Of a stretch of 60,299 bases of DNA, positions 1-60,299 are shown in pieces. A model generated the notes under the pieces. The model searched no databases, was not told where the DNA came from, and worked only from the letters and a program-made list of their open reading frames with translations. Position 1 is the first letter of the stretch; each line of letters starts with the position of its first letter. This stretch comes from Ferrithrix thermotolerans DSM 19514. Lineage in GTDB: Bacteria; Actinomycetota; Acidimicrobiia; Acidimicrobiales; Acidimicrobiaceae. A program made the position numbers and the translations under genes. The stretch lies in assembly GCF_900128965.1 (NCBI RefSeq), contig NZ_FQUL01000013.1:1-60299 (forward strand). The letters are read 5' to 3'.

Positions 1-1034
1 CGTTGTTTGTCAAAGAAGGTCTCAGAGTGGGTGAGGATCACTCGGTACTCACCTCCAAGGGCAGTAGTCCTGCTTTCATACGCAGTGATTCCCAAGAAGC
101 GCTCTTCGTCAACGCTTATGTAGTCGCTTCTTGGTATGGCGAGAAGGTCTTTGTGCTGTGTTGGGGGAAGAGAGCCCACAAAGTGCAGTGGACTCTCGTG
201 GATGAGGGACTGATTTGACAATGAGTCCTGACCAGCGTCATAGACCATAGTGAGATCATGAGAGTTGCCAGCCACCTTCCCAAAGCCCACAAGGAGGTCT
301 TTCACCATGATGGGGAACTGACTCACGTCAGAAGGGTTGCCGGGATAGGCATGACAGAGCAGCGGGATCCCTCCGTCGGTACTCACAATGAGCCCAAGTC
401 CAATCAACCTCAGGTCGACACGCTTTTGCTTGGCGTGTCCACGTTGAGCAATGGGTGCTTTGGTGTTGGCGGAATCAATGTACGTAGCGAAGTTCGTCAT
501 ATCTAACACGAGACCCAAGAGATCGACCCCAAAACTCTCAATGATGACTCCGGTGACCCGCTCTTCAATCTCTTTCATCTGCTTCGGTGTGAGCTGATCC
601 ATTGCATCCCAGAACCGACGGTGATCAAGGGCCTTCGCCTTGACAGTACAGAGTCGATCAACAACCGTTCGCTCTGCCCACTGTGCAAAGCCCAACTTCG
701 ACGTTGGAGCTACAACACGATTGAGCACTGCCAGGGAAATATAGGTACCCACCGATGCACCAGCATCGCTTCGTCGAGCACCGACGACCTCATCGACAAT
801 GTCAGCAATACCGAGTTTCTCAATCACACTGCAGGTAGTGGCAACATCTCCAAAGCCAAGGTGACGAGAGTGCTTGGGATCTCCAGCTGATCCACCTTCA
901 ACTAAAGCTGTAACCTCGTCGGCACTACCGAGATAGCGTTGTGAAACAATACGGGGTTTTTCATCGACACGGGCTGACTCGGTGAGGTAGTAATAGGTCT
1001 TTTTGCCTTGCTTCTTGCCAACCAAAGATGCCAT
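1..1034 (-). CDS. IS1634/IS4-type DDE transposase, partial (runs off left edge)
   Basis: Reading the minus strand from the ATG at 1034 gives one open frame of 344 codons with no stop before the window edge, so the 3' end is missing. The N-terminus has the short beta-rich stretch of IS1634 relatives ending in RYLG (residues 33-36). The RNase-H-like core shows the first catalytic Asp in VLDMTNF (about D178), the conserved GG.PL.....GN..D block (221-236), and the second Asp in VYDAGQDS (D266). The catalytic Glu would lie beyond the edge. The frame is intact as far as visible, so the element may be functional. All forward-strand open frames across this stretch are shadows of it. Family placement is by motif memory, not a search. 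Confidence 0.8.
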   Translation of the reverse strand, partial: MASLVGKKQGKKTYYYLTESARVDEKPRIVSQRYLGSADEVTALVEGGSAGDPKHSRHLGFGDVATTCSVIEKLGIADIVDEVVGARRSDAGASVGTYISLAVLNRVVAPTSKLGFAQWAERTVVDRLCTVKAKALDHRRFWDAMDQLTPKQMKEIEERVTGVIIESFGVDLLGLVLDMTNFATYIDSANTKAPIAQRGHAKQKRVDLRLIGLGLIVSTDGGIPLLCHAYPGNPSDVSQFPIMVKDLLVGFGKVAGNSHDLTMVYDAGQDSLSNQSLIHESPLHFVGSLPPTQHKDLLAIPRSDYISVDEERFLGITAYESRTTALGGEYRVILTHSETFFDKQ

Positions 1035-1071
1035 ATATAGGTACCACCACAGATGGACAAACTTCGCGAAT

Positions 1072-1101
1072 CTGTGACCAGCACAAACGCGCTGGTCACA
1101 G
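1072..1101. repeat. 11-bp perfect stem-loop upstream of the transposase
   Basis: The arms 1072-1082 and 1091-1101 are perfect reverse complements (core TGTGACCAGC / GCTGGTCACA) around an 8-nt loop, 37 bp upstream of the transposase start. It may be part of the element's terminal region, or a hairpin limiting read-through into the transposase from outside. The element's other end is not in the window, so its terminal repeats cannot be defined. Confidence 0.6.
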
Positions 1102-1221
1102 CGTTATTTAGAAATACTTTTGTAACACTGCAGATTTCCAAAATGTAGCTAGCCAGGAAACTCCCGCTAGACGGCAGCGCGTGCGCTCCGGTGCCCGGCG
1201 AATGTTCTACCGTGAACCAGA

Positions 1222-1614
1222 GTGATATCGTTCTTCCTATATCAGGTGAACTCTTCAAATGATCCCGTACTCAAAGAGGTGGTCCACGAAGGCAACTTAG
1301 GCTATCAAAAGCTTACGTCTGCAGTACCGACTGCATCAATGGCAGAGAGTAAGCTGCAGCCTTGGGTTGGACTATTCACTTGGCACGGACTCACCACCAA
1401 GACGCCTTAATCGCGGGCAGTCAGTGGTCTAAGCCTGAGTGGAAACGTACTGACCATCTACGGGAAAACGGTCCCACGCAACGCCAGTTCCCCTCTCCCT
1501 TACGCAAGCGGTAAAGGACTCGTAACCACGCAATATGTCTTTCGATGGGACAGCAACGTCTTTCGTTTCGTAAAAAGTACCGCTGGACTTACAACCACTA
1601 GCCTTTATCCCTAG
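1222..1614 (+). pseudogene. Decayed reading frame next to the IS (remnant of an exported protein?)
   Basis: One forward frame reads like real protein from 1222 to the TAG at 1612-1614, but is interrupted by an in-frame TAA at 1408-1410. The part before the stop contains GNLGYQKLT and PWVGLFTWHG. The part after contains SGNVLTIYGKTV, TTQYVFRWDS and FRFVKSTAGLTT. The composition is rich in Ser, Thr, Gly and aromatics, as in secreted or cell-surface proteins. No proper start or Shine-Dalgarno site is visible and the 5' end abuts the transposon, so this is probably the 3' remnant of a gene cut by the insertion. I do not recognise the family. Confidence 0.4.
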
Positions 1615-2170
1615 CTCCTTAGAAGTATCCTCAACACTCCGTACCCTTGCAGTCGGAGTTGTTGCTCGCCGAACCGCTTCTCCCTATCCTGACACCTCGG
1701 TCAAACACCAAGGTAGGGAGAAAGGTTCAACGGACGGTGCCAGCACTCAACTGAACCTCTCCAAGACTACAGTCTAACACTTTACATAAATAAGTGAAAG
1801 AGAACCCTGATAGGCTACCTCATCGACTGCACTAAAAGGGAGCGCCGTGGTTTTTACGTAAAGACGCTCCCCAACATGGGACGTGACTACGACCTTCTCT
1901 TTGGAGCTGTCAACCTTGGCTATTGTACAAAGATCGCTAGTGATCCATCAATACCTACCAACGAAGTATCCTCGGGATCATCCCTGGTCGATGGGGATAG
2001 CTCGAGGGACCGATTTGAGTCTTTTGACAGTAAGGTCGTGGTCAGAGCGACTAAAGGAGACGATGGTTTCCCTTATCAGAGCTTGAAGTAGAACTCACAC
2101 ATCTGCTCCTCGTGAGATCGACACTTTGACATCCAATAGTCGGCGTCAAAACATACAGCCTTGATTGGTA
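1615..2170. other. Intergenic stretch with two hairpins, no supported gene
   Basis: No coding frame is convincing here. A 71-codon frame at 1876-2091 lacks a ribosome site and resembles no family. Two inverted repeats are visible: 9-bp arms at 1678-1686 and 1714-1722 (TTCTCCCTA / TAGGGAGAA), and 7-bp arms at 1838-1844 and 1865-1871 (GGGAGCG / CGCTCCC). Neither is followed by a clear T-run. Confidence 0.4.
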
Positions 2171-2181
2171 TATCCTATACT
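2171..2181 (+). promoter_or_regulatory. Candidate -10 element(s) for a leaderless ccr transcript
   Basis: Overlapping hexamers TATCCT (2171-2176) and TATACT (2176-2181) lie 3-8 nt before the ATG at 2185, and no Shine-Dalgarno sequence precedes that ATG. This spacing fits transcription starting at or next to the start codon, as is common in actinobacteria. No convincing -35 box is visible. Confidence 0.35.
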
Positions 2182-2184
2182 CAT

Positions 2185-3561
2185 ATGATCACCTTCCGAG
2201 AAGCGATTGAGTCCGGCGCATCACCCGATGAGCTTAGGTCGATACCCGTTCCTGAGACCTATAGAGCCGCCTTTGTGCGCAAGGACGAGGTGCACATGTT
2301 TGACGGTCTTTCGACATACGAGAAAGACCCGACCAAGTCGCTGCACGTGGAGGAGGTTCCCGTACCCGAGATGGCGCCTGATGAGGTCCTCGTAGCGGTC
2401 ATGGCATCGTCCATCAACTACAACACGGTCTGGACCTCTATCTTTGAGCCACTCCCCACGTTTTCGTTCCTAGAGAGACTCGGTAAGAGCAGTTCCTATT
2501 GGAATCGTCGTCACGATCTGCCATATCACGTGCTCGGATCTGATGGTTCTGGTGTAATCGTGAGAGTAGGTTCCGCTGTTCGCAACTGGAAGATCGGAGA
2601 TAAGGTCGTCATTCACTGCAACTACGTTGACGATCAAGATCCAACGGGTCACGACGACTCGATGCTCTCTTACGACCAAAAGATTTGGGGATTCGAGTCC
2701 AACTTTGGAGGGTTGGCAGACCTTACGTTGGTAAAAGCAAACCAGCTGATGCCTAAACCGGCTCACCTCAGCTGGGAGGAGGCTGCATGTAACGCTTTGT
2801 GCAACTCGACCTCCTACCGCATGCTGGTATCAAAAAATGGTGCCGCTATGAAACAAGGGCAAAGGGTACTGATCTGGGGAGCAACTGGGGGTATCGGCGG
2901 TTACGCCGTCCAGTACGCTCTAAATGGCGGCGCAATCCCCGTGGGTGTCGTTTCGTCTGAGGACAAGGTAGAACTGCTTCACGAGCTGGGATGTCAAGCA
3001 GTGATCAACCGACGCGAAAAGAACTACCGTTTCTGGAAGGATGAGCACACCCAAGACGAGGCCGAGTGGAGGCGACTCGGCAAGGACATACGCTCTCTAA
3101 TCGGCGATGATCCAGACATCGTCTTTGAACATCCCGGGCGCCAGACCTTTGGTGCGTCAGTCTTTGTGGCCAAGAGAGGGGGACTCATCATGACCTGTGC
3201 AGCCACGACCGGGTACATGATCGAGTACGACAATCGACACCTTTGGATGAAACTCAAGACAATCAAGTCCTCGCATTTTGCAAACTACCGAGAAGCCTGG
3301 GACGCCAACAAGCTCATATGCGAGGGCAAGATCCAGCCAATACTTTCGGCTACATACACCTTAGAACAGGTCGGAGAAGCTACCAAGCTCGTCCATCAGA
3401 ACAAACATGAAGGAAAAGTGGGCATACTCTGTTTAGCTTCTGCTCCCAACTTAGGCATCGACGATCCAGAGTTCCGGGAGAAGATCGGCGAAGATAAGGT
3501 AACTCTTTTTGCTCGCCATGGTCAAAAGATCGCCTCACCGAGTGTGAATAAAACTAAGTAG
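2185..3561 (+). CDS. ccr: Crotonyl-CoA carboxylase/reductase
   Basis: A zinc-free medium-chain dehydrogenase that reductively carboxylates crotonyl-CoA with NADPH and CO2 to ethylmalonyl-CoA, in the ethylmalonyl-CoA pathway or to supply extender units. The 458-residue product has the family's N-terminal extension, the catalytic GroES-like half and the NADP-binding GATGGIGG. The residues that bind CO2 in characterised CCRs are present: Asn in INYN (N78/N80), Phe-Glu in WGFES (F170/E171) and His in SHFANY (H364), so it should be a true carboxylase and not a simple crotonyl-CoA reductase. I chose the ATG at 2185; an upstream TTG at 2161 would add eight residues without a ribosome site. The epimerase gene follows after 12 nt, as one operon. 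Confidence 0.92.
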   Translation: MITFREAIESGASPDELRSIPVPETYRAAFVRKDEVHMFDGLSTYEKDPTKSLHVEEVPVPEMAPDEVLVAVMASSINYNTVWTSIFEPLPTFSFLERLGKSSSYWNRRHDLPYHVLGSDGSGVIVRVGSAVRNWKIGDKVVIHCNYVDDQDPTGHDDSMLSYDQKIWGFESNFGGLADLTLVKANQLMPKPAHLSWEEAACNALCNSTSYRMLVSKNGAAMKQGQRVLIWGATGGIGGYAVQYALNGGAIPVGVVSSEDKVELLHELGCQAVINRREKNYRFWKDEHTQDEAEWRRLGKDIRSLIGDDPDIVFEHPGRQTFGASVFVAKRGGLIMTCAATTGYMIEYDNRHLWMKLKTIKSSHFANYREAWDANKLICEGKIQPILSATYTLEQVGEATKLVHQNKHEGKVGILCLASAPNLGIDDPEFREKIGEDKVTLFARHGQKIASPSVNKTK

Positions 3562-3573
3562 GAGAAACGAGTT

Positions 3574-3999
3574 ATGAAACCACAAGAGATCGATCATATC
3601 GCAATTGCGGTGAGGGATCTAGACTCCGCCCTAGAGCTCTACACCAAGATCCTTGGTGGCGAGATTGAACACAGAGAGTTTGTGCAGTCAGACGGCATCG
3701 AAGAGGTGCTGTTAAGGGTCTCCGACACCTACATACAGCTTCTCTGCCCTACCACCACCACATCGCCGGTAGCGAAATACATCGATAAGCACGGAGAAGG
3801 TCTACACCATATAGGTCTGCGAGTCGATGACTGCGCTCAGGCTCTCGCAGATTCCCTTGAGGCTGGCGCAACGGGCATCGACGCAAAGCCTCGGCCAGGG
3901 TCACGCAACACGCTGGTGGCCTTCTTACATCCAAAGTCAACCCATGGAGTGCTCATCGAGCTTGTACAGCCTCCCAACTCTGACATCGCCTCAGATTAA
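3574..3999 (+). CDS. mce: Methylmalonyl-CoA (ethylmalonyl-CoA) epimerase
   Basis: A 141-residue vicinal-oxygen-chelate protein with the two beta-alpha-beta modules of methylmalonyl-CoA epimerase. Metal-site features are visible in IDHIAIAV (His near residue 7), LHHIGLRVDD (His near 77) and VLIELVQP (Glu near the C-terminus). It interconverts (2R)- and (2S)-methylmalonyl-CoA, and in this family often ethylmalonyl-CoA as well. Placement 12 nt after ccr, with its own GGAGAAACGAGTT site before the ATG, suggests it acts on the CCR product. Ethylmalonyl-CoA mutase and the other pathway genes are not in the window. Confidence 0.9.
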   Translation: MKPQEIDHIAIAVRDLDSALELYTKILGGEIEHREFVQSDGIEEVLLRVSDTYIQLLCPTTTTSPVAKYIDKHGEGLHHIGLRVDDCAQALADSLEAGATGIDAKPRPGSRNTLVAFLHPKSTHGVLIELVQPPNSDIASD

Positions 4000-4243
4000 C
4001 ACTTAGACGGCGTCTCCAATAAGGTCGGTTCGATCTTCTTTTCGCCAAGACCCAGTCAAGGATGAGATTTATGGGAGAGCATATATCGGTCACTTGGAGG
4101 CTTGAGAGATGACGGTGACTACCCATGCCCTTTCTCTAGATAATCAGCCGGTCTTGACTAAACAGCCACCAAGCAAAGTGGGGCACAACTTAGGAGTCGT
4201 GAAGCTGGACGTAAGAGATAGCTAACCGATGGACGGATAAAAC

Positions 4244-4855
4244 TTATCTCTCGCCACCAATAAGTACCCGCCTTCCTACTAAAGCCCTTCCCAAGGTGAG
4301 TTCATCGGCGTACTCGAGATCGCCCCCGACGGGTAGACCGCTGGCCAGACGTGACACAGTGATTCCGCTATCCGCTAGGAGTCTTGCAAGGTACAAAGCA
4401 GTCGCTTCACCTTCTAAGTTAGGGTTAGTGCACACTATCACTTCGTTAATCCCAGAGTTCCCTGAAAGCCTTTTCAGGAGTTCCCTAACCCTAATCTTGT
4501 CAGGACCAATGCCGTCGATAGGGTTCAACACGCCTCCAAGTACGTGGTAAAGTCCTCTATACTCCTTGGTCTTTTCAATCGCAATAACATCTCTGGGTTC
4601 CTCTACTAAACAGATCACCGAACGGTCTCGATCTTTATCACTACAGATGCCGCACAGTCGGCTTTCCGAGAGGTTGAAGCAGCTCTCACAGAAGCTAACC
4701 TTCTCCTTGCACTCAACAATTGCGTCTGCGAGTCGCAGCGCACGTTCTTTATCGGACTTCAATATATAAAAGGCTATTCTTTGGGCTGACTTAGGACCTA
4801 TGCCAGGCAGTCGTGCTAACTCATCGATTAGCGTCTGCACAGAGGGGGTATACAT
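4244..4855 (-). CDS. recR: Recombination mediator RecR
   Basis: RecR works with RecF/RecO to load RecA at single-strand gaps. The 203-residue length is normal. The N-terminal helix-hairpin-helix is seen as [16 protein letters not shown], followed by a four-cysteine zinc finger (C56, C59, C68, C71) and the Toprim domain beginning [10 protein letters not shown]. The gene starts 9 nt after the dnaX stop in the same direction, the classical dnaX-recR arrangement. The 244 bp between its end and the epimerase gene hold nothing recognisable. Confidence 0.95.
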
Positions 4856-4864
4856 CTATATCGG

Positions 4865-6766
4865 TTACTCCTGCTCTGATCTCGTTTCAAGATGTGAATT
4901 GGGAAACACCTTCAAGACGTTGGCTACGGCGGGATCGGTTATCTCAGCCTCCCTTGCGGAACGGAACTCCTCGTACATCTCTGAATCCTCAGGAACCGAC
5001 TCCAAGTCTTCATCATCTACCCCTTTGGATCCGCTTTGGTCTATCGCCATAGAGAGTTCCAACGTTTTGAGTCCATAGAAGTCAGCGATCACTGTTTGAA
5101 TCTCTGCTTTTACCTCTAGCGCCCTTTTGAGATACATGTCATTGGGAAACAGAACCCTAACCTTCCCGTCGATGACGTCCGCAAAACGTGCAGTTTGAAA
5201 TCGAGTCTTCAGTCGGGCAGGGAGCTTATCGTTTATCGAGTTGCCCCAGTCAAATACAAGGCGATCTTTGGACGGGAAATTTGGAGACTTAGAAGCTTCG
5301 TCCGAGTTCGGCTCTGTCTTGTCAACACCGTCTTTCGATGAAGATCCAGCTGCGGCAACTATCTCTACTGACCTACCACCACCTTCGATCTCAGGATCTC
5401 TCTTGGATGCTCCGGTAAGACCCTTTTTGACCCCGGCGATGGAGTCGCTGCGAGAGGGAACCTTAGGTCCAGCCCATGATGTATCGGTCGTTACAGACGA
5501 TGGCCTCTCTGTCTTTGAGGACTCTATCTGTACACGCACATCTCTTTCAACGGATCTAGCGTTGGAGGGATCTTTGGAGGCCGATACCGCCCCAGAGACA
5601 AGGCCCCTAAGGCTCGCAACCTCTCGTTCAAGGTCAGCTACCTTGTTGGCCAGATCCGTTAGAGTCCTCTTCAGATCTGGGTCGTTAGATCTTTGTGCAT
5701 TTGAACCATCTCCAACAGAAGCTAACGAAGGGTCTGCAACGCTTAGCACGGCAACCTCTAACACAGCCAAAGGGTCGATACCGTCTTTCATCGTGAGCAT
5801 TGTTCTGCCTAAGTGTTCCATCACCTTTGTGATAAGAGACATCGGAGGCGGTTCCCCATCTAACTCAGCAAGAAGTTTGGACCCTCCCAGAGCTCCCAGA
5901 CGATCTAAGAAGGCTTCTCGAAACAGCGACACGACCCCCTGCGCGATCTCTATGGGCTCCATTCCTCCTTGAGATAAACGCTCTACACCTAGAACAGCCG
6001 CTTGGCTATCTGCTACACAGATGCGCTTAGACAGCTCAACTAGCTCTTCTTCCTCGTTATCTCTGGGTACTCCGCCAAGAGCTAGAGCTTGGTCAAGGTA
6101 GGAGAGAGTATCGCGAGCCGACCCCCGACCTTTTTTCCTTGCCCATTCGAGCATCTCAGGTGTTGCCGCCAACTCCCCTTTGGAAGCGATCTCGTTTAGG
6201 AGTCTCTCAGTGTTGTCAGTCTCAAGGAGGTGAAACTCAAAGTGCTGAGTTCGGGATCTAATAGTCTGAAGAACCTTGTTTGCCGAGGTCGTGGCCAATA
6301 CAAACACCACATGGAAAGGGGGTTCCTCCAGTGTCTTCAAAAGAGCGTTGGAGGCTGCGGTGGAGAGCATGTGGACCTCGTCGATTATATAGACCTTCCA
6401 GTTCCCATAGCTTGCTGTAGCTACCGTACCTATCAGAGACCTAATAGCATCAACACCAGAGTTGGATGCGGCGTCAAGCTCTTCGACGTCATAAGATCTC
6501 CCCTCTCGAATGAGAACGCACGACTGACACTCATCGCATGGTTCGCCATCTAGGGGACTTGAACAGTTGAGAGCTTTTGCCAAGATACGTGCCGTAGACG
6601 TCTTACCTGTTCCCCTGGGTCCGGAGAACAGATAGGCATGCGCCACCTTCTGCGTGGCAACCGCATTTCTTAGGGCCTTGGTGATGTGATCTTGCCCTAA
6701 CACCTCCGCAAAACGTTGCGGACGATACTTTCTATAAAGAGACTGATACTCGTCGAGGGAGGTCAC
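4865..6766 (-). CDS. dnaX: DNA polymerase III subunit gamma/tau
   Basis: The AAA+ clamp-loader motor that assembles the beta clamp and bridges polymerase cores. The 633-residue protein has the Walker A GPRGTGKTS (49-57), a zinc module (C68, C77, C80, C83), Walker B VYIIDEVHML (125-134) and the sensor region TLEEPP. The position-SRC Arg finger appears as SRTQ. Residues about 370-480 are a low-complexity Ser/Asp/Lys linker, and the last 150 residues form a folded C-terminal tau-like region. The start is GTG at 6766 without a Shine-Dalgarno site but with a TATCCT box 6 nt upstream, so the mRNA may be leaderless. It heads a dnaX-recR operon. Confidence 0.96.
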   Translation of the reverse strand: MTSLDEYQSLYRKYRPQRFAEVLGQDHITKALRNAVATQKVAHAYLFSGPRGTGKTSTARILAKALNCSSPLDGEPCDECQSCVLIREGRSYDVEELDAASNSGVDAIRSLIGTVATASYGNWKVYIIDEVHMLSTAASNALLKTLEEPPFHVVFVLATTSANKVLQTIRSRTQHFEFHLLETDNTERLLNEIASKGELAATPEMLEWARKKGRGSARDTLSYLDQALALGGVPRDNEEEELVELSKRICVADSQAAVLGVERLSQGGMEPIEIAQGVVSLFREAFLDRLGALGGSKLLAELDGEPPPMSLITKVMEHLGRTMLTMKDGIDPLAVLEVAVLSVADPSLASVGDGSNAQRSNDPDLKRTLTDLANKVADLEREVASLRGLVSGAVSASKDPSNARSVERDVRVQIESSKTERPSSVTTDTSWAGPKVPSRSDSIAGVKKGLTGASKRDPEIEGGGRSVEIVAAAGSSSKDGVDKTEPNSDEASKSPNFPSKDRLVFDWGNSINDKLPARLKTRFQTARFADVIDGKVRVLFPNDMYLKRALEVKAEIQTVIADFYGLKTLELSMAIDQSGSKGVDDEDLESVPEDSEMYEEFRSAREAEITDPAVANVLKVFPNSHLETRSEQE

Positions 6767-6772
6767 ATATAA

Positions 6773-6778
6773 AGGATA
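6773..6778 (-). promoter_or_regulatory. Candidate -10 box for leaderless dnaX
   Basis: On the minus strand TATCCT is separated by 6 nt from the GTG start at 6766, placing the expected transcription start on the start codon. No ribosome-binding site is present. No clear -35 hexamer is seen. Confidence 0.35.
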
Positions 6779-6842
6779 GTTTGTAGCGGTCAGCCCTCTA
6801 TCGGAGAAACAGGTTGATCATTTAGGCATGATTTCTACAAGA

Positions 6843-8000
6843 TCAGTAGATTCCTACGCCGGTTGTGGGGTCGAAAAAGTGGAGATGCTCGAGATCCACC
6901 TCAAGTCTTAGCCTGTCGCCTGTCTTTACCGACACCGACGGCTCGATTCGCGCAACCCCTTCTCCACCTTGGGTCAAGATCTCCTCCTCGTCGTCCTGAA
7001 CGTCTTCAAGCCTTACTACGGTGGCGTCCAATCCAAAGTGAACCATAAGCTCTGACCCTAGGGCCTCCACAAGGCTAACCTGTACGTCCAGAGCACGAGA
7101 ACGGGGTACGTCTGATGACACCGCCTTTAGTCCCTCTGGGCGAATACCAACGGTCACCTCTTTGTTGGCGTAGCTAGCAAGCGAGGGGTGGGCGATGTGG
7201 ACGTTGTCACTAAGTTCTAGAGTCTGAGATCCTATCTTTAGATTCCGCCCTCCCTCCATGAGTTGGCCCTTGTAAAGGTTCATCGCCGGAGAACCTATGA
7301 AAGCTCCCACAAACTGATTGACCGGAAAGTCGTATAGGTTTTGAGGAGTATCGCACTGCTGCAGACGTCCGTCTTTTAGAACTGCAACTCTATCCCCCAT
7401 CGTCATGGCCTCGATCTGATCGTGAGTAACGTAGATCGTCGCAACTCCAAGGCGTTGCTGGATGCGCCGCACCTCAGCGCGCATCTTCACACGTAGCTTT
7501 GCGTCTAAGTTGGACAACGGCTCATCCATTAAAAACACCGAGGGCTCTCGCACAATCGCTCTTCCCATCGCCACCCGCTGTCTTTGTCCACCTGAGAGCT
7601 GCTTGGGCTTTCGATCAAGCCACTCTGTTAGGCCGAGGATCTCCGCAGCCTCTTCAACCTTTTTTCGTATCTCCGCCTTGGGCATCTTGCGTAGCTTAAG
7701 TGCAAATCCAATGTTTTCCGCAACGGTCATATGGGGGTATAGCGCATAGTTCTGAAAGACCATCGCAATGTCTCGGTCCTTGGGCTCAACATCGTTGACG
7801 ACGCGCTCTCCTATACGAAGCTCTCCGTCGGATATGTCCTCCAAACCCGCCACCATCCTAAGCACTGTCGTCTTACCGCATCCCGACGGACCCACCAGAA
7901 CCATAAACTCACCCTCTTGAATATTGAGAGTGAGGTCGTGGACGGCGTGGTAGCCGTTCGGATATACCTTGTTTATGCCATTGAGCCCTACAGTAGCCAT
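6843..8000 (-). CDS. MsmK/UgpC-type sugar ABC transporter ATPase
   Basis: A 385-residue cytoplasmic ATPase for a carbohydrate importer. It has Walker A GPSGCGKTT, a Q-loop (FQNYALYPH), the signature LSGGQRQRVAMGRA, Walker B VFLMDEPLSNLDA, the switch His in THDQ, and then the C-terminal OB/TOBE regulatory domain of the MalK/MsmK class ending at about residue 385. I chose the ATG at 8000 (product begins MATVGLNG), preceded by AAAGGTCAAGGGAC; the frame stays open to a TTG at 8030. It is the last gene of the six-gene sugar operon, 56 bp after the glucosidase, and would energise the two permeases upstream. It could also serve other transporters, as MsmK-type ATPases do. Confidence 0.92.
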   Translation of the reverse strand: MATVGLNGINKVYPNGYHAVHDLTLNIQEGEFMVLVGPSGCGKTTVLRMVAGLEDISDGELRIGERVVNDVEPKDRDIAMVFQNYALYPHMTVAENIGFALKLRKMPKAEIRKKVEEAAEILGLTEWLDRKPKQLSGGQRQRVAMGRAIVREPSVFLMDEPLSNLDAKLRVKMRAEVRRIQQRLGVATIYVTHDQIEAMTMGDRVAVLKDGRLQQCDTPQNLYDFPVNQFVGAFIGSPAMNLYKGQLMEGGRNLKIGSQTLELSDNVHIAHPSLASYANKEVTVGIRPEGLKAVSSDVPRSRALDVQVSLVEALGSELMVHFGLDATVVRLEDVQDDEEEILTQGGEGVARIEPSVSVKTGDRLRLEVDLEHLHFFDPTTGVGIY

Positions 8001-8056
8001 GTCCCTTGACCTTTCACCTTTACCCCCCAACTCTCACAAGCAACCACTCATCGCCA

Positions 8057-9685
8057 TCACCGGCGAAAGACAACGGCCTCCTTCGGCCCCACCTCAAAGA
8101 GGTCTGAATCGCCTAAGGACCCAACGGCGCCATACCTTGAGGAGACTGCCTCCTTGTACGGTGGTAGCGGAGCTTCATAGGATTCGTCCTCAGCAAAGTT
8201 AGCCACAACGTAGAGATCGCCACATCTGTATCTCCAGAGCTTTTCGGTAACCTCAAGGCTCTCGAACCTCGAAAGAGTATCTCTAACTGAACATCTCAGA
8301 CGAATCAGCCGCTTAGTAAGGGTCAGGGCTGAAGATTCATCGAGACTTTGAGACTGAACGTCCCTTCCGTCATCTGGACCAAAAGGAAGCCAAGGTGTCG
8401 TCCCGGGATCACAAAATCCCCTACCGTCCCCAGATCTCCAGGGCATTGGAGTCCTGGCTCGGTCTCGCTGGAATCGTGCCATAGGTATGAGCTTTGTCAT
8501 TGGATCTCGTTGCAGCTCAATTGGAACGTCTACGTCTCTCATCCCTATCTCGTCTCCATAGTACAAAAACACCGTTCCTGGAAGCGTCAATAGGATTGTC
8601 AGTGCAACCTTGGTCTTATCGTCATCGTCATGAGCCCATCTAGTTGGAAAACGAGAGATATCGTGGTTTGAACCTGTCCACACCGGGCTTGCAGTATCGG
8701 GAAGCACCGACAAGGTACTTTGAACGATCTCCGACAGCGACTTGGGATCAAACTCCGTAAATACAAACATGAAGTTAAAGGCAAGATTCAGTTCGTCACC
8801 GTCCCCATAAAACCTTGCTAACCTGCCGATATCACCGACCCAGGTCTCTCCCACAAGTAGACGATTTGGTCGATACGCATCGGCTATCTTTCGCCATCTC
8901 TTGTAGAGGGGATGAACCTCATCTCGATTCTTGGAGTAAGTCTCGACAAGTCCAAAGTGAGAAAACTGCCTTGACATCTCCGGGGCAGGTGGGTCATCTC
9001 TTAGCAGTTTGTCTTTAAATATCCCATGAGCCACATCAATTCGAAATCCAGCCACCCCCCGGTCGAACCAAAAGCGTAAGATGTGCTCAAACTCCCGTTG
9101 AACATCCTCATTCCACCAGTTCAAATCGGGTTGAGAGGGAAGAAAGTTATGGAGGTAGTACTCTCCAGATCGTTCATCCAAGGTCCAAGCCGACGCACCG
9201 GTAGCGTCTTTCCAGTTGTTTGGCGGCGACCCGTCTTGTTTGCCCTTGGCAAAGACGTAGTACCTGCGAAACGGGGACTCCGGCTTCTCGATAGCCTTGA
9301 TAAACCATGGATGGCTAGAGGAGGTGTGGTTTGGAACGAGATCGAGGAGCACTCTAACTCCTTTTTCTGAGCATCGCTCGATGAACTCATCTAGATCATC
9401 AATGGTTCCGTAGTCAGGATGGACACCGAGGTAGTCCGCTACGTCGTATCCCCAATCATCATTTGGGGAAGGCATGGTCGGAGACAACCATACTCCGTCG
9501 ACTCCCAGATCTGAAAGGTAGTCGATCTTTCCCATCGCACCTTTGAGATCTCCAAAACCATCTCCGTTGCTATCCACAAATGACCTTAGATATATGTGGT
9601 ATAGAACCCCATTTTCCCACCACGGCCTGATCCTATCGACGTCTTGCATCATTGTCCTAACTATCTCTTGTCTACTTCTTATCAT
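8057..9685 (-). CDS. GH13 alpha-glucosidase (oligo-1,6-glucosidase-like)
   Basis: A glycoside hydrolase family 13 enzyme predicted to release glucose from imported alpha-glucosides in the cytoplasm; no signal peptide is seen. Conserved regions occur in order: GVDGVWLSP, DLVPNHTS, the nucleophile Asp in GFRIDVAHG, the general acid Glu in LLVGETWV, and the transition-state Asp in SNHDISR. The length of about 542 residues is typical of bacterial alpha-glucosidases. I place the start at the ATG at 9685, 25 nt after the permease stop and preceded by GGGTGGGTGAGC. The frame extends to 9781 but that part overlaps the permease gene. The substrate (maltose, trehalose, isomaltose or sucrose class) cannot be decided from sequence alone. 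Confidence 0.9.
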   Translation of the reverse strand: MIRSRQEIVRTMMQDVDRIRPWWENGVLYHIYLRSFVDSNGDGFGDLKGAMGKIDYLSDLGVDGVWLSPTMPSPNDDWGYDVADYLGVHPDYGTIDDLDEFIERCSEKGVRVLLDLVPNHTSSSHPWFIKAIEKPESPFRRYYVFAKGKQDGSPPNNWKDATGASAWTLDERSGEYYLHNFLPSQPDLNWWNEDVQREFEHILRFWFDRGVAGFRIDVAHGIFKDKLLRDDPPAPEMSRQFSHFGLVETYSKNRDEVHPLYKRWRKIADAYRPNRLLVGETWVGDIGRLARFYGDGDELNLAFNFMFVFTEFDPKSLSEIVQSTLSVLPDTASPVWTGSNHDISRFPTRWAHDDDDKTKVALTILLTLPGTVFLYYGDEIGMRDVDVPIELQRDPMTKLIPMARFQRDRARTPMPWRSGDGRGFCDPGTTPWLPFGPDDGRDVQSQSLDESSALTLTKRLIRLRCSVRDTLSRFESLEVTEKLWRYRCGDLYVVANFAEDESYEAPLPPYKEAVSSRYGAVGSLGDSDLFEVGPKEAVVFRR

Positions 9686-9710
9686 GTTGCTCACCCACCC
9701 AAAACCTAGA

Positions 9711-10556
9711 TCAGCCCTTGACAGCTCCGGAGGTGAGACCCGATACAACAAATCTTCTAAAGACAAACACGAGCACTCCAATTGGCACTACAGCTACCAC
9801 GCTAGCGGCAAAGATGGTTCCGTAGGGGACGACATTGGGAGAGCCAAACAGCGCAATACCGACCGGAATCGTTCTGTAGCTATTCGAGTTATCCAGGGTT
9901 AGAGCCATAAGGAACTCGGTCCAACAAGCTGTGAAGGTAAACACACCAGCTGTAAAGATCCCCGGTAAGGCCTGAGGAAGAATGACCGACCAGAAGGTCC
10001 GGACAGGTGATGCACCATCTATCCGACTGGTCTCTTCCATCTCTTTTGGAATCCCAAGAAAGTAGTTGCGCATGATCCAAATTGCAAAGGGGAGATTAAA
10101 GGCTATATAGGGTACGATCAAAGCCTGATATGACCCAAGCCAGCCGATCTGATGCATAAGCAGATAGAGCGGAGAGACTACTGCGATCTCCGGGAACACT
10201 GAGATTATAAGAAGGGTCACCAAAAGTGGTGACTTCCCTCTCATTGGAAGCCGACCCAAGGCGTATCCTGCAAGAGAACCAATCGCCAACACCAGCATCG
10301 TGGACACCACGGTAACGATGACTGAGTTGAGAAAGTACCTGCCGAACCCGTAATGTACAAAGGCCGAGTGGTAGTTCGCAAAACTTATCGGGTTTGGGAA
10401 GTACTGAGGTGGCTGTGCTCCCACGTTTACAGGTGTCTTAAAGCTCGATGCGATGAGCCAGTAGATCGGAAGAAGAACAAACAACACGATCACCACTACC
10501 GCCACATTGAGCCCATTGACCCACTTCCGCCAGCCAACTCTTCGTTGGTATCTCAC
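9711..10556 (-). CDS. Sugar ABC transporter permease, MalG type
   Basis: A 281-residue inner-membrane permease with six predicted membrane segments. The first is residues about 14-34, and the EAA coupling loop reads EETSRIDGASPVRTFW before the last segments. It pairs with the MalF-type permease whose stop overlaps its start by 4 nt (ATGA), implying translational coupling. It would form the translocation pore with that partner and be powered by the MsmK-type ATPase encoded at the operon end. Confidence 0.92.
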   Translation of the reverse strand: MRYQRRVGWRKWVNGLNVAVVVIVLFVLLPIYWLIASSFKTPVNVGAQPPQYFPNPISFANYHSAFVHYGFGRYFLNSVIVTVVSTMLVLAIGSLAGYALGRLPMRGKSPLLVTLLIISVFPEIAVVSPLYLLMHQIGWLGSYQALIVPYIAFNLPFAIWIMRNYFLGIPKEMEETSRIDGASPVRTFWSVILPQALPGIFTAGVFTFTACWTEFLMALTLDNSNSYRTIPVGIALFGSPNVVPYGTIFAASVVAVVPIGVLVFVFRRFVVSGLTSGAVKG

Positions 10557-11506
10557 TGCACCTCCTCCCTTCCAACTTGAGTTTTGAACACTCTAAGGAA
10601 CAAGAGACACCCCAAAATCACAAGAAGGGTTGCACTAACGGCAACTGCGGCTCCAGGACCGTAGTCGATATTTTGAAACATCACCTTGTAACTCAAGATG
10701 GCGAGGGACGTGGTGGCCGTTCCTGGACCGCCTCCAGTCAGCACAAAGGGAAGGTCGAAAACCCCAAATGCCTGCAGAACACGAAAGAGAACCGCTATAG
10801 CAATGGTTGGTCTTAGAAGTGGAAGGGTTATCTTCCAAAATATCGTCCAGTTCGACGCTCCGTCGCAAGAAGCAGCCTCATATACGTCAGATGGAAGCAT
10901 GACCAGACCTGCTATGACGATAACAGCAACAAAGGGAGTGGTCTTCCAGATATCGGCCACCATCATCGAGATAATCGCAGAGGTTGGACTACCCAAAAAG
11001 ACCGGTGCACCAAGACCAATGGATTGAAAGATCGCCTGGAGAACACCGTAGGTCCCTTCGTAGATATATTGCCAAAGCTCTGCCGAGATCACCGTAATTA
11101 TCGACCACGGAAGAAGCAGAAGCGCCATCATCATTCCTCTAGCCTTGGTAAGCCTCTCGAGAACCAGGGCTATCATCGTGCCTAACACCACCTCGACAGC
11201 CACGGTTACAACCGTGTAAAAGACAGTAAAGACTAGAGCATACCTCCACGTTGAGGAGTGAATTAATTGGCTGTAGTTCGAGAAGGTGAATCCCTGAAGT
11301 GCAAAGCCGTTTCCGGTAACGTTTACGTTCGAGAGGCTAAGAGCCACAGAGAAACCGATCGGAAATATAGTTACAAGTCCGATAAATACAAGTGCCGGAG
11401 TGGAAAACATCCACCCGATTCGAGCTTGCCGAAGAGAGTGCACATCTCGATGCCCTCTTTTATCCATGACTTTAACCACAGAGTCAACACCTGTTACCGC
11501 CGCCAC
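10553..11506 (-). CDS. Sugar ABC transporter permease, MalF type
   Basis: A 317-residue permease with a cytoplasmic N-terminus of about 35 residues, six membrane segments and the EAA loop YEAASCDGASNWTIFWKITLP. It starts at GTG 11506, supported by a strong GGAGGGGTAA site directly before it. Its stop overlaps the MalG-type start by 4 nt. The 129-bp gap separating it from the upstream binding-protein gene contains a long hairpin, so its expression is probably lower than that of the binding protein. Confidence 0.92.
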   Translation of the reverse strand: MAAVTGVDSVVKVMDKRGHRDVHSLRQARIGWMFSTPALVFIGLVTIFPIGFSVALSLSNVNVTGNGFALQGFTFSNYSQLIHSSTWRYALVFTVFYTVVTVAVEVVLGTMIALVLERLTKARGMMMALLLLPWSIITVISAELWQYIYEGTYGVLQAIFQSIGLGAPVFLGSPTSAIISMMVADIWKTTPFVAVIVIAGLVMLPSDVYEAASCDGASNWTIFWKITLPLLRPTIAIAVLFRVLQAFGVFDLPFVLTGGGPGTATTSLAILSYKVMFQNIDYGPGAAVAVSATLLVILGCLLFLRVFKTQVGREEVQ

Positions 11507-11564
11507 TTACCCCTCCAACATCAACGGGTCGATCGAATCACCTCTAGAAGTCTCGCACAGATTC

Positions 11565-11624
11565 AAAGTGGGCGTTTCGCGACGACCGTCCATCGCAAGA
11601 GCCGTCGCGAAACAAAACCACTTT
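11565..11624 (-). promoter_or_regulatory. Bipartite hairpin between binding-protein and permease genes
   Basis: An inner perfect 11-bp repeat (11574-11584 with 11603-11613, GTTTCGCGACG / CGTCGCGAAAC) is flanked by a second matching 7-bp repeat (11565-11571 with 11618-11624, AAAGTGG / CCACTTT), giving an 18-bp stem with a small asymmetric internal loop. It has no T-run. In MalE-MalF-type operons a hairpin at this place stabilises the upstream message or partly stops transcription; that role is inferred here. Confidence 0.65.
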
Positions 11625-11635
11625 AGGAGATGCCC

Positions 11636-12994
11636 TTACAGTCCGCCAGAAAGCGCTGTCTGAGCCTGGCTCTGTGCTGCCTTTAGAGCTGCACTTACCG
11701 ACATCGATCCGCTTAGGGCAGCGTTGACGTTTGTGTATATGGCATTACTTAGCTGCGGATAATTTGGCGTTCCAGCAGGACGGGGGACCAGGTTCGTCTC
11801 TGCGGCTACTTTGAGAGGCGGCGGCGTTGACGACGAAGACGCCAATTCCTGACGTACCGATTCCACAGTTGGGATCTCCGAGTAGGTCTTACCAAGGATC
11901 ATCTGAGCCTCGGTCGAAGACATCCACTTAATAAAGGTCAGGTCCGCTGCGATGTTCTTTGAGTGTGGGTTTATGTAAAGGTTCCACCCTCCGATGTTTG
12001 AGTAGCCCGGATAGCTCTGTCCTGCAAAGGTTGGCAGCGGAGCCACGCCCACATCGCCAACCACCTTTGAGTTCGCTGGCGTCTGTGAGTTTGCCCAAGC
12101 GTAGTCCCAGTTGCGCAGAAATGCAGCGTTGCCTGCGTCAAAGACAGCCATCGCTTGGGGCTCTTGGAACGTGGTGACGGCCTGGGGTGATGCTCCTGAA
12201 GTGATCAAGGATCTCATGAAAGAAACCGCTTTGATAGCTTGGGGCGAGTCTAACTCTGCCTTGGTGTAGCCAGAGTTCACAACCTTGCCTCCAGCAGAGG
12301 TCAGATACTCCATAAAGTCACATGTAAGACCTTCGTAGGAGTCTCCTTCCCAGACAAAGCCGTATTTGACGTATCCGTCTTTCTCTAAGGTCAGTGACTC
12401 ACTTTCCAGCTGCTGCCAGGTCTTGGGCACAGGTAGATGCGCCTTTGCTAACAGATCTTTACGATAGTACAAAAAGCCCTGGTCCTCAAAGAGTGGCGAT
12501 CCATATACCTGACCCTTATAACTTGCACCAGAGACAAGACCAGGAGCGAACTTGGCAAAGTAACTAGAGGGTAGGTACTTAGACAAAGGAACCGCTAGAC
12601 TATGCGCTCCAAACTGGGCTGGCCATATCACATCACCCATAAAGACATCAGGTGTCGTCGATCCACCCGAGATCTCCGTAACGAGCTGCGATCGGTTCGT
12701 ATCTGTATTGGTTGGCGCACTCTCCAAGGTGACATGAATCTTGGGGTAAGCCTTCTCGAAGTGGCTTATCAGGTTGGCTCTAATGCCAACCTGTGCGATC
12801 GGGCTAGCCCACCACGTAATGTTTCCTGACGTAGCAGAACCCGCAGGCTGGGACGAACCTTGCGACGACGTTCCCTGCGACGATGAAGTAGACCCACAGG
12901 CCGCCAGCACCAACGCTGAAGTGGCCACGGCCAAAGTCACAGTTCTCGTTCTTCTCAATGAGAACCTCTTCTTGGATGAATCTATCTTTTTCAT
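11636..12994 (-). CDS. Sugar-binding lipoprotein of the ABC importer
   Basis: A 452-residue family-1 extracellular solute-binding protein. The N-terminus has a Lys/Arg-rich stretch, a hydrophobic core and a lipobox LAAC (Cys at about 33), followed by a Ser/Gln/Gly-rich tether, so it should be a membrane-anchored lipoprotein outside the cell. The mature part has the ITWWASP strand and the FLYYRKDLLAKAHLPVPKTW signature common in maltose/trehalose-type binding proteins. A strong AGGAAGGAAAG site precedes the ATG. It follows the LacI gene by 43 bp and is the first structural gene of the uptake operon. Confidence 0.92.
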   Translation of the reverse strand: MKKIDSSKKRFSLRRTRTVTLAVATSALVLAACGSTSSSQGTSSQGSSQPAGSATSGNITWWASPIAQVGIRANLISHFEKAYPKIHVTLESAPTNTDTNRSQLVTEISGGSTTPDVFMGDVIWPAQFGAHSLAVPLSKYLPSSYFAKFAPGLVSGASYKGQVYGSPLFEDQGFLYYRKDLLAKAHLPVPKTWQQLESESLTLEKDGYVKYGFVWEGDSYEGLTCDFMEYLTSAGGKVVNSGYTKAELDSPQAIKAVSFMRSLITSGASPQAVTTFQEPQAMAVFDAGNAAFLRNWDYAWANSQTPANSKVVGDVGVAPLPTFAGQSYPGYSNIGGWNLYINPHSKNIAADLTFIKWMSSTEAQMILGKTYSEIPTVESVRQELASSSSTPPPLKVAAETNLVPRPAGTPNYPQLSNAIYTNVNAALSGSMSVSAALKAAQSQAQTALSGGL

Positions 12995-13037
12995 TTTTCA
13001 CTTTCCTTCCTAGCTAACTACCTATCCACGAAACGAT

Positions 13038-14099
13038 CTACACATACGCTGACAGTTGACGCTGCAACCCCGTACCCATCGGCCCAACGGCCGACCGAAT
13101 CGTCGTAGCACGAGCATGAAGCTCCAATCTGAGCACCTTTTTTACTTGCTCCACCTCCCGTCCCTCTAACTGACACAAAAGACGCTGCGCACCCTCCACT
13201 CCGCTTTCAAAAAGGGGTTGTGCGATGGTCGAGAGGTTGAAAATTGACGCAACCTCTAAATTGTCAAAACCAATGACTGCAAGATCATCTGGAACCTTCA
13301 GACCATTCGCCTGAGCGGATCTAAGGACCCCTAGGGCCTGAGTATCGGAAGCAGCAAATATAGCCGTTGGAGGGTTTCCAAGACGAAGAAGGTCATCAGC
13401 CATCTCTTTAGCGGTAGTTGCGCCGTGTGGCCCAAGACGGATTAGTTCCCTATCAAGCGATCGCCCAAAGCTAACCAGCGCGTCCTCTAGCCCGGTGAGC
13501 CGTTTGTAGCTCGAGGCAAAGCCAAGGCCACTTAGATCCTCATCTCCGATGAATCCAATACGTCGATGCCCTAGACCAATTAGGTGCATACCAGCTAATG
13601 CACCTCCCACTCGGTCGTCCACGACAACATGCGGTACGTCTTCACCTGCTGTATCAATCAAAGAGAGCTGAACGCCGTTGGCCCTAAAGCTTGCGATGTG
13701 CTCACGGGAGAGAGGTATCGAGATCACGATAACGCCGACCGAGGCGTGTCTGTCCATAAGATACTCAAGGTGCCTGTCTCTTTGAGAGAGAGAGGCAACG
13801 CTGTATAGGGTGGTTCCATAACCACTTTTATCCAGAACTTCGATGACTCCCTCAAGACGGGACACAACCGACGGCCTAGTGATAAAGGGCACGAGAACTG
13901 CGATCATATCCTGTCGACCTTTTGATAGACCACTCGCTAGGCGACTCGGATGGTATCCCAACTCTTCGATTGCAGCCTCTACACGAGCACGCGTAGTCGG
14001 GCTGACTCGGGGACTGGAGTTTAGAACCCTTGAAACCGTCGCCACCCCGACGCCGGCAGCCCTTGCGACATCGAAGATGCTAACTCGCTGACGCTCCAT
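13038..14099 (-). CDS. LacI-family transcriptional regulator of the sugar operon
   Basis: A 353-residue regulator. The N-terminal helix-turn-helix reads VSIFDVARAAGVGVATVSRV with the hinge helix LASGLSKGR, followed by a periplasmic-binding-protein-like effector domain (IGFIGDE, AIFAASDTQALG, DLAVIGFDN). The ATG at 14099 is chosen because AGAGGGG precedes it; the frame is open to a TTG at 14117. It is the first gene of the leftward operon, so the perfect palindrome just upstream makes it auto-regulated together with the transporter. The inducer is probably the transported alpha-glucoside or a derivative, which is inference. Confidence 0.93.
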   Translation of the reverse strand: MERQRVSIFDVARAAGVGVATVSRVLNSSPRVSPTTRARVEAAIEELGYHPSRLASGLSKGRQDMIAVLVPFITRPSVVSRLEGVIEVLDKSGYGTTLYSVASLSQRDRHLEYLMDRHASVGVIVISIPLSREHIASFRANGVQLSLIDTAGEDVPHVVVDDRVGGALAGMHLIGLGHRRIGFIGDEDLSGLGFASSYKRLTGLEDALVSFGRSLDRELIRLGPHGATTAKEMADDLLRLGNPPTAIFAASDTQALGVLRSAQANGLKVPDDLAVIGFDNLEVASIFNLSTIAQPLFESGVEGAQRLLCQLEGREVEQVKKVLRLELHARATTIRSAVGPMGTGLQRQLSAYV

Positions 14100-14137
14100 C
14101 TCCGCCCCTCTTGCCAAACTCGCAAACTAGATGAGTG

Positions 14138-14161
14138 AGCTGTGGAAGCGCTTCCACAGCT
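14138..14161. promoter_or_regulatory. LacI-type operator, perfect 24-bp palindrome
   Basis: The two 12-bp halves (AGCTGTGGAAGC and GCTTCCACAGCT) are exact reverse complements with the central GC|GC step typical of LacI/GalR operators. It lies immediately downstream of the predicted start site of the promoter at 14170-14198 and 38 bp before the regulator's ATG, a position suited to blocking transcription. Confidence 0.85.
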
Positions 14162-14169
14162 TGAACACA

Positions 14170-14198
14170 ATGTTACAGATGGATGAACTTTCAGTCAA
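14170..14198 (-). promoter_or_regulatory. Promoter of the lacI-sugar transport operon
   Basis: On the minus strand TTGACT (14193-14198) is separated by exactly 17 bp from TAACAT (14170-14175), a good match to vegetative sigma-factor consensus. The expected start lies near 14163, at the edge of the operator palindrome. Confidence 0.7.
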
Positions 14199-14499
14199 GT
14201 ACATCTTTTGAAAACTTCATCGAAGTCTAAGTAAAGTCTCAGATTCCAGATCGTTGTCGGTTGGATCACATTCCCTCACCGGCTACGACGAAATCTAGAC
14301 GCAACTGACCCATCACTATCTATAGTTCGCGCCACTTGGCTGGCGGTTGAAGGGCCGCTTGGAATGATCGAACTAAGAGATACGGAAGATCTTTGATAAG
14401 CCGAGACGAACTTCCAGTTCCAAAGGTTTGTTTCTAGAGCCGCTAGTCACAGGTGATAGAGGTTGCCGACATCACCTTGGTGCCGCTAACATTACAGAT
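14199..14499. other. Intergenic region / leader of the crcB operon
   Basis: Nothing coding is supported between the lacI promoter and the first crcB start. The last 50 bp (GGTGATAGAGGTTGCC at 14453-14468, then a CACC-TT-GGTG mini-hairpin and GCTAAC) resemble the 5' half of the fluoride riboswitch, but the 3' pairing segment is not evident, so I do not call a riboswitch. Confidence 0.3.
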
Positions 14500-14904
14500 G
14501 TGTGGCGGTCGTTCAACAAGACTTACTCCTTGATCTTCGCTGGTGGAGCTATCGGAACCGTAATCAGATACCTACTTAGCGGGATGCACCCAATAGCTTC
14601 CTTGCCGATCGGCATATTATTGGCCAACATGATAGGATCACTGATCCTAGGCGGCGTGGTCACTTACATCGAGGAGTTTAGTCCTTTAGGCGCTCAAAGG
14701 ATTAGGGCAACACTTGGCACAGGACTCTGCGGCGGACTCACCACCTTCTCTTCACTATGTGCTGGGACTATCGCCTTGGCGCAGAGCCACAGCGACTTTC
14801 TGGCACTACTTTATGCAACACTGACCTTGTTTTTTGGTCTGGCTGCCTTTACCTCAAGTGTTGTATCTGTTCGCCTAATAAGCTCGCAGAGGAAAGGATC
14901 CTAG
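14500..14904 (+). CDS. crcB: Fluoride channel subunit FluC/CrcB (first copy)
   Basis: A 134-residue, four-helix membrane protein of the CrcB/Fluc family that exports fluoride as an antiparallel dimer. Seen are GGAIGTVIRY, the pore Asn in LANMIGS (about N43) and the TTFSS segment (Phe at about 83). The first Phe-box position, three residues earlier, is Leu (GGLTTFS) rather than Phe, unlike the partner at 15246. The GTG at 14500 is chosen since the longer frame (TTG at 14428) adds a charged, non-conserved N-terminus. It lies in a three-gene operon with DUF190 and a second crcB, so a heterodimer is likely. Confidence 0.85.
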   Translation: MWRSFNKTYSLIFAGGAIGTVIRYLLSGMHPIASLPIGILLANMIGSLILGGVVTYIEEFSPLGAQRIRATLGTGLCGGLTTFSSLCAGTIALAQSHSDFLALLYATLTLFFGLAAFTSSVVSVRLISSQRKGS

Positions 14905-15243
14905 GTGCTAGAAGCTTTCAATCTAACCAAAGGGCTCCAATTGGTGATCTATCTCAATCAGTCCGACACCATAAGGAAAAGACCCGCCGCTGAAGCTATC
15001 GTCAAGAAGGCTATGGAGCTCTCTTTCATGGGCGCATCTGTCTTCAGGGCTGTTGAAGGATACGGATCTTCCCATCGGCTAGAGATAGGGCATCTTCTGT
15101 CGCTCGAGGACGACAGAGGCGAGATGGTCGTCTTGGTAGATGGCGAGCAGTCGAAAACAGATGAGTTTCTAACATGGCTAAGAGACGAACTACCAGGAAC
15201 TTTCCTAACGATCTCCGAGATCCACCACACAAGACTTTCATAG
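14905..15243 (+). CDS. DUF190 family protein
   Basis: A 112-residue soluble protein of the DUF190 family, with ferredoxin-like alternation and typical blocks GLQLVIYL, SFMGASVFRAVEGYG and LVDGEQ. The GTG start follows directly on the stop codon of the first crcB, with GAGGAAAGGA as ribosome site. DUF190 genes are frequently found beside crcB and a role in fluoride resistance or regulation is suspected, but no biochemical function is established to my knowledge. It is enclosed between the two channel genes. Confidence 0.85.
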   Translation: MLEAFNLTKGLQLVIYLNQSDTIRKRPAAEAIVKKAMELSFMGASVFRAVEGYGSSHRLEIGHLLSLEDDRGEMVVLVDGEQSKTDEFLTWLRDELPGTFLTISEIHHTRLS

Positions 15244-15245
15244 TG

Positions 15246-15629
15246 ATGACAGACGTGCTACGGGCAGTACTTATCGGAGCCTTCGGTGGCACAGGAGCAG
15301 TATCGAGGTACATGCTGGACCGTTTCGTTCAGACGAGAACCTCCTCCTACTTCCCCTTTGGCACCTTGACCGTGAACCTAATTGGGGCAGCAGCCTTAGG
15401 AGCTGTGGATGCCTTGGGGTCGATCTCGGAGCTATCAAAACTCATCGCTTCAGTGCTTGGTGTAGGATTTCTCGGAGGATTTACGACCTTTTCGACTCTC
15501 ATCTACGAGTCCTTTGCGATGCTTACCCAAAGAGGAACACGCCTGTCAGGTTTTGCAAATCTAGCAGGGAGCATAGCTCTAGGACTCACCGCCTACTTAG
15601 CCGTATTCGAGCTTGTTCGACGAGCCTAA
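15246..15629 (+). CDS. crcB: Fluoride channel subunit FluC/CrcB (second copy)
   Basis: A 127-residue CrcB/Fluc protein with four hydrophobic helices, GGTGAVSRY near the N-terminus, the pore Asn in TVNLIG (about N44) and the complete Phe box GGFTTFST (F79 and F82). The ATG at 15246 is 2 nt after the DUF190 stop; the frame is open further upstream but overlaps that gene. With a full Phe box here and a Leu replacing the first Phe in the other copy, this subunit may carry the working pore of a heterodimer. Confidence 0.9.
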   Translation: MTDVLRAVLIGAFGGTGAVSRYMLDRFVQTRTSSYFPFGTLTVNLIGAAALGAVDALGSISELSKLIASVLGVGFLGGFTTFSTLIYESFAMLTQRGTRLSGFANLAGSIALGLTAYLAVFELVRRA

Positions 15630-15663
15630 GAGTCGATGACCCGGACTGTCGGGAATATAAATG

Positions 15664-15748
15664 CGGAGGAGGTGGGATTCGAACCCACGGTGAGTCTCCC
15701 CACACGCGATTTCCAATCGCGCCGATTCGGCCACTCTCGCACCCCTCC
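15664..15748 (-). tRNA. tRNA-Ser (GGA)
   Basis: The minus strand folds into a class II tRNA of 85 nt: acceptor GGAGGGG pairs with the 3' CTCCTCC, the anticodon arm CGCGATT-GGA-AATCGCG gives anticodon GGA, a long variable arm follows, and the T-arm is GTGGG-TTCGAATC-CCCAC. CCA is not encoded. It lies beside the SRP RNA on the opposite strand. Confidence 0.95.
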
Positions 15749-15780
15749 GGATTTGAATGACTATCATAGTAGGTAGAAAA

Positions 15781-15906
15781 GCGTTTTGGCGCAGCAGCTG
15801 GACCCTGCGCGGCGCAGCCTCGTGAACCGAGTCAGGGCCGGAAGGCAGCAGCTCTCAGCGAGAAGCTGTGGGTGCCGCAGTAAGTCTGGCTGTTGCGCCA
15901 AGACGC
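15781..15906 (+). ncRNA. ffs: Signal recognition particle RNA (4.5S type)
   Basis: The central GTCAGGGCCGGAAGGCAGCAGC (apical loop GGAA with the conserved asymmetric internal loop) is diagnostic for domain IV of SRP RNA. The ends GCGTTTTGGCGCA and TGCGCCAAGACGC pair to close a helix of about 126 nt, the short bacterial form lacking an Alu domain. It would bind Ffh to target membrane proteins. Exact ends are estimated from pairing. Confidence 0.93.
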
Positions 15907-16036
15907 AGTGTTTGGTGCAATCTACCTAAGGATCACTTAGCTATGTGAGGTGAAGACGCTCCGTCGTCCTTGGGCAGATACTCCTGTGAGTTATATTACA
16001 CTTAGTAGTCAATTTCCCTGAGAGAGGTTAGAGTAG

Positions 16037-16675
16037 GTGGCGAGACCGAAAACTCCCTTGTTGAACAAGGAGAAAATAGCGGAGGCTGCACTCAAGGTAA
16101 TCGAGGAGCAAGGCGAGCAAGCCTACACCCTTGGGAACGTCGCTAGAGAGCTTAATGTCAAGACATCTTCTCTATACAACCATATTCGCTCAAAGGACGA
16201 GCTAACGGAGCTGGTCAGAGCGGTGGTAACAAAGCCGATCGACTCTAGCGTCTTTGACAGCCTCCCGTGGGATCAAGCCCTCATCGAGTGGGCTCGCTCA
16301 TACATTCAAGCCTTTGCAGCCCATCCAAACACCATAAAGCTCTTAGCCACCAAGCCCGTGTCTGCACCCGTGGCTCTTTACATGTATGAAGGTGTAGTTC
16401 GAGGATTTTTAGAGGCAGGCTGGCCTTTAGAGCTTACAGCCACAAGAATAACCGCCGTTGAGTCTTTTCTTTTGGGATCTGCTATTGACATGGTGGCTCC
16501 AGAGATCATGATAGACACGAACGGACTAGACGACAACGTTCCGCTACTCAAAAAGTCGATCGAACTCAATCCGACCAAGAGCTTGCGCGCCAAGACGGCC
16601 TTTGAGATCGGAATCTCTGCTTTGGCTAACGGCCTGAAGAAGGAGCTGGAAGAGATAAGGGCGAGGTCTTGCTAA
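16037..16675 (+). CDS. TetR-family transcriptional regulator
   Basis: A 212-residue regulator with an N-terminal helix-turn-helix (residues about 10-55: KIAEAALKVIEEQG, TLGNVARELNVKTSSLYNHI) and a TetR C-terminal ligand domain of the class with the LPWDQALIEWARSY motif. The GTG start is preceded by GAGAGGTTAGAGTAG. No obvious target operon adjoins it; tadA follows in the same direction after 109 bp but is unlikely to be regulated by it. Ligand unknown. Confidence 0.85.
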   Translation: MARPKTPLLNKEKIAEAALKVIEEQGEQAYTLGNVARELNVKTSSLYNHIRSKDELTELVRAVVTKPIDSSVFDSLPWDQALIEWARSYIQAFAAHPNTIKLLATKPVSAPVALYMYEGVVRGFLEAGWPLELTATRITAVESFLLGSAIDMVAPEIMIDTNGLDDNVPLLKKSIELNPTKSLRAKTAFEIGISALANGLKKELEEIRARSC

Positions 16676-16784
16676 GTTCAAAGCACACATCCCACCTCGA
16701 GATCACATCCAATGTCAAAGATCTAACGGCTAAAGAACGCCACCATCTCACTGTTAGAAAAGTAAGTTGGTGCGGGGTGAGAAT

Positions 16785-17243
16785 TTGACCGATAAAGACC
16801 GCCTCTTTATGGAGGTCGCCCTTGAAGAAGCTGACCTTGCTGTTATCCATGGAGACGTTCCAATCGGAGCGGTATGCGTGTACGAGAACGAAGTGATATC
16901 TCGACGCCACAACGAAAAGGAGTTACAAAGAGATCCGCTGGCGCATGCAGAGTATCTTGCTATCTCCGACGCCATAAAGGCTTTGGGTACCATGTATCTA
17001 AGTGAAGTGACTCTTTACAGTACTTTAGAGCCATGTCCAATGTGTGCTGGAGCCTTAGTTCTAGCTAGGTGCGATCGTTTAGTTTTTGGAGCATTTGATC
17101 CCAAAGCCGGTGCGGCTTCAACTTTGTATAACCTATGCTGTGACCCACGGCTAAACTTTGAAGTTGAGGTGACGTCAGGGGTTCTTGAGCAAAGCTGTGC
17201 TGAGAAGCTTTCGACTTTCTTCCTCAAACTCCGTTCGAGCTAG
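16785..17243 (+). CDS. tadA: tRNA-specific adenosine deaminase
   Basis: Converts the wobble adenosine (A34) of tRNA-Arg(ACG) to inosine. The zinc/proton-relay motif HAE and the zinc motif PCPMC followed by AGALV are both present, with LVFGAFDPKAGAA completing the TadA signature. I prefer the TTG at 16785, four bases after GGGGTGA; the frame extends six codons further to a TTG at 16767. The length of 152 residues is normal. tRNA-Ser(CGA) follows directly. Confidence 0.92.
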   Translation: MTDKDRLFMEVALEEADLAVIHGDVPIGAVCVYENEVISRRHNEKELQRDPLAHAEYLAISDAIKALGTMYLSEVTLYSTLEPCPMCAGALVLARCDRLVFGAFDPKAGAASTLYNLCCDPRLNFEVEVTSGVLEQSCAEKLSTFFLKLRSS

Positions 17244-17248
17244 ATACT

Positions 17249-17335
17249 GGAGGGATGCGAGAGTGGCCGAATCGGGCGGTCTCGAAAACCGCTGTACCCG
17301 CAAGGGTACCGTGGGTTCAAATCCCACTCCCTCCG
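17249..17335 (+). tRNA. tRNA-Ser (CGA)
   Basis: A class II tRNA of 87 nt: acceptor GGAGGGA pairs with TCCCTCC, the anticodon arm GCGGTCT-CGA-AAACCGC carries anticodon CGA, the long variable arm TACCCGCAAGGGTA is present, and the T-arm is GTGGG-TTCAAAT-CCCAC. CCA is not encoded. Confidence 0.95.
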
Positions 17336-17339
17336 CAAC

Positions 17340-17368
17340 GTCCAGCTGTCTGATTCAGGCAGCTGGAC
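17340..17368 (+). terminator. Hairpin after tRNA-Ser(CGA)
   Basis: Arms 17340-17348 and 17360-17368 (GTCCAGCTG / CAGCTGGAC) are exact complements, and the centre CTGA/TCAG pairs as well, so almost the whole 29 bp is a palindrome. It lacks a T-run but its position 4 nt after the tRNA suggests termination or 3'-end processing. Confidence 0.65.
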
Positions 17369-17461
17369 ACTGAGTCGCCTAGCTCCTTAGGAGAGGGCTA
17401 AGAGGTTCTGCTTAGTTGGCTAACCGGTTTTTCTGTACTTGATACCTCAACTAACCGTCAG

Positions 17462-18412
17462 TTAGGACAGTTCCGTCCTTGCTCCCCCGTCTCCAAGCTT
17501 ACTGAGCCATCTCCGCAGCCCCTGGGCGTTGGAGTGTACGCCGCTCAGCGTCTCGGCTCTCTCTCTAGCTTTTTGGGGCACGTTAGACAGCATCGCATCA
17601 AACTCGATCTGTAACGCATCGTCGATAGACGCCCCTGAACGAAAGGCGGCAGTTGCAACCTCGGCCCACCTTGTGATGATGTCCCGAGACTCAGAGAGAG
17701 TCTCATCCGGAGACTCCACAACTCCATAGTGCGCAAATGCGAGACCTTTCGGTTTATAAGCCCTAAAGCGTTCAAGAGAGCCTAAGAAAAGCTCTAGATC
17801 GAAGTCAGGCGGAGGTGTTGCTGGCCACAGCACCCCGACGTCAGGCAATTTCACGCCAACCGCATCCCCACTAAAGAGAAGTCCCGACTCTTCGTGAAAG
17901 AAACCCAAATGATGTTTGGCGTGACCCGGTGAATCAATCGCCACTATCTTCTCTTCGTGATCCACCGATACCTTTTCCCCGTCGAGCAGAACCTTGATTC
18001 GCTCGGAGGGTGTTGGCATCATTCGCCCATATAAAGAGTCGAGCAACTCCCCATATACCATCGACGCGGATGCTACAAGTCGTTGTGGATCAGCCAGGTG
18101 CCTGGCGCCTTTTTCGTGAACGTACACCTTTGCGTTAGGAAAAGCTAAAGCTACGTCCCCAACACCGCCTGCGTGATCAAGATGGATATGGGTTACCGCA
18201 ACCCCAGCTAGATCTGACGACGAAACGTTCAGAGTCTTGAGCGCCTCCAGTAAAACCGGCACAGAACTCTGACTCCCGGTCTCAATTAGCAATGGTTCTC
18301 TCTTGCCGATCAGGTACCCTGCGGTCACCTTGTTCCAGCCACCTAGCATCGTATCGATCTGATAGACCGACGGAGCGATCTCAGTTACAAGCGCCTTGTC
18401 TTTTGGGTTCAT
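17462..18412 (-). CDS. MBL-fold metallo-hydrolase
   Basis: A 316-residue metallo-beta-lactamase-fold enzyme with the complete metal motif THIHLDHAGG (H75, H77, D79, H80), a later DSPGHAKHHLGF (third His) and FSGDAVG (bridging Asp), so both zinc sites are intact. The N-terminal ETGSQSSVPVLLEAL strand-loop is typical of glyoxalase-II-like or MBL hydrolases acting on thioesters or lactones. The C-terminal 70 residues are a helical extension. No neighbour points to its substrate. The 440 bp upstream (18413-18852) hold no gene. Confidence 0.85.
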   Translation of the reverse strand: MNPKDKALVTEIAPSVYQIDTMLGGWNKVTAGYLIGKREPLLIETGSQSSVPVLLEALKTLNVSSSDLAGVAVTHIHLDHAGGVGDVALAFPNAKVYVHEKGARHLADPQRLVASASMVYGELLDSLYGRMMPTPSERIKVLLDGEKVSVDHEEKIVAIDSPGHAKHHLGFFHEESGLLFSGDAVGVKLPDVGVLWPATPPPDFDLELFLGSLERFRAYKPKGLAFAHYGVVESPDETLSESRDIITRWAEVATAAFRSGASIDDALQIEFDAMLSNVPQKARERAETLSGVHSNAQGLRRWLSKLGDGGARTELS

Positions 18413-18852
18413 CTCACAATCTTAGAGACAAACTAACTGCAAAGAAAATCATCGATCTGTCAGATCTGAAAATGGACCCAGTTGAGATCTAACGCCTACT
18501 TCTTGGTATCAGACTTCATCCGAAGCGGAGATAGCTCCCTTATCCTGCCAAAAAGCCACACCTACGACACACCAACTACGGTTGTAGATACCTATACCAC
18601 ACCACTTCGACCAAGGATACACGCTTAGATGAGGTTCACTCGCTGTCGACACGACCTAGAGCTACTCTAGTTGCCACTAACCGGCGATACGACAAAAACA
18701 CCAGGTAACGAAGACAAGGTCGACCCACCTAAAACCTATGATAGGTCGCAAGGCCAATGTAGCGTAGTTAAATCTCATTGCCAGAGTTGAAACTACGATG
18801 AAGAGACGTCCCTGGAGCTACTTGATCTCAGTCCCTCACAGATCACAGAGCT
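18413..18852. other. Intergenic stretch without recognisable gene
   Basis: No frame longer than about 60 codons looks coding on either strand, and no RNA gene or strong hairpin is apparent. It should hold the promoter for the minus-strand MBL gene near its left end. Confidence 0.4.
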
Positions 18853-20052
18853 CTAGTCGACGCAGGCGCCGGTGGATACATAATGATGTGACGCCTCAGC
18901 TTGCCTGATCTGATTCAAGACGCCTGGGGACGCTAGAGCAAAGCCAACATGAGGGTTTGTAGTCGAACGAGAAAATACCACCCCGATGACCTCACCGTTT
19001 TGAGTGTCTATGAGTGGTCCTCCAGAGTTGCCGGGCCTTACGATCGCCTCCAACTGGTAGACGAGTCTGATGGTAAGGCCCTGATTGTAGATGTCTCGGC
19101 CCCTTGCCTCAAATACCGCCATTACTCCAGCAGACCCGATCGTAAGCGGACCGCCTTCTGGATATCCAAGTACAACCGCCTCTGTGCCCCGTGACACCTC
19201 TGAGGGGTCGATCTGCAGCGGAGGATCGCTAACGCCTGGGGTAGATAGAACAGCGATGTCGAACTTGGGGTTGAACCAGACAGCTCGAGCAGGATGATCA
19301 CCCGTTGAATCGATTACAACCGGATTAGCGATCCCAGCCACCACGTGAGCGTTTGTGACCACCAAGCCAGGAGCTATCACAAATCCGGAGCCTTCTAAGA
19401 TGTTGCCGCATCCCACACCTTCAATCTTGACCGTTGATGCCTCAACCTTCGCAGCAGTACTTTGCACAACCTGTGCTCCCGGCAACGTCACGGGTCCAGC
19501 CAGAGCCGGCGGAAGCGATGCAAACACAGAGGGGAAGCCCGCCGAACCAATTAGAGCGTCCAGTCTGGCAAATACAGAAGGAGCAGGGGGCATGACGTTA
19601 TCGATTAAACCCACAACCCTGGAGTTAGCCACCTCCGAGGACAACGTCATAAAGGGCGAGTTGACCGCTACCGCAGCAAAGATCCAAACGCCTAACATGA
19701 GAGCAATAGCGGAGACACCTCCACCCACCGCAGAGTCCACCTTGCCAAGCTTTATGTGTCTAAGCGACCTAGACGCAGAGGTGCCGAGGTGACGCCCAAG
19801 TCCTGCAACAATGGAGGCTGTACCGAAGACAATAACCAACGATACAACGGTTCTTGCGAGTCCAGGCGCAAACAGACGCGCAAATACCGGGGCTCCGAAG
19901 GCCCCTAGAACTAATCCAACCCAAAAACCGCCGTAAGAACCGAGCTGGATCGCCGCTCCGGTCCTAATACCTCGGACCATGGCATAGGCTATCAGAGCCA
20001 GAAGTACCACGTCGACTAGGTCGAAACCAGCAACTTCGCCAAAGATACGCAC
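18853..20052 (-). CDS. marP: MarP-like membrane serine protease (acid resistance)
   Basis: A 399-residue protein combining four N-terminal membrane helices (CvpA-like, residues about 10-130) with a chymotrypsin-fold protease outside the membrane. The catalytic triad is seen as TNAHVV (H236), KFDIAVL (D265) and RPGNSGGP (S343). Two cysteines, C215 and C397, sit where mycobacterial MarP has its redox-sensitive disulphide, and the length matches (397 residues in M. tuberculosis). In mycobacteria MarP keeps the cytoplasm neutral at low pH by activating a peptidoglycan hydrolase, which fits an acidophile. The start is GTG 20052. Confidence 0.9.
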   Translation of the reverse strand: MRIFGEVAGFDLVDVVLLALIAYAMVRGIRTGAAIQLGSYGGFWVGLVLGAFGAPVFARLFAPGLARTVVSLVIVFGTASIVAGLGRHLGTSASRSLRHIKLGKVDSAVGGGVSAIALMLGVWIFAAVAVNSPFMTLSSEVANSRVVGLIDNVMPPAPSVFARLDALIGSAGFPSVFASLPPALAGPVTLPGAQVVQSTAAKVEASTVKIEGVGCGNILEGSGFVIAPGLVVTNAHVVAGIANPVVIDSTGDHPARAVWFNPKFDIAVLSTPGVSDPPLQIDPSEVSRGTEAVVLGYPEGGPLTIGSAGVMAVFEARGRDIYNQGLTIRLVYQLEAIVRPGNSGGPLIDTQNGEVIGVVFSRSTTNPHVGFALASPGVLNQIRQAEASHHYVSTGACVD

Positions 20053-20278
20053 TACCTAGCTCTTCACTACCACGTTGCGGGCCATTTGGACAGAAAACAT
20101 CAGTGTCAAGAGTAGTTGGGATTTATTTAGATAAGCATAAAGAGCCCTGAGCAGACGCCGCTTTTCACGATACACTCATCTGAGTTCGACCCAAATCTTG
20201 AATTAATTTATTCCTTTACGCTAGCAACGTTCCGTCTAAGCTAAAACCATAACCTCTACCTATAAGATCGGAGTTTCC

Positions 20279-21103
20279 ATGCGCTCATCCAACAGATCAG
20301 TGCCTTGGATCTTGGTGGCCGGAAGCTTGACCCTGGCTGCGTGCGGATCCGCGACCTCTGCGGCTCTTACGCCAGCTAACGCTCCCACTAGCGCTGCAAC
20401 ACTGCAAAGTTACGCCAACAAGACCGACAATCTAACCTCCTTTCACTTCTCGCTCTCCGAGGATGTCTCTGCTCAGGGTCAGAACTTGGACATCACTGCC
20501 AGGGGAGTAGAACAGATCGCATCATCAGGACCGAACATCGACGTGCAGATCAACTCACCGGCAGTCGGAGGTACCGAGACCACGATTATCTACAACGGCA
20601 CGCTATATATACACGTACCGCCCACACAGCAAAGTGCGTCTGTATCTAGTGCCAAGTGGTATGCAGTGACCCTCCCAAAGTCCGGACTCTCTGGCGCATC
20701 GTCATTCTTAGCCGGACAGAGCGCAGATCCGCTACAGTTTGCTTCCTTGCTAAGGGAGACCTCTGGCAAGGTGACCAAGGTTGGAACAGCAACTGTGCTT
20801 GGCAAATCAACCCTTGAGTACAAGGGCCAAGTAAATCTGAAGAAGTCGGCTAACCAGCTTCCATCGAACCTAACCACGGCGATAAAAGGTGCCGGAGGAA
20901 TCCTGCCATCTGTTTTGAACTTTACGGTTTGGATAAGCCCAAACGGGGTCATACGCCAACTTGCGGTGCCGATCGACACCAAGGTAGGAAACGTTGATTT
21001 GACAATGGACTTCTTCCACGACGGAGAGCCTGTATCGATCACCCCTCCCCCGTCTAACGAGACCGCCAAGATACCCTACTCACAGATCTCAGGGCAGGGG
21101 TAG
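20279..21103 (+). CDS. LppX/LprG-like lipoprotein
   Basis: A 274-residue lipoprotein with a signal peptide and lipobox LAAC (Cys at about 22). The mature part of about 200 residues alternates strands (FHFSLSEDVSAQGQNLDITARG, TIIYNGTLYIHVP) like LppX/LprAFG proteins that carry lipids across the actinobacterial envelope. Similarity is by fold-like pattern, so the lipid role is inferred. The ATG has GATCGGAG upstream, and a TATAAG box at about 20261 may be its -10. It stands alone between marP (divergent) and the nuclease pair. Confidence 0.7.
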   Translation: MRSSNRSVPWILVAGSLTLAACGSATSAALTPANAPTSAATLQSYANKTDNLTSFHFSLSEDVSAQGQNLDITARGVEQIASSGPNIDVQINSPAVGGTETTIIYNGTLYIHVPPTQQSASVSSAKWYAVTLPKSGLSGASSFLAGQSADPLQFASLLRETSGKVTKVGTATVLGKSTLEYKGQVNLKKSANQLPSNLTTAIKGAGGILPSVLNFTVWISPNGVIRQLAVPIDTKVGNVDLTMDFFHDGEPVSITPPPSNETAKIPYSQISGQG

Positions 21104-21322
21104 AGGATCTTTTATAGAGAGATTGCTTAGGTATTCTTAGCGCAGGCATATAAGTTTTCTTGGGCTAAAGTCTCTCCAAGAGCTCAAAGTCAAAGAGGTC
21201 CTTCTTCGTCACCAAAGGCAGCAATGACAGTCGTCTTTGACCACCGAGCGGTTTTGTAACACAGTAACTTTACCTTTAAAGCTTGAAGCCTATTATCGAC
21301 CAAGTGGAGTAGTCCAACGACA

Positions 21323-22618
21323 GTGAGTTTTAAATTTATCCACGCATCCGATCTTCACCTGGACACTCCCTTTCAGGGCGTGCAAGATGTAGATGACAAG
21401 TTATTTGAGGTCCTTAGAGACGCCTCTGTAACTGCATGGGAGCGCCTCGTAACGACCGCCTTGGATCACAAGGTCGACTTCGTTCTACTTGCAGGAGATA
21501 TCTACGATGGAAGGGATCGAGGGCTTCGCGCCCGTAAGCGGCTGTTAGAAGGACTCAGACGGCTTAGTGACGCCGGCGTCTCTATCTACATAGTTCAGGG
21601 CAACCACGACCCTGTAGATCAGGGCGGACTCATCCCGTCCGATGTCTCACTGGAAAACGTACACGTCTTTGCGCCACGGCAAAGCAACATTTATACCCTT
21701 CGCACAGGCTCCGGAGAGGTCGTCGAGATTCAAGGCGTATCATTTGCATCAAGATCAGAGAGCGAAGATCTCTCAGGCTATCTGACTCCTCCTTCAAACG
21801 ACCGTTACTCTATTGCTGTTCTGCATGCGTCTTTAGGGACCGACAAGAATCACGCTAACTATGCTCCCACCACCGTATCGACCCTTAGATCAAAGGGGTT
21901 CGACTACGTAGCACTGGGCCACATCCACAAACGGCAGATCGTAGAGGAGAGTCCTTACATCGTCTACAGCGGAAACACTCAGGGCCTGTCACTAAAACCC
22001 ACGGAGCAAGGGCCGAAAGGGTGCTACCTGGTCGAGGTCGAAGGAGACTTTCGAACAAATCTCCGCTTCATCCAACTTGGACCGGTTGTCTTCGAACAGA
22101 TCGAGGTTGAGATAAAAGAGCCTTGTGACACAGATACCATGACAGAGGCCATAGCTCTAAAGGTGGAGAGTCAACTAATACCTAGGTACCAAGGTGATAG
22201 CACTAAAGCGGTCGTGGTAAGGGCTACTGTGAGGGCACAATGGAACTTAGCGGTCTTTGACGAGGAAGCTGTTATCGAAGAGCTAAAGGAGTACTTCCTT
22301 GGGGCTTCTGTACCTACGGCTGTGTTCGTTACCTCCATCAAACGTAAAGAGAGCCAAGAAGACGACGTAGGATTCCCATCTCTTCGTGGCGCCTCTTTGG
22401 AGTCTTACTCCATACTTAGAGAGAGAGATCCTGAGCTTAACGCACGCGCTCTTCGGTCTGCCCTTTTAGAGCTGGAAAAACTTACCCTTCCACAGGTGCA
22501 AGAAGAGGTGAAGAGGATCCAAGGCGACGATGAGTTGCTTTTGGATCTGGAGCACTCAGTAACGCAGAATCTTAGAGATCTACTCCTAGCTGTTCGAGGC
22601 GACCAGGAGATACAGTGA
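21323..22618 (+). CDS. SbcD/YhaO-like DNA repair exonuclease
   Basis: A 431-residue calcineurin-like metallophosphoesterase. The metal motifs are in order: FIHASDLHLD, LLAGDIYDG, QGNHDP, VLHASLG and ALGHIHKRQ. The C-terminal half is an SbcD/Mre11-type capping and accessory region. It would be the nuclease subunit for the large ATPase encoded next, whose GTG start overlaps its stop by 4 nt (GTGA). The pair corresponds to SbcD-SbcC or the related YhaO-YhaN; the membrane hairpin in the partner favours the latter. Confidence 0.88.
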   Translation: MSFKFIHASDLHLDTPFQGVQDVDDKLFEVLRDASVTAWERLVTTALDHKVDFVLLAGDIYDGRDRGLRARKRLLEGLRRLSDAGVSIYIVQGNHDPVDQGGLIPSDVSLENVHVFAPRQSNIYTLRTGSGEVVEIQGVSFASRSESEDLSGYLTPPSNDRYSIAVLHASLGTDKNHANYAPTTVSTLRSKGFDYVALGHIHKRQIVEESPYIVYSGNTQGLSLKPTEQGPKGCYLVEVEGDFRTNLRFIQLGPVVFEQIEVEIKEPCDTDTMTEAIALKVESQLIPRYQGDSTKAVVVRATVRAQWNLAVFDEEAVIEELKEYFLGASVPTAVFVTSIKRKESQEDDVGFPSLRGASLESYSILRERDPELNARALRSALLELEKLTLPQVQEEVKRIQGDDELLLDLEHSVTQNLRDLLLAVRGDQEIQ

Positions 22619-25548
22619 AGATACTCCAGATTCAAACGACCACCTTTGATCAGCGATCGATCGACCTGTCGCTAACTGGGGGATTAGACCTTATCTATGG
22701 ACCAAACGAAGCCGGGAAGTCCACCATAAGAGGCTTTTTGATCTCCTCTCTTTGTCAACCGGCTACCGGTGGTGGGCGCCGACGAGCTAAAACCACACAA
22801 CGGCAGTCACAGGGGAAACTACGAATTGTATTCGCAGAGGGGGAGGTTGAGGTTGTATTTGGGGGACCTACCCCAACTTACGTCCCTTCGCCTGCAGCGC
22901 AGGCCTTTGAAAGCGCTCGATCAAGTCTTGATCCGCAACTTTATTCGATGGTCTACTGCATCGACTCCAAAGAGGCTGCAACTATAGCGGAGATGTCTGA
23001 CGACAGGCTTCAGGAGTTCCTCGGCCAGTTAGCTATCTTTGGAAACTTCGAAGAAGGAGCTGCACTACGACGCTTGATCGATGAACTAAAAGACCGGCGC
23101 GAAAAGCTTTTTAGCCCTAAGGCTAATGCCCGGAATCCAGCGATCAACAGACTAGGTCTAGACCTACGATCTCTGGATAAGTCTCTCAGGGAGGACAGAC
23201 GCAGTGTAGGCGAGTATGAAAAAAAGATCTCTCAACTAAATAGCGTCAAGGATGAAATTCAGCAAAAAAGTGAGCTGCTAAAGGAGGTGGAGGCAAGGAT
23301 CTACCTCTGCAAAGCGATCACCGACCTCAAAGTCAACGCAATCGAGGCGGAGTCCAAACGTTCAAATATACCCCTCTTACATCTCCCTGAGTCGTTGCCT
23401 TCCCTAGACGCAGAGATCTCAAAGATAGAGGCTATATCTCAGTTACAGAGCCAAATGCATATCAAAATGACCAGGCGGCAAGAGTACGCAAAGGACCTTG
23501 AGCGCACAGATAGCGAGGTCATAGACGGTGATCGCCTCGAGCTATATAGTCTCTTAGATACGACGCCACTTTATCCATTGAGTCAGGAGATCGCTTCCCT
23601 AAAAGATCTCCAAAGTGACACAGTAAAAGAGATCCTCTCCATCTGCCAGCGCCTTGGAATAGATCGTGGTGAAGCATCTAACGTAGGCGATCTGATCCTT
23701 ACAGCCTCTACAAACATAGAGGTTCAGGAGCTTTACTCCGAGGCCAAGGGTTGCATCGACCAGATCAGCATCCTTGAGAGAGAACTCACCAGCCTGGGCG
23801 ACACGCAAAATAACTTGGATGCGTGCGCCTCTCTCTCCCAAGATATCGAGAAGGTACAAGAGTCGATAGTTGCACTTGAAACCCTATACACACTAAAGCA
23901 GCAGGAGATCGAAGCAGCAAAGGCCCTAAAGCTTCCAACGACTGTCGTGCTTGTTTTGATGGTTCTTCTCGTAGTCTCTCTTATAGTGCAGGTATCTCGA
24001 CGGGTCATCTACGGCGCCTTGGCCACGATCCTCGAACTGCTACTATCTCTGTATCTCGCCTGGCTAGCGTTCCAAAAAACAAAGCGGGTCGAGTTCAAAG
24101 AGGAGCTAAAAGCAGTCCAGGTATACGCAGGTAAGCAGTTGTCTAAGAGTAAGCTCAGCTCCTTTGAGATAGAGAACGAAAGACGAATAAAAAAAGACCA
24201 GCTCCAAGAACTTACCGGCCAGCTCGCTAGAGTCTGTGAAAAGGTAAGGCGCCACGAAGAACTTGCGTCGAAGATTACCACCTATGAAGAGCGTTTAAAT
24301 AAACTGCAGTCCCGCATCGACGAGGTATTTCGGCACTGCGGTTTCAACGCTAAGGTAAACGTCGAGCACGCTCCCCTTTATCTTCAGAACCTCGCAGAGC
24401 TGAAAACCTTGGAGGCTAGGTACAACCACAACGATGAACTTCGGGCAAAAAAGGAGGACGAGCTCACAAAGACACTGAGCCTCGCCAGCCAGCTAGGTTT
24501 CGATACGACATACCAAGATCCCTCTACATTGTTAGTGATCGATAAAAAGGTAGATGAGATACTCCTAAAACATCACAACGCCTTAGAGAAAAAAGCCGAA
24601 TACCACAGCTTGATAGCCCAGCTAGATGCAGAGTTTTCTAAAGACCAAAACGAAGTAGCGACCCTGGCCGAACAGGCTGAATCATATTTCAAAGCTCTCG
24701 GCGTTGAAGTTCAACTCAACGATGAATACTCAAGCAAGGCCACGGTAGACAGACTGAAGGACATAGCAAGAAACATAGTGGCCTATCAAGAACTCCTAGC
24801 GAGATACAAGACAAGCCTAGAGAGACTTAGAAGTACCTACTTGAGCGAAGAGATAGATCTCCTAAACGCACTGACACCAGAGGAGTTAAGCCAAACTGTA
24901 AATGAGCTTGAAGGTCAAAGAGATGAGCTGTCATCACGTCTTCTTGAACTTCAGAACGAACAGGGGGGTCTAAACGCAGAGATCAGACTTGCAGAAGAGC
25001 TCTCACCTCTAACGAAGGAGATCGGGTACTTTTCGAAGAAAGAGCAGTTGAGCAACGCCGTTGAGGAGTACCTGGTGTTAGAAGCCACCATCAGAGTATT
25101 ACAAGAGATAAAAGAGTATAGGGAGCGCTCAAGCAGGCCAGAGGTCCTAGACAAAGCCTCACAGATCTTCGAAACCATCACGCAAGGACGCTACCGCACC
25201 ATTAGAACCGGCGACCCACAGGACGGAACCTTGTTCGTCGAAGCCTACCCTTCCAACAAAAGGCTTACCCTTCGACAGCTATCCACTGGGACCCTAGAAG
25301 AGCTTGCTCTAGCCATTCGTCTTGGCTACATTGAGACTCACGGACAGAACAAGTTTAGATACCCTATAGTCCTAGACGACGTCTTCGTAAACTTTGACTA
25401 CTTGCGAACTCATGCGGCGATGGAAGCGCTCAAAGATATTGCAGCGCAGAACGACAGGCAGATCATCATGCTAAGTTGCCACGAACGAGAAAGAGAGCTC
25501 TTTCGCCAAATCACAAAGCGCGAGGCCGCAGTAATCCAGGCTGGCTAA
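22615..25548 (+). CDS. YhaN/SbcC-like SMC-type ATPase with membrane hairpin
   Basis: A 977-residue ATPase partner of the SbcD-like nuclease. N-terminal Walker A is in YGPNEAGKSTI (about 30-40). The C-terminal half-site has the signature LSTGTLEELALAIRL and Walker B PIVLDDVFVNFD (about 920-935). Between them lie long heptad-rich coiled coils (about 180-440 and 500-850). In the middle two hydrophobic helices (about residues 441-488, TTVVLVLMVLLVVSLIV and a second segment) replace the zinc hook of Rad50/SbcC. That hairpin is a YhaN trait and implies the complex sits at the membrane. Only 94 bp separate it from the pirin gene. Confidence 0.88.
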   Translation: MKILQIQTTTFDQRSIDLSLTGGLDLIYGPNEAGKSTIRGFLISSLCQPATGGGRRRAKTTQRQSQGKLRIVFAEGEVEVVFGGPTPTYVPSPAAQAFESARSSLDPQLYSMVYCIDSKEAATIAEMSDDRLQEFLGQLAIFGNFEEGAALRRLIDELKDRREKLFSPKANARNPAINRLGLDLRSLDKSLREDRRSVGEYEKKISQLNSVKDEIQQKSELLKEVEARIYLCKAITDLKVNAIEAESKRSNIPLLHLPESLPSLDAEISKIEAISQLQSQMHIKMTRRQEYAKDLERTDSEVIDGDRLELYSLLDTTPLYPLSQEIASLKDLQSDTVKEILSICQRLGIDRGEASNVGDLILTASTNIEVQELYSEAKGCIDQISILERELTSLGDTQNNLDACASLSQDIEKVQESIVALETLYTLKQQEIEAAKALKLPTTVVLVLMVLLVVSLIVQVSRRVIYGALATILELLLSLYLAWLAFQKTKRVEFKEELKAVQVYAGKQLSKSKLSSFEIENERRIKKDQLQELTGQLARVCEKVRRHEELASKITTYEERLNKLQSRIDEVFRHCGFNAKVNVEHAPLYLQNLAELKTLEARYNHNDELRAKKEDELTKTLSLASQLGFDTTYQDPSTLLVIDKKVDEILLKHHNALEKKAEYHSLIAQLDAEFSKDQNEVATLAEQAESYFKALGVEVQLNDEYSSKATVDRLKDIARNIVAYQELLARYKTSLERLRSTYLSEEIDLLNALTPEELSQTVNELEGQRDELSSRLLELQNEQGGLNAEIRLAEELSPLTKEIGYFSKKEQLSNAVEEYLVLEATIRVLQEIKEYRERSSRPEVLDKASQIFETITQGRYRTIRTGDPQDGTLFVEAYPSNKRLTLRQLSTGTLEELALAIRLGYIETHGQNKFRYPIVLDDVFVNFDYLRTHAAMEALKDIAAQNDRQIIMLSCHERERELFRQITKREAAVIQAG

Positions 25549-25642
25549 AGTTGTTCAAAGTTGAATAAATTCACTTACAAAGATGTTCAAGATCTACAGC
25601 GAGACAAGTAAGTAACCAAAACAATTTAGAGGGAGGCCAAAG

Positions 25643-26602
25643 ATGCCTTCGGTAAGCGTTGACAATCTCTTAGTTCTTCCAAGAGTGAAGGCACCAGATG
25701 CTACAAAAAGGTGGCGCAAGGTGTACAAGGTATCGACCGCCCCTCATGGCGTCGAAGGAGCTGGATTTGAGGTGTGGAGGGGGTTCTTTGGCTCTACCAT
25801 GCAAAGAACCGATCCGTTCATATTTTTAGATCAGATGGGTCCTGTGGTCTATGAACCCAAAGAGGCAAAGGGCGCCCCATGGCATCCTCACAGAGGATTT
25901 GAAACCGTAACCTACCTAACCGATGGACAGATGGTACATCGTGACTCGCAAGGGGGAGGCGGCGTCATATCCGAGGGAGACACTCAGTGGATGACGGCAG
26001 GCTCAGGCATCCTTCACGACGAACTTCCGTCGGAAAAGATCATTGAAAAAGGCGGACTGTCTCACGGCGTCCAACTCTGGGTAAATCTACCCAGATCAAA
26101 GAAGTGGAGTCCTCCTCGATACCAAGCGATAGAGAAGTCCGACCTCGCTCTCCTTACCAACGAAGATGGAAGTTGCCTTATCCGGCTCATAGCCGGAGAG
26201 CTCGATGGCCATCGGGGAGCGGGCTCAACTCATACTCCAATCACCTACGCCCATGTGACGATGTACCCCGACTCACAGCTGCGTCTTGAGTGGAACCCCG
26301 CCTACAACGCCCTCGCTTATATCTTGGAGGGAGAGGGATGGGCGGGCCATGAGCGAGCACCATTTCGATCACATCAGCTGGTCGACTTCGGAGACGGCGA
26401 CGCTATCTTGCTGCAAAGCAAGAAGGAACAGAGTTCTAGTACTAAAGCGGTGGAGATCTTGTTGCTCGGCGGTCAGCCGATAAGGGAACCGGTAGTTCAC
26501 TACGGTCCGTTCGTAATGAACACCAAGGAAGAGATCGTCGAGGCTATTGAAGACTACCAGAGAGGGCGAATGGGCACCGTGCCAGCACAGTGGATAAACT
26601 AA
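25643..26602 (+). CDS. Pirin family protein
   Basis: A 319-residue bicupin. The N-terminal cupin carries the pirin signature HPHRGFETVTY and, further on, GSGILHDE, which supply the His/His/His/Glu metal ligands. The C-terminal cupin (about 190-300) lacks them, as usual. Bacterial pirins have been linked to quercetin 2,3-dioxygenase activity and redox sensing, and the role here is open. A GGGAGG site precedes the ATG. Confidence 0.88.
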   Translation: MPSVSVDNLLVLPRVKAPDATKRWRKVYKVSTAPHGVEGAGFEVWRGFFGSTMQRTDPFIFLDQMGPVVYEPKEAKGAPWHPHRGFETVTYLTDGQMVHRDSQGGGGVISEGDTQWMTAGSGILHDELPSEKIIEKGGLSHGVQLWVNLPRSKKWSPPRYQAIEKSDLALLTNEDGSCLIRLIAGELDGHRGAGSTHTPITYAHVTMYPDSQLRLEWNPAYNALAYILEGEGWAGHERAPFRSHQLVDFGDGDAILLQSKKEQSSSTKAVEILLLGGQPIREPVVHYGPFVMNTKEEIVEAIEDYQRGRMGTVPAQWIN

Positions 26603-26832
26603 TGGACCGACAGACAAAAGACCAAGGCAAGTTCGGTCTGGTCTCTAGGTCTAAACTTACCGAAACATGAACTAGGGGAATTGTGCTGTTGGGCCGCTCC
26701 GAGACATGAAAGAAAGAACCTTGCCAAGGTCGAGAGTTCAACATAGTCACCTCGTCGTAGCAGGCTCGGAGGGTCTATAACTCGGCAAAAGACAGTAGAA
26801 TTAGCCCGTCTTGTACAACTCGGAGGAAACCA

Positions 26833-27237
26833 TTGCTGGCTTCATCACTTACCGCACTTAGGCTTACACTACATGTGCTTGCTGCTTCAATCTGGGTCGG
26901 CGACCAGTTTACGCTGCTGGGCATGGTCCCAACACTTAGAGGTGCTGGGGAGACGACCACTGCCGCCATCACTAAGGCCTTTAGTCGGCTTGCCTGGCCA
27001 GCGTACGTGGTTCTCATCGCCACCGGCCTATGGAACGTAGCAACTTTCAATATGAACACCGTCACCACCGCTTGGAAGATAGTTTTAGGGGTCAAGATAA
27101 CCGTCGCGCTTTTGGCCGGTCTCGCCGCATATCTGCATCAACGTGCGAAGTCGAAATCGCAGATCGCCTTGTGGGGATCGCTCTCCGGCCTTACCGCCGT
27201 AGCCGCTCTGACGCTTGGTGTCTTCTTGGCGGGCTAA
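26833..27237 (+). CDS. Small four-helix membrane protein (CopD-like)
   Basis: A 134-residue integral membrane protein with four hydrophobic helices (about 5-25, 45-70, 80-100, 110-133). The first helix motif LHVLAASIWVG resembles CopD/YcnJ-type copper or haem membrane proteins, but it is much shorter than full CopD. The TTG start is supported by CGGAGGAAACCA just before it. Function not established. Confidence 0.65.
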   Translation: MLASSLTALRLTLHVLAASIWVGDQFTLLGMVPTLRGAGETTTAAITKAFSRLAWPAYVVLIATGLWNVATFNMNTVTTAWKIVLGVKITVALLAGLAAYLHQRAKSKSQIALWGSLSGLTAVAALTLGVFLAG

Positions 27238-27383
27238 ACTAACGCCACTTCTTTTTCTGGTGGTACGCGTCGTACTCCAACATTTAACGCTAAAGTAATA
27301 CTTTCAAAGACGTTCACCGGGCCACCGTCGTCCCGAACCAAAGTCACCCATACACGGATAACTATGGCAAAGGATCAAAGACA

Positions 27384-30300
27384 TTGGCTTTTCACATAGG
27401 TCTATACTCTCCCGAGTTCGAACACGACGCTTGCGGGGTAGCCTTCATAGTAAACATAAAAGGTCACAAGTCTCACAAAGTGATCGAGGACGGACTGGCA
27501 GCCCTATTAAATATGGAGCATCGAGGGGCAACTGGAAGTGAGCCTGACACAGGTGACGGTGCGGGCATCCTTATACAGATGCCAGATGAGTTTCTAAGGA
27601 CGAGAGTATCCTTCGAGCTTCCCCCGTTAGGTTCATACCTCTCAGGGATAGCCTTTTGCACCGAAGACGTCACCTCTAGCCTTGAGACTCTGCAGAGGAT
27701 CTGCAAAGAAGAGTCACTAGAGCTTCTCGGACTCAGAGAAGTGCCGAGGGATAACTCTACACTTGGAAAAACCGCTCTTACAAACGAGCCTGAGATGATT
27801 CAGGTCTTCATCTCCTCAGCTAAAGGAGCATCCGATCTAGCGCTAGAGCGCCAGGGCTTTGTCCTTAGAAAGCGGTCGGAGCACGAGATCAAGGGACTTT
27901 ACTTCCCATCTCTTTCCACCAGAACGCTCATCTATAAAGGCATGCTCACCACGCCTCAAGTTAGGGAGTACTTCTTAGACCTAGACGACCCTGACCTCAA
28001 AAGCGCAATCGCCTTGGTACATTCAAGGTTCTCAACCAACACCTTTCCCGCATGGTCGCTGGCGCAACCCTTTCGCCTTAGCGCTCACAACGGCGAGATA
28101 AACACTATCAAGGGGAACCGCAACTGGATGAGAGCGCGCCAGAGTTTGCTGGAGAGCGCCGAGATCGGCGGTGATCTATCTCGAATCTTTCCTATCGTCA
28201 CCCCTGGCGGCTCCGACTCCGCCTCTTTCGATGAAGTTCTTGAACTGCTTCATCTTGGCGGGCGCTCACTACCCCATGCAGTCATGATGATGATCCCCGA
28301 GGCTTGGGAGAACAACACCGATATGGATCCGGACAAGCGTGAGTTTTATCGCTTTCACGCATCGCTGATGGAGCCCTGGGACGGTCCCGCCTCCATCGCC
28401 TTTACCGATGGAACCCTTATCGGAGCGGTTCTGGACAGAAACGGACTCAGGCCGTCACGCTACTGGGTAACCAGCGATGACGAGGTGATTATGGCTTCTG
28501 AGGTCGGCGTTGTCGAAGTTGATCCAGCCAAGGTAATACGCAAAGGACGGTTGCAGCCCGGGCGGATGTTTCTGATCGATACAGCTAAAGGACAGATCGT
28601 ATCGGATGAGGAGATCAAAAAGACTCTTGCAACACAGCATCCCTATGCCAGTTGGATCGAAGAGAATCTACTCGAGATCGACAAGTTGCCGCCCCGATCC
28701 ATGCTTACTCCGCAGCACAGCTCCATCGTCACCCATCAGCGACTATTTGGATACAGCGAAGAAGACCTAAGGATACTGCTTGCACCCATGGCTACTACAG
28801 GTCAAGAACCAGTAGGTTCTATGGGATCTGACACTCCTCTTGCGGTGCTGTCCGAACGACCCCGGCTACTTTTTGATTACTTCACACAGCTGTTCGCCCA
28901 GGTCACCAATCCGCCTTTAGATGCTATAAGGGAAGAGATCGTAACCTCTACCGCTGCGACGATAGGGCCAGAGCGTAACTTGTTGAAGCCAGAGCCGCTA
29001 TCGGTGCGCCAGATCCAGTTACCGTACCCGATCATCCCTAACGACGATCTAGCCAAGCTCATGTATATCAATGAGAGCGGTGAGACACCGGGATTCTCCT
29101 CCTACGTAGTGGACTGTCTCTACGAGGTGAACGGTGGCGGAGCCGCTTTGGAGAGTGCTCTTGAAGCCGTGATCGAATCTGTAATCGAAGCTATTTACGA
29201 CGGCAAGAATACGATCATCCTCTCCGATCGTCACTCAAATAGGGAGCTAGCTCCGATACCGTCGCTTCTCTTTGTCTCTGCAGTACATCAAAGACTAGTT
29301 CAAGAACAGCTTCGCACCAAGATCGCTCTTGTTGCAGAGGTGGGCGACGCACGCGAGGTGCATCACATGGCACTTCTCTTGGCATATGGAGCCGGAGCGA
29401 TCAACCCATATCTTGCCTTTGAGACGGTCGTTGACCTCATAAGGGATGGGAAGATTACGGGGATCACCCCTCAGAAGGCGATCAAGAACTACATCAAGGC
29501 CTGCGGTAAGGGCGTTACAAAGATCATGTCGAAGATGGGCATCTCAACTATCGCCTCTTATCGCGGATCCCAGGTATATGAAGCGATCGGACTGAGCAAC
29601 GAGGTAGTGGAGCGATACTTTAGCGGAACATCCTCCAAGATTGGGGGTGTGACCCTGTCTGAGATATCAGATGAGGTTCTAAGGCGTCACAGGCTTGCAC
29701 ACCTTGAACGACCTGCGGAGTTTGCCTTTAGAGACCTAGAGGTCGGTGGCGAGTACCAGTGGCGAAGAGAGGGTGAGTATCACCTATTCAACCCTGAGAC
29801 AGTCTTTAAACTACAGCACTCCACAAGAACCAAACGATTTGACGTCTTTAGGGACTACACACGCCTCGTTGACGACCAGTCGAAGCGGCTAGCCACACTG
29901 CGAGGGTTACTTACCTTCAAAGAAGGTGTGAGGGAGCCTGTCCCAATAGATGAGGTAGAGCCCGTTAGCGAGATAGTAAAGCGGTTCTCTACCGGAGCTA
30001 TGTCGTATGGCTCTATATCGCAAGAAGCACACGAGACTCTGGCGATCGCTATGAATCGTCTGGGTGGCAAATCCAATACCGGTGAGGGTGGTGAGGATCC
30101 CGATCGATTCGTGCCTGATGCAAACGGCGACTCTCGACGATCAGCGATCAAGCAGGTCGCCTCGGGTCGTTTCGGAGTGACCTCAGAGTATTTGGTAAAC
30201 GCCGATGACATCCAGATCAAGATGGCTCAAGGTGCCAAACCAGGAGAAGGCGGACAGCTTCCTGGAGAAAAGGTGTACCCCTGGATCGCTAAGACAAGGT

Positions 30301-31877
30301 ACTCCACTCCCGGCGTTGGGCTCATATCTCCGCCGCCCCATCATGACATCTACTCAATAGAGGATCTTGCGCAACTGATATACGATCTCAAAGCAGCCAA
30401 CCCCGAGGCAAGAGTGCATGTAAAGCTCGTAGCGGAGGCCGGCGTTGGTACTGTCGCTGCCGGGGTCGCCAAGGCGCACGCTGATGTGATCTTGATCTCG
30501 GGGTCCGACGGCGGCACGGGCGCAAGCCCGCTCAACTCGCTCAAGCACGCTGGAGCTCCCTGGGAACTTGGTCTGGCCGAGGTACAGCAGACTCTCTTGC
30601 TAAACGGCCTGCGCGACCGAGTCGTAGTACAGACCGACGGTCAACTCAAGACCGGACGGGATGTGGTTATCGCAGCCCTGCTTGGGGCAGAGGAGTTCGG
30701 CTTTGCAACCGCTCCGTTGGTGGTATCGGGTTGCATCATGATGAGAGTATGCCACCTAGACACCTGTCCCGTCGGCATCGCAACGCAAAACCCCGAACTC
30801 AGAAAGCGTTTCAGCGGAAAGCCTGAGTTCGTAGAGACCTTCTTTGAGTTCCTTGCGGAAGAGGTTCGACAGTACCTAGCCAAGCTCGGCTTTCGTTCCA
30901 TCCAAGAAGCCGTCGGACACAGCGAGCTTCTGGACGTCTCGACGTTAGCTTCAAACCCCAAGGCTAAAACGCTTGACCTCGCCCCAATGCTCAAGACGAT
31001 CGATCCATGGCCTGGTCAGGAGCGTAGCTATAAGCCTTCTTCCAGGGAGTTGCCTACGGACACCTTGGACTACAAGATCTTGGAGCTTTGTAGGACATCG
31101 ATTCGCAAAGGTACGCCCTACAAAGGCAGCTTCAAGGTCAAGAACACCGACAGGACCGTAGGGACAACCATTGGTTACGAGCTAACCAAAACCCATGGAG
31201 GTAAAGGTCTGCCTGACGATACGATCTATCTACACCTAGAGGGATCTGCCGGGCAGTCTCTAGGAGCCTTTCTGCCTCGGGGCATCACCATAGATCTCGA
31301 AGGTGATGCCAACGACTACGTAGGAAAGGGGCTCTCAGGAGGAAAGATAGTTCTGAAACCCCATCGCAGCTCACCCTTCGTTGCCGAGGACAACATAATC
31401 GCAGGAAACGTCTTACTGTACGGTGCCACGAGCGGAGAACTCTATGTGCGCGGTATCGTCGGCGAACGCTTCGCTGTTCGCAACTCTGGAGCTACTGCCG
31501 TCGTCGAAGGAGTCGGGGATCATGGCTGTGAGTACATGACTGGAGGCCGGGTGATCGTCTTGGGACCAACAGGAAGGAACTTCGGTGCGGGAATGTCGGG
31601 CGGCGAGGCGTATCTGTACGACCCTGACGGTCTGGCCCCTAGAAACGTCAATCCAGAGATGGTGGACCTAGATCCTCTTTCAGAAGAAGATGTAGCGTTT
31701 ATAAAAGATGCCCTCGAGATACATCACACTCTCACAGGGTCATCTGTTGCGAACGCAATTCTTCAAAACTTTGAAGACTCCCTAGCCAGTTTCGTAAAGG
31801 TATTTCCACGAGACTACAAAGCGGTGTTGGCACAGAAAGACCAGACTCTCGAGCTAACAGGGGTTGGAGGTAAGTAG
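27384..31877 (+). CDS. gltB: Glutamate synthase large subunit
   Basis: A 1497-residue NADPH-GOGAT alpha subunit that makes two glutamates from glutamine and 2-oxoglutarate. The N-terminal nucleophile is C17 in HDACGVAF after a short propeptide. Then come the class II amidotransferase domain (to about 430), the central domain, the FMN-binding synthase barrel ([33 protein letters not shown]), the 3Fe-4S cluster in [15 protein letters not shown], and the C-terminal beta-helix with repeated GG..G motifs. The start is TTG 27384. Its stop overlaps the gltD GTG by one base (TAGTG). Confidence 0.97.
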
Positions 31878-33334
31878 TGGCAGATCCCAGAGGCTTCCTT
31901 AAGTTCACCAGAGGTCAAGCGCAGAGAAGGCCAGTTGAACTCCGTCTGAAGGACTGGCGGGAGGTGTATAACCCTATAGCTTCGGACTTTGTAACACAGC
32001 AGGCGTCTCGTTGCATGGACTGCGGTATTCCGTTTTGCCATCAAGGATGTCCACTAGGGAATCTCATCCCGGAGTGGAACGACTTGGTATATCGGGAGGA
32101 GTTCGACCGAGCGATCGATCGCCTTCATGCGACAAACAACTTTCCGGAGTTCACAGGACGACTTTGCCCTGCTCCCTGTGAGACCGCCTGTGTTCTTGGC
32201 ATCAACAGCGACCCAGTCTCTATCGAGCTGGTCGAGAAGTCAATAGCTGAACACGCCTTCGAACACGGACTCATACAACCCATAGATCCAGTCGCAGAGA
32301 CCGGGAGACGTGTTGCTGTCGTTGGATCTGGACCATCAGGACTCGCGGCAGCTCAACAGCTTCGGCGAGCCGGTCATAGTGTTGACGTATATGAACGCTC
32401 GGACAAGCCAGGTGGTCTCCTGCGCTACGGCATACCTGAGTTCAAGATGGAGAAGTGGGTACTCGAGCGCAGATTAACACAGCTTAGGGCCGAGGGGATC
32501 ACCTTTATATGCAACACTGAGATCGGCATCGACATGACACTCTCTGAACTGAGAGGAAGATACGACGCCGTCGTACTCTGTATTGGCGCAGGTGTGCCGA
32601 GAGAGATCGAGGTCGAAGGCCGTGAGCTATCGGGGATCTACCAGGCCATGGAGTTTCTTCCGTTGGCAAACCGGGTCGCACTGAAAGAGCTTCCGTTTCA
32701 TCCCATGAGTGCTAAAGACAAGGCCGTCGTGATAGTTGGAGGTGGAGACACAGGAGCTGACTGCCTCGGAACAGTACATCGTCAAGGCGCACGCTCAGTT
32801 GTACAACTTGAGATAATGCCCGAACCACCAAGAGAGAGACCGGCTTCCAACCCTTGGCCTACCTGGCCAACACTATATCGCATATCATCGGCGCATGAAG
32901 AGGGCGGAGACCGTATGTTTTCCCTCAGTACAAAGCGCTTCATAGGATCCGATGGAAAGGTACAAGCCCTCGAGGTGGTCGAGGTAGAGATGAAGATGAC
33001 GGACTCTGGTCTTAGATTTGAAGAGATACCTGGCAGCCAAAGGAGAATCGAGGCTGACCTTGTGCTGATTGCAACAGGGTTTCTTGGTCCTGAAAAGACT
33101 GTGCAAAACGGCAGTCCTCTTCCCACGGACCCTCGCTCAAACATTCAGACAGATAGAGATTGGATGGTTGAGGAGGGACTCTTCGCCGCTGGTGACTGCA
33201 GACGTGGTCAGTCTCTGATCGTATGGGCTATCGCGGAAGGAAGATCTGTCGCCAAGGCCGTTGACCGTTACCTCATGGGCGAGAGCTTCCTTCCAGCCCC
33301 AATTCAGACAGATACTCGAGCCTTGGCTCTATAA
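31877..33334 (+). CDS. gltD: Glutamate synthase small subunit
   Basis: A 485-residue NADPH-dependent beta subunit that feeds electrons to GltB. The N-terminal low-potential 4Fe-4S ligands are C46, C49, C54, C58 and C97, C101, C105. The FAD motif is VAVVGSGPSGLAAA, and the NADPH site is VVIVGGGDTGADC. The GTG start overlaps the last base of gltB's stop, so translation is coupled. guaB1 follows after 29 bp and may be co-transcribed. Confidence 0.97.
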   Translation: MADPRGFLKFTRGQAQRRPVELRLKDWREVYNPIASDFVTQQASRCMDCGIPFCHQGCPLGNLIPEWNDLVYREEFDRAIDRLHATNNFPEFTGRLCPAPCETACVLGINSDPVSIELVEKSIAEHAFEHGLIQPIDPVAETGRRVAVVGSGPSGLAAAQQLRRAGHSVDVYERSDKPGGLLRYGIPEFKMEKWVLERRLTQLRAEGITFICNTEIGIDMTLSELRGRYDAVVLCIGAGVPREIEVEGRELSGIYQAMEFLPLANRVALKELPFHPMSAKDKAVVIVGGGDTGADCLGTVHRQGARSVVQLEIMPEPPRERPASNPWPTWPTLYRISSAHEEGGDRMFSLSTKRFIGSDGKVQALEVVEVEMKMTDSGLRFEEIPGSQRRIEADLVLIATGFLGPEKTVQNGSPLPTDPRSNIQTDRDWMVEEGLFAAGDCRRGQSLIVWAIAEGRSVAKAVDRYLMGESFLPAPIQTDTRALAL

Positions 33335-33357
33335 GGTGGAACGTCAGCTAGTCTTGA

Positions 33358-34800
<1,443 letters not shown>

Positions 34801-34847
34801 GTAAAGCCCTAACTTGCAGTTGCATCAACTATGGTATAACACTAAAG

Positions 34848-34920
34848 GCGCTCGTAGCTCAACGGATAGAGCATCTGACTTCGGATCAGAGGGTTGGGGG
34901 TTCGAATCCCTCCGAGCGCG
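34848..34920 (+). tRNA. tRNA-Arg (TCG)
   Basis: A 73-nt class I tRNA: acceptor GCGCTCG pairs with CGAGCGC, D-arm TAGCTCAACGGATAGAGCA, anticodon loop CTTCGGA gives TCG, and the T-arm carries GGTTCGAATCC. CCA is not encoded. It starts 47 bp after guaB1. Confidence 0.95.
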
Positions 34921-35579
34921 CTACGCTGATCCAATCCCAAGAAGTTTTTCAGTTATCTCGACCTCATAAGGGTCAGCCCCTCTGCAGCAAGTAGCTCTAC
35001 TTTGTCAGAATGACCCATGTGTCAAGGTTCTAAGCACATGGGTGGTTTGGGGGCGTAGTAAAAGATGTGTCACATCCCTATCGCACGAATTGCTCTTTTT
35101 TCAAGACGGCTTTCATTGCGTTCGCCTCTGCGTATGATTCGTTCCGCCAGTACCCTCGAGCTTGAGGTGGCTTAGCTCAATACTCTAGTTCGGAAAACGT
35201 AACCTAACCATCACTGCACTGTGGTCAGTAGTTATAGTCTTTGGCTTCTACGTCCTCATCACTTTGTAGTTACACGGAACGGAACCAAACGACAGGCGTC
35301 TGACGGACTGCCTCAGAAGTGATCGTCGACCTACAGACGCGGTCTAAAACCGTAACCATATCGAAAGCTTCTCCAGATGGCGGTGAGGTCGGGAACGTAG
35401 AGAACCTAGCATGCACAAGCAAATACCGCTCTATCCCCAAAATGCAGTCATAGTCAGCGCTATGTCGCAGTGGCGTACCGATACGACGACGTCCACTTTT
35501 TGTCTGGCACTAAGTCAGGTTAGCAAAATACAAACCCCACTTGACTCCGAATAGATATCGAAGCTTTCAAGGACGAATC
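34921..35579. other. Intergenic stretch with one hairpin
   Basis: Nothing coding is supported. A 9-bp inverted repeat (35013-35021 with 35035-35043, ACCCATGTG / CACATGGGT) about 95 bp after tRNA-Arg may terminate its transcript; no T-run follows. The remaining 500 bp show no recognisable element. Confidence 0.45.
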
Positions 35580-35828
35580 ATGAAAAAGAATATGGCGGTA
35601 GCATGTACAATGACTAAGCCGGCAGGAAGAGTTGCACGGATCGTAATCGGAGCTGCGATTATCGCAGTAGGTCTAATGATGACCTCCACCACAGTACGAG
35701 ACGTGTTGGTGATCGTAGATCTGGTTCCCATACTCGCTGGAGTCGTAAACATCTGCGCAGTCTCCGCCCTAATAGGCGCTCCTTTATCGGGTGGCAAAGC
35801 TCTAAAGATGAGTCAAGGGGTAAGGTAG
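35580..35828 (+). CDS. DUF2892-like small membrane protein
   Basis: An 82-residue protein with two hydrophobic helices and the layout of DUF2892 (YgaP-type transmembrane) proteins: N-terminal MKKN, GRVARIVIGAAIIAVG, a short loop, and VPILAGVVNICAVSALIG, where the family has a Cys and a small-residue turn. The ATG at 35580 has AAGGACG upstream; the frame is open to 35541. Function not known. Confidence 0.65.
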   Translation: MKKNMAVACTMTKPAGRVARIVIGAAIIAVGLMMTSTTVRDVLVIVDLVPILAGVVNICAVSALIGAPLSGGKALKMSQGVR

Positions 35829-35907
35829 GAGACATCTCACAGACCCCATCCAGGTTTCAACTAGAAACAGTGATACTGCTTCGGGGTCTGATTGCAGCTG
35901 ATTGTCG

Positions 35908-37521
35908 CTACTGCAAAAGACCCATAGCTTGATCTAAAACATCGGAGATCTCGACGGTACTGTCACAGAATCCAGCAATGTGAGCATCGGGTCTCACGAC
36001 TACTGCCTGGCTATCATCCACACGTAGTGCGTGTCTAAGAGTTTGCGTGGGGTCTACCTCGGACCACAGCAAAAGCTGTACATAAGGGCGATCACAGGCG
36101 CTCTTACACATAGAGTTTCCAAAGACGCTAAAGCCATCGTGCAGGAGTTCCCTTACACGTGTTTTGGGAAGAAACTCCTCCCCAAGCGCAACATCTGGGA
36201 AGCACACTCCAGGTACCGGTGGTGGAGCGGAACCTCTCCGTGGGCGACCCTTGAAGGTTCTATCCGGTCTCTTCGTCGTCAAAGGAGAGTCCACATACCA
36301 AAAGGGTTCATAAAGCCGACCCGAGTCGACCTGTTCTATCGCCTCATCGTCACCAGAGCGTGCTCTTTCTAGAAGTGACACCCGCCTTCTGCGCTCTTCT
36401 TCGCCATGGGGAACCAAGAACCGCATCGTCTCGCTCGTAACCTCCAAGTTCTCCAGAGCGGCCGCCCGCCGCTCTGCGTCATAGGAGTCGAGAAGCTTCT
36501 CTCCAGCTACCTTCGCCTTGAGGAGACCTAGCTTCCAAGCCAGATTCTCTGCATCGTGAACGCCGCTGTTGAGACCCCGAGCCCCAAAAGGAGCTACTAC
36601 GTGGGCAGCATCTCCCGCCAGGAAGACCGCTCCGCTACGAAACCTAGAGGCTACTTTGCCGTGAAACCTGTATATAGATCTCCATAGCAGCTCGTAGGGT
36701 CGCTCCCCCACGATCTCACGTATACGTCTTTCAACCCCACCTGTCTCTTCCTCAGAGGTTAGATCAAATCCATCTGGGACTTGCCAGTCGATCCTCCAGA
36801 TTCCGTTAGGTTGCTCATGAATCAACACTTGACGTCCCCTATTCCAGGGTGGATCGAAGTAAAACCGCCGTTCTCCTTTGAACTCATCGAGTTCACATCG
36901 GATGTCACATATCAAGAAGAGATCATCAAAGGTTCGTCCCTCAAACTCTACGCCCAACTGCGACCTGAGCCTGTCCGAGTGAACTCCACTGCATAGCACC
37001 ACCCACCGCGACCGAAGGACCTGGTGGCCGAGGGAACCTTTTATCTCGACAAAGGCACCTTGCTCATCGGTCCCTACGCCAACGGCCTCTACAGCGTATC
37101 TAAGGTCGATCAATGGGTTTTTTGATATTAGGTCAAGGAGAACCGACTCGACCTCGGCCTGTGAGATATTTACAAATGGCGGAAGTATGGACCGGTCAGG
37201 GTCTTTAAGGTCGACTACAAATAGTTCATGGTCTTGATAGTAAGTCCGGCCCTTAGACCAAGTAAGCCCCATTTCAGCTATGACACCAGCCCCCAACGAA
37301 GCCCAGGTATCAAGTACCTCTCGTTGCTGGCAAAGTGACTTCGATCCAGGTGCGCTGCGTTGTTCTAGCTGTTCTAATACCAGCGTTCGAAGACCCCACT
37401 TCGCACAAGCTAAAGCGGTGCTCTGACCCACCGGACCCGCTCCTACAACCACTACGTCGAAGAGGGAGTTCGAGACCAGACGGTCTTGATGACCTGCTGT
37501 CACCTCTGCAGCTGGTTCCAT
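35908..37521 (-). CDS. FAD-dependent aromatic monooxygenase
   Basis: A 537-residue flavoprotein hydroxylase of the PheA/MhpA type. It has the N-terminal FAD fold VVVVGAGPVGQSTA, the second FAD motif FLAGDAAHVVAPFGARGLNSG with the DG/GD signature, and a C-terminal thioredoxin-like tail. It would hydroxylate a phenolic acid with NAD(P)H and O2. Being last in a minus-strand group with hmgA, it may form homogentisate from a hydroxyphenylacetate, or a related ring-cleavage substrate; this is inference. The ATG at 37521 overlaps the MBL gene by 22 nt, and a GTG at 37503 overlapping by 4 nt (GTGA) is an alternative. Confidence 0.8.
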   Translation of the reverse strand: MEPAAEVTAGHQDRLVSNSLFDVVVVGAGPVGQSTALACAKWGLRTLVLEQLEQRSAPGSKSLCQQREVLDTWASLGAGVIAEMGLTWSKGRTYYQDHELFVVDLKDPDRSILPPFVNISQAEVESVLLDLISKNPLIDLRYAVEAVGVGTDEQGAFVEIKGSLGHQVLRSRWVVLCSGVHSDRLRSQLGVEFEGRTFDDLFLICDIRCELDEFKGERRFYFDPPWNRGRQVLIHEQPNGIWRIDWQVPDGFDLTSEEETGGVERRIREIVGERPYELLWRSIYRFHGKVASRFRSGAVFLAGDAAHVVAPFGARGLNSGVHDAENLAWKLGLLKAKVAGEKLLDSYDAERRAAALENLEVTSETMRFLVPHGEEERRRRVSLLERARSGDDEAIEQVDSGRLYEPFWYVDSPLTTKRPDRTFKGRPRRGSAPPPVPGVCFPDVALGEEFLPKTRVRELLHDGFSVFGNSMCKSACDRPYVQLLLWSEVDPTQTLRHALRVDDSQAVVVRPDAHIAGFCDSTVEISDVLDQAMGLLQ

Positions 37522-38462
37522 ATCTCCAAGTCACGCTCCTTGGTCCACACAATTGGATCGGCTATACCATTTAGTTCATCGAAAACCCTTGCCACATCGA
37601 AGGGAACAGTGTGCTCAAAGATCGGCCATGTTGCGTACTTTGGGGCAAGAGCTTTATAGACTGCGTCAAATGCATCTTTTAGAGTTCCCTTCGCCTCGAT
37701 CGTCTTCGCAGTCTCACTTATAAGGGTGTTTAGAAAGTCTCTCGACTGTTCGATAGCGTTATCCACAGCTTTTTCGCCGTAGACGACCTTGCCCCTACCT
37801 CCAACAAGCACCTCGGCACCGAGGGACTTTACCTTGTCAAGAGTACTCGATGCCCACTCTAGGTGGTAGGCGTCGCCTGTGTATAAAGCCGCCTCAGCCT
37901 CCACTAGATCGCCGGCGAAGAGAACTTTCTCCCTTGGAAGCCAAACCACTATGTCACCTTTGGTGTGTCCCTTCCCTAGCCACGACAGGTGAATGGTTCC
38001 TCTGTCCCCTCCAAGATCTATCTCCATATGGTCTCTAAAGACCATGGTGGGATAGGTCAAACCAGGAATTGACTCAGGTTCTTTGAAGAGCCGAGGCATT
38101 CGTTGAAACTCCGAGTCCCAGTCTTCCTTGCCACGCTCAAGAATCAGGTCTCTAGTATTTGTATGAGCTACGATCTCCTCAGCACCAAAGGCCGATGCTC
38201 CCAGCACTCTTACTGCATGATAGTGAGAGAGCACAAGATATCTAATCGGCTTATCTGTCTCCTCTCTAAGCCTCCTAAGCCAGCTCTGCGCTGCCACTGG
38301 AGTTGCGCGTGCCTCGATGCATATCAGATAGTCTCTCGCCTCAATAGCTCCTACGTTGGGATCTCCTTCAGCACTCATCGCATATACCCCTGGAGCGATC
38401 ACTTCAAAGGTCTCTACCTTCTCCGCAAGATCCTCAGAGGATGCAAAGGGTTTTTCACTCAC
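37500..38462 (-). CDS. MBL-fold protein with altered metal motif
   Basis: A 320-residue metallo-beta-lactamase-fold protein in the homogentisate cluster. The usual HxHxDH is LSHYHAVR: H80 and H82 are kept, but Asp and the last His are V84 and R85. The third His (GKGHTKGD) and the bridging Asp (LFAGDLVE) are present, so at most one metal site is likely complete. It belongs to an uncharacterised subgroup. It lies 25 bp after hmgA and overlaps the monooxygenase start, so all three are probably one transcript. It could hydrolyse a pathway intermediate or thioester; no evidence decides. Confidence 0.75.
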   Translation of the reverse strand: MSEKPFASSEDLAEKVETFEVIAPGVYAMSAEGDPNVGAIEARDYLICIEARATPVAAQSWLRRLREETDKPIRYLVLSHYHAVRVLGASAFGAEEIVAHTNTRDLILERGKEDWDSEFQRMPRLFKEPESIPGLTYPTMVFRDHMEIDLGGDRGTIHLSWLGKGHTKGDIVVWLPREKVLFAGDLVEAEAALYTGDAYHLEWASSTLDKVKSLGAEVLVGGRGKVVYGEKAVDNAIEQSRDFLNTLISETAKTIEAKGTLKDAFDAVYKALAPKYATWPIFEHTVPFDVARVFDELNGIADPIVWTKERDLEIWNQLQR

Positions 38463-38487
38463 CTATCTCTACCTTCGCTTTCTTTTC

Positions 38488-39672
38488 TCATCTATCCGAT
38501 AGACCATGCCGCTTAGACCAACTCCAGGGGTACCCCGAGTCCTCTATGAGATAAGCGGCGTCCCCAATACGTAAGGGATTGAAGGTGTCTATCATGACTG
38601 CTACCTCTTCGGTCCCCTTAGCCTCGAGGGACGCTTCTACCGATCCCGGCTGAGGTCCATGAATAAAACCGGCTGGGTGGAGAGAGATCGACCCTTCTTC
38701 GATGCCAGACCCCCTCCGGGACATAAAGTCACCTTTATAGTAAAAAAGCACCTCATCTGAGTCTACGTTTGCATGACTATAAGGAGCCGGCACCGCCGTT
38801 GGATCAAAGTCATAAGGTCTAGGAAGAAATGAGCATACGACAAAGCCGTTACCCTCGAAAACCTGATGCACAGGTGGCGGAGCGTGAAATCTCTTCACTA
38901 TGGGTTCAAAGTCATAGATGCTAAAGACGAAGGGGTAGAGACAACCGTCCCAGCCAACCACATCGAAGGGGTGTGAAGAGTAAAAGTAGCGTGTGATGCC
39001 TCCGCGATGTTTCACATAAACATCAACATCTTCTCCCTCTAAAACAAGTGGAAGCTCAGGTCCAACAAGGTCTCTCTCACAGAGAGGTGCCGACTCAAGA
39101 AACTGACCTCTAGCAGTCAAGTATCGCTTTGGAAACTCGATATGACCTTTCGCCTCAACCGTCAAAAGATCAAGGTACCCAGAACCGGTCGGAACAACCT
39201 TGAAGGTGGTTGAGGCTGGAATTAGAACGTAGTCCCCGCTTTTTATCTCCAAAGATCCAAAGACACTTTGAATCTGACCTTCACCCCGAACAACAAATAA
39301 ACACTCGTCACCAAGCGCGTTCCGATACAATACCGAAGGAGTATCAGAGCTCACAAAGCCAACTTTTATCTCGTCATTACCGAGCAACACGCGTCTGTCC
39401 AGGTTCGCATCGCCGCCTTTTCCTGAGAGCAGACCGGTCTTAAAGTGCCTCGGTAGAAGCGGAGCGTTAGTGTGCAGCTGTTCCTCTAGATCTCCAGTTA
39501 CCGACTCGACCTCCACGATCGCCGTTGGCGGGCGCATGTGGTAGAGAAGCGAAGACTCTGCAGCGAAACCTTCCTTTCCCATTAGCTCTTCAAAGATGAG
39601 GTTCCCCTGCTCATCACGGAAAATCTGATGACGTTTTCTTGGAATCTCGCCAACGCGTCTGTAGTAAGGCAA
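38488..39672 (-). CDS. hmgA: Homogentisate 1,2-dioxygenase
   Basis: Cleaves homogentisate to maleylacetoacetate. The product begins PYYRRVGEIPRKRHQIF, the hallmark N-terminus of the family, and the iron ligands are in LHPAGFIHGPQPG (His) and DSDEVLFYY (Glu). I start it at the TTG at 39672 with AGGGGG six bases upstream, giving 394 residues; the frame stays open to 39723 but those codons are not conserved. It is divergent from fahA across about 140 bp and leads the MBL and monooxygenase genes. Confidence 0.93.
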   Translation of the reverse strand: MPYYRRVGEIPRKRHQIFRDEQGNLIFEELMGKEGFAAESSLLYHMRPPTAIVEVESVTGDLEEQLHTNAPLLPRHFKTGLLSGKGGDANLDRRVLLGNDEIKVGFVSSDTPSVLYRNALGDECLFVVRGEGQIQSVFGSLEIKSGDYVLIPASTTFKVVPTGSGYLDLLTVEAKGHIEFPKRYLTARGQFLESAPLCERDLVGPELPLVLEGEDVDVYVKHRGGITRYFYSSHPFDVVGWDGCLYPFVFSIYDFEPIVKRFHAPPPVHQVFEGNGFVVCSFLPRPYDFDPTAVPAPYSHANVDSDEVLFYYKGDFMSRRGSGIEEGSISLHPAGFIHGPQPGSVEASLEAKGTEEVAVMIDTFNPLRIGDAAYLIEDSGYPWSWSKRHGLSDR

Positions 39673-39782
39673 GACACACCCCCTAAGAAGTCTACAACGC
39701 CGAAGTCTAGCAAATACGAGCACAAAACTAAAGGTCTAAAGAGTTCAAAGGCTCAGAGATGGCTGCTCTTTGGTAGATACCT

Positions 39783-39803
39783 GCAGATATCTGCGAGTAC
39801 AAT
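39783..39803 (+). promoter_or_regulatory. fahA -10 box and adjacent palindrome
   Basis: TACAAT (39798-39803) is followed by 8 nt and then the fahA ATG, with no ribosome site, so the message may be leaderless. Just before it GCAGATATCTGC (39783-39794) is a perfect 12-bp palindrome, positioned between -35 and -10, where a repressor of the divergent fahA/hmgA pair could bind. Confidence 0.45.
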
Positions 39804-39811
39804 CCTAAGCA

Positions 39812-40999
39812 ATGAAGGAACACGAGTGGCTTGAGATCGACCAAGACAACGGATACTCTATCGACCATCTTCCCCTTGGCATAGACTTTAGCGGCGTCGT
39901 GACCCGGGTAGGAGATACCATCATCCAGCTATCGAAACTGACCGACTCGATAAAAAGCGTAGATCAAAAGGCTCTATCTAGCAACAGCCTAAACCACCTC
40001 TTTAGCCTCGGACATAAAGCTATGGAGAACCTACGAGAAGAGATAGTAGAGATAACCAGGGAGGCTACTAAAGAACTTCTATCTGCCAGCTATTCATTTG
40101 ACCATGCACGCCTGAAGCTACCGGTTCAAGTAGGAAACTTCGTTGACTTCTACTCCTCTTTGCACCACGCAACTAACGTTGGACGGCTCTTTAGACCTAA
40201 CGCCGACCCCTTGCCAAAGGCTTGGCGTCATCTACCGATCGCCTACCACGGACGAAGCTCGACGGTTCTACCCTCGGGGACGAAAATCGTAAGACCTAAA
40301 GGTCTCTTTCAAAAAGGGGGCGATGTTGTCTTCTCTGAGACAGGAGCCCTCGACTTTGAGGCCGAAGTCGGCTTTATAGTAGCCAAGGAGTCCGAGGTTG
40401 GAACCCCTCTTTCACCATCGGAGTTCTATGACTACGTTGCCGGCGTGGTACTGGTAAACGACTGGTCGGCGAGGGATATTCAAGCCTTTGAGTACGTTCC
40501 ACTTGGACCGTTCTTAGGAAAGTCCTTTGCCACCTCGATGTCGTGTCTCGTGACTCCGATCGAAGCCCTTCTTGGGGCTCGGGTACAACCGGTCCGCCAG
40601 GACCCCACCCCAAGTTCCTACCTGTTTGATCCTGATCCGTGGGCTTTGGATATCGGGCTTTCGATTAAGATAAATCAAACGACCGTCTCCTCTCCTCCTT
40701 TTCGATCAATGTACTGGACTCCTGGACAGCAGCTGGCTCACATGACGATCAACGGCGCGAATGTTACCTGCGGGGATGTATTTGCATCGGGAACGGTTTC
40801 AGGGGAAAATGAAGATCAGGTAGGATCCCTTATCGAACTTACCCAAGATGGAAGACGGCCGATAACCTTAGTGGACGGTACTAGCCGCTCGTACCTTGAC
40901 GACGGAGACGTAGTAACTATATCGGCAACTACCAGGTCTCTAAGCGGCGGGCGACTCTCCTTCGGTGAGGTGATCGGTGAGGTTCTTCCGTCTCTGTAA
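39812..40999 (+). CDS. fahA: Fumarylacetoacetase
   Basis: Hydrolyses fumarylacetoacetate to fumarate and acetoacetate, the last step of homogentisate breakdown. The 395-residue length fits. The N-terminal SH3-like domain is followed by the catalytic domain with NFVDFYSSLHHATNVG, LPIAYHGRSS, the metal ligands in DFEAEVGF and VLVNDWSARDIQ, and GPFLGKSFATSMS. It is divergent from hmgA. Maleylacetoacetate isomerase, needed between the two enzymes, is not in the window. Confidence 0.93.
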   Translation: MKEHEWLEIDQDNGYSIDHLPLGIDFSGVVTRVGDTIIQLSKLTDSIKSVDQKALSSNSLNHLFSLGHKAMENLREEIVEITREATKELLSASYSFDHARLKLPVQVGNFVDFYSSLHHATNVGRLFRPNADPLPKAWRHLPIAYHGRSSTVLPSGTKIVRPKGLFQKGGDVVFSETGALDFEAEVGFIVAKESEVGTPLSPSEFYDYVAGVVLVNDWSARDIQAFEYVPLGPFLGKSFATSMSCLVTPIEALLGARVQPVRQDPTPSSYLFDPDPWALDIGLSIKINQTTVSSPPFRSMYWTPGQQLAHMTINGANVTCGDVFASGTVSGENEDQVGSLIELTQDGRRPITLVDGTSRSYLDDGDVVTISATTRSLSGGRLSFGEVIGEVLPSL

Positions 41000-41161
41000 A
41001 GACTTCTTGGATCACTATCGAGACCACCCAGACCAAAAGTTCGACCTTAGAAAGGTGGAGGTTTGCATTGGACAAGACTTCACAGTCGCCTCGAATTACT
41101 GCACTTGTATCGTCAAGTCTTGAATCTCAACGCTAGAGAATTCACGCCATCTAAGGCTCCG

Positions 41162-41824
41162 TCACCAAAGCGACCGCTCTAACATCTCCAACGGCTCGAT
41201 CATATACGTCGCAGAAACTCGATAGTCAAGTCTCTGCTGATAAGGAGGGAGGAACATCTCTTTAAAGCTGCGGCTGGTCTCTGGACGCCTAGCGGCTTGA
41301 TCTCTAGATGCGATCAAGTCTTCCGTGACAATCGATCTGTCGTAGACGAAGAGATCAAGCAGGTCTTTCATGTCGGAAACGTCAGGATCAAATCCCCAAA
41401 CCGTCTCCAGTTCTCTAGTAATAAGGAAGCTGAGGCCAACTGCACCCATAAGTATCAGATGAGATATCAGACGGGGATTCGCTATGGCAGACGCAATTGC
41501 AAGAGCGCCGCCAAATGAGTTTCCCACAAGGGCGAAGTTCTCCAGTTCGAGCGCCTTCGCAAAGCCAAAGAGGTGCCTCACCCATTTATCTAGAGAAAAC
41601 ACAAATCCATCTGGGACCGTTGTATAGCCAAATCCGGGAAGGTCAGGCGCAACGACGCGAAACTCTTGACTAAGGCGGGGCATCACCAACCTCTAGTTTG
41701 CATATGCCGTTACACCCGGACCAGAGCCATGTAGCAATATCACATTGGGACCATCACCTACATCTAGGTAGTTGGTGTTGACACCCTCTATGTCTACTCT
41801 GCGACCTATCTCACCCAGCTCCAA
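41162..41824 (-). pseudogene. dmpD: Broken 2-hydroxymuconic semialdehyde hydrolase (dmpD)
   Basis: From a TTG at 41824 (AAAGGAAATGTT upstream) the frame reads GEIGRRVDIEGVNTNYLDVG and VILLHGSGPGVTAYAN, then hits TAG at 41693-41695 where relatives have the Trp of ANWR. It continues in the same frame with RLVMPRLSQEFRVVAPDLPGFG and the nucleophile elbow VGNSFGG. The frame ends with TGA at 41162-41164 after EMLERSLW, about 80-90 residues short of the family, so the catalytic Asp and His are lost. Two lesions make this a pseudogene of the alpha/beta hydrolase branch of meta-cleavage. It is the last gene of the dmp operon. Confidence 0.85.
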
Positions 41825-41857
41825 AACATTTCCTTTCAAAGGCCTTCAGGGAGATCT

Positions 41858-42304
41858 CTAGGCTTTCAGCGACACAGCAAGTGAGGAGTTGAACGCCGAT
41901 ACTGCAGCCCTTGCACATTGAGTATCTTGGTCCGAGGAGCCTCCAGATACCCCCACTCCACCGATGGTCCGCCCTTCAACCACAAGCGGAAGCCCTCCAC
42001 CGAAGATGATCAGCCTCTCGGTATGGGTAAGTCCATGCAAAAGTGCAGGCTCTTTCTCGATAAGTGGGTACCACTCATGGGTACCCTTGCCGAACGCCGC
42101 CGCACTGTAGGCTTTATTATGGGCGATGTCGATAGATAGGAGAGGCGCGTCGTCCATTCGCATAAACGATAGCAAGTTAGCACCAACGTCTACGACGGCA
42201 ACACATACTCCGACTCCAAGTCGCAACGCCTCTTCCACTGCTGCATCCATCATCACCTTCGCTGCCTCCAGCGAAAGAGAAAATGTTGAACGAATCATCG
42301 CCAT
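41858..42304 (-). CDS. GlcG/HbpS (DUF336) family protein
   Basis: A 148-residue protein with the GlcG/HbpS pattern: SLEAAKVMMDAAVEEALRLG, VAVVDVGANLLSFMRMDDA, NKAYSAAAFG and the Gly-rich IGGVGVSGGSSDQD near the C-terminus. Relatives bind haem or are found, without known function, in aromatic and glycolate gene clusters. It directly follows the tautomerase gene (adjoining, no gap) in the meta-cleavage operon, so a pathway-related or protective role is inferred. Confidence 0.8.
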   Translation of the reverse strand: MAMIRSTFSLSLEAAKVMMDAAVEEALRLGVGVCVAVVDVGANLLSFMRMDDAPLLSIDIAHNKAYSAAAFGKGTHEWYPLIEKEPALLHGLTHTERLIIFGGGLPLVVEGRTIGGVGVSGGSSDQDTQCARAAVSAFNSSLAVSLKA

Positions 42305-42496
42305 CTAACGACCCAATTCCTTAGCTGTGACCCCGCCTATACCCCAGTGGCTCTTGGGGACGTCGACTAATACGACTCGAACAGACTCCCTGTTTACACC
42401 CAGAACCGAGACCGTTGTATCTGTAAGTTCCGCTATCAGCTGCTCTTTTATCTCCTCCGAGCGACCTTCTAACATCTCAACGTGAATTAGTGGCAC
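42305..42496 (-). CDS. dmpI: 2-Hydroxymuconate (4-oxalocrotonate) tautomerase
   Basis: A 63-residue tautomerase that ketonises 2-hydroxymuconate. After removal of Met the catalytic Pro1 is exposed (PLIHVEMLEGR), with Arg11 and a second conserved Arg (about 39 in ESVRVV). The GTG start at 42496 lies inside the end of dmpG, overlapping by 20 nt. It is needed only for the dehydrogenase branch, in line with the loss of dmpD. Confidence 0.9.
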   Translation of the reverse strand: MPLIHVEMLEGRSEEIKEQLIAELTDTTVSVLGVNRESVRVVLVDVPKSHWGIGGVTAKELGR

Positions 42497-43514
42497 CTTG
42501 ATCGGCCCTTCCCTGGCTCAGCTCGATAGCGACATCAACGATCATATCCTCTTGTCCCCCAACCATCTTGCGTTGTCCAAGCTCAAGGAGGATCTCAGCT
42601 GGATCTACTCCGAATCGCTCCGAGGCTCTATATGCATGGAGCAAGAAACTTGAGTATACGCCTGCGTATCCTAACATCAACGCGCTTCTTGAGATGGTGG
42701 TAGAAGAAGGTAAGAGAGGGCGTGCCTTCTCTTCGGCAACTCTCATAAGTTCGAAGATATCCACACCAACTACCTCATGCCCTGCCTTATCGAGCGCCGC
42801 AGCAACCACCTCGGTTGCAGTATTTCCAGCTCCAGCACCAAAGCCAGCCATTGCCCCATCGATCCAGGTAGCACCGCTCTCCACCGCAACCAGGCTGTTG
42901 CCCACCGCCAGACCTAGGTTGTTGTGACCGTGAAATCCAATTTCGACCGCATCATCGAGTGCGGACCGTAGCGCCCTTACTCTTGCACCAACCATGTCAG
43001 GCAACAAAGCTCCAGCAGAATCTGTGACATAGACGACATCTGCCCCATAAGAGGCCATCAGTTGTGCCTGCTTGGCTAGATCATCGGGCTCCAACATGTG
43101 AGCCATCATCAAAAACCCCACCGCCAAGGCACCGCGACTTTTTGTCATCTCGATGTGCTGAGCCGAGATATCCGCCTCTGTGCAATGCGTTGCGACACGC
43201 ACCACCTTAGCACCTAGGTCCAAGGCTCTCTCGAGCTCCACGTGAGTGCCGATCCCTGGGAGAAGAAGCACCGCAACCTTTGAGTCCTGAACCGTGTCTA
43301 CCCCTATAGAGATCATCTCTTCGTCGCTAAGAAGAGATCTTCCATACTGAAGCGACGACCCACCAAGACCATCACCGTGTGTAATCTCGATAACAGGTAT
43401 CCCCGCACGATCGAGTCCCGAGGCTAAATCTGCTACGTTTTGTTCGTTGAACTGATGCCTCACTGCGTGACTTCCGTCTCGGAGGGTAGTATCCACTAGA
43501 GTGATTTGAGCCAT
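42477..43514 (-). CDS. dmpG: 4-Hydroxy-2-oxovalerate aldolase
   Basis: A 345-residue HMGL-like barrel that splits 4-hydroxy-2-oxovalerate into pyruvate and acetaldehyde. It shows LVDTTLRDGSHA (metal Asp and Arg), ITHGDGLGG, and the metal motif GFHGHNNLGLAVGNS. It forms a channelling complex with the acylating dehydrogenase DmpF, whose gene ends 8 bp before. AGGAGAAGCT precedes the ATG. Confidence 0.95.
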   Translation of the reverse strand: MAQITLVDTTLRDGSHAVRHQFNEQNVADLASGLDRAGIPVIEITHGDGLGGSSLQYGRSLLSDEEMISIGVDTVQDSKVAVLLLPGIGTHVELERALDLGAKVVRVATHCTEADISAQHIEMTKSRGALAVGFLMMAHMLEPDDLAKQAQLMASYGADVVYVTDSAGALLPDMVGARVRALRSALDDAVEIGFHGHNNLGLAVGNSLVAVESGATWIDGAMAGFGAGAGNTATEVVAAALDKAGHEVVGVDIFELMRVAEEKARPLLPSSTTISRSALMLGYAGVYSSFLLHAYRASERFGVDPAEILLELGQRKMVGGQEDMIVDVAIELSQGRADQGATNSR

Positions 43515-43522
43515 AGCTTCTC

Positions 43523-44383
43523 CTATCTTTTTGCTGCATAGACTTGAGCCACCCTGGTGGCCGCGGCGGTCATGATATCAAGATTTCCTGCGAATGGAGG
43601 TAGATAATCGCCTGATCCTTCCACCTCCAAAAACACGGTAACCTTGTTGCCTTCGAACACTGGATCGGTCTTTAGTCGATATCCAGGTACGTAGCTTCGG
43701 ACGTCTGCCTCCATCTCTTTCAATGACTCCAAGATCTCGGTCTCTTTCACCTCTTCAACCTCGACGTAGACGGTGTCCCTCATGATGAGATAGGGTTTGG
43801 CCGGGTTGAGAACGATGATCGCCTTACCCTTTAGCGCACCACCCACCTTTTCAATACCTTGAGCTGTAGTGTGGGTAAACTCGTCGATATTTGCTCTGGT
43901 ACCCGGACCGGCCGACCTTGAAGAGATCGTTGCAACGATCTCTGCGTAGTTCACAGTGGTCACCCTTGAGATTGCAGCCACGATGGGGATAGTGGCCTGA
44001 CCTCCACAGGTTATCATGTTGACGTTGTCTTCATCGACCAGCTGGTCAAGATTGACTACCGGTACAACGTACGGTCCAATCGCAGCGGGCGTAAGGTCGA
44101 TGGCGGTCTTGCCCCACTGTCGATAAAGCACGGAGTTCTTCAGATGAGCTCCTGCCGAGGTCGCCTCCATAACGAGGTCAAAGTCGTCCAAGAAAGGTTC
44201 AAGACCCTCCACACCGGTGTCAAGCACTCGATATCCCTTTGACCGCGCTCGAGCCAGACCGTCTGACTGAGGATCAATCCCAACCATTGCCGCCAAAGAG
44301 AGCTCGGGGGTTCGCTCGATCTTGTACATGAGATCTGTTCCTATGTTCCCAGACCCTACAATTGCAACCCGATAGTCTTTCAA
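43523..44383 (-). CDS. dmpF: Acetaldehyde dehydrogenase (acylating)
   Basis: Converts acetaldehyde and CoA to acetyl-CoA with NAD. It has [13 protein letters not shown] for NAD and the catalytic Cys in [14 protein letters not shown] start it at TTG 44383, two bases after the upstream stop, because AAAGGAG lies at ideal spacing; the frame is open to 44410 but overlaps the upstream gene. The product is 286 residues, slightly shorter than proteobacterial DmpF (about 310), mostly at the C-terminus. It partners with DmpG. Confidence 0.93.
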
Positions 44384-44384
44384 A

Positions 44385-45143
44385 TTACTCTCCTTTGAAA
44401 CAAAGCTCAATAGATGAAAGCTGTTCCACCTTCACCGTCACCACATCACCAAGACTGACCGGCACGGCATCGGTTATCCCGCCGGTCATAACGACATCTC
44501 CCTTACGAAGTCGCTCATTGAATGCGGCCAAGAGACCGATCAACTCCATAAGAGAGTCCACAGGAGATCCCATCACAGCTGAAGTAGAGGCAAAGTGGAT
44601 GCCCTCTCCATTTAGAGATATTTCGACGGCTAGTCTGTCGATCTCCGGTGGCACAGGAACAAATCCTGGGTAGATGCAGTACCCAGCAGCGGAGGTATTA
44701 TCTGCCACCACCTCCTCGACGTTGAACCGGTAACCTTTGAACCTCGAGTCGAGGATCTCAACGGCTACAGTCGCCCCATATAGCTTGGCAATAACCTCAT
44801 CTTTTGAGTCCGAGGGGTCGATGTCTTCTCGCACCAAAAGCGCAACCTCGGGTTCACAACGTGGCTGCACAAAGGCAGAGTGTGGCACTGCGCCACTTTG
44901 ATACATGTCCGCTTCATACAGTCGACCGAATATCGGCTTCGAGATACCCATAGTCACCTGCTTGGGTTTCGAAGTGAGACCCATCTTGTAACCAAGCAGC
45001 CGCTGATCTGGGTAGATCGCCTCGCAGTAGGCGTCCTGAAGCTTATATGCCTCTTTTAGAGTCAGATCGTTGTGTATCTTTCCCTCTAAAAGAACGCCTT
45101 TCCTTCTGGCCTTGATCAGCTCCGCTAAAAAATCGTTGTTCAC
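44385..45143 (-). CDS. dmpH: 4-Oxalocrotonate decarboxylase-like enzyme
   Basis: A 252-residue member of the hydratase/decarboxylase family with [17 protein letters not shown], the metal ligands in CEPEVALLV, and EILDSRF. The GTG start (45143) has GGAGGT seven bases upstream and overlaps the preceding stop by 4 nt; the longer frame from 45200 is unlikely. Two family members in tandem suggest one hydratase (DmpE) and one decarboxylase (DmpH). I assign decarboxylase here by the [11 protein letters not shown] region and pairing, but the two could be swapped. Confidence 0.8.
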
Positions 45144-45925
45144 GCGACGACCTCCAGCTTCAACGTTCCCAGTCCAAGTAGATCGGCTTCGTAAGAGCAA
45201 CCACCCTCTAACGGGACCGCTGCCGCCATTGCACCAGAAAGCACTACCTCTCCGGGAATCATCTCTTCACCGAATCGTCCCAAGGCTCGAGCGAGCCAGG
45301 CAACTGACTCAAAGGGGTGACCCTGAACAGCTCTGGCCGCTCCGGTGGAGACAATCTCTCCGTTCTTTTTGAGCGACATAGAGATCTTGCCAGCCTCAAG
45401 ATCCAGTGGGGATCTCTTTAGGTCCCCGAGAACAAAACATCCTCCCGAAGCTCCGTCAGCGACGGTATCGAATATGGTAATTTTCCAGTCCGTGATACGA
45501 GAGTCGACGATCTCGTACGCACCGACGAGGTACTCTGTTGCCAGCGCCACGTCCATAGCCGTCACAGACGCACCAGAGAGAGGATACTTTAGAACAAGTG
45601 CCACCTCTACCTCCAGACGAGGCGCAATAAAGTCTATAAGAGAGACCGTTGAACCGTTAGGTTTTTGCCATGACCTCCAAAGCGGACCGAAGTCAGGCTC
45701 CATAACATTGAACATCGACTGCATAGCTTTAGAGGTGAGTCCGATCTTGTGACCTACAACTTCATCTCCACGCCCCATACGCTCCTTGGACACTAGCCGC
45801 TGGATCGCATAGGCTTCATGCATAGACATCTTGATCTCATCGCTCAGAGGGGCGATAGGCTGACGACCGTCATCGGCGTCGATTAGCCTCTTAGCCAAAA
45901 GCTGTAAAACAGTTTCCTCTACCAT
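45140..45925 (-). CDS. dmpE: 2-Oxopent-4-enoate hydratase-like enzyme
   Basis: A 261-residue relative of DmpE/MhpD. GHKIGLTSKAMQSMF followed by EPDFGPLW, the metal-binding RLEVEVALVL and YEIVDSRI are typical of the hydratase. It would add water to 2-oxopent-4-enoate to give 4-hydroxy-2-oxovalerate. The gene lies 9 bp after dmpC and overlaps dmpH by 4 nt. Its distinction from the decarboxylase rests on motif likeness. Confidence 0.8.
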   Translation of the reverse strand: MVEETVLQLLAKRLIDADDGRQPIAPLSDEIKMSMHEAYAIQRLVSKERMGRGDEVVGHKIGLTSKAMQSMFNVMEPDFGPLWRSWQKPNGSTVSLIDFIAPRLEVEVALVLKYPLSGASVTAMDVALATEYLVGAYEIVDSRITDWKITIFDTVADGASGGCFVLGDLKRSPLDLEAGKISMSLKKNGEIVSTGAARAVQGHPFESVAWLARALGRFGEEMIPGEVVLSGAMAAAVPLEGGCSYEADLLGLGTLKLEVVA

Positions 45926-45934
45926 CTCATCTTT

Positions 45935-47374
45935 CTAGAGTTTGATACAAACATTTGAGAGCTCCGTGTAAAACTCGAAAGAGTGCACCCCACCCTCGCG
46001 ACCTATCCCGCTTTGCTTCATCCCTCCAAAGGGCGTACGAAGATCCCTGTAGAACCAGGTGTTTATCCAGATGACGCCCGCTTCCAGCTGAGCCGCCATG
46101 CGATGAGCTCGTCTGAGATTAGATGTCCAAAAGGTCGCTGCCAAACCGTAACGCGTATCGTTGGCCTTTGCTATGACCTCTTCCTCAGATCTAAAGGGTT
46201 CTACCGTAATAACGGGGCCAAAGACCTCTTCCGTTACTATCTCGCAACCACTTTTCACATCGACGATAATCGTTGGCTCAAAGAAGTTTCCTTTGGTAAG
46301 GGTCCTTGGGGTACCCCCTCCTGTGACGACCTTAGCTCCGTCTACAACTGCTCTTTCGACAAAGCCTGCCACCCTCTCTTTGTGCTCCTTGGAGATAAGT
46401 GCTCCCATCTGAGTCTTTGGATCGAAGGGGTCTCCAACGACCAAAGCTTCGGCTCTCGCCTTAATCGCATCTACAAATTTGTCGAAGATGGGCTCTTCCA
46501 CGTAGACCCTAGAGCCACAGAGACATACCTCTCCTTGATTGACAAAACTGGAGCGCACCGTCGTCTCGATCATCTCATCAAAGTCACAGTCGGCAAACAC
46601 TATCAGAGGATTCTTTCCTCCAAGCTCAAATGAGACCCTCTTCAGAGTCGACGCTGCGTTAGCCATCACAGCCTTTCCGGTCGAGGTCTCACCGGTGAGA
46701 GAGATGAGATCGACGTTAGGGTGAGCCACTAGAAACTCACCGGCGCTCTGCGGTCCGAATCCATTTACGACATTGATTACGCCCTCCGGCAACCCAACCT
46801 CCTGGGCCGCTCTCGCCAGTTCATAGGCGGTGAGGGGTGTGAGCTCCGCCGGCTTTATCACACAGCTATTTCCTGCGGCAATCGCAGGAGCTACCTTCCA
46901 GGTGAGAAGCAGGAGGGGGAGATTCCAAGGTGATATCAGGCCCGCTACCCCCACGGGACGTCTAAGTGCGTAGTTGATAGCCTGATCATCGCTTTGAAAC
47001 GCCTCCGTGCCAAGGGTCTTGGCGTAGTCGGCAAAAAACCTAAAGTTGAAGATCGACCTAGGAATGTCTAAGGACTTCGAAAGCGTAAGAGGTTTCCCAG
47101 TATCCCTGGTCTCCATCTCCGCCAACTCCTCTGACCTGGACTCAAGGTAGTCGGCGAGTCTATGGATCAGAGCCGAACGCTGGGCGACCGGGATCTTTGA
47201 CCACCTCTTAAAACCCCCTTGAGCTATCTTGACAACCCGGTCAACGTCTTCCTTGGTTGCTTCTTCAACCTCTGCTAGGACCTCGCCTGTGGCGGGATTG
47301 AGATCGGAAAAGCTCTTGCGTTCTTCCGAAAGGACCTCCCGTCCTCCTTCAAAACTCCCAAGCCTTATGACCAC
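45935..47374 (-). CDS. dmpC: 2-Hydroxymuconic semialdehyde dehydrogenase
   Basis: A 479-residue NAD-dependent aldehyde dehydrogenase oxidising the catechol ring-cleavage product to 2-hydroxymuconate. It shows ISPWNLPLLLLTWK, the catalytic Glu in FELGGKNP, the catalytic Cys in NQGEVCLCGSRV, and the C-terminal TPFGGMKQSGIGREGG. The context between catechol 2,3-dioxygenase/DmpP and hydratase identifies its substrate. With dmpD broken, this is the only exit for the semialdehyde. Confidence 0.92.
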   Translation of the reverse strand: MVIRLGSFEGGREVLSEERKSFSDLNPATGEVLAEVEEATKEDVDRVVKIAQGGFKRWSKIPVAQRSALIHRLADYLESRSEELAEMETRDTGKPLTLSKSLDIPRSIFNFRFFADYAKTLGTEAFQSDDQAINYALRRPVGVAGLISPWNLPLLLLTWKVAPAIAAGNSCVIKPAELTPLTAYELARAAQEVGLPEGVINVVNGFGPQSAGEFLVAHPNVDLISLTGETSTGKAVMANAASTLKRVSFELGGKNPLIVFADCDFDEMIETTVRSSFVNQGEVCLCGSRVYVEEPIFDKFVDAIKARAEALVVGDPFDPKTQMGALISKEHKERVAGFVERAVVDGAKVVTGGGTPRTLTKGNFFEPTIIVDVKSGCEIVTEEVFGPVITVEPFRSEEEVIAKANDTRYGLAATFWTSNLRRAHRMAAQLEAGVIWINTWFYRDLRTPFGGMKQSGIGREGGVHSFEFYTELSNVCIKL

Positions 47375-47415
47375 CTCTGGAACTCACTTTCTGTGTTAAG
47401 TTGACGAACAACCAA

Positions 47416-48474
47416 TTACCTTGATGCAAACGGTGACAGCGGGCTTCTTAGCCCTCGGGCATGCTCCTCCAAGGAGAAGAAATCCTCCCTGAATATGTCT
47501 CGCTTGAATAGTCTTCTCGCATACAGCGCCGCTATCACGGACTCGACCATAAGGGGTGGTCCTGATACATAGGCGGTATGACCGGTCGCCGTTGCAAAAC
47601 GTTCCTTGAGCACATCTGCAACAGTCCCGCTGTAGACGTCGTCTTCGCCTTTGAGCCCCGACTCGTCTGAGACTGCAAAGTAGACCTTTAGCCCTGTAAC
47701 TCTCTTGGCAAGTTCAGATAGCTCGTCTTTGCAGTAAAGAGAGGACCTGTCTTTAGCCCCAAAGATCACCGCCCCCTCTGTATCGGGGTATCTCTTCGCT
47801 ATCTCATTCAGCATCGCCGCTATGGGAGCATATCCAGTTCCGCCGGCCAGAAATAAGAGGGGTCGAGCGGGTTCACGAAGGAAAAACCGTCCATAGGGAC
47901 CACTAAGAAGAACCTCGTCGCCAAGGGCGATCTCTTCAAAGATCCATTTAGATGCGGCTCCCCCTGGAAGGTACCTTATATGAAAAGTCAAGAGATCGCC
48001 ATCTAGCTTCGCTACTGAGAAAGAACGGGTCTCAGCACTCCCCGGGAGGTGCCACTGAAAGTACTGCCCTGGCAAGATCACGGGTTCGCGATCTGCTCGA
48101 AGAGTAACCAAAACGACGTCTCTTGTCACCTTGTCCATTGCCACAACTGAAGTCACAAGGTCGGAGACTAAAGGGTAGTCGACTCCCTCCTCCTCTTCGA
48201 TCTCGGCTTCAACCACAACATCGCCTTTGGGGAAGCCTTGACACAGGAGGATCTTCCCTTCCTCGCGCTCAAAGTCCATAAGCGCAAAGCCCGAGACGTC
48301 TCTAAGGTCAACTTCCCCATCGACTAGGGTCGCTTTACACGTCCCACACGTTCCATGCGTGCAAGCATGAGGAAGCCACACTCCACTTCGCATGCAGGAC
48401 TCAAGGATCGACTGCGACCTAGACCCTTTCACCACCTTACCTACCGGATCGATGGTAATTTTTACTTCGTCCAT
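47416..48474 (-). CDS. dmpP: Phenol hydroxylase reductase (P5)
   Basis: A 352-residue electron-transfer subunit that passes electrons from NADH to the diiron oxygenase. The N-terminal 2Fe-2S ferredoxin has ligands C38, C43, C46 and C78. The FAD-binding barrel has ETRSFSVA, and the NAD domain has FLAGGTGYAPI. Unusually it is not beside dmpO but two genes further, after the ferredoxin and catechol dioxygenase. It starts 33 bp after the dioxygenase stop. Confidence 0.92.
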   Translation of the reverse strand: MDEVKITIDPVGKVVKGSRSQSILESCMRSGVWLPHACTHGTCGTCKATLVDGEVDLRDVSGFALMDFEREEGKILLCQGFPKGDVVVEAEIEEEEGVDYPLVSDLVTSVVAMDKVTRDVVLVTLRADREPVILPGQYFQWHLPGSAETRSFSVAKLDGDLLTFHIRYLPGGAASKWIFEEIALGDEVLLSGPYGRFFLREPARPLLFLAGGTGYAPIAAMLNEIAKRYPDTEGAVIFGAKDRSSLYCKDELSELAKRVTGLKVYFAVSDESGLKGEDDVYSGTVADVLKERFATATGHTAYVSGPPLMVESVIAALYARRLFKRDIFREDFFSLEEHARGLRSPLSPFASR

Positions 48475-48507
48475 ACTCCCTCACGCTCTAACTCAAACAA
48501 AGCCTTA

Positions 48508-49419
48508 TCAGCTCACTACGGATGTAAAGGCCTCATTTAGCTCCCGGTTGTGGTAAAAGATGCCGGTACCCAGTTGCTCAACGGTCCACTCAATGCAGGG
48601 AAAGTCGGGGTATGTAATGTACCCGCCTGCAAACACCTCGTTACGGTTCCCTGAAGGATCAAAGAAGTAGATAGTCTCCCCCCGGGTGATACCGTGGCGG
48701 GTCGGTCCTATGTCGATCGAGGTTCTCGTCTTTGACATAACGTCTGCTGCCCTAAGGAGCTCTTTCCAGTCATCAAGTGCAAAGGCAAAGTGGTGAAGCT
48801 TTGCGTCGGGACCCCCTATTATCGCGATATCGTGCGGAGTGTTCGTCCTAAATAACCACGACGCTAAGATCTGATTACTCCCCGCCTCAGGCACAACCTT
48901 CTCTGAGATGTTAAACTCCAGCACCTCGGTGAAAAACCTTGTAAGAAGCGCAGGATCTTCGGCTGTAATGAGCAGGTGATCGAGCCTAGGAGCGCCGATG
49001 CCCAGCAATCCGTCTGGCCACGGATCAGGGTTGACCGTGCCGACGCTCGTTCCCAATACCTCTATCTCCCGATAGAGCTGCATCACATGCCCCGAAGGCA
49101 GTATCGCCTCAACGGCTTCACCTACGGCATGCTCTTCTTTTCGATGAACCCTTCGAACGGTAAGACCAAATGCAGCCATTTGGTTCTCCAGGTGGTCTAG
49201 GTCTTCGTCCGAGGAGACCTTGAAGCCCATCTTTACCAGACCAGAGCCGCCTTCTTCGAGAACCACTGAGTGATGATCCCACTCGTCCCAGCCCTTGAAG
49301 TAGCTCTTCCCATCGACGCTGTCAGTTAACTGAAGCCCTAAAGTCTCACCGTAGTGCCTCGTAGCCTCTGAAAGATCGTTCACCTTGGCATGAACATATC
49401 CCAATCGAATAACACCCAT
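48508..49419 (-). CDS. dmpB: Catechol 2,3-dioxygenase
   Basis: A 303-residue type I extradiol dioxygenase cleaving catechol to 2-hydroxymuconic semialdehyde. The iron ligands are H148 (RLDHLL), H210 (LHHFAF) and E261 (NRNEVFAGG), and the class signature GPTRHGITRGETIYFFDPSG precedes the last. Two vicinal-oxygen-chelate modules are visible, and the length is standard. The ferredoxin gene upstream encodes its probable reactivation partner. Confidence 0.94.
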   Translation of the reverse strand: MGVIRLGYVHAKVNDLSEATRHYGETLGLQLTDSVDGKSYFKGWDEWDHHSVVLEEGGSGLVKMGFKVSSDEDLDHLENQMAAFGLTVRRVHRKEEHAVGEAVEAILPSGHVMQLYREIEVLGTSVGTVNPDPWPDGLLGIGAPRLDHLLITAEDPALLTRFFTEVLEFNISEKVVPEAGSNQILASWLFRTNTPHDIAIIGGPDAKLHHFAFALDDWKELLRAADVMSKTRTSIDIGPTRHGITRGETIYFFDPSGNRNEVFAGGYITYPDFPCIEWTVEQLGTGIFYHNRELNEAFTSVVS

Positions 49420-49466
49420 GTTCTTCTATCCCCCTTACATAACTAGACCATGTCCAACAGACACAT

Positions 49467-49796
49467 CTACACCTGCGTACCAGCCTTGCCAGCACGCTCT
49501 AGCCACCGGTAAAGTCCGGAGCGCTTGAATTTATTGTCTTCACACAACATCACGACGGCGTCGCTTTGAGGCATCGCCCTACAAGCAAGGGTTTGAGATC
49601 TCTGAGTTATCAGTTCCTTTGCATGGGGCCTTAACTCAAACTCGCCGCTTTTGACCTCGACCAGACATATGCCGCATCCGCCCCTACGGCATCCGACACA
49701 CATCTGGTACCCTTTTTCAACTAGCGACTCAAGCAACGTCTTTTCAGAAGAGCACTCGAGTTCGATCCCATTTGGTTCGAAACGAACCCTCGCCAT
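49467..49796 (-). CDS. dmpQ: XylT/DmpQ-type 2Fe-2S ferredoxin
   Basis: A 109-residue plant-type ferredoxin with cluster ligands C36, C41, C44 and C72 (VGCRRGGCGICLVEV and TLACRA). In the TOL and dmp systems this protein reduces the oxidised iron of catechol 2,3-dioxygenase and so revives it. It sits directly upstream of the dioxygenase gene and one base after dmpO. The C-terminal 30 residues are basic and not part of the cluster fold. Confidence 0.88.
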   Translation of the reverse strand: MARVRFEPNGIELECSSEKTLLESLVEKGYQMCVGCRRGGCGICLVEVKSGEFELRPHAKELITQRSQTLACRAMPQSDAVVMLCEDNKFKRSGLYRWLERAGKAGTQV

Positions 49797-49797
49797 A

Positions 49798-50130
49798 TCA
49801 GATCGGTACTCTGAGACTCAACAAAGTCTTATGCGTGACTCCTTGAGCCGCTAGGGCAACGTCCATCTGAGGCACAAAAGCCTCGTGCATCAACTCCCAC
49901 GTCGCTCTTTGAAGTGCACCTTGATCGAGGGAGGGATCCGAGGAGAGCCAAGGCACGACTAAGTTCCCCAGAAAATCTCCGAAGGTCATACTCTTTGGCG
50001 CTCTAAAGGCAGCAGGCGAGCAGAACATGTATGAGTCGACAAAGTGCACGTATACCAGCTGGTCAGGCTCGAAAACCTCCGCTCTGTCTCTAGCTTCAAA
50101 GTCGTAGTCTGCATACTTGGTAACGCTCAT
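49798..50130 (-). CDS. dmpO: Phenol hydroxylase P4 subunit
   Basis: A 110-residue subunit of the multicomponent phenol hydroxylase (DmpO/PhhO, gamma-like component of the oxygenase). It shows the family's DYDFEARDRAEVF, LVYVHFVDSYMFCSPAAFRAP and LVVPWLSSDP blocks. The ATG at 50130 has AAGGAGTGGAG upstream and overlaps the dmpN stop by 4 nt (ATGA); the frame open to 50220 lies within dmpN. Confidence 0.9.
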   Translation of the reverse strand: MSVTKYADYDFEARDRAEVFEPDQLVYVHFVDSYMFCSPAAFRAPKSMTFGDFLGNLVVPWLSSDPSLDQGALQRATWELMHEAFVPQMDVALAAQGVTHKTLLSLRVPI

Positions 50131-51635
50131 AACTCCACTCCTTCGCTGTGCCATCTCTTCCAGTTCTTGTCGTCGTTCGATCCCTTGAACTCCCCTGAGT
50201 CCCCCTTGTCGTTGTACCAAGTCAAGACCTCTGGTACGCTTGGCCCACCACAGTTGCCTTTATAGATCTCGTGCACCGGTAGCCACGCCTGCACGTACTT
50301 CTCGGGCTCTCGATCAAAGATCCATTTGCAACCGTCCGAACAGGTCCAGTAGATCTCATCTTTATAAGACGAACTTTTCTGTACATGTTTCGTTGGATCT
50401 CCCGCCTCGGTAAAGGCCATGGGAATCTGGCACACCTGACAGAGTTGGGGAAGTCCTTGGAAGTAGAACCGACCACCAGACTCTGCGATCGAGGAAGCCT
50501 TCTCCCAGAGCGGACGAAACGCCTTGTCAAAGGTCTCCGGGTACTTCTCACTAAACCACTCAAGTTCTTGAGGTTCTGGAGTCGTTGTATGAAACATTGC
50601 AGCGTAGCTAAATGAGTAGAGAACCCAATAGACCTGGTGTGACAGGTACTCCTTCTCCTTCACAGCCTGCTCCACGTGCATAGGAGGACGAATACCATAG
50701 AATGCCAAGTCAGGGAAGAGGCCATTTAGCATCTGCTCTTCGAAGTACAGCTCAAAGGCTTCCTTCCACGACATGAACTTCCGCGGAAGAAGGTAATCCA
50801 TCATGGCAGCTACAAGCGCAGCCACCCTGTAAGAGCGCCAAAACCACTTGTCGATCCATGCTTGGACGATCGGAACGTTATCTTCGTCCTGCTCCAGCAT
50901 AAAGCGTACGGCTTCAAGACCAAGGGTCATGTGTCGTGACTCGTCAGACTGAGCAGAGAACCCAAAAGTCATCGTCGTAAGATCGCCGTTGAAGGATGCT
51001 CCAGACATGAACGGCACAAACAGTAGGTTTGTCAAGAGATACTCAAAACCAAATGAGATTGCAGTTAAGAACTCAAATGGACCCGAGGACACTGCGTCAT
51101 CGAAGAACGACTTTGGCACCGATAGGTACCAGACCCGATCATGCCATAGACGCATGGAGTGAAATCCCTCGTAGTACCGGTTGTAGGGAGACAGAGCATG
51201 GATCTCTGTCTGCGCATGGCGCAACTCGTCCATAGATTGAGCCAGCGCTGCAAAACGGGGCGCTGAACCAGGCATAAAGCGAGCCAGCCTAGAGAATCCC
51301 CGATGCGCCATGTACTCAAGAGGGGTAACGCCTTGGATGAAGAGTTTCAGAGCGTTTAGATATCTAGCGTCAGAGATATTGAGATGCCCCTGACTCTGGG
51401 TAAATCCGTCTAGCACTGCGTAAAAACGCCTGTCTTTTTCCGCTTGGTACTTCCAGTAAGTCTCGATCGTCATACGGAAGGGATCTTCCCATGCGTCCCA
51501 GTCATGTATCTTGATACCTTCAAATGTGTGGAAAGGATATATGTCAGAGTGTTTTTGGTAGGTTGGTTCCCAGTCCAACCCTCTGACCATCGCCCGATAG
51601 TTCTCTTTCGTTGAAAGTTTTTTCTTGGTTGTCAT
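50127..51635 (-). CDS. dmpN: Phenol hydroxylase P3, diiron oxygenase large subunit
   Basis: A 502-residue catalytic alpha subunit. The carboxylate-bridged diiron ligands are all visible: E107 (LEYMAHRG), E137 and H140 (DELRHAQ), E198 (FGFEYLL), E232 and H235 (DESRHM), matching the two ExxH motifs of soluble methane monooxygenase relatives. A Cys-rich module near the C-terminus (CQVC ... CSDGCKW) could bind a structural metal, as in other phenol hydroxylases. It hydroxylates phenol to catechol with O2 and electrons from DmpP. Confidence 0.95.
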   Translation of the reverse strand: MTTKKKLSTKENYRAMVRGLDWEPTYQKHSDIYPFHTFEGIKIHDWDAWEDPFRMTIETYWKYQAEKDRRFYAVLDGFTQSQGHLNISDARYLNALKLFIQGVTPLEYMAHRGFSRLARFMPGSAPRFAALAQSMDELRHAQTEIHALSPYNRYYEGFHSMRLWHDRVWYLSVPKSFFDDAVSSGPFEFLTAISFGFEYLLTNLLFVPFMSGASFNGDLTTMTFGFSAQSDESRHMTLGLEAVRFMLEQDEDNVPIVQAWIDKWFWRSYRVAALVAAMMDYLLPRKFMSWKEAFELYFEEQMLNGLFPDLAFYGIRPPMHVEQAVKEKEYLSHQVYWVLYSFSYAAMFHTTTPEPQELEWFSEKYPETFDKAFRPLWEKASSIAESGGRFYFQGLPQLCQVCQIPMAFTEAGDPTKHVQKSSSYKDEIYWTCSDGCKWIFDREPEKYVQAWLPVHEIYKGNCGGPSVPEVLTWYNDKGDSGEFKGSNDDKNWKRWHSEGVEL

Positions 51636-51650
51636 CTTCTCAATTCCCCC

Positions 51651-51938
51651 CTAGTGAGACCAGCCGATTATGATCTCGTCATCATCCCATTCTTTTACTT
51701 CCCCAAAAAACGATACGATCGACAGATTCATATCGTCGGGATGCCACTCGCGACCAAGCAACCGACTGACCACCGACGCATCGATCACGATGTCTGTGGA
51801 CGACTCAATCCTTAGTATCCCGGGCATCCGACGAACCTGAATGTCATCATTTAGCTCTGAAACTGCATGAACTATCGCCTCAGACTCCTCGCTCTGCGCC
51901 ATGTCGATGCCGGTTAGCTTCGAAATCGATATAACCAT
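51651..51938 (-). CDS. dmpM: Phenol hydroxylase P2 effector subunit
   Basis: A 95-residue cofactorless coupling protein of the MmoB/DmpM family that docks on the oxygenase and adjusts the diiron site. The sequence VRRMPGILRIESSTDIVID and the acidic C-terminal VKEWDDDEIIIGW match the family. The ATG at 51938 is two bases after the dmpL stop, with AGGAGG 11 bases upstream within the dmpL end. Confidence 0.9.
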   Translation of the reverse strand: MVISISKLTGIDMAQSEESEAIVHAVSELNDDIQVRRMPGILRIESSTDIVIDASVVSRLLGREWHPDDMNLSIVSFFGEVKEWDDDEIIIGWSH

Positions 51939-51940
51939 CT

Positions 51941-52936
51941 TTAGACCCTGCCTCCTATCAACTCCTCTACTACTTGCAGCTCTGAGATCCCTTGTGCCAT
52001 CATCTCCGAACTGTCAAGAGAGTCAGGCAGATCGTCCAGCAACGTCCTGAGCGCCAACTCAGCACCGGGAGACCACTTTTCAAACGCTGTTCGCAGGAAC
52101 TCCTGGTTGGAGGAGTTCTCAACCGACAAAAGATGAGAGATGAAGGATCTAACCCATTTTTGATCGTCTAGGTACCAGTCGTAGAAGTATCTAAGAGTCG
52201 ACATAGATAGCCCTTCACCAAGCCCTACGCCTTGCGTCTCAAGACCCCTATAGAGGCTTGGATACATAAGTGGTGACAAGACCGCCGACACAGCCACGAA
52301 CTGCTCGCCCCAATCAGAGAGAACCAGTACGTCCTCTATGTATCTGCGAAGCGGTTGCAGAGCCTCTCGCTCCATCCACTGCGTCTTCGCCTCATCTAGG
52401 ATCTCCACCCCGTTCTCGAACTGCAACGCAAGTTTCGATAGCTGCTGTGCGTTTCCCAGGTGATCAAACCCTGAGTAGATCGCCGCCTGCTCGATCGTAG
52501 TGCCCCAGGCAAATGCACTCATCTGGACCATAACCATCTGCATGCCGTACTCAAGGTGCCTCAGGGGCGTCAGTGTCTCTGCAAAGACCTTTATGAGATC
52601 TTCAGGCAGAGAAGCAAACGCGTTGAACTCTTCTGCATAACTGAGTGTGGACTGCTGATGTTCCGCCGCTTTGTTCCTAGCCTGATTGTACGTGTAGTAG
52701 TAGTACTGCCTAGGGTCCAAAAAGTTGTAAGGATCTCCTACGTCTAAAGCCGTATAGGAGCGATCAAATATCTCATGTTCCGGATCCCAGAGAGGACGGT
52801 AGTGAAAGTTTTCCTCCTGCTGGACCTCGATCGAACCCTCCTCGTATCGATTTGCAGGTCGTCCCAGACGACGCTCTACCCAGTCAAAGCCGACGCGAAC
52901 TGGATCAACAACATTTTGCTTGATCTCATAGGCCAT
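51941..52936 (-). CDS. dmpL: Phenol hydroxylase P1, oxygenase beta subunit
   Basis: A 331-residue ferritin-like beta subunit lacking iron ligands, which dimerises with DmpN. LEYGMQMVMVQMSAFAWGTTIEQAAIYSGFDHLG is positioned as in DmpL (long helices), and SDWGEQFVAVSAVL follows. A strong AAGGGGG site lies before the ATG. It is the first structural gene; DmpK (P0), which usually precedes it, is missing. The 100 bp upstream, after the response-regulator stop, hold repeated motifs. Confidence 0.92.
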   Translation of the reverse strand: MAYEIKQNVVDPVRVGFDWVERRLGRPANRYEEGSIEVQQEENFHYRPLWDPEHEIFDRSYTALDVGDPYNFLDPRQYYYYTYNQARNKAAEHQQSTLSYAEEFNAFASLPEDLIKVFAETLTPLRHLEYGMQMVMVQMSAFAWGTTIEQAAIYSGFDHLGNAQQLSKLALQFENGVEILDEAKTQWMEREALQPLRRYIEDVLVLSDWGEQFVAVSAVLSPLMYPSLYRGLETQGVGLGEGLSMSTLRYFYDWYLDDQKWVRSFISHLLSVENSSNQEFLRTAFEKWSPGAELALRTLLDDLPDSLDSSEMMAQGISELQVVEELIGGRV

Positions 52937-52991
52937 TTTTCCCCCTTGACTCGATGATCTCCCAAATCTAGGGCAGCCTCATTACGAAGGT

Positions 52992-53028
52992 CTTACAAGG
53001 CATTCTTGATTCTTGCAAAATCCTTACA
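52992..53028. promoter_or_regulatory. Repeat cluster upstream of dmpL, candidate regulator site
   Basis: Between the response-regulator gene and dmpL are a perfect tandem repeat ATTCTTG-ATTCTTG (53002-53015) and two copies of CTTACA (52992-52997 and 53023-53028) whose starts are 31 bp apart, about three helical turns. OmpR-class regulators usually bind tandem repeats next to the promoter. A poor promoter, TTGCAA-17-TAAGAC on the minus strand, overlaps the cluster. Confidence 0.45.
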
Positions 53029-53036
53029 GTTTGTTG

Positions 53037-53717
53037 TCACACGTCACTTTTCATCATGTACCCGATTCCGCTTTTGGTAACTATGTACTCCTTGCCACAG
53101 TGTCCCAGTTTCTTGCGCAACCTCGAAACCGTCACATGCAACGTAGATACGTACCCTCGGTACTCAGATCCCCAAACCTTGTCCAATAAGGTGTCTGCCA
53201 CCACAACACGACCTCTGTTTTGCGCAAGCACCGTGAGAACCTGATACTCGTTTTTACTCAGATCAACCTCGACACCTTCGACTAGAACTCTGGGTGTATC
53301 AAGCTCTATGACGATGGGGCCGACGGCGATGGGCTGCATTTTGGTCACTTCATGACTTCCTCGTCTCAGCACAGCCTTGATACGAGCGAGGAGTTCGTCT
53401 GAGGCATAAGGCTTGACGACATAGTCGTCGGCACCAAGACCGAGTGTTTCAACCTTGTCGGTGAGGGCATCCCTGGCTGTTACGACGATAACGGGTACAC
53501 TCGAGAAGTCCCTCAAAGCTCTAAGCACATCGAGACCGTCAGAGCCCGCAAGCATCAGGTCTAAGAGCACAAGGTCCACGTCACCGTCTACAACCATCGA
53601 CTTCACCTTTGAGGGATCCTGGGTCGCTCGAACCTCATAACCAAGCGGTTCAAGGAAACGGCGAAGCAGTGCCACTCCACGCTCTTCGTCTTCGACTATT
53701 AGAATCCTCGCCCGCAT
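53037..53717 (-). CDS. OmpR-family response regulator
   Basis: A 226-residue regulator. The receiver domain (1-120) has the acidic pocket VEDEE, phospho-acceptor D53 (LLLDLML), the switch Thr in VIVVTARD and Lys in YVVKPYA. The C-terminal winged helix (about 130-226) reads LSKNEYQVLTVLAQNRGRVV and TLHVTVSRLRKKLG. It is encoded 3 bp after the histidine kinase and 100 bp before dmpL, all in one direction, which makes it the likely activator of the phenol operon (inference). Confidence 0.92.
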   Translation of the reverse strand: MRARILIVEDEERGVALLRRFLEPLGYEVRATQDPSKVKSMVVDGDVDLVLLDLMLAGSDGLDVLRALRDFSSVPVIVVTARDALTDKVETLGLGADDYVVKPYASDELLARIKAVLRRGSHEVTKMQPIAVGPIVIELDTPRVLVEGVEVDLSKNEYQVLTVLAQNRGRVVVADTLLDKVWGSEYRGYVSTLHVTVSRLRKKLGHCGKEYIVTKSGIGYMMKSDV

Positions 53718-53720
53718 CGT

Positions 53721-55169
53721 CTACCAGCGCATTGTCTTGACAGACATCGAAAACCTTGCCAACGTCTCCCGACCTTTGGATCGTACTCTCAGGTCGCCTC
53801 CATGTGCGAGTGCGATACCTTTTGCTATCGCCAGACCGAGACCGAGACCAGACACACCTTTATCGTTTCTGACAAAGGGCTCAAGGACCCTTTCACACAG
53901 ATATTCAGGTATAGGATCTCCCTCGTTTGCTACCTCTACGAACAGTTCGCCGTCCTGCACGCCCATAGATACCCGAATTGGACCTGAACCGTACTTTCGA
54001 GCGTTGTCAATGAGGTTTTCGAAAAGCTGTCTCAGGCGTCTTGGATCACCGGTTACGATGGGCACTTCGGTAACGTCTTGGGGCACCACTAAAGAAACTC
54101 TGTCGTCCGAGAAGCACCTAACACTACAGGTTAGGATCTCAATTATGTCTACAGGTTCAAAGTCAAAGGTCAACACGTTCGCCCGCAGCTGCGCTAACGT
54201 CAGAAGATCTCCTATCCTGTGATTGAGCTGCGCAGACGCGTCTAAGACTATGGCTAGATCTTCGTCTGCTTCTTTATCGAAGGAGGTGTTCTTAGCGAGA
54301 AGTTCAAGGCCGTTTACGATTATGTTGAGCGGATTGCGTAGTTCGTGAGTGACCATCGAGAGAAACTCGGCTTCCGCATCACGGGCTTGGCGGAGGTGCG
54401 CGTTCAACTCCATAAGTTCAGAGGTCTTTGTCTCAAGTTCTAATAGAAGCGCTCGTGTCTGCGTTACGTCACGAAGACTCACACAGAACCAAAGTGAAGA
54501 CGCCACAGCGACCTTACGCAAATTAACGTCCAAAATCAAGCTACAGTCCGTTCGTCGCAACGCAACTGTAACGTTGCTACCTAACAAGAGCTCGTCGATC
54601 TGTCTCTTGGTTATCGGAATCAGATCTTCCAGTACTCGTCCAAAACAGTTTGTCTTTCGAAGAGTTCTCGAGAAGCAGTCGTTTGCCATTACAACCGAGA
54701 AGCTCTGATCCAAGAGCGCAACGCCTTCTATCGTGCTGTTTAGCATCGCCTCTAACTGCTGATTTCCTTCGACAGCCTCGATATAGCTGAGACTTTTCCC
54801 AAGTGCATCTATGAGCTCTTCAACTACGAAGAGTCCATCGGTCCAGCTATGGGGCGTATCATAGAGCAGGGCAAGGAGCCCCAGCAGTCTCTCTTCCCGA
54901 ACGAGCCTAAACACTCTTTGGTTTGCGGGGTTGTTCTGCCAGAGTTCGACGATATGAGTTGAGTTCCCCCTCAAAGGTACCCTGGTGGCGCTCACATTTA
55001 CAGAACGAAGATACTCATCAACCAGATCCTGACTACCCACTGTTACATAAGGTTCAAGGACGTTTCCAGCTGCCCTATTGGTCTTTAGAACCAGTGCACC
55101 ACAGGAGGCTGTTGCTCGCTCGATCCTGTGCAACAAGACCTTAAGCTCACCCTCCGTGGTACCGTACAA
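53721..55169 (-). CDS. Cytosolic PAS-containing sensor histidine kinase
   Basis: A 482-residue kinase without membrane helix or signal peptide. Residues about 1-130 look like a GAF-type sensory domain, and a PAS domain follows (about 136-245, TIEGVALLDQSFSVVMAND). Then come a short coiled coil, the HisKA dimerisation domain with H275 in MVTHELRNPLN, and the HATPase domain with FENLIDNARKYG and GLGLGLAIAKGIA. The TTG at 55169 has AGGGGGAACC upstream. Pairing with the OmpR-type regulator ahead of dmpL suggests it senses an intracellular signal such as a phenolic ligand or redox state. Confidence 0.9.
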   Translation of the reverse strand: MYGTTEGELKVLLHRIERATASCGALVLKTNRAAGNVLEPYVTVGSQDLVDEYLRSVNVSATRVPLRGNSTHIVELWQNNPANQRVFRLVREERLLGLLALLYDTPHSWTDGLFVVEELIDALGKSLSYIEAVEGNQQLEAMLNSTIEGVALLDQSFSVVMANDCFSRTLRKTNCFGRVLEDLIPITKRQIDELLLGSNVTVALRRTDCSLILDVNLRKVAVASSLWFCVSLRDVTQTRALLLELETKTSELMELNAHLRQARDAEAEFLSMVTHELRNPLNIIVNGLELLAKNTSFDKEADEDLAIVLDASAQLNHRIGDLLTLAQLRANVLTFDFEPVDIIEILTCSVRCFSDDRVSLVVPQDVTEVPIVTGDPRRLRQLFENLIDNARKYGSGPIRVSMGVQDGELFVEVANEGDPIPEYLCERVLEPFVRNDKGVSGLGLGLAIAKGIALAHGGDLRVRSKGRETLARFSMSVKTMRW

Positions 55170-55735
55170 GGTTCCCCCTAAACAGATCTACAACAAGACA
55201 GCCAGATACGCACCAAGCAGAGCTATCGTGCTAGATGCACTGACTCAACCCGTATCGACTCTCTGAATAGCACAAAGCGTCACGGTACAGCTTATGTTAC
55301 ACAGACACGGTCTCTTAGGCAAGGGTTAGATCGGCCGAAATTACTTTATCTCTTTCGTAGTCAAAGGTTCTGGCTTATAAAGAACGTGTCTGAGGCGAAA
55401 CCTCTGCGAAGGTCCGAAGAACCGACGCTGTAGGGAGTACAAGGTTGAGAAATGTACTAAGTCTCACTATTGCGGTTGCTAGATATGTAGTAATTGGTTG
55501 ACCGAGTCTGAGTGTTCCAGAATGACTTCAAGATGTCTGTACATCATTTTTTAGGCTTCATAGTGCATCTATAACTACTCTAATATAAGCTTCGTCTTGT
55601 TCGATAATAATTATTAGAATTGAGCTGAATTTGTGGTTGCAAGATGTCATACTAAAAGTCAATTGAGGGGAAGAACTGAGGCGAGCCATAGACCACCTTC
55701 TCCGTCGTAAGCAAATCAACAACGTAGGAGTCAAA
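55170..55735. other. Intergenic region between kinase and permease genes
   Basis: A divergent control region of 566 bp with no coding frame. It is AT-rich near 55560-55640 and contains a perfect 12-bp palindrome TAATAATTATTA (55605-55616). The preceding G makes GATAAT, reminiscent of a Fur-box half, but the match is incomplete. Promoters for the two-component pair (minus) and permease (plus) must lie here. Confidence 0.4.
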
Positions 55736-57286
55736 TTGTCTAAAGAAGATATATCCGTAACTCCTCATCCAGAGCTCCTGGACGAGGAGACAAGACGTTT
55801 ACATGCGCTCGGGTATGCGCAAGAACTCAAGCGAGTGATGAGCGGGTTCTCAAACTTTGCGGTCTCCTTTACCATCATCTCCATTCTCTCGGGTTGTCTA
55901 ACCCTTTACTACTACGGGATGACAACTGGCGGACCAGCTGAGATGGTATGGGGGTGGATAGTAGTTGGAGCAATGACGACGATCGTTGGTCTGGGTATGG
56001 CAGAGATTGCATCAGCATATCCAACCGCAGGAGGGCTCTACTACTGGTCAGCCAAACTAGCCAAGAGCAAAGGGGCTGCCTGGTCATGGTTTACAGGCTG
56101 GTTCAACCTTATCGGACAGATCGCCGTAACCGCAGGCATCGACTTTGGTTTCGCAACGTTTCTTTCTGCTTTCTTAAATCTCACAACTGGCATATCCGCT
56201 ACTAAAGGGACGGTCTTGTTTGTCTACGGACTTACCCTGTTGGCACACGGCCTGATCAACTCCTTTGGCGTTCGGCTCGTCGCCCTGCTCTCCAACGTAT
56301 CTGCGTGGTGGCACATCTTGGGGGTCATCGTCATCGTGGGTGCTTTGGCTCTTATTCCTACACATCATGCATCCGCTGCCTTTGTATTCACCAAGTTCGT
56401 AAACGAAACGGGCTTTCATAACACCTTCTACGTAGTTATGATAGGACTGCTTATGGCCCAGTACACCTTTACAGGTTACGACGCATCGGCGCACATGTCT
56501 GAGGAGACCAAAGGTGCCAGCCTCACGGTACCAAAGGGAATAGTCAACTCCATTTTGGTATCGCTCGCAGCCGGACTAGTGCTCATCATCGGAATCACCT
56601 TCGCAATCACGAACGATTATCAAAAAGCGATCAACTCAGCGACCGGAGTTCCTCCCGTACAGATATGGATCGATTCGATCGGACGCACAGGGGGAGAGTT
56701 CCTCCTGATCATAGCTATGGTCGCGCAGTTCTTCTGCGGAATGGCATCGGTAACCGCAAACTCGAGGATGATCTACGCGTTCTCTAGAGACGGTGCGGTA
56801 CCTGGGTCAAAGCTATGGCACCACATAAATCCTAGAACAAGGACACCAACGAGATCGATCTGGTTCTCAGTCATAGGAGCCTTCATCCTTGGAGTACCCT
56901 CGTACTGGAGCACCACAGCCTACGGCGCCGTCACGTCCATTGCAACTATAGGTCTCTATCTAGCCTATGTGACTCCTACTCTACTAAGACGCCTGCCTGG
57001 AACCCGGTTCGAGCCTGGTCCCTGGAACCTTGGTAGATGGTCCCCGATAGTCGGTTGGATAGGCGTCGTCTGGGTAGGTATCATAACGGTCCTTTTCATG
57101 TTGCCTGAGGTTACACCGATAACGAGAGATACCTTTAACTATGCCCCGGTTGCCCTAGTAGTCGTTCTTGGATACGCAGGGATCTACTGGGTTCTAAGTG
57201 CCCGCAAGTGGTTTACCGGTCCAAAGATGCAAGGTGATGAGGCTGAACTCGAACGTCTTGAGATAGGGTTAGGCGAGCCTATCTAG
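55736..57286 (+). CDS. APC-family amino acid permease
   Basis: A 516-residue transporter with about 12 hydrophobic helices. The first is FSNFAVSFTIISILSG, and the substrate-backbone-binding turn and MAEIASAYPTAGGLYYWSA are typical of APC/ACT permeases such as GABA, choline or amino acid carriers. TFTGYDASAHMSEETKGA is the conserved loop of eukaryotic-type UGA/GabP relatives. The TTG start has TAGGAG upstream. The substrate is not determinable; an aromatic or amino acid substrate would fit the catabolic surroundings, but this is a guess. Confidence 0.88.
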   Translation: MSKEDISVTPHPELLDEETRRLHALGYAQELKRVMSGFSNFAVSFTIISILSGCLTLYYYGMTTGGPAEMVWGWIVVGAMTTIVGLGMAEIASAYPTAGGLYYWSAKLAKSKGAAWSWFTGWFNLIGQIAVTAGIDFGFATFLSAFLNLTTGISATKGTVLFVYGLTLLAHGLINSFGVRLVALLSNVSAWWHILGVIVIVGALALIPTHHASAAFVFTKFVNETGFHNTFYVVMIGLLMAQYTFTGYDASAHMSEETKGASLTVPKGIVNSILVSLAAGLVLIIGITFAITNDYQKAINSATGVPPVQIWIDSIGRTGGEFLLIIAMVAQFFCGMASVTANSRMIYAFSRDGAVPGSKLWHHINPRTRTPTRSIWFSVIGAFILGVPSYWSTTAYGAVTSIATIGLYLAYVTPTLLRRLPGTRFEPGPWNLGRWSPIVGWIGVVWVGIITVLFMLPEVTPITRDTFNYAPVALVVVLGYAGIYWVLSARKWFTGPKMQGDEAELERLEIGLGEPI

Positions 57287-57362
57287 GAGACTTCGTACCC
57301 GCACTACAAAGTCAAGCTTTCGACGAAGCGCCTTATAAGCCCAAAGACCATAGAACATAAAG

Positions 57363-57396
57363 CCAAGAAGCCGGGTACGAGCACCCGGCTTCTTGG
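57363..57396. terminator. Bidirectional hairpin terminator
   Basis: A perfect 14-bp stem (57363-57376 with 57383-57396, CCAAGAAGCCGGGT / ACCCGGCTTCTTGG) with a 6-nt loop lies between the convergent permease and katG genes. It has no long T-run but is suitably placed for both transcripts. Confidence 0.8.
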
Positions 57397-57438
57397 TCGA
57401 ATCTACAGCTCCTATCTCTACATCTAACGACGGCTGCG

Positions 57439-59625
57439 TCAGTCGAGGTCGAATCTGTCGAGATTCATCACCTTGTCCCAGACCTCGATGAAGTCGTGTG
57501 CAAAGCGACCCTCGCTATCGTAGGAGGCGTAGATCTCAGTGATCGCCCTCAGCTGTGCGTTTGACCCAAAGACAAGATCCACCGCACTAGCCTTCCATTT
57601 AGGAGAGCCATCAGATCTGCTTAGACCATAGTAGATCCCGTCCTCTTCAGAGATCTTCCAGTAGGTGCCCATGTCCAAGAGATTGACGAAGAAGTCGTTG
57701 CTAAGCACCTCACGCCTCTCTGTAAGCACCCCAAGCAGAGATCCCTGGAAGTTCGCCCCAAGGACTCGTAGTCCTCCGACTAAGACCGTCATCTCTTGCG
57801 CACTAAGGGTCAGGAGGCTCGCCCGCTCTACAAGGAGGTGCTCAGCCGGAAGCTTCTCGCCCGGGCGTCGATAGTTTATGAACCCGTCCGCTCTTGGTTC
57901 GAGGCAGTCAAAGGAAGCTTCATCGGTTTGTTCTTGTGAGGCGTCGCCCCTTCCGGGGCGGAAGGGAACTACGACATCGATTCCTGCCCTTCGTGCTGCC
58001 TCTTCCACACCCGCACAACCACCAAGTACGATTAGATCCGCTAGTGAGACCGCCATATCGTCCTTAGCTCTTTGGTTGAACCTAGACTGGAGATCCCTTA
58101 GGGTACCTAAGACCCATTCAAGCCTCTCTGGCTGATTTACCTCCCAGCGTCTTTGAGGAGATAGCGCAACCCTTGCACCGTTTGCTCCGCCGCGTCGATC
58201 TGTGCCACGATATGTCGACGCAGAAGACCATGCAGTAGCCACTAGATCAGACACAGAAAGCAGGGAGACCAACTCTGACTTTAGTTCGGCAATCTCACGT
58301 TCGCCCACCGTTCTGTAGCAGGGAGTGGGAACTGGATCCTGCCAGATGAAGGACTCACCTGGAACAAGTGGTCCAAGGTAGCGGGTCTTTGGCCCCATGT
58401 CACGGTGAATGAGCTTAAACCAAGCCTTTGCGAAGGCGTCTTTCAGTTCATCTGGATTCTCATAAAAGTGCCGAGCGATCTTTTCGTAGGTCGGATCTTC
58501 CTTTAATGCCAGGTCGGTGGTTAGCATAATTGGTGCGTGCCTCTTACTTGGATCATGTGCGTCCACAACACTTTGAGAGGCTTCCTCTTGTCTTGGGGTC
58601 CATTGATACGCTCCAGCGGGACTTTTAGCCAAGACCCAGTCGTAGCGAAACAGATTATCCAAAAATCCGTTATCCCACGAGATAGGGTTGTTGGTCCATG
58701 CCCCTTCAAGTCCGCTGGTGTACGTGTCACTTCCCGCTCCTGTTCCGGCGTGATTTCGCCACCCAAGTCCCTGTTCTTCCAAGGGAGCTCCCTCAGGAGC
58801 TGGTCCCACACAGTCCGAAGAGACAGCACCATGGGTTTTCCCAAAGGTGTGTCCTCCAACGATTAGAGCGACGGTTTCATAGTCGTCCATTGCCATTCGT
58901 GCAAATGTCTCGCGCACGTCAACAGCCGCAGCCTTTGGGTCAGGATTACCGCTGGGACCCTCTGGATTCACATAGATGAGTCCCATCTGTACTGCTCCCA
59001 AGGGTTCTTTTAGTTGGTGGTCTTTGCTGTAGCGCTCATCTCCAAGCCAGGTGTCTTCAGGACCCCAGTACGTTACCTCATCTGCTTCCCAGATATCTTC
59101 ACGGCCAAATGCAAAACCTACCGTATCTAACCCCATAATCTCAAGTGCTACGTTCCCTGCAAAGACGATTAGATCTGCCCAAGAGATCCTCGCTCCCCAT
59201 CTCTGCTTGATCGGCCACAGCAGACGGCGCGCTTTGTCCAAGTTAGCGTTGTCGGGCCAGCTGTTGATGGGAGCAAAGCGTTGCGCACCTCGGCTTGCAC
59301 CACCCCGCCCATCCGATACCCTATAAGTTCCGGCGCTGTGCCAAGCCATCCTTATGAAAAGGGGGCCATAGTGACCGTAGTCCGCCGGCCACCACGGCTG
59401 AGAAGAGGTGATCACAGCGCGCAAATCGGCTTTTAGCTCATCGACGTCTAGGTTTGCTAGTTTCTGTTTGTAACTACTGCCGCTATCAACGAGTGACAGA
59501 TTGGACTTACCAGAATCTAGCAGCTTTAGGTTTATCTGCTCCGGCCACCAGTCACGGTTGGACCTTCGGCCAAGCGCAGTCGCGCTGCGCGTAATGGGAC
59601 AGTTCTCTTGCTGACTCTCAGGCAT
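57439..59625 (-). CDS. katG: Catalase-peroxidase
   Basis: A 728-residue bifunctional haem enzyme removing hydrogen peroxide. The N-terminal domain has distal R92, W95 and H96 ([11 protein letters not shown]), proximal H259 ([10 protein letters not shown]), and the components of the Met-Tyr-Trp adduct (W95, Y218 in [10 protein letters not shown]244 in FARMAMDD). The second, haem-free domain follows from about 420, with [15 protein letters not shown] holding the mobile Arg region. GGGGAGC precedes the ATG. No furA gene adjoins. Peroxide defence suits an oxygenase-rich, possibly iron-oxidising cell. Confidence 0.97.
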
Positions 59626-60082
59626 AAAGCTCCCCTTTTTGCATGCTCAATGTGTAAACACACGTTCTGAATTGAGCTACACCTACTCCAAGAAGAAGTT
59701 CCAGCTCAACACATTTTCTACGACCCGTTTATATCTATACAACTATATCTCTAATCCTACAACTTATCTTGTACTCTATTACTCCTATTTTTAGAATTTT
59801 TCTAACTTTGGTCTTATAGATGGCTTCTTGTCAGGAGAAAGTATCCCAAACAGACACTCTTCCCCTTTTACGTCGAGCAAATGGCGCCTCCAAACACCCA
59901 CTCCGAACACACGGCCTCAATCTCGAAATCTTGTCAGATTTGAGCCGTTACATCTCTTTGGGTATTTCTCTTTCTCGGTAGGTAGCTAGTGTACCTAGCC
60001 AAAGTTTCGCTGTGAAACAGGAATTTTCAAGTTTCGGCCCCTGTTGAACCCATTATCCACCTACTCTTTAGAGGAAAAGGCA
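59626..60082. other. Region upstream of katG, inverted repeats only
   Basis: No gene is supported. Just upstream of katG, 7-bp arms GCTCAAT (59645-59651) and ATTGAGC (59671-59677) enclose TGTGT-AA-ACACA, a possible operator. The rest is AT-rich and without clear function. Confidence 0.35.
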
Positions 60083-60299
60083 ATGACAATAGCTAAGCAG
60101 ATATCGAGGAGCAACCCAAGCGGCGAAAGATTCACAAGGGTCCAAGAAGCGCACCGGCCGTAGACCAACCTACGTCGTCACGTTGAGCGATGAGGATAAA
60201 GAGTTCCTCACCTCCGTCATCGCCAAAGCTAGCGCTCCAGCTGTTTAGGTCACCAGAGCAAAGATAGCCCTGTTGGCCAATGAACTTATCAGGCTAAAA
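60083..60299 (+). pseudogene. IS630-like transposase N-terminus, frameshifted, runs off right edge
   Basis: An ATG at 60083 with a good GAGGAAAAGGCA site opens a frame that ends at TAG after about 26 codons. From about 60144 the neighbouring frame reads KKRTGRRPTYVVTLSDEDKE then FLTSVIAKASAPAV, a TAG (at 60246-60248), and VTRAKIALLANELIRLK to the edge. This matches the helix-turn-helix start of IS630-family transposases (Y.VTL..EE...L...I.KG.A.A...TRA.ILL.A). A frameshift near 60143 plus the nonsense codon indicate a dead copy, though the rest lies outside the window. Confidence 0.65.

Follow-up and report, generated by a model that had tools for sequence, protein, structure and literature searches.

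We found that, judging from its sequence, the dmpD gene of Ferrithrix thermotolerans DSM 19514 is very probably no longer functional. What remains of it lies at the distal edge of a phenol/catechol meta-cleavage operon that is complete in all other respects. The window, by which we mean the whole stretch of DNA that was analysed, comprises 60,299 nt of contig NZ_FQUL01000013.1, part of a draft genome of 95 contigs that is 98.8% complete. Frame and homology mark positions 41162 to 41824 on the minus strand as a pseudogene of a DmpD/CumD-type meta-cleavage-product hydrolase. Codon 44 is an in-frame TAG (41693 to 41695, minus strand), and the C-terminal third of the protein is missing.

The dmpD remnant and its operon

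The likely start of the remnant is a TTG at 41824 with GAAAGGA upstream, and the frame runs to a TGA at 41164-41162. This gives a length of about 220 codons compared with 273-289 amino acids for intact relatives. Apart from the single TAG at 41695-41693 the frame is open throughout, so that the preliminary description, which saw an intact hydrolase frame around this stop and gave no strand for it, holds for the minus strand. Among solved structures the read-through translation matched CumD best (PDB 2d0d, E 8e-64), with 1iun as a further match and other families far behind. A scan of genome contigs yielded 12 homologous loci at 44-52% identity, and one further homologue (51% identity) was found in a genome of the same order (G404). 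The same-frame match spans about 205 residues, which is far beyond chance, and both the HGSGPG motif and the nucleophile motif GNSFGG are kept in the read-through frame. By descent the remnant thus belongs to the DmpD/CumD hydrolases, its N-terminal two thirds being homologous and both motifs present. As a functional member of this family it falls short in two respects: the TAG interrupts its frame, and of the Ser-Asp-His triad only the Ser motif is kept, the third that carries Asp and His being absent. The single TAG and the absent third bear out the earlier claim that the gene is dead.

The operon lies entirely on the minus strand and reads, from 52936 to 41162, L-M-N-O-ferredoxin-B-P-C-E-H-F-G-I-hbpS-D. 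It opens with the phenol hydroxylase components dmpL, dmpM, dmpN and dmpO (49798-52936), followed by a [2Fe-2S] ferredoxin that is DmpQ-like by position (49467-49796), the catechol 2,3-dioxygenase gene dmpB (48508-49419; the only copy in the genome above the curated cut-off) and the phenol hydroxylase reductase gene dmpP (47416-48474). Three of the pathway genes were assigned by best match with scores below the curated cut-offs: dmpC for 2-hydroxymuconic semialdehyde dehydrogenase (45935-47374, just below), dmpE for 2-oxopent-4-enoate hydratase (45140-45925) and dmpH for 4-oxalocrotonate decarboxylase (44385-45200). The remaining genes are dmpF for the acylating acetaldehyde dehydrogenase (43523-44410), dmpG for 4-hydroxy-2-oxovalerate aldolase (42477-43514), dmpI for 4-oxalocrotonate tautomerase (42305-42496) and an HbpS-like gene (PF03928; 41858-42304). 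With a multicomponent phenol hydroxylase, a catechol 2,3-dioxygenase and open dmpC, dmpI, dmpH, dmpE, dmpG and dmpF genes, several of them assigned below curated cut-offs, this is a phenol meta-cleavage operon with a dehydrogenase branch. DmpC, DmpI and DmpH, previously described as intact, are indeed all open and of full length. As to an ortho-cleavage backup, no gene of the catechol 1,2-dioxygenase family (PF00775) was found in the genome.

HbpS-like (PF03928) genes are also found with catechol 2,3-dioxygenase operons of G404 (L050) and of Solimonas and Comamonas (L026, L035). Immediately upstream of dmpL and likewise on the minus strand, we noted a two-component system consisting of an OmpR/PhoB-type response regulator and a histidine kinase (53037-55169), a possible regulator of the operon that would take the role of a DmpR-type activator.

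Substrate range and the distribution of the hydrolase

The dehydrogenase/4-oxalocrotonate route handles phenol and 4-methylphenol; the ketone formed from 2- and 3-methylphenol requires the hydrolase (PMC2590616). Following established pathway biochemistry, catechol formed from phenol would pass through DmpC, DmpI and DmpH, which would make the hydrolase dispensable; the operon alone should be unable to process the ketone derived from 3-methylcatechol. In its present state the operon is thus expected to support the use of phenol and p-cresol and to come to a halt at the products of 3-methylcatechol. From the gene content it is plausible that the growth range has been narrowed to phenol and p-cresol, or to para-substituted phenols.

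However, it might be possible that the remnant is dead while another alpha/beta hydrolase acts on the ketone in trans, in which case the substrate range would not be narrowed. Although only a truncated remnant of the HMSA hydrolase was found at the phe operon of Geobacillus stearothermophilus, downstream of pheX, this bacterium can grow on 2- and 3-methylphenol (o-/m-cresol) (PMC2590616), and for this reason a narrowing should not be claimed until hydrolase activity in trans has been excluded. The search for another hydrolase suggested in the preliminary description, run with full-length DmpD as the query against the 98.8%-complete assembly, returned no second DmpD-like hydrolase. It returned six other alpha/beta hydrolases, whose matches to DmpD are weak: identities are 20-37%, most matches cover only part of the sequence, and no E value is better than 2e-7. 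These six might supply such an activity, but none of them resembles DmpD as its true relatives do at 44-52% identity, and we regard an activity in trans as rather unlikely, though still a serious alternative to a narrowed range.

Within the class, few genomes have the phenol hydroxylase. A close DmpN was found in only two of the 395 genomes searched, namely the genome studied here and G404 (60% identity), all other matches lying at 26-29%; a genome of the same family (G437) has a DmpN at 73% identity. Both related genomes in which the operon was found, G404 and G437, carry an uninterrupted, full-length DmpD. In three genomes of the same genus there was no match to the catechol 2,3-dioxygenase, and the best matches to dmpD were only at the general alpha/beta-hydrolase level. 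In G437 a toluene/o-xylene-type monooxygenase cluster adjoins the phenol hydroxylase genes on the same contig (L081:1361-6408 and 7310-12738).

Because this operon-bearing relative of the same family combines such a cluster with a retained DmpD, the loss of the hydrolase branch could be read as an adaptive specialisation to phenol and p-cresol in a lineage without toluene-type monooxygenases. In the F. thermotolerans genome no second hydroxylase of the phenol hydroxylase superfamily was detected at E 1e-20. G404 likewise showed only one such hydroxylase, yet it has kept DmpD. The correlation between toluene-type monooxygenases and DmpD is therefore weak, and we consider the adaptive reading doubtful.

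The two lesions and the junction

At the position of the TAG, tryptophan is found (in a YANW context) in all 12 full-length homologues that were aligned, i.e. eleven of the 12 loci from the contig scan together with G404. The thirteenth homologue, from G437, reads WANW, so that Trp is present in 13/13 intact homologues compared. The TAG differs from a Trp codon by a single base. A recoding of TAG was considered and rejected, since TAG is a normal stop here and in fact the commonest one among the neighbouring genes, ending 10 of 24.

The second lesion removes the end of the protein. Intact homologues run about 60-70 residues past the end of the remnant, through HGR-D (catalytic Asp) and CGHW (catalytic His), and the remnant stops where this third begins. 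Both the replacement of a conserved Trp by TAG and the loss of the 3' third with the catalytic Asp and His had been noted before, and our alignment agrees with them. The statement that the Trp-to-TAG change killed the gene stands only in part: the change itself is clear, but the loss of the C-terminus alone suffices for inactivation and may be the earlier event.

What lies beyond the broken end is a block comprising an FAD monooxygenase, an MBL-fold protein, an HmgA-like dioxygenase and a fumarylacetoacetase (35908-40999), separated from the remnant by the junction DNA at 41000-41161, towards which the fumarylacetoacetase gene (fah) converges. Using a frameshift-tolerant profile alignment of positions 41000-41180 against the missing third, we obtained scores comparable to those of shuffled sequence with frameshift penalties of 8-12. 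With the laxest penalty, 6, the score of the junction was borderline, 5 of 250 shuffles being as good. An intact control gene scored 209 compared with 20-29 for the junction DNA. A frameshifted remnant of the C-terminal third was thus rejected as not significant at penalties 8-12 and borderline at 6. A scar of an IS element or repeat was likewise rejected, as the junction DNA occurs only once in the genome and contains no repeats other than weak, short ones. The full-length DmpD query found no displaced C-terminus on any other of the 95 contigs of the 98.8%-complete genome.

The fumarylacetoacetase block is conserved in at least two genomes of the same family (G029, G007), where no phenol operon lies beside fah and other genes follow it. 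Hence the broken end of the remnant marks where the phenol operon borders on a separate block, and a junctional deletion or rearrangement would naturally explain the truncation. The C-terminus would most likely have been lost in such an event, and this event is as likely to have come first as the nonsense mutation. The block itself (35908-40999; L082, L084) may represent a second aromatic pathway, its HmgA-like protein scoring far below the hmgA cut-off.

Over the region that all copies share, the remnant is the most diverged, with a mean identity of 0.455 versus 0.53-0.71 for the intact ones. Of the 60 columns that are invariant in intact copies it retains 50; in a leave-one-out comparison, the intact copies themselves retain 88-100%. 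This divergence agrees with relaxed constraint, though lineage distance could partly account for it. In codon use the remnant differs little from neighbouring genes (0.786), and since the frame is also open apart from the single TAG, the inactivation may be recent.

Could the stop, the truncation or both be sequencing or assembly errors, the real genome having an intact dmpD? The genome is a draft of 95 contigs and the stop is only one base away from a Trp codon, but an error would be needed for each of two separate lesions, nothing else interrupts the frame, and the missing third lies on no contig, contrary to what a misjoin predicts; we think such errors improbable. The preliminary description had allowed that relatives sharing the short form, with demonstrated activity, might overturn its reading, and no relative with the short form was found among the related genomes compared. 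We give almost no credence to a working short protein, made by read-through of the TAG or by a restart at TTG 41689: HGSGPG and GNSFGG are kept in the read-through frame and a 175-aa ORF opens just after the TAG, but either form would be without the catalytic Asp and His third, the restart product would also be without HGSGPG, and both the normal use of TAG as a stop and the lack of short forms among the relatives compared speak against it.

Comparison with known systems

The preferred reading, a dead dmpD at the operon edge, can be compared with three known systems. With the dmp operon of the Pseudomonas CF600 type this operon shares the hydroxylase genes L, M, N, O and P and the pathway genes B, C, E, F, G, H and I. 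In the canonical operon D lies between C and E; here the broken D comes last, no dmpK was seen, and a two-component system lies upstream. The CumD/DmpD hydrolases (PDB 2d0d, 1iun) are collinear with the remnant over about 205 residues including HGSGPG and GNSFGG, and differ from it at the Trp of YANW, where the remnant has TAG, and in possessing the Asp/His third.

In conclusion, the dmpD remnant is an ordinary pseudogene of a dispensable branch, for whose decay there is published precedent. It adds no new mechanism, yet it provides a clear, testable prediction on substrate range and a warning against annotating a meta-pathway operon as complete for cresols. The precedent is the phe operon of Geobacillus stearothermophilus, where a remnant of the same kind of hydrolase likewise forms the distal end of the phenol meta-pathway genes (PMC2590616). 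That cluster is without the semialdehyde dehydrogenase, whereas the dehydrogenase branch is present here (PMC2590616). All that is left of the hydrolase gene there is 115 bp in two overlapping frames (PMC2590616); with about 220 codons in one frame, the F. thermotolerans gene is a second case of a hydrolase gene decaying at the margin of a phenol operon, and the better preserved of the two.
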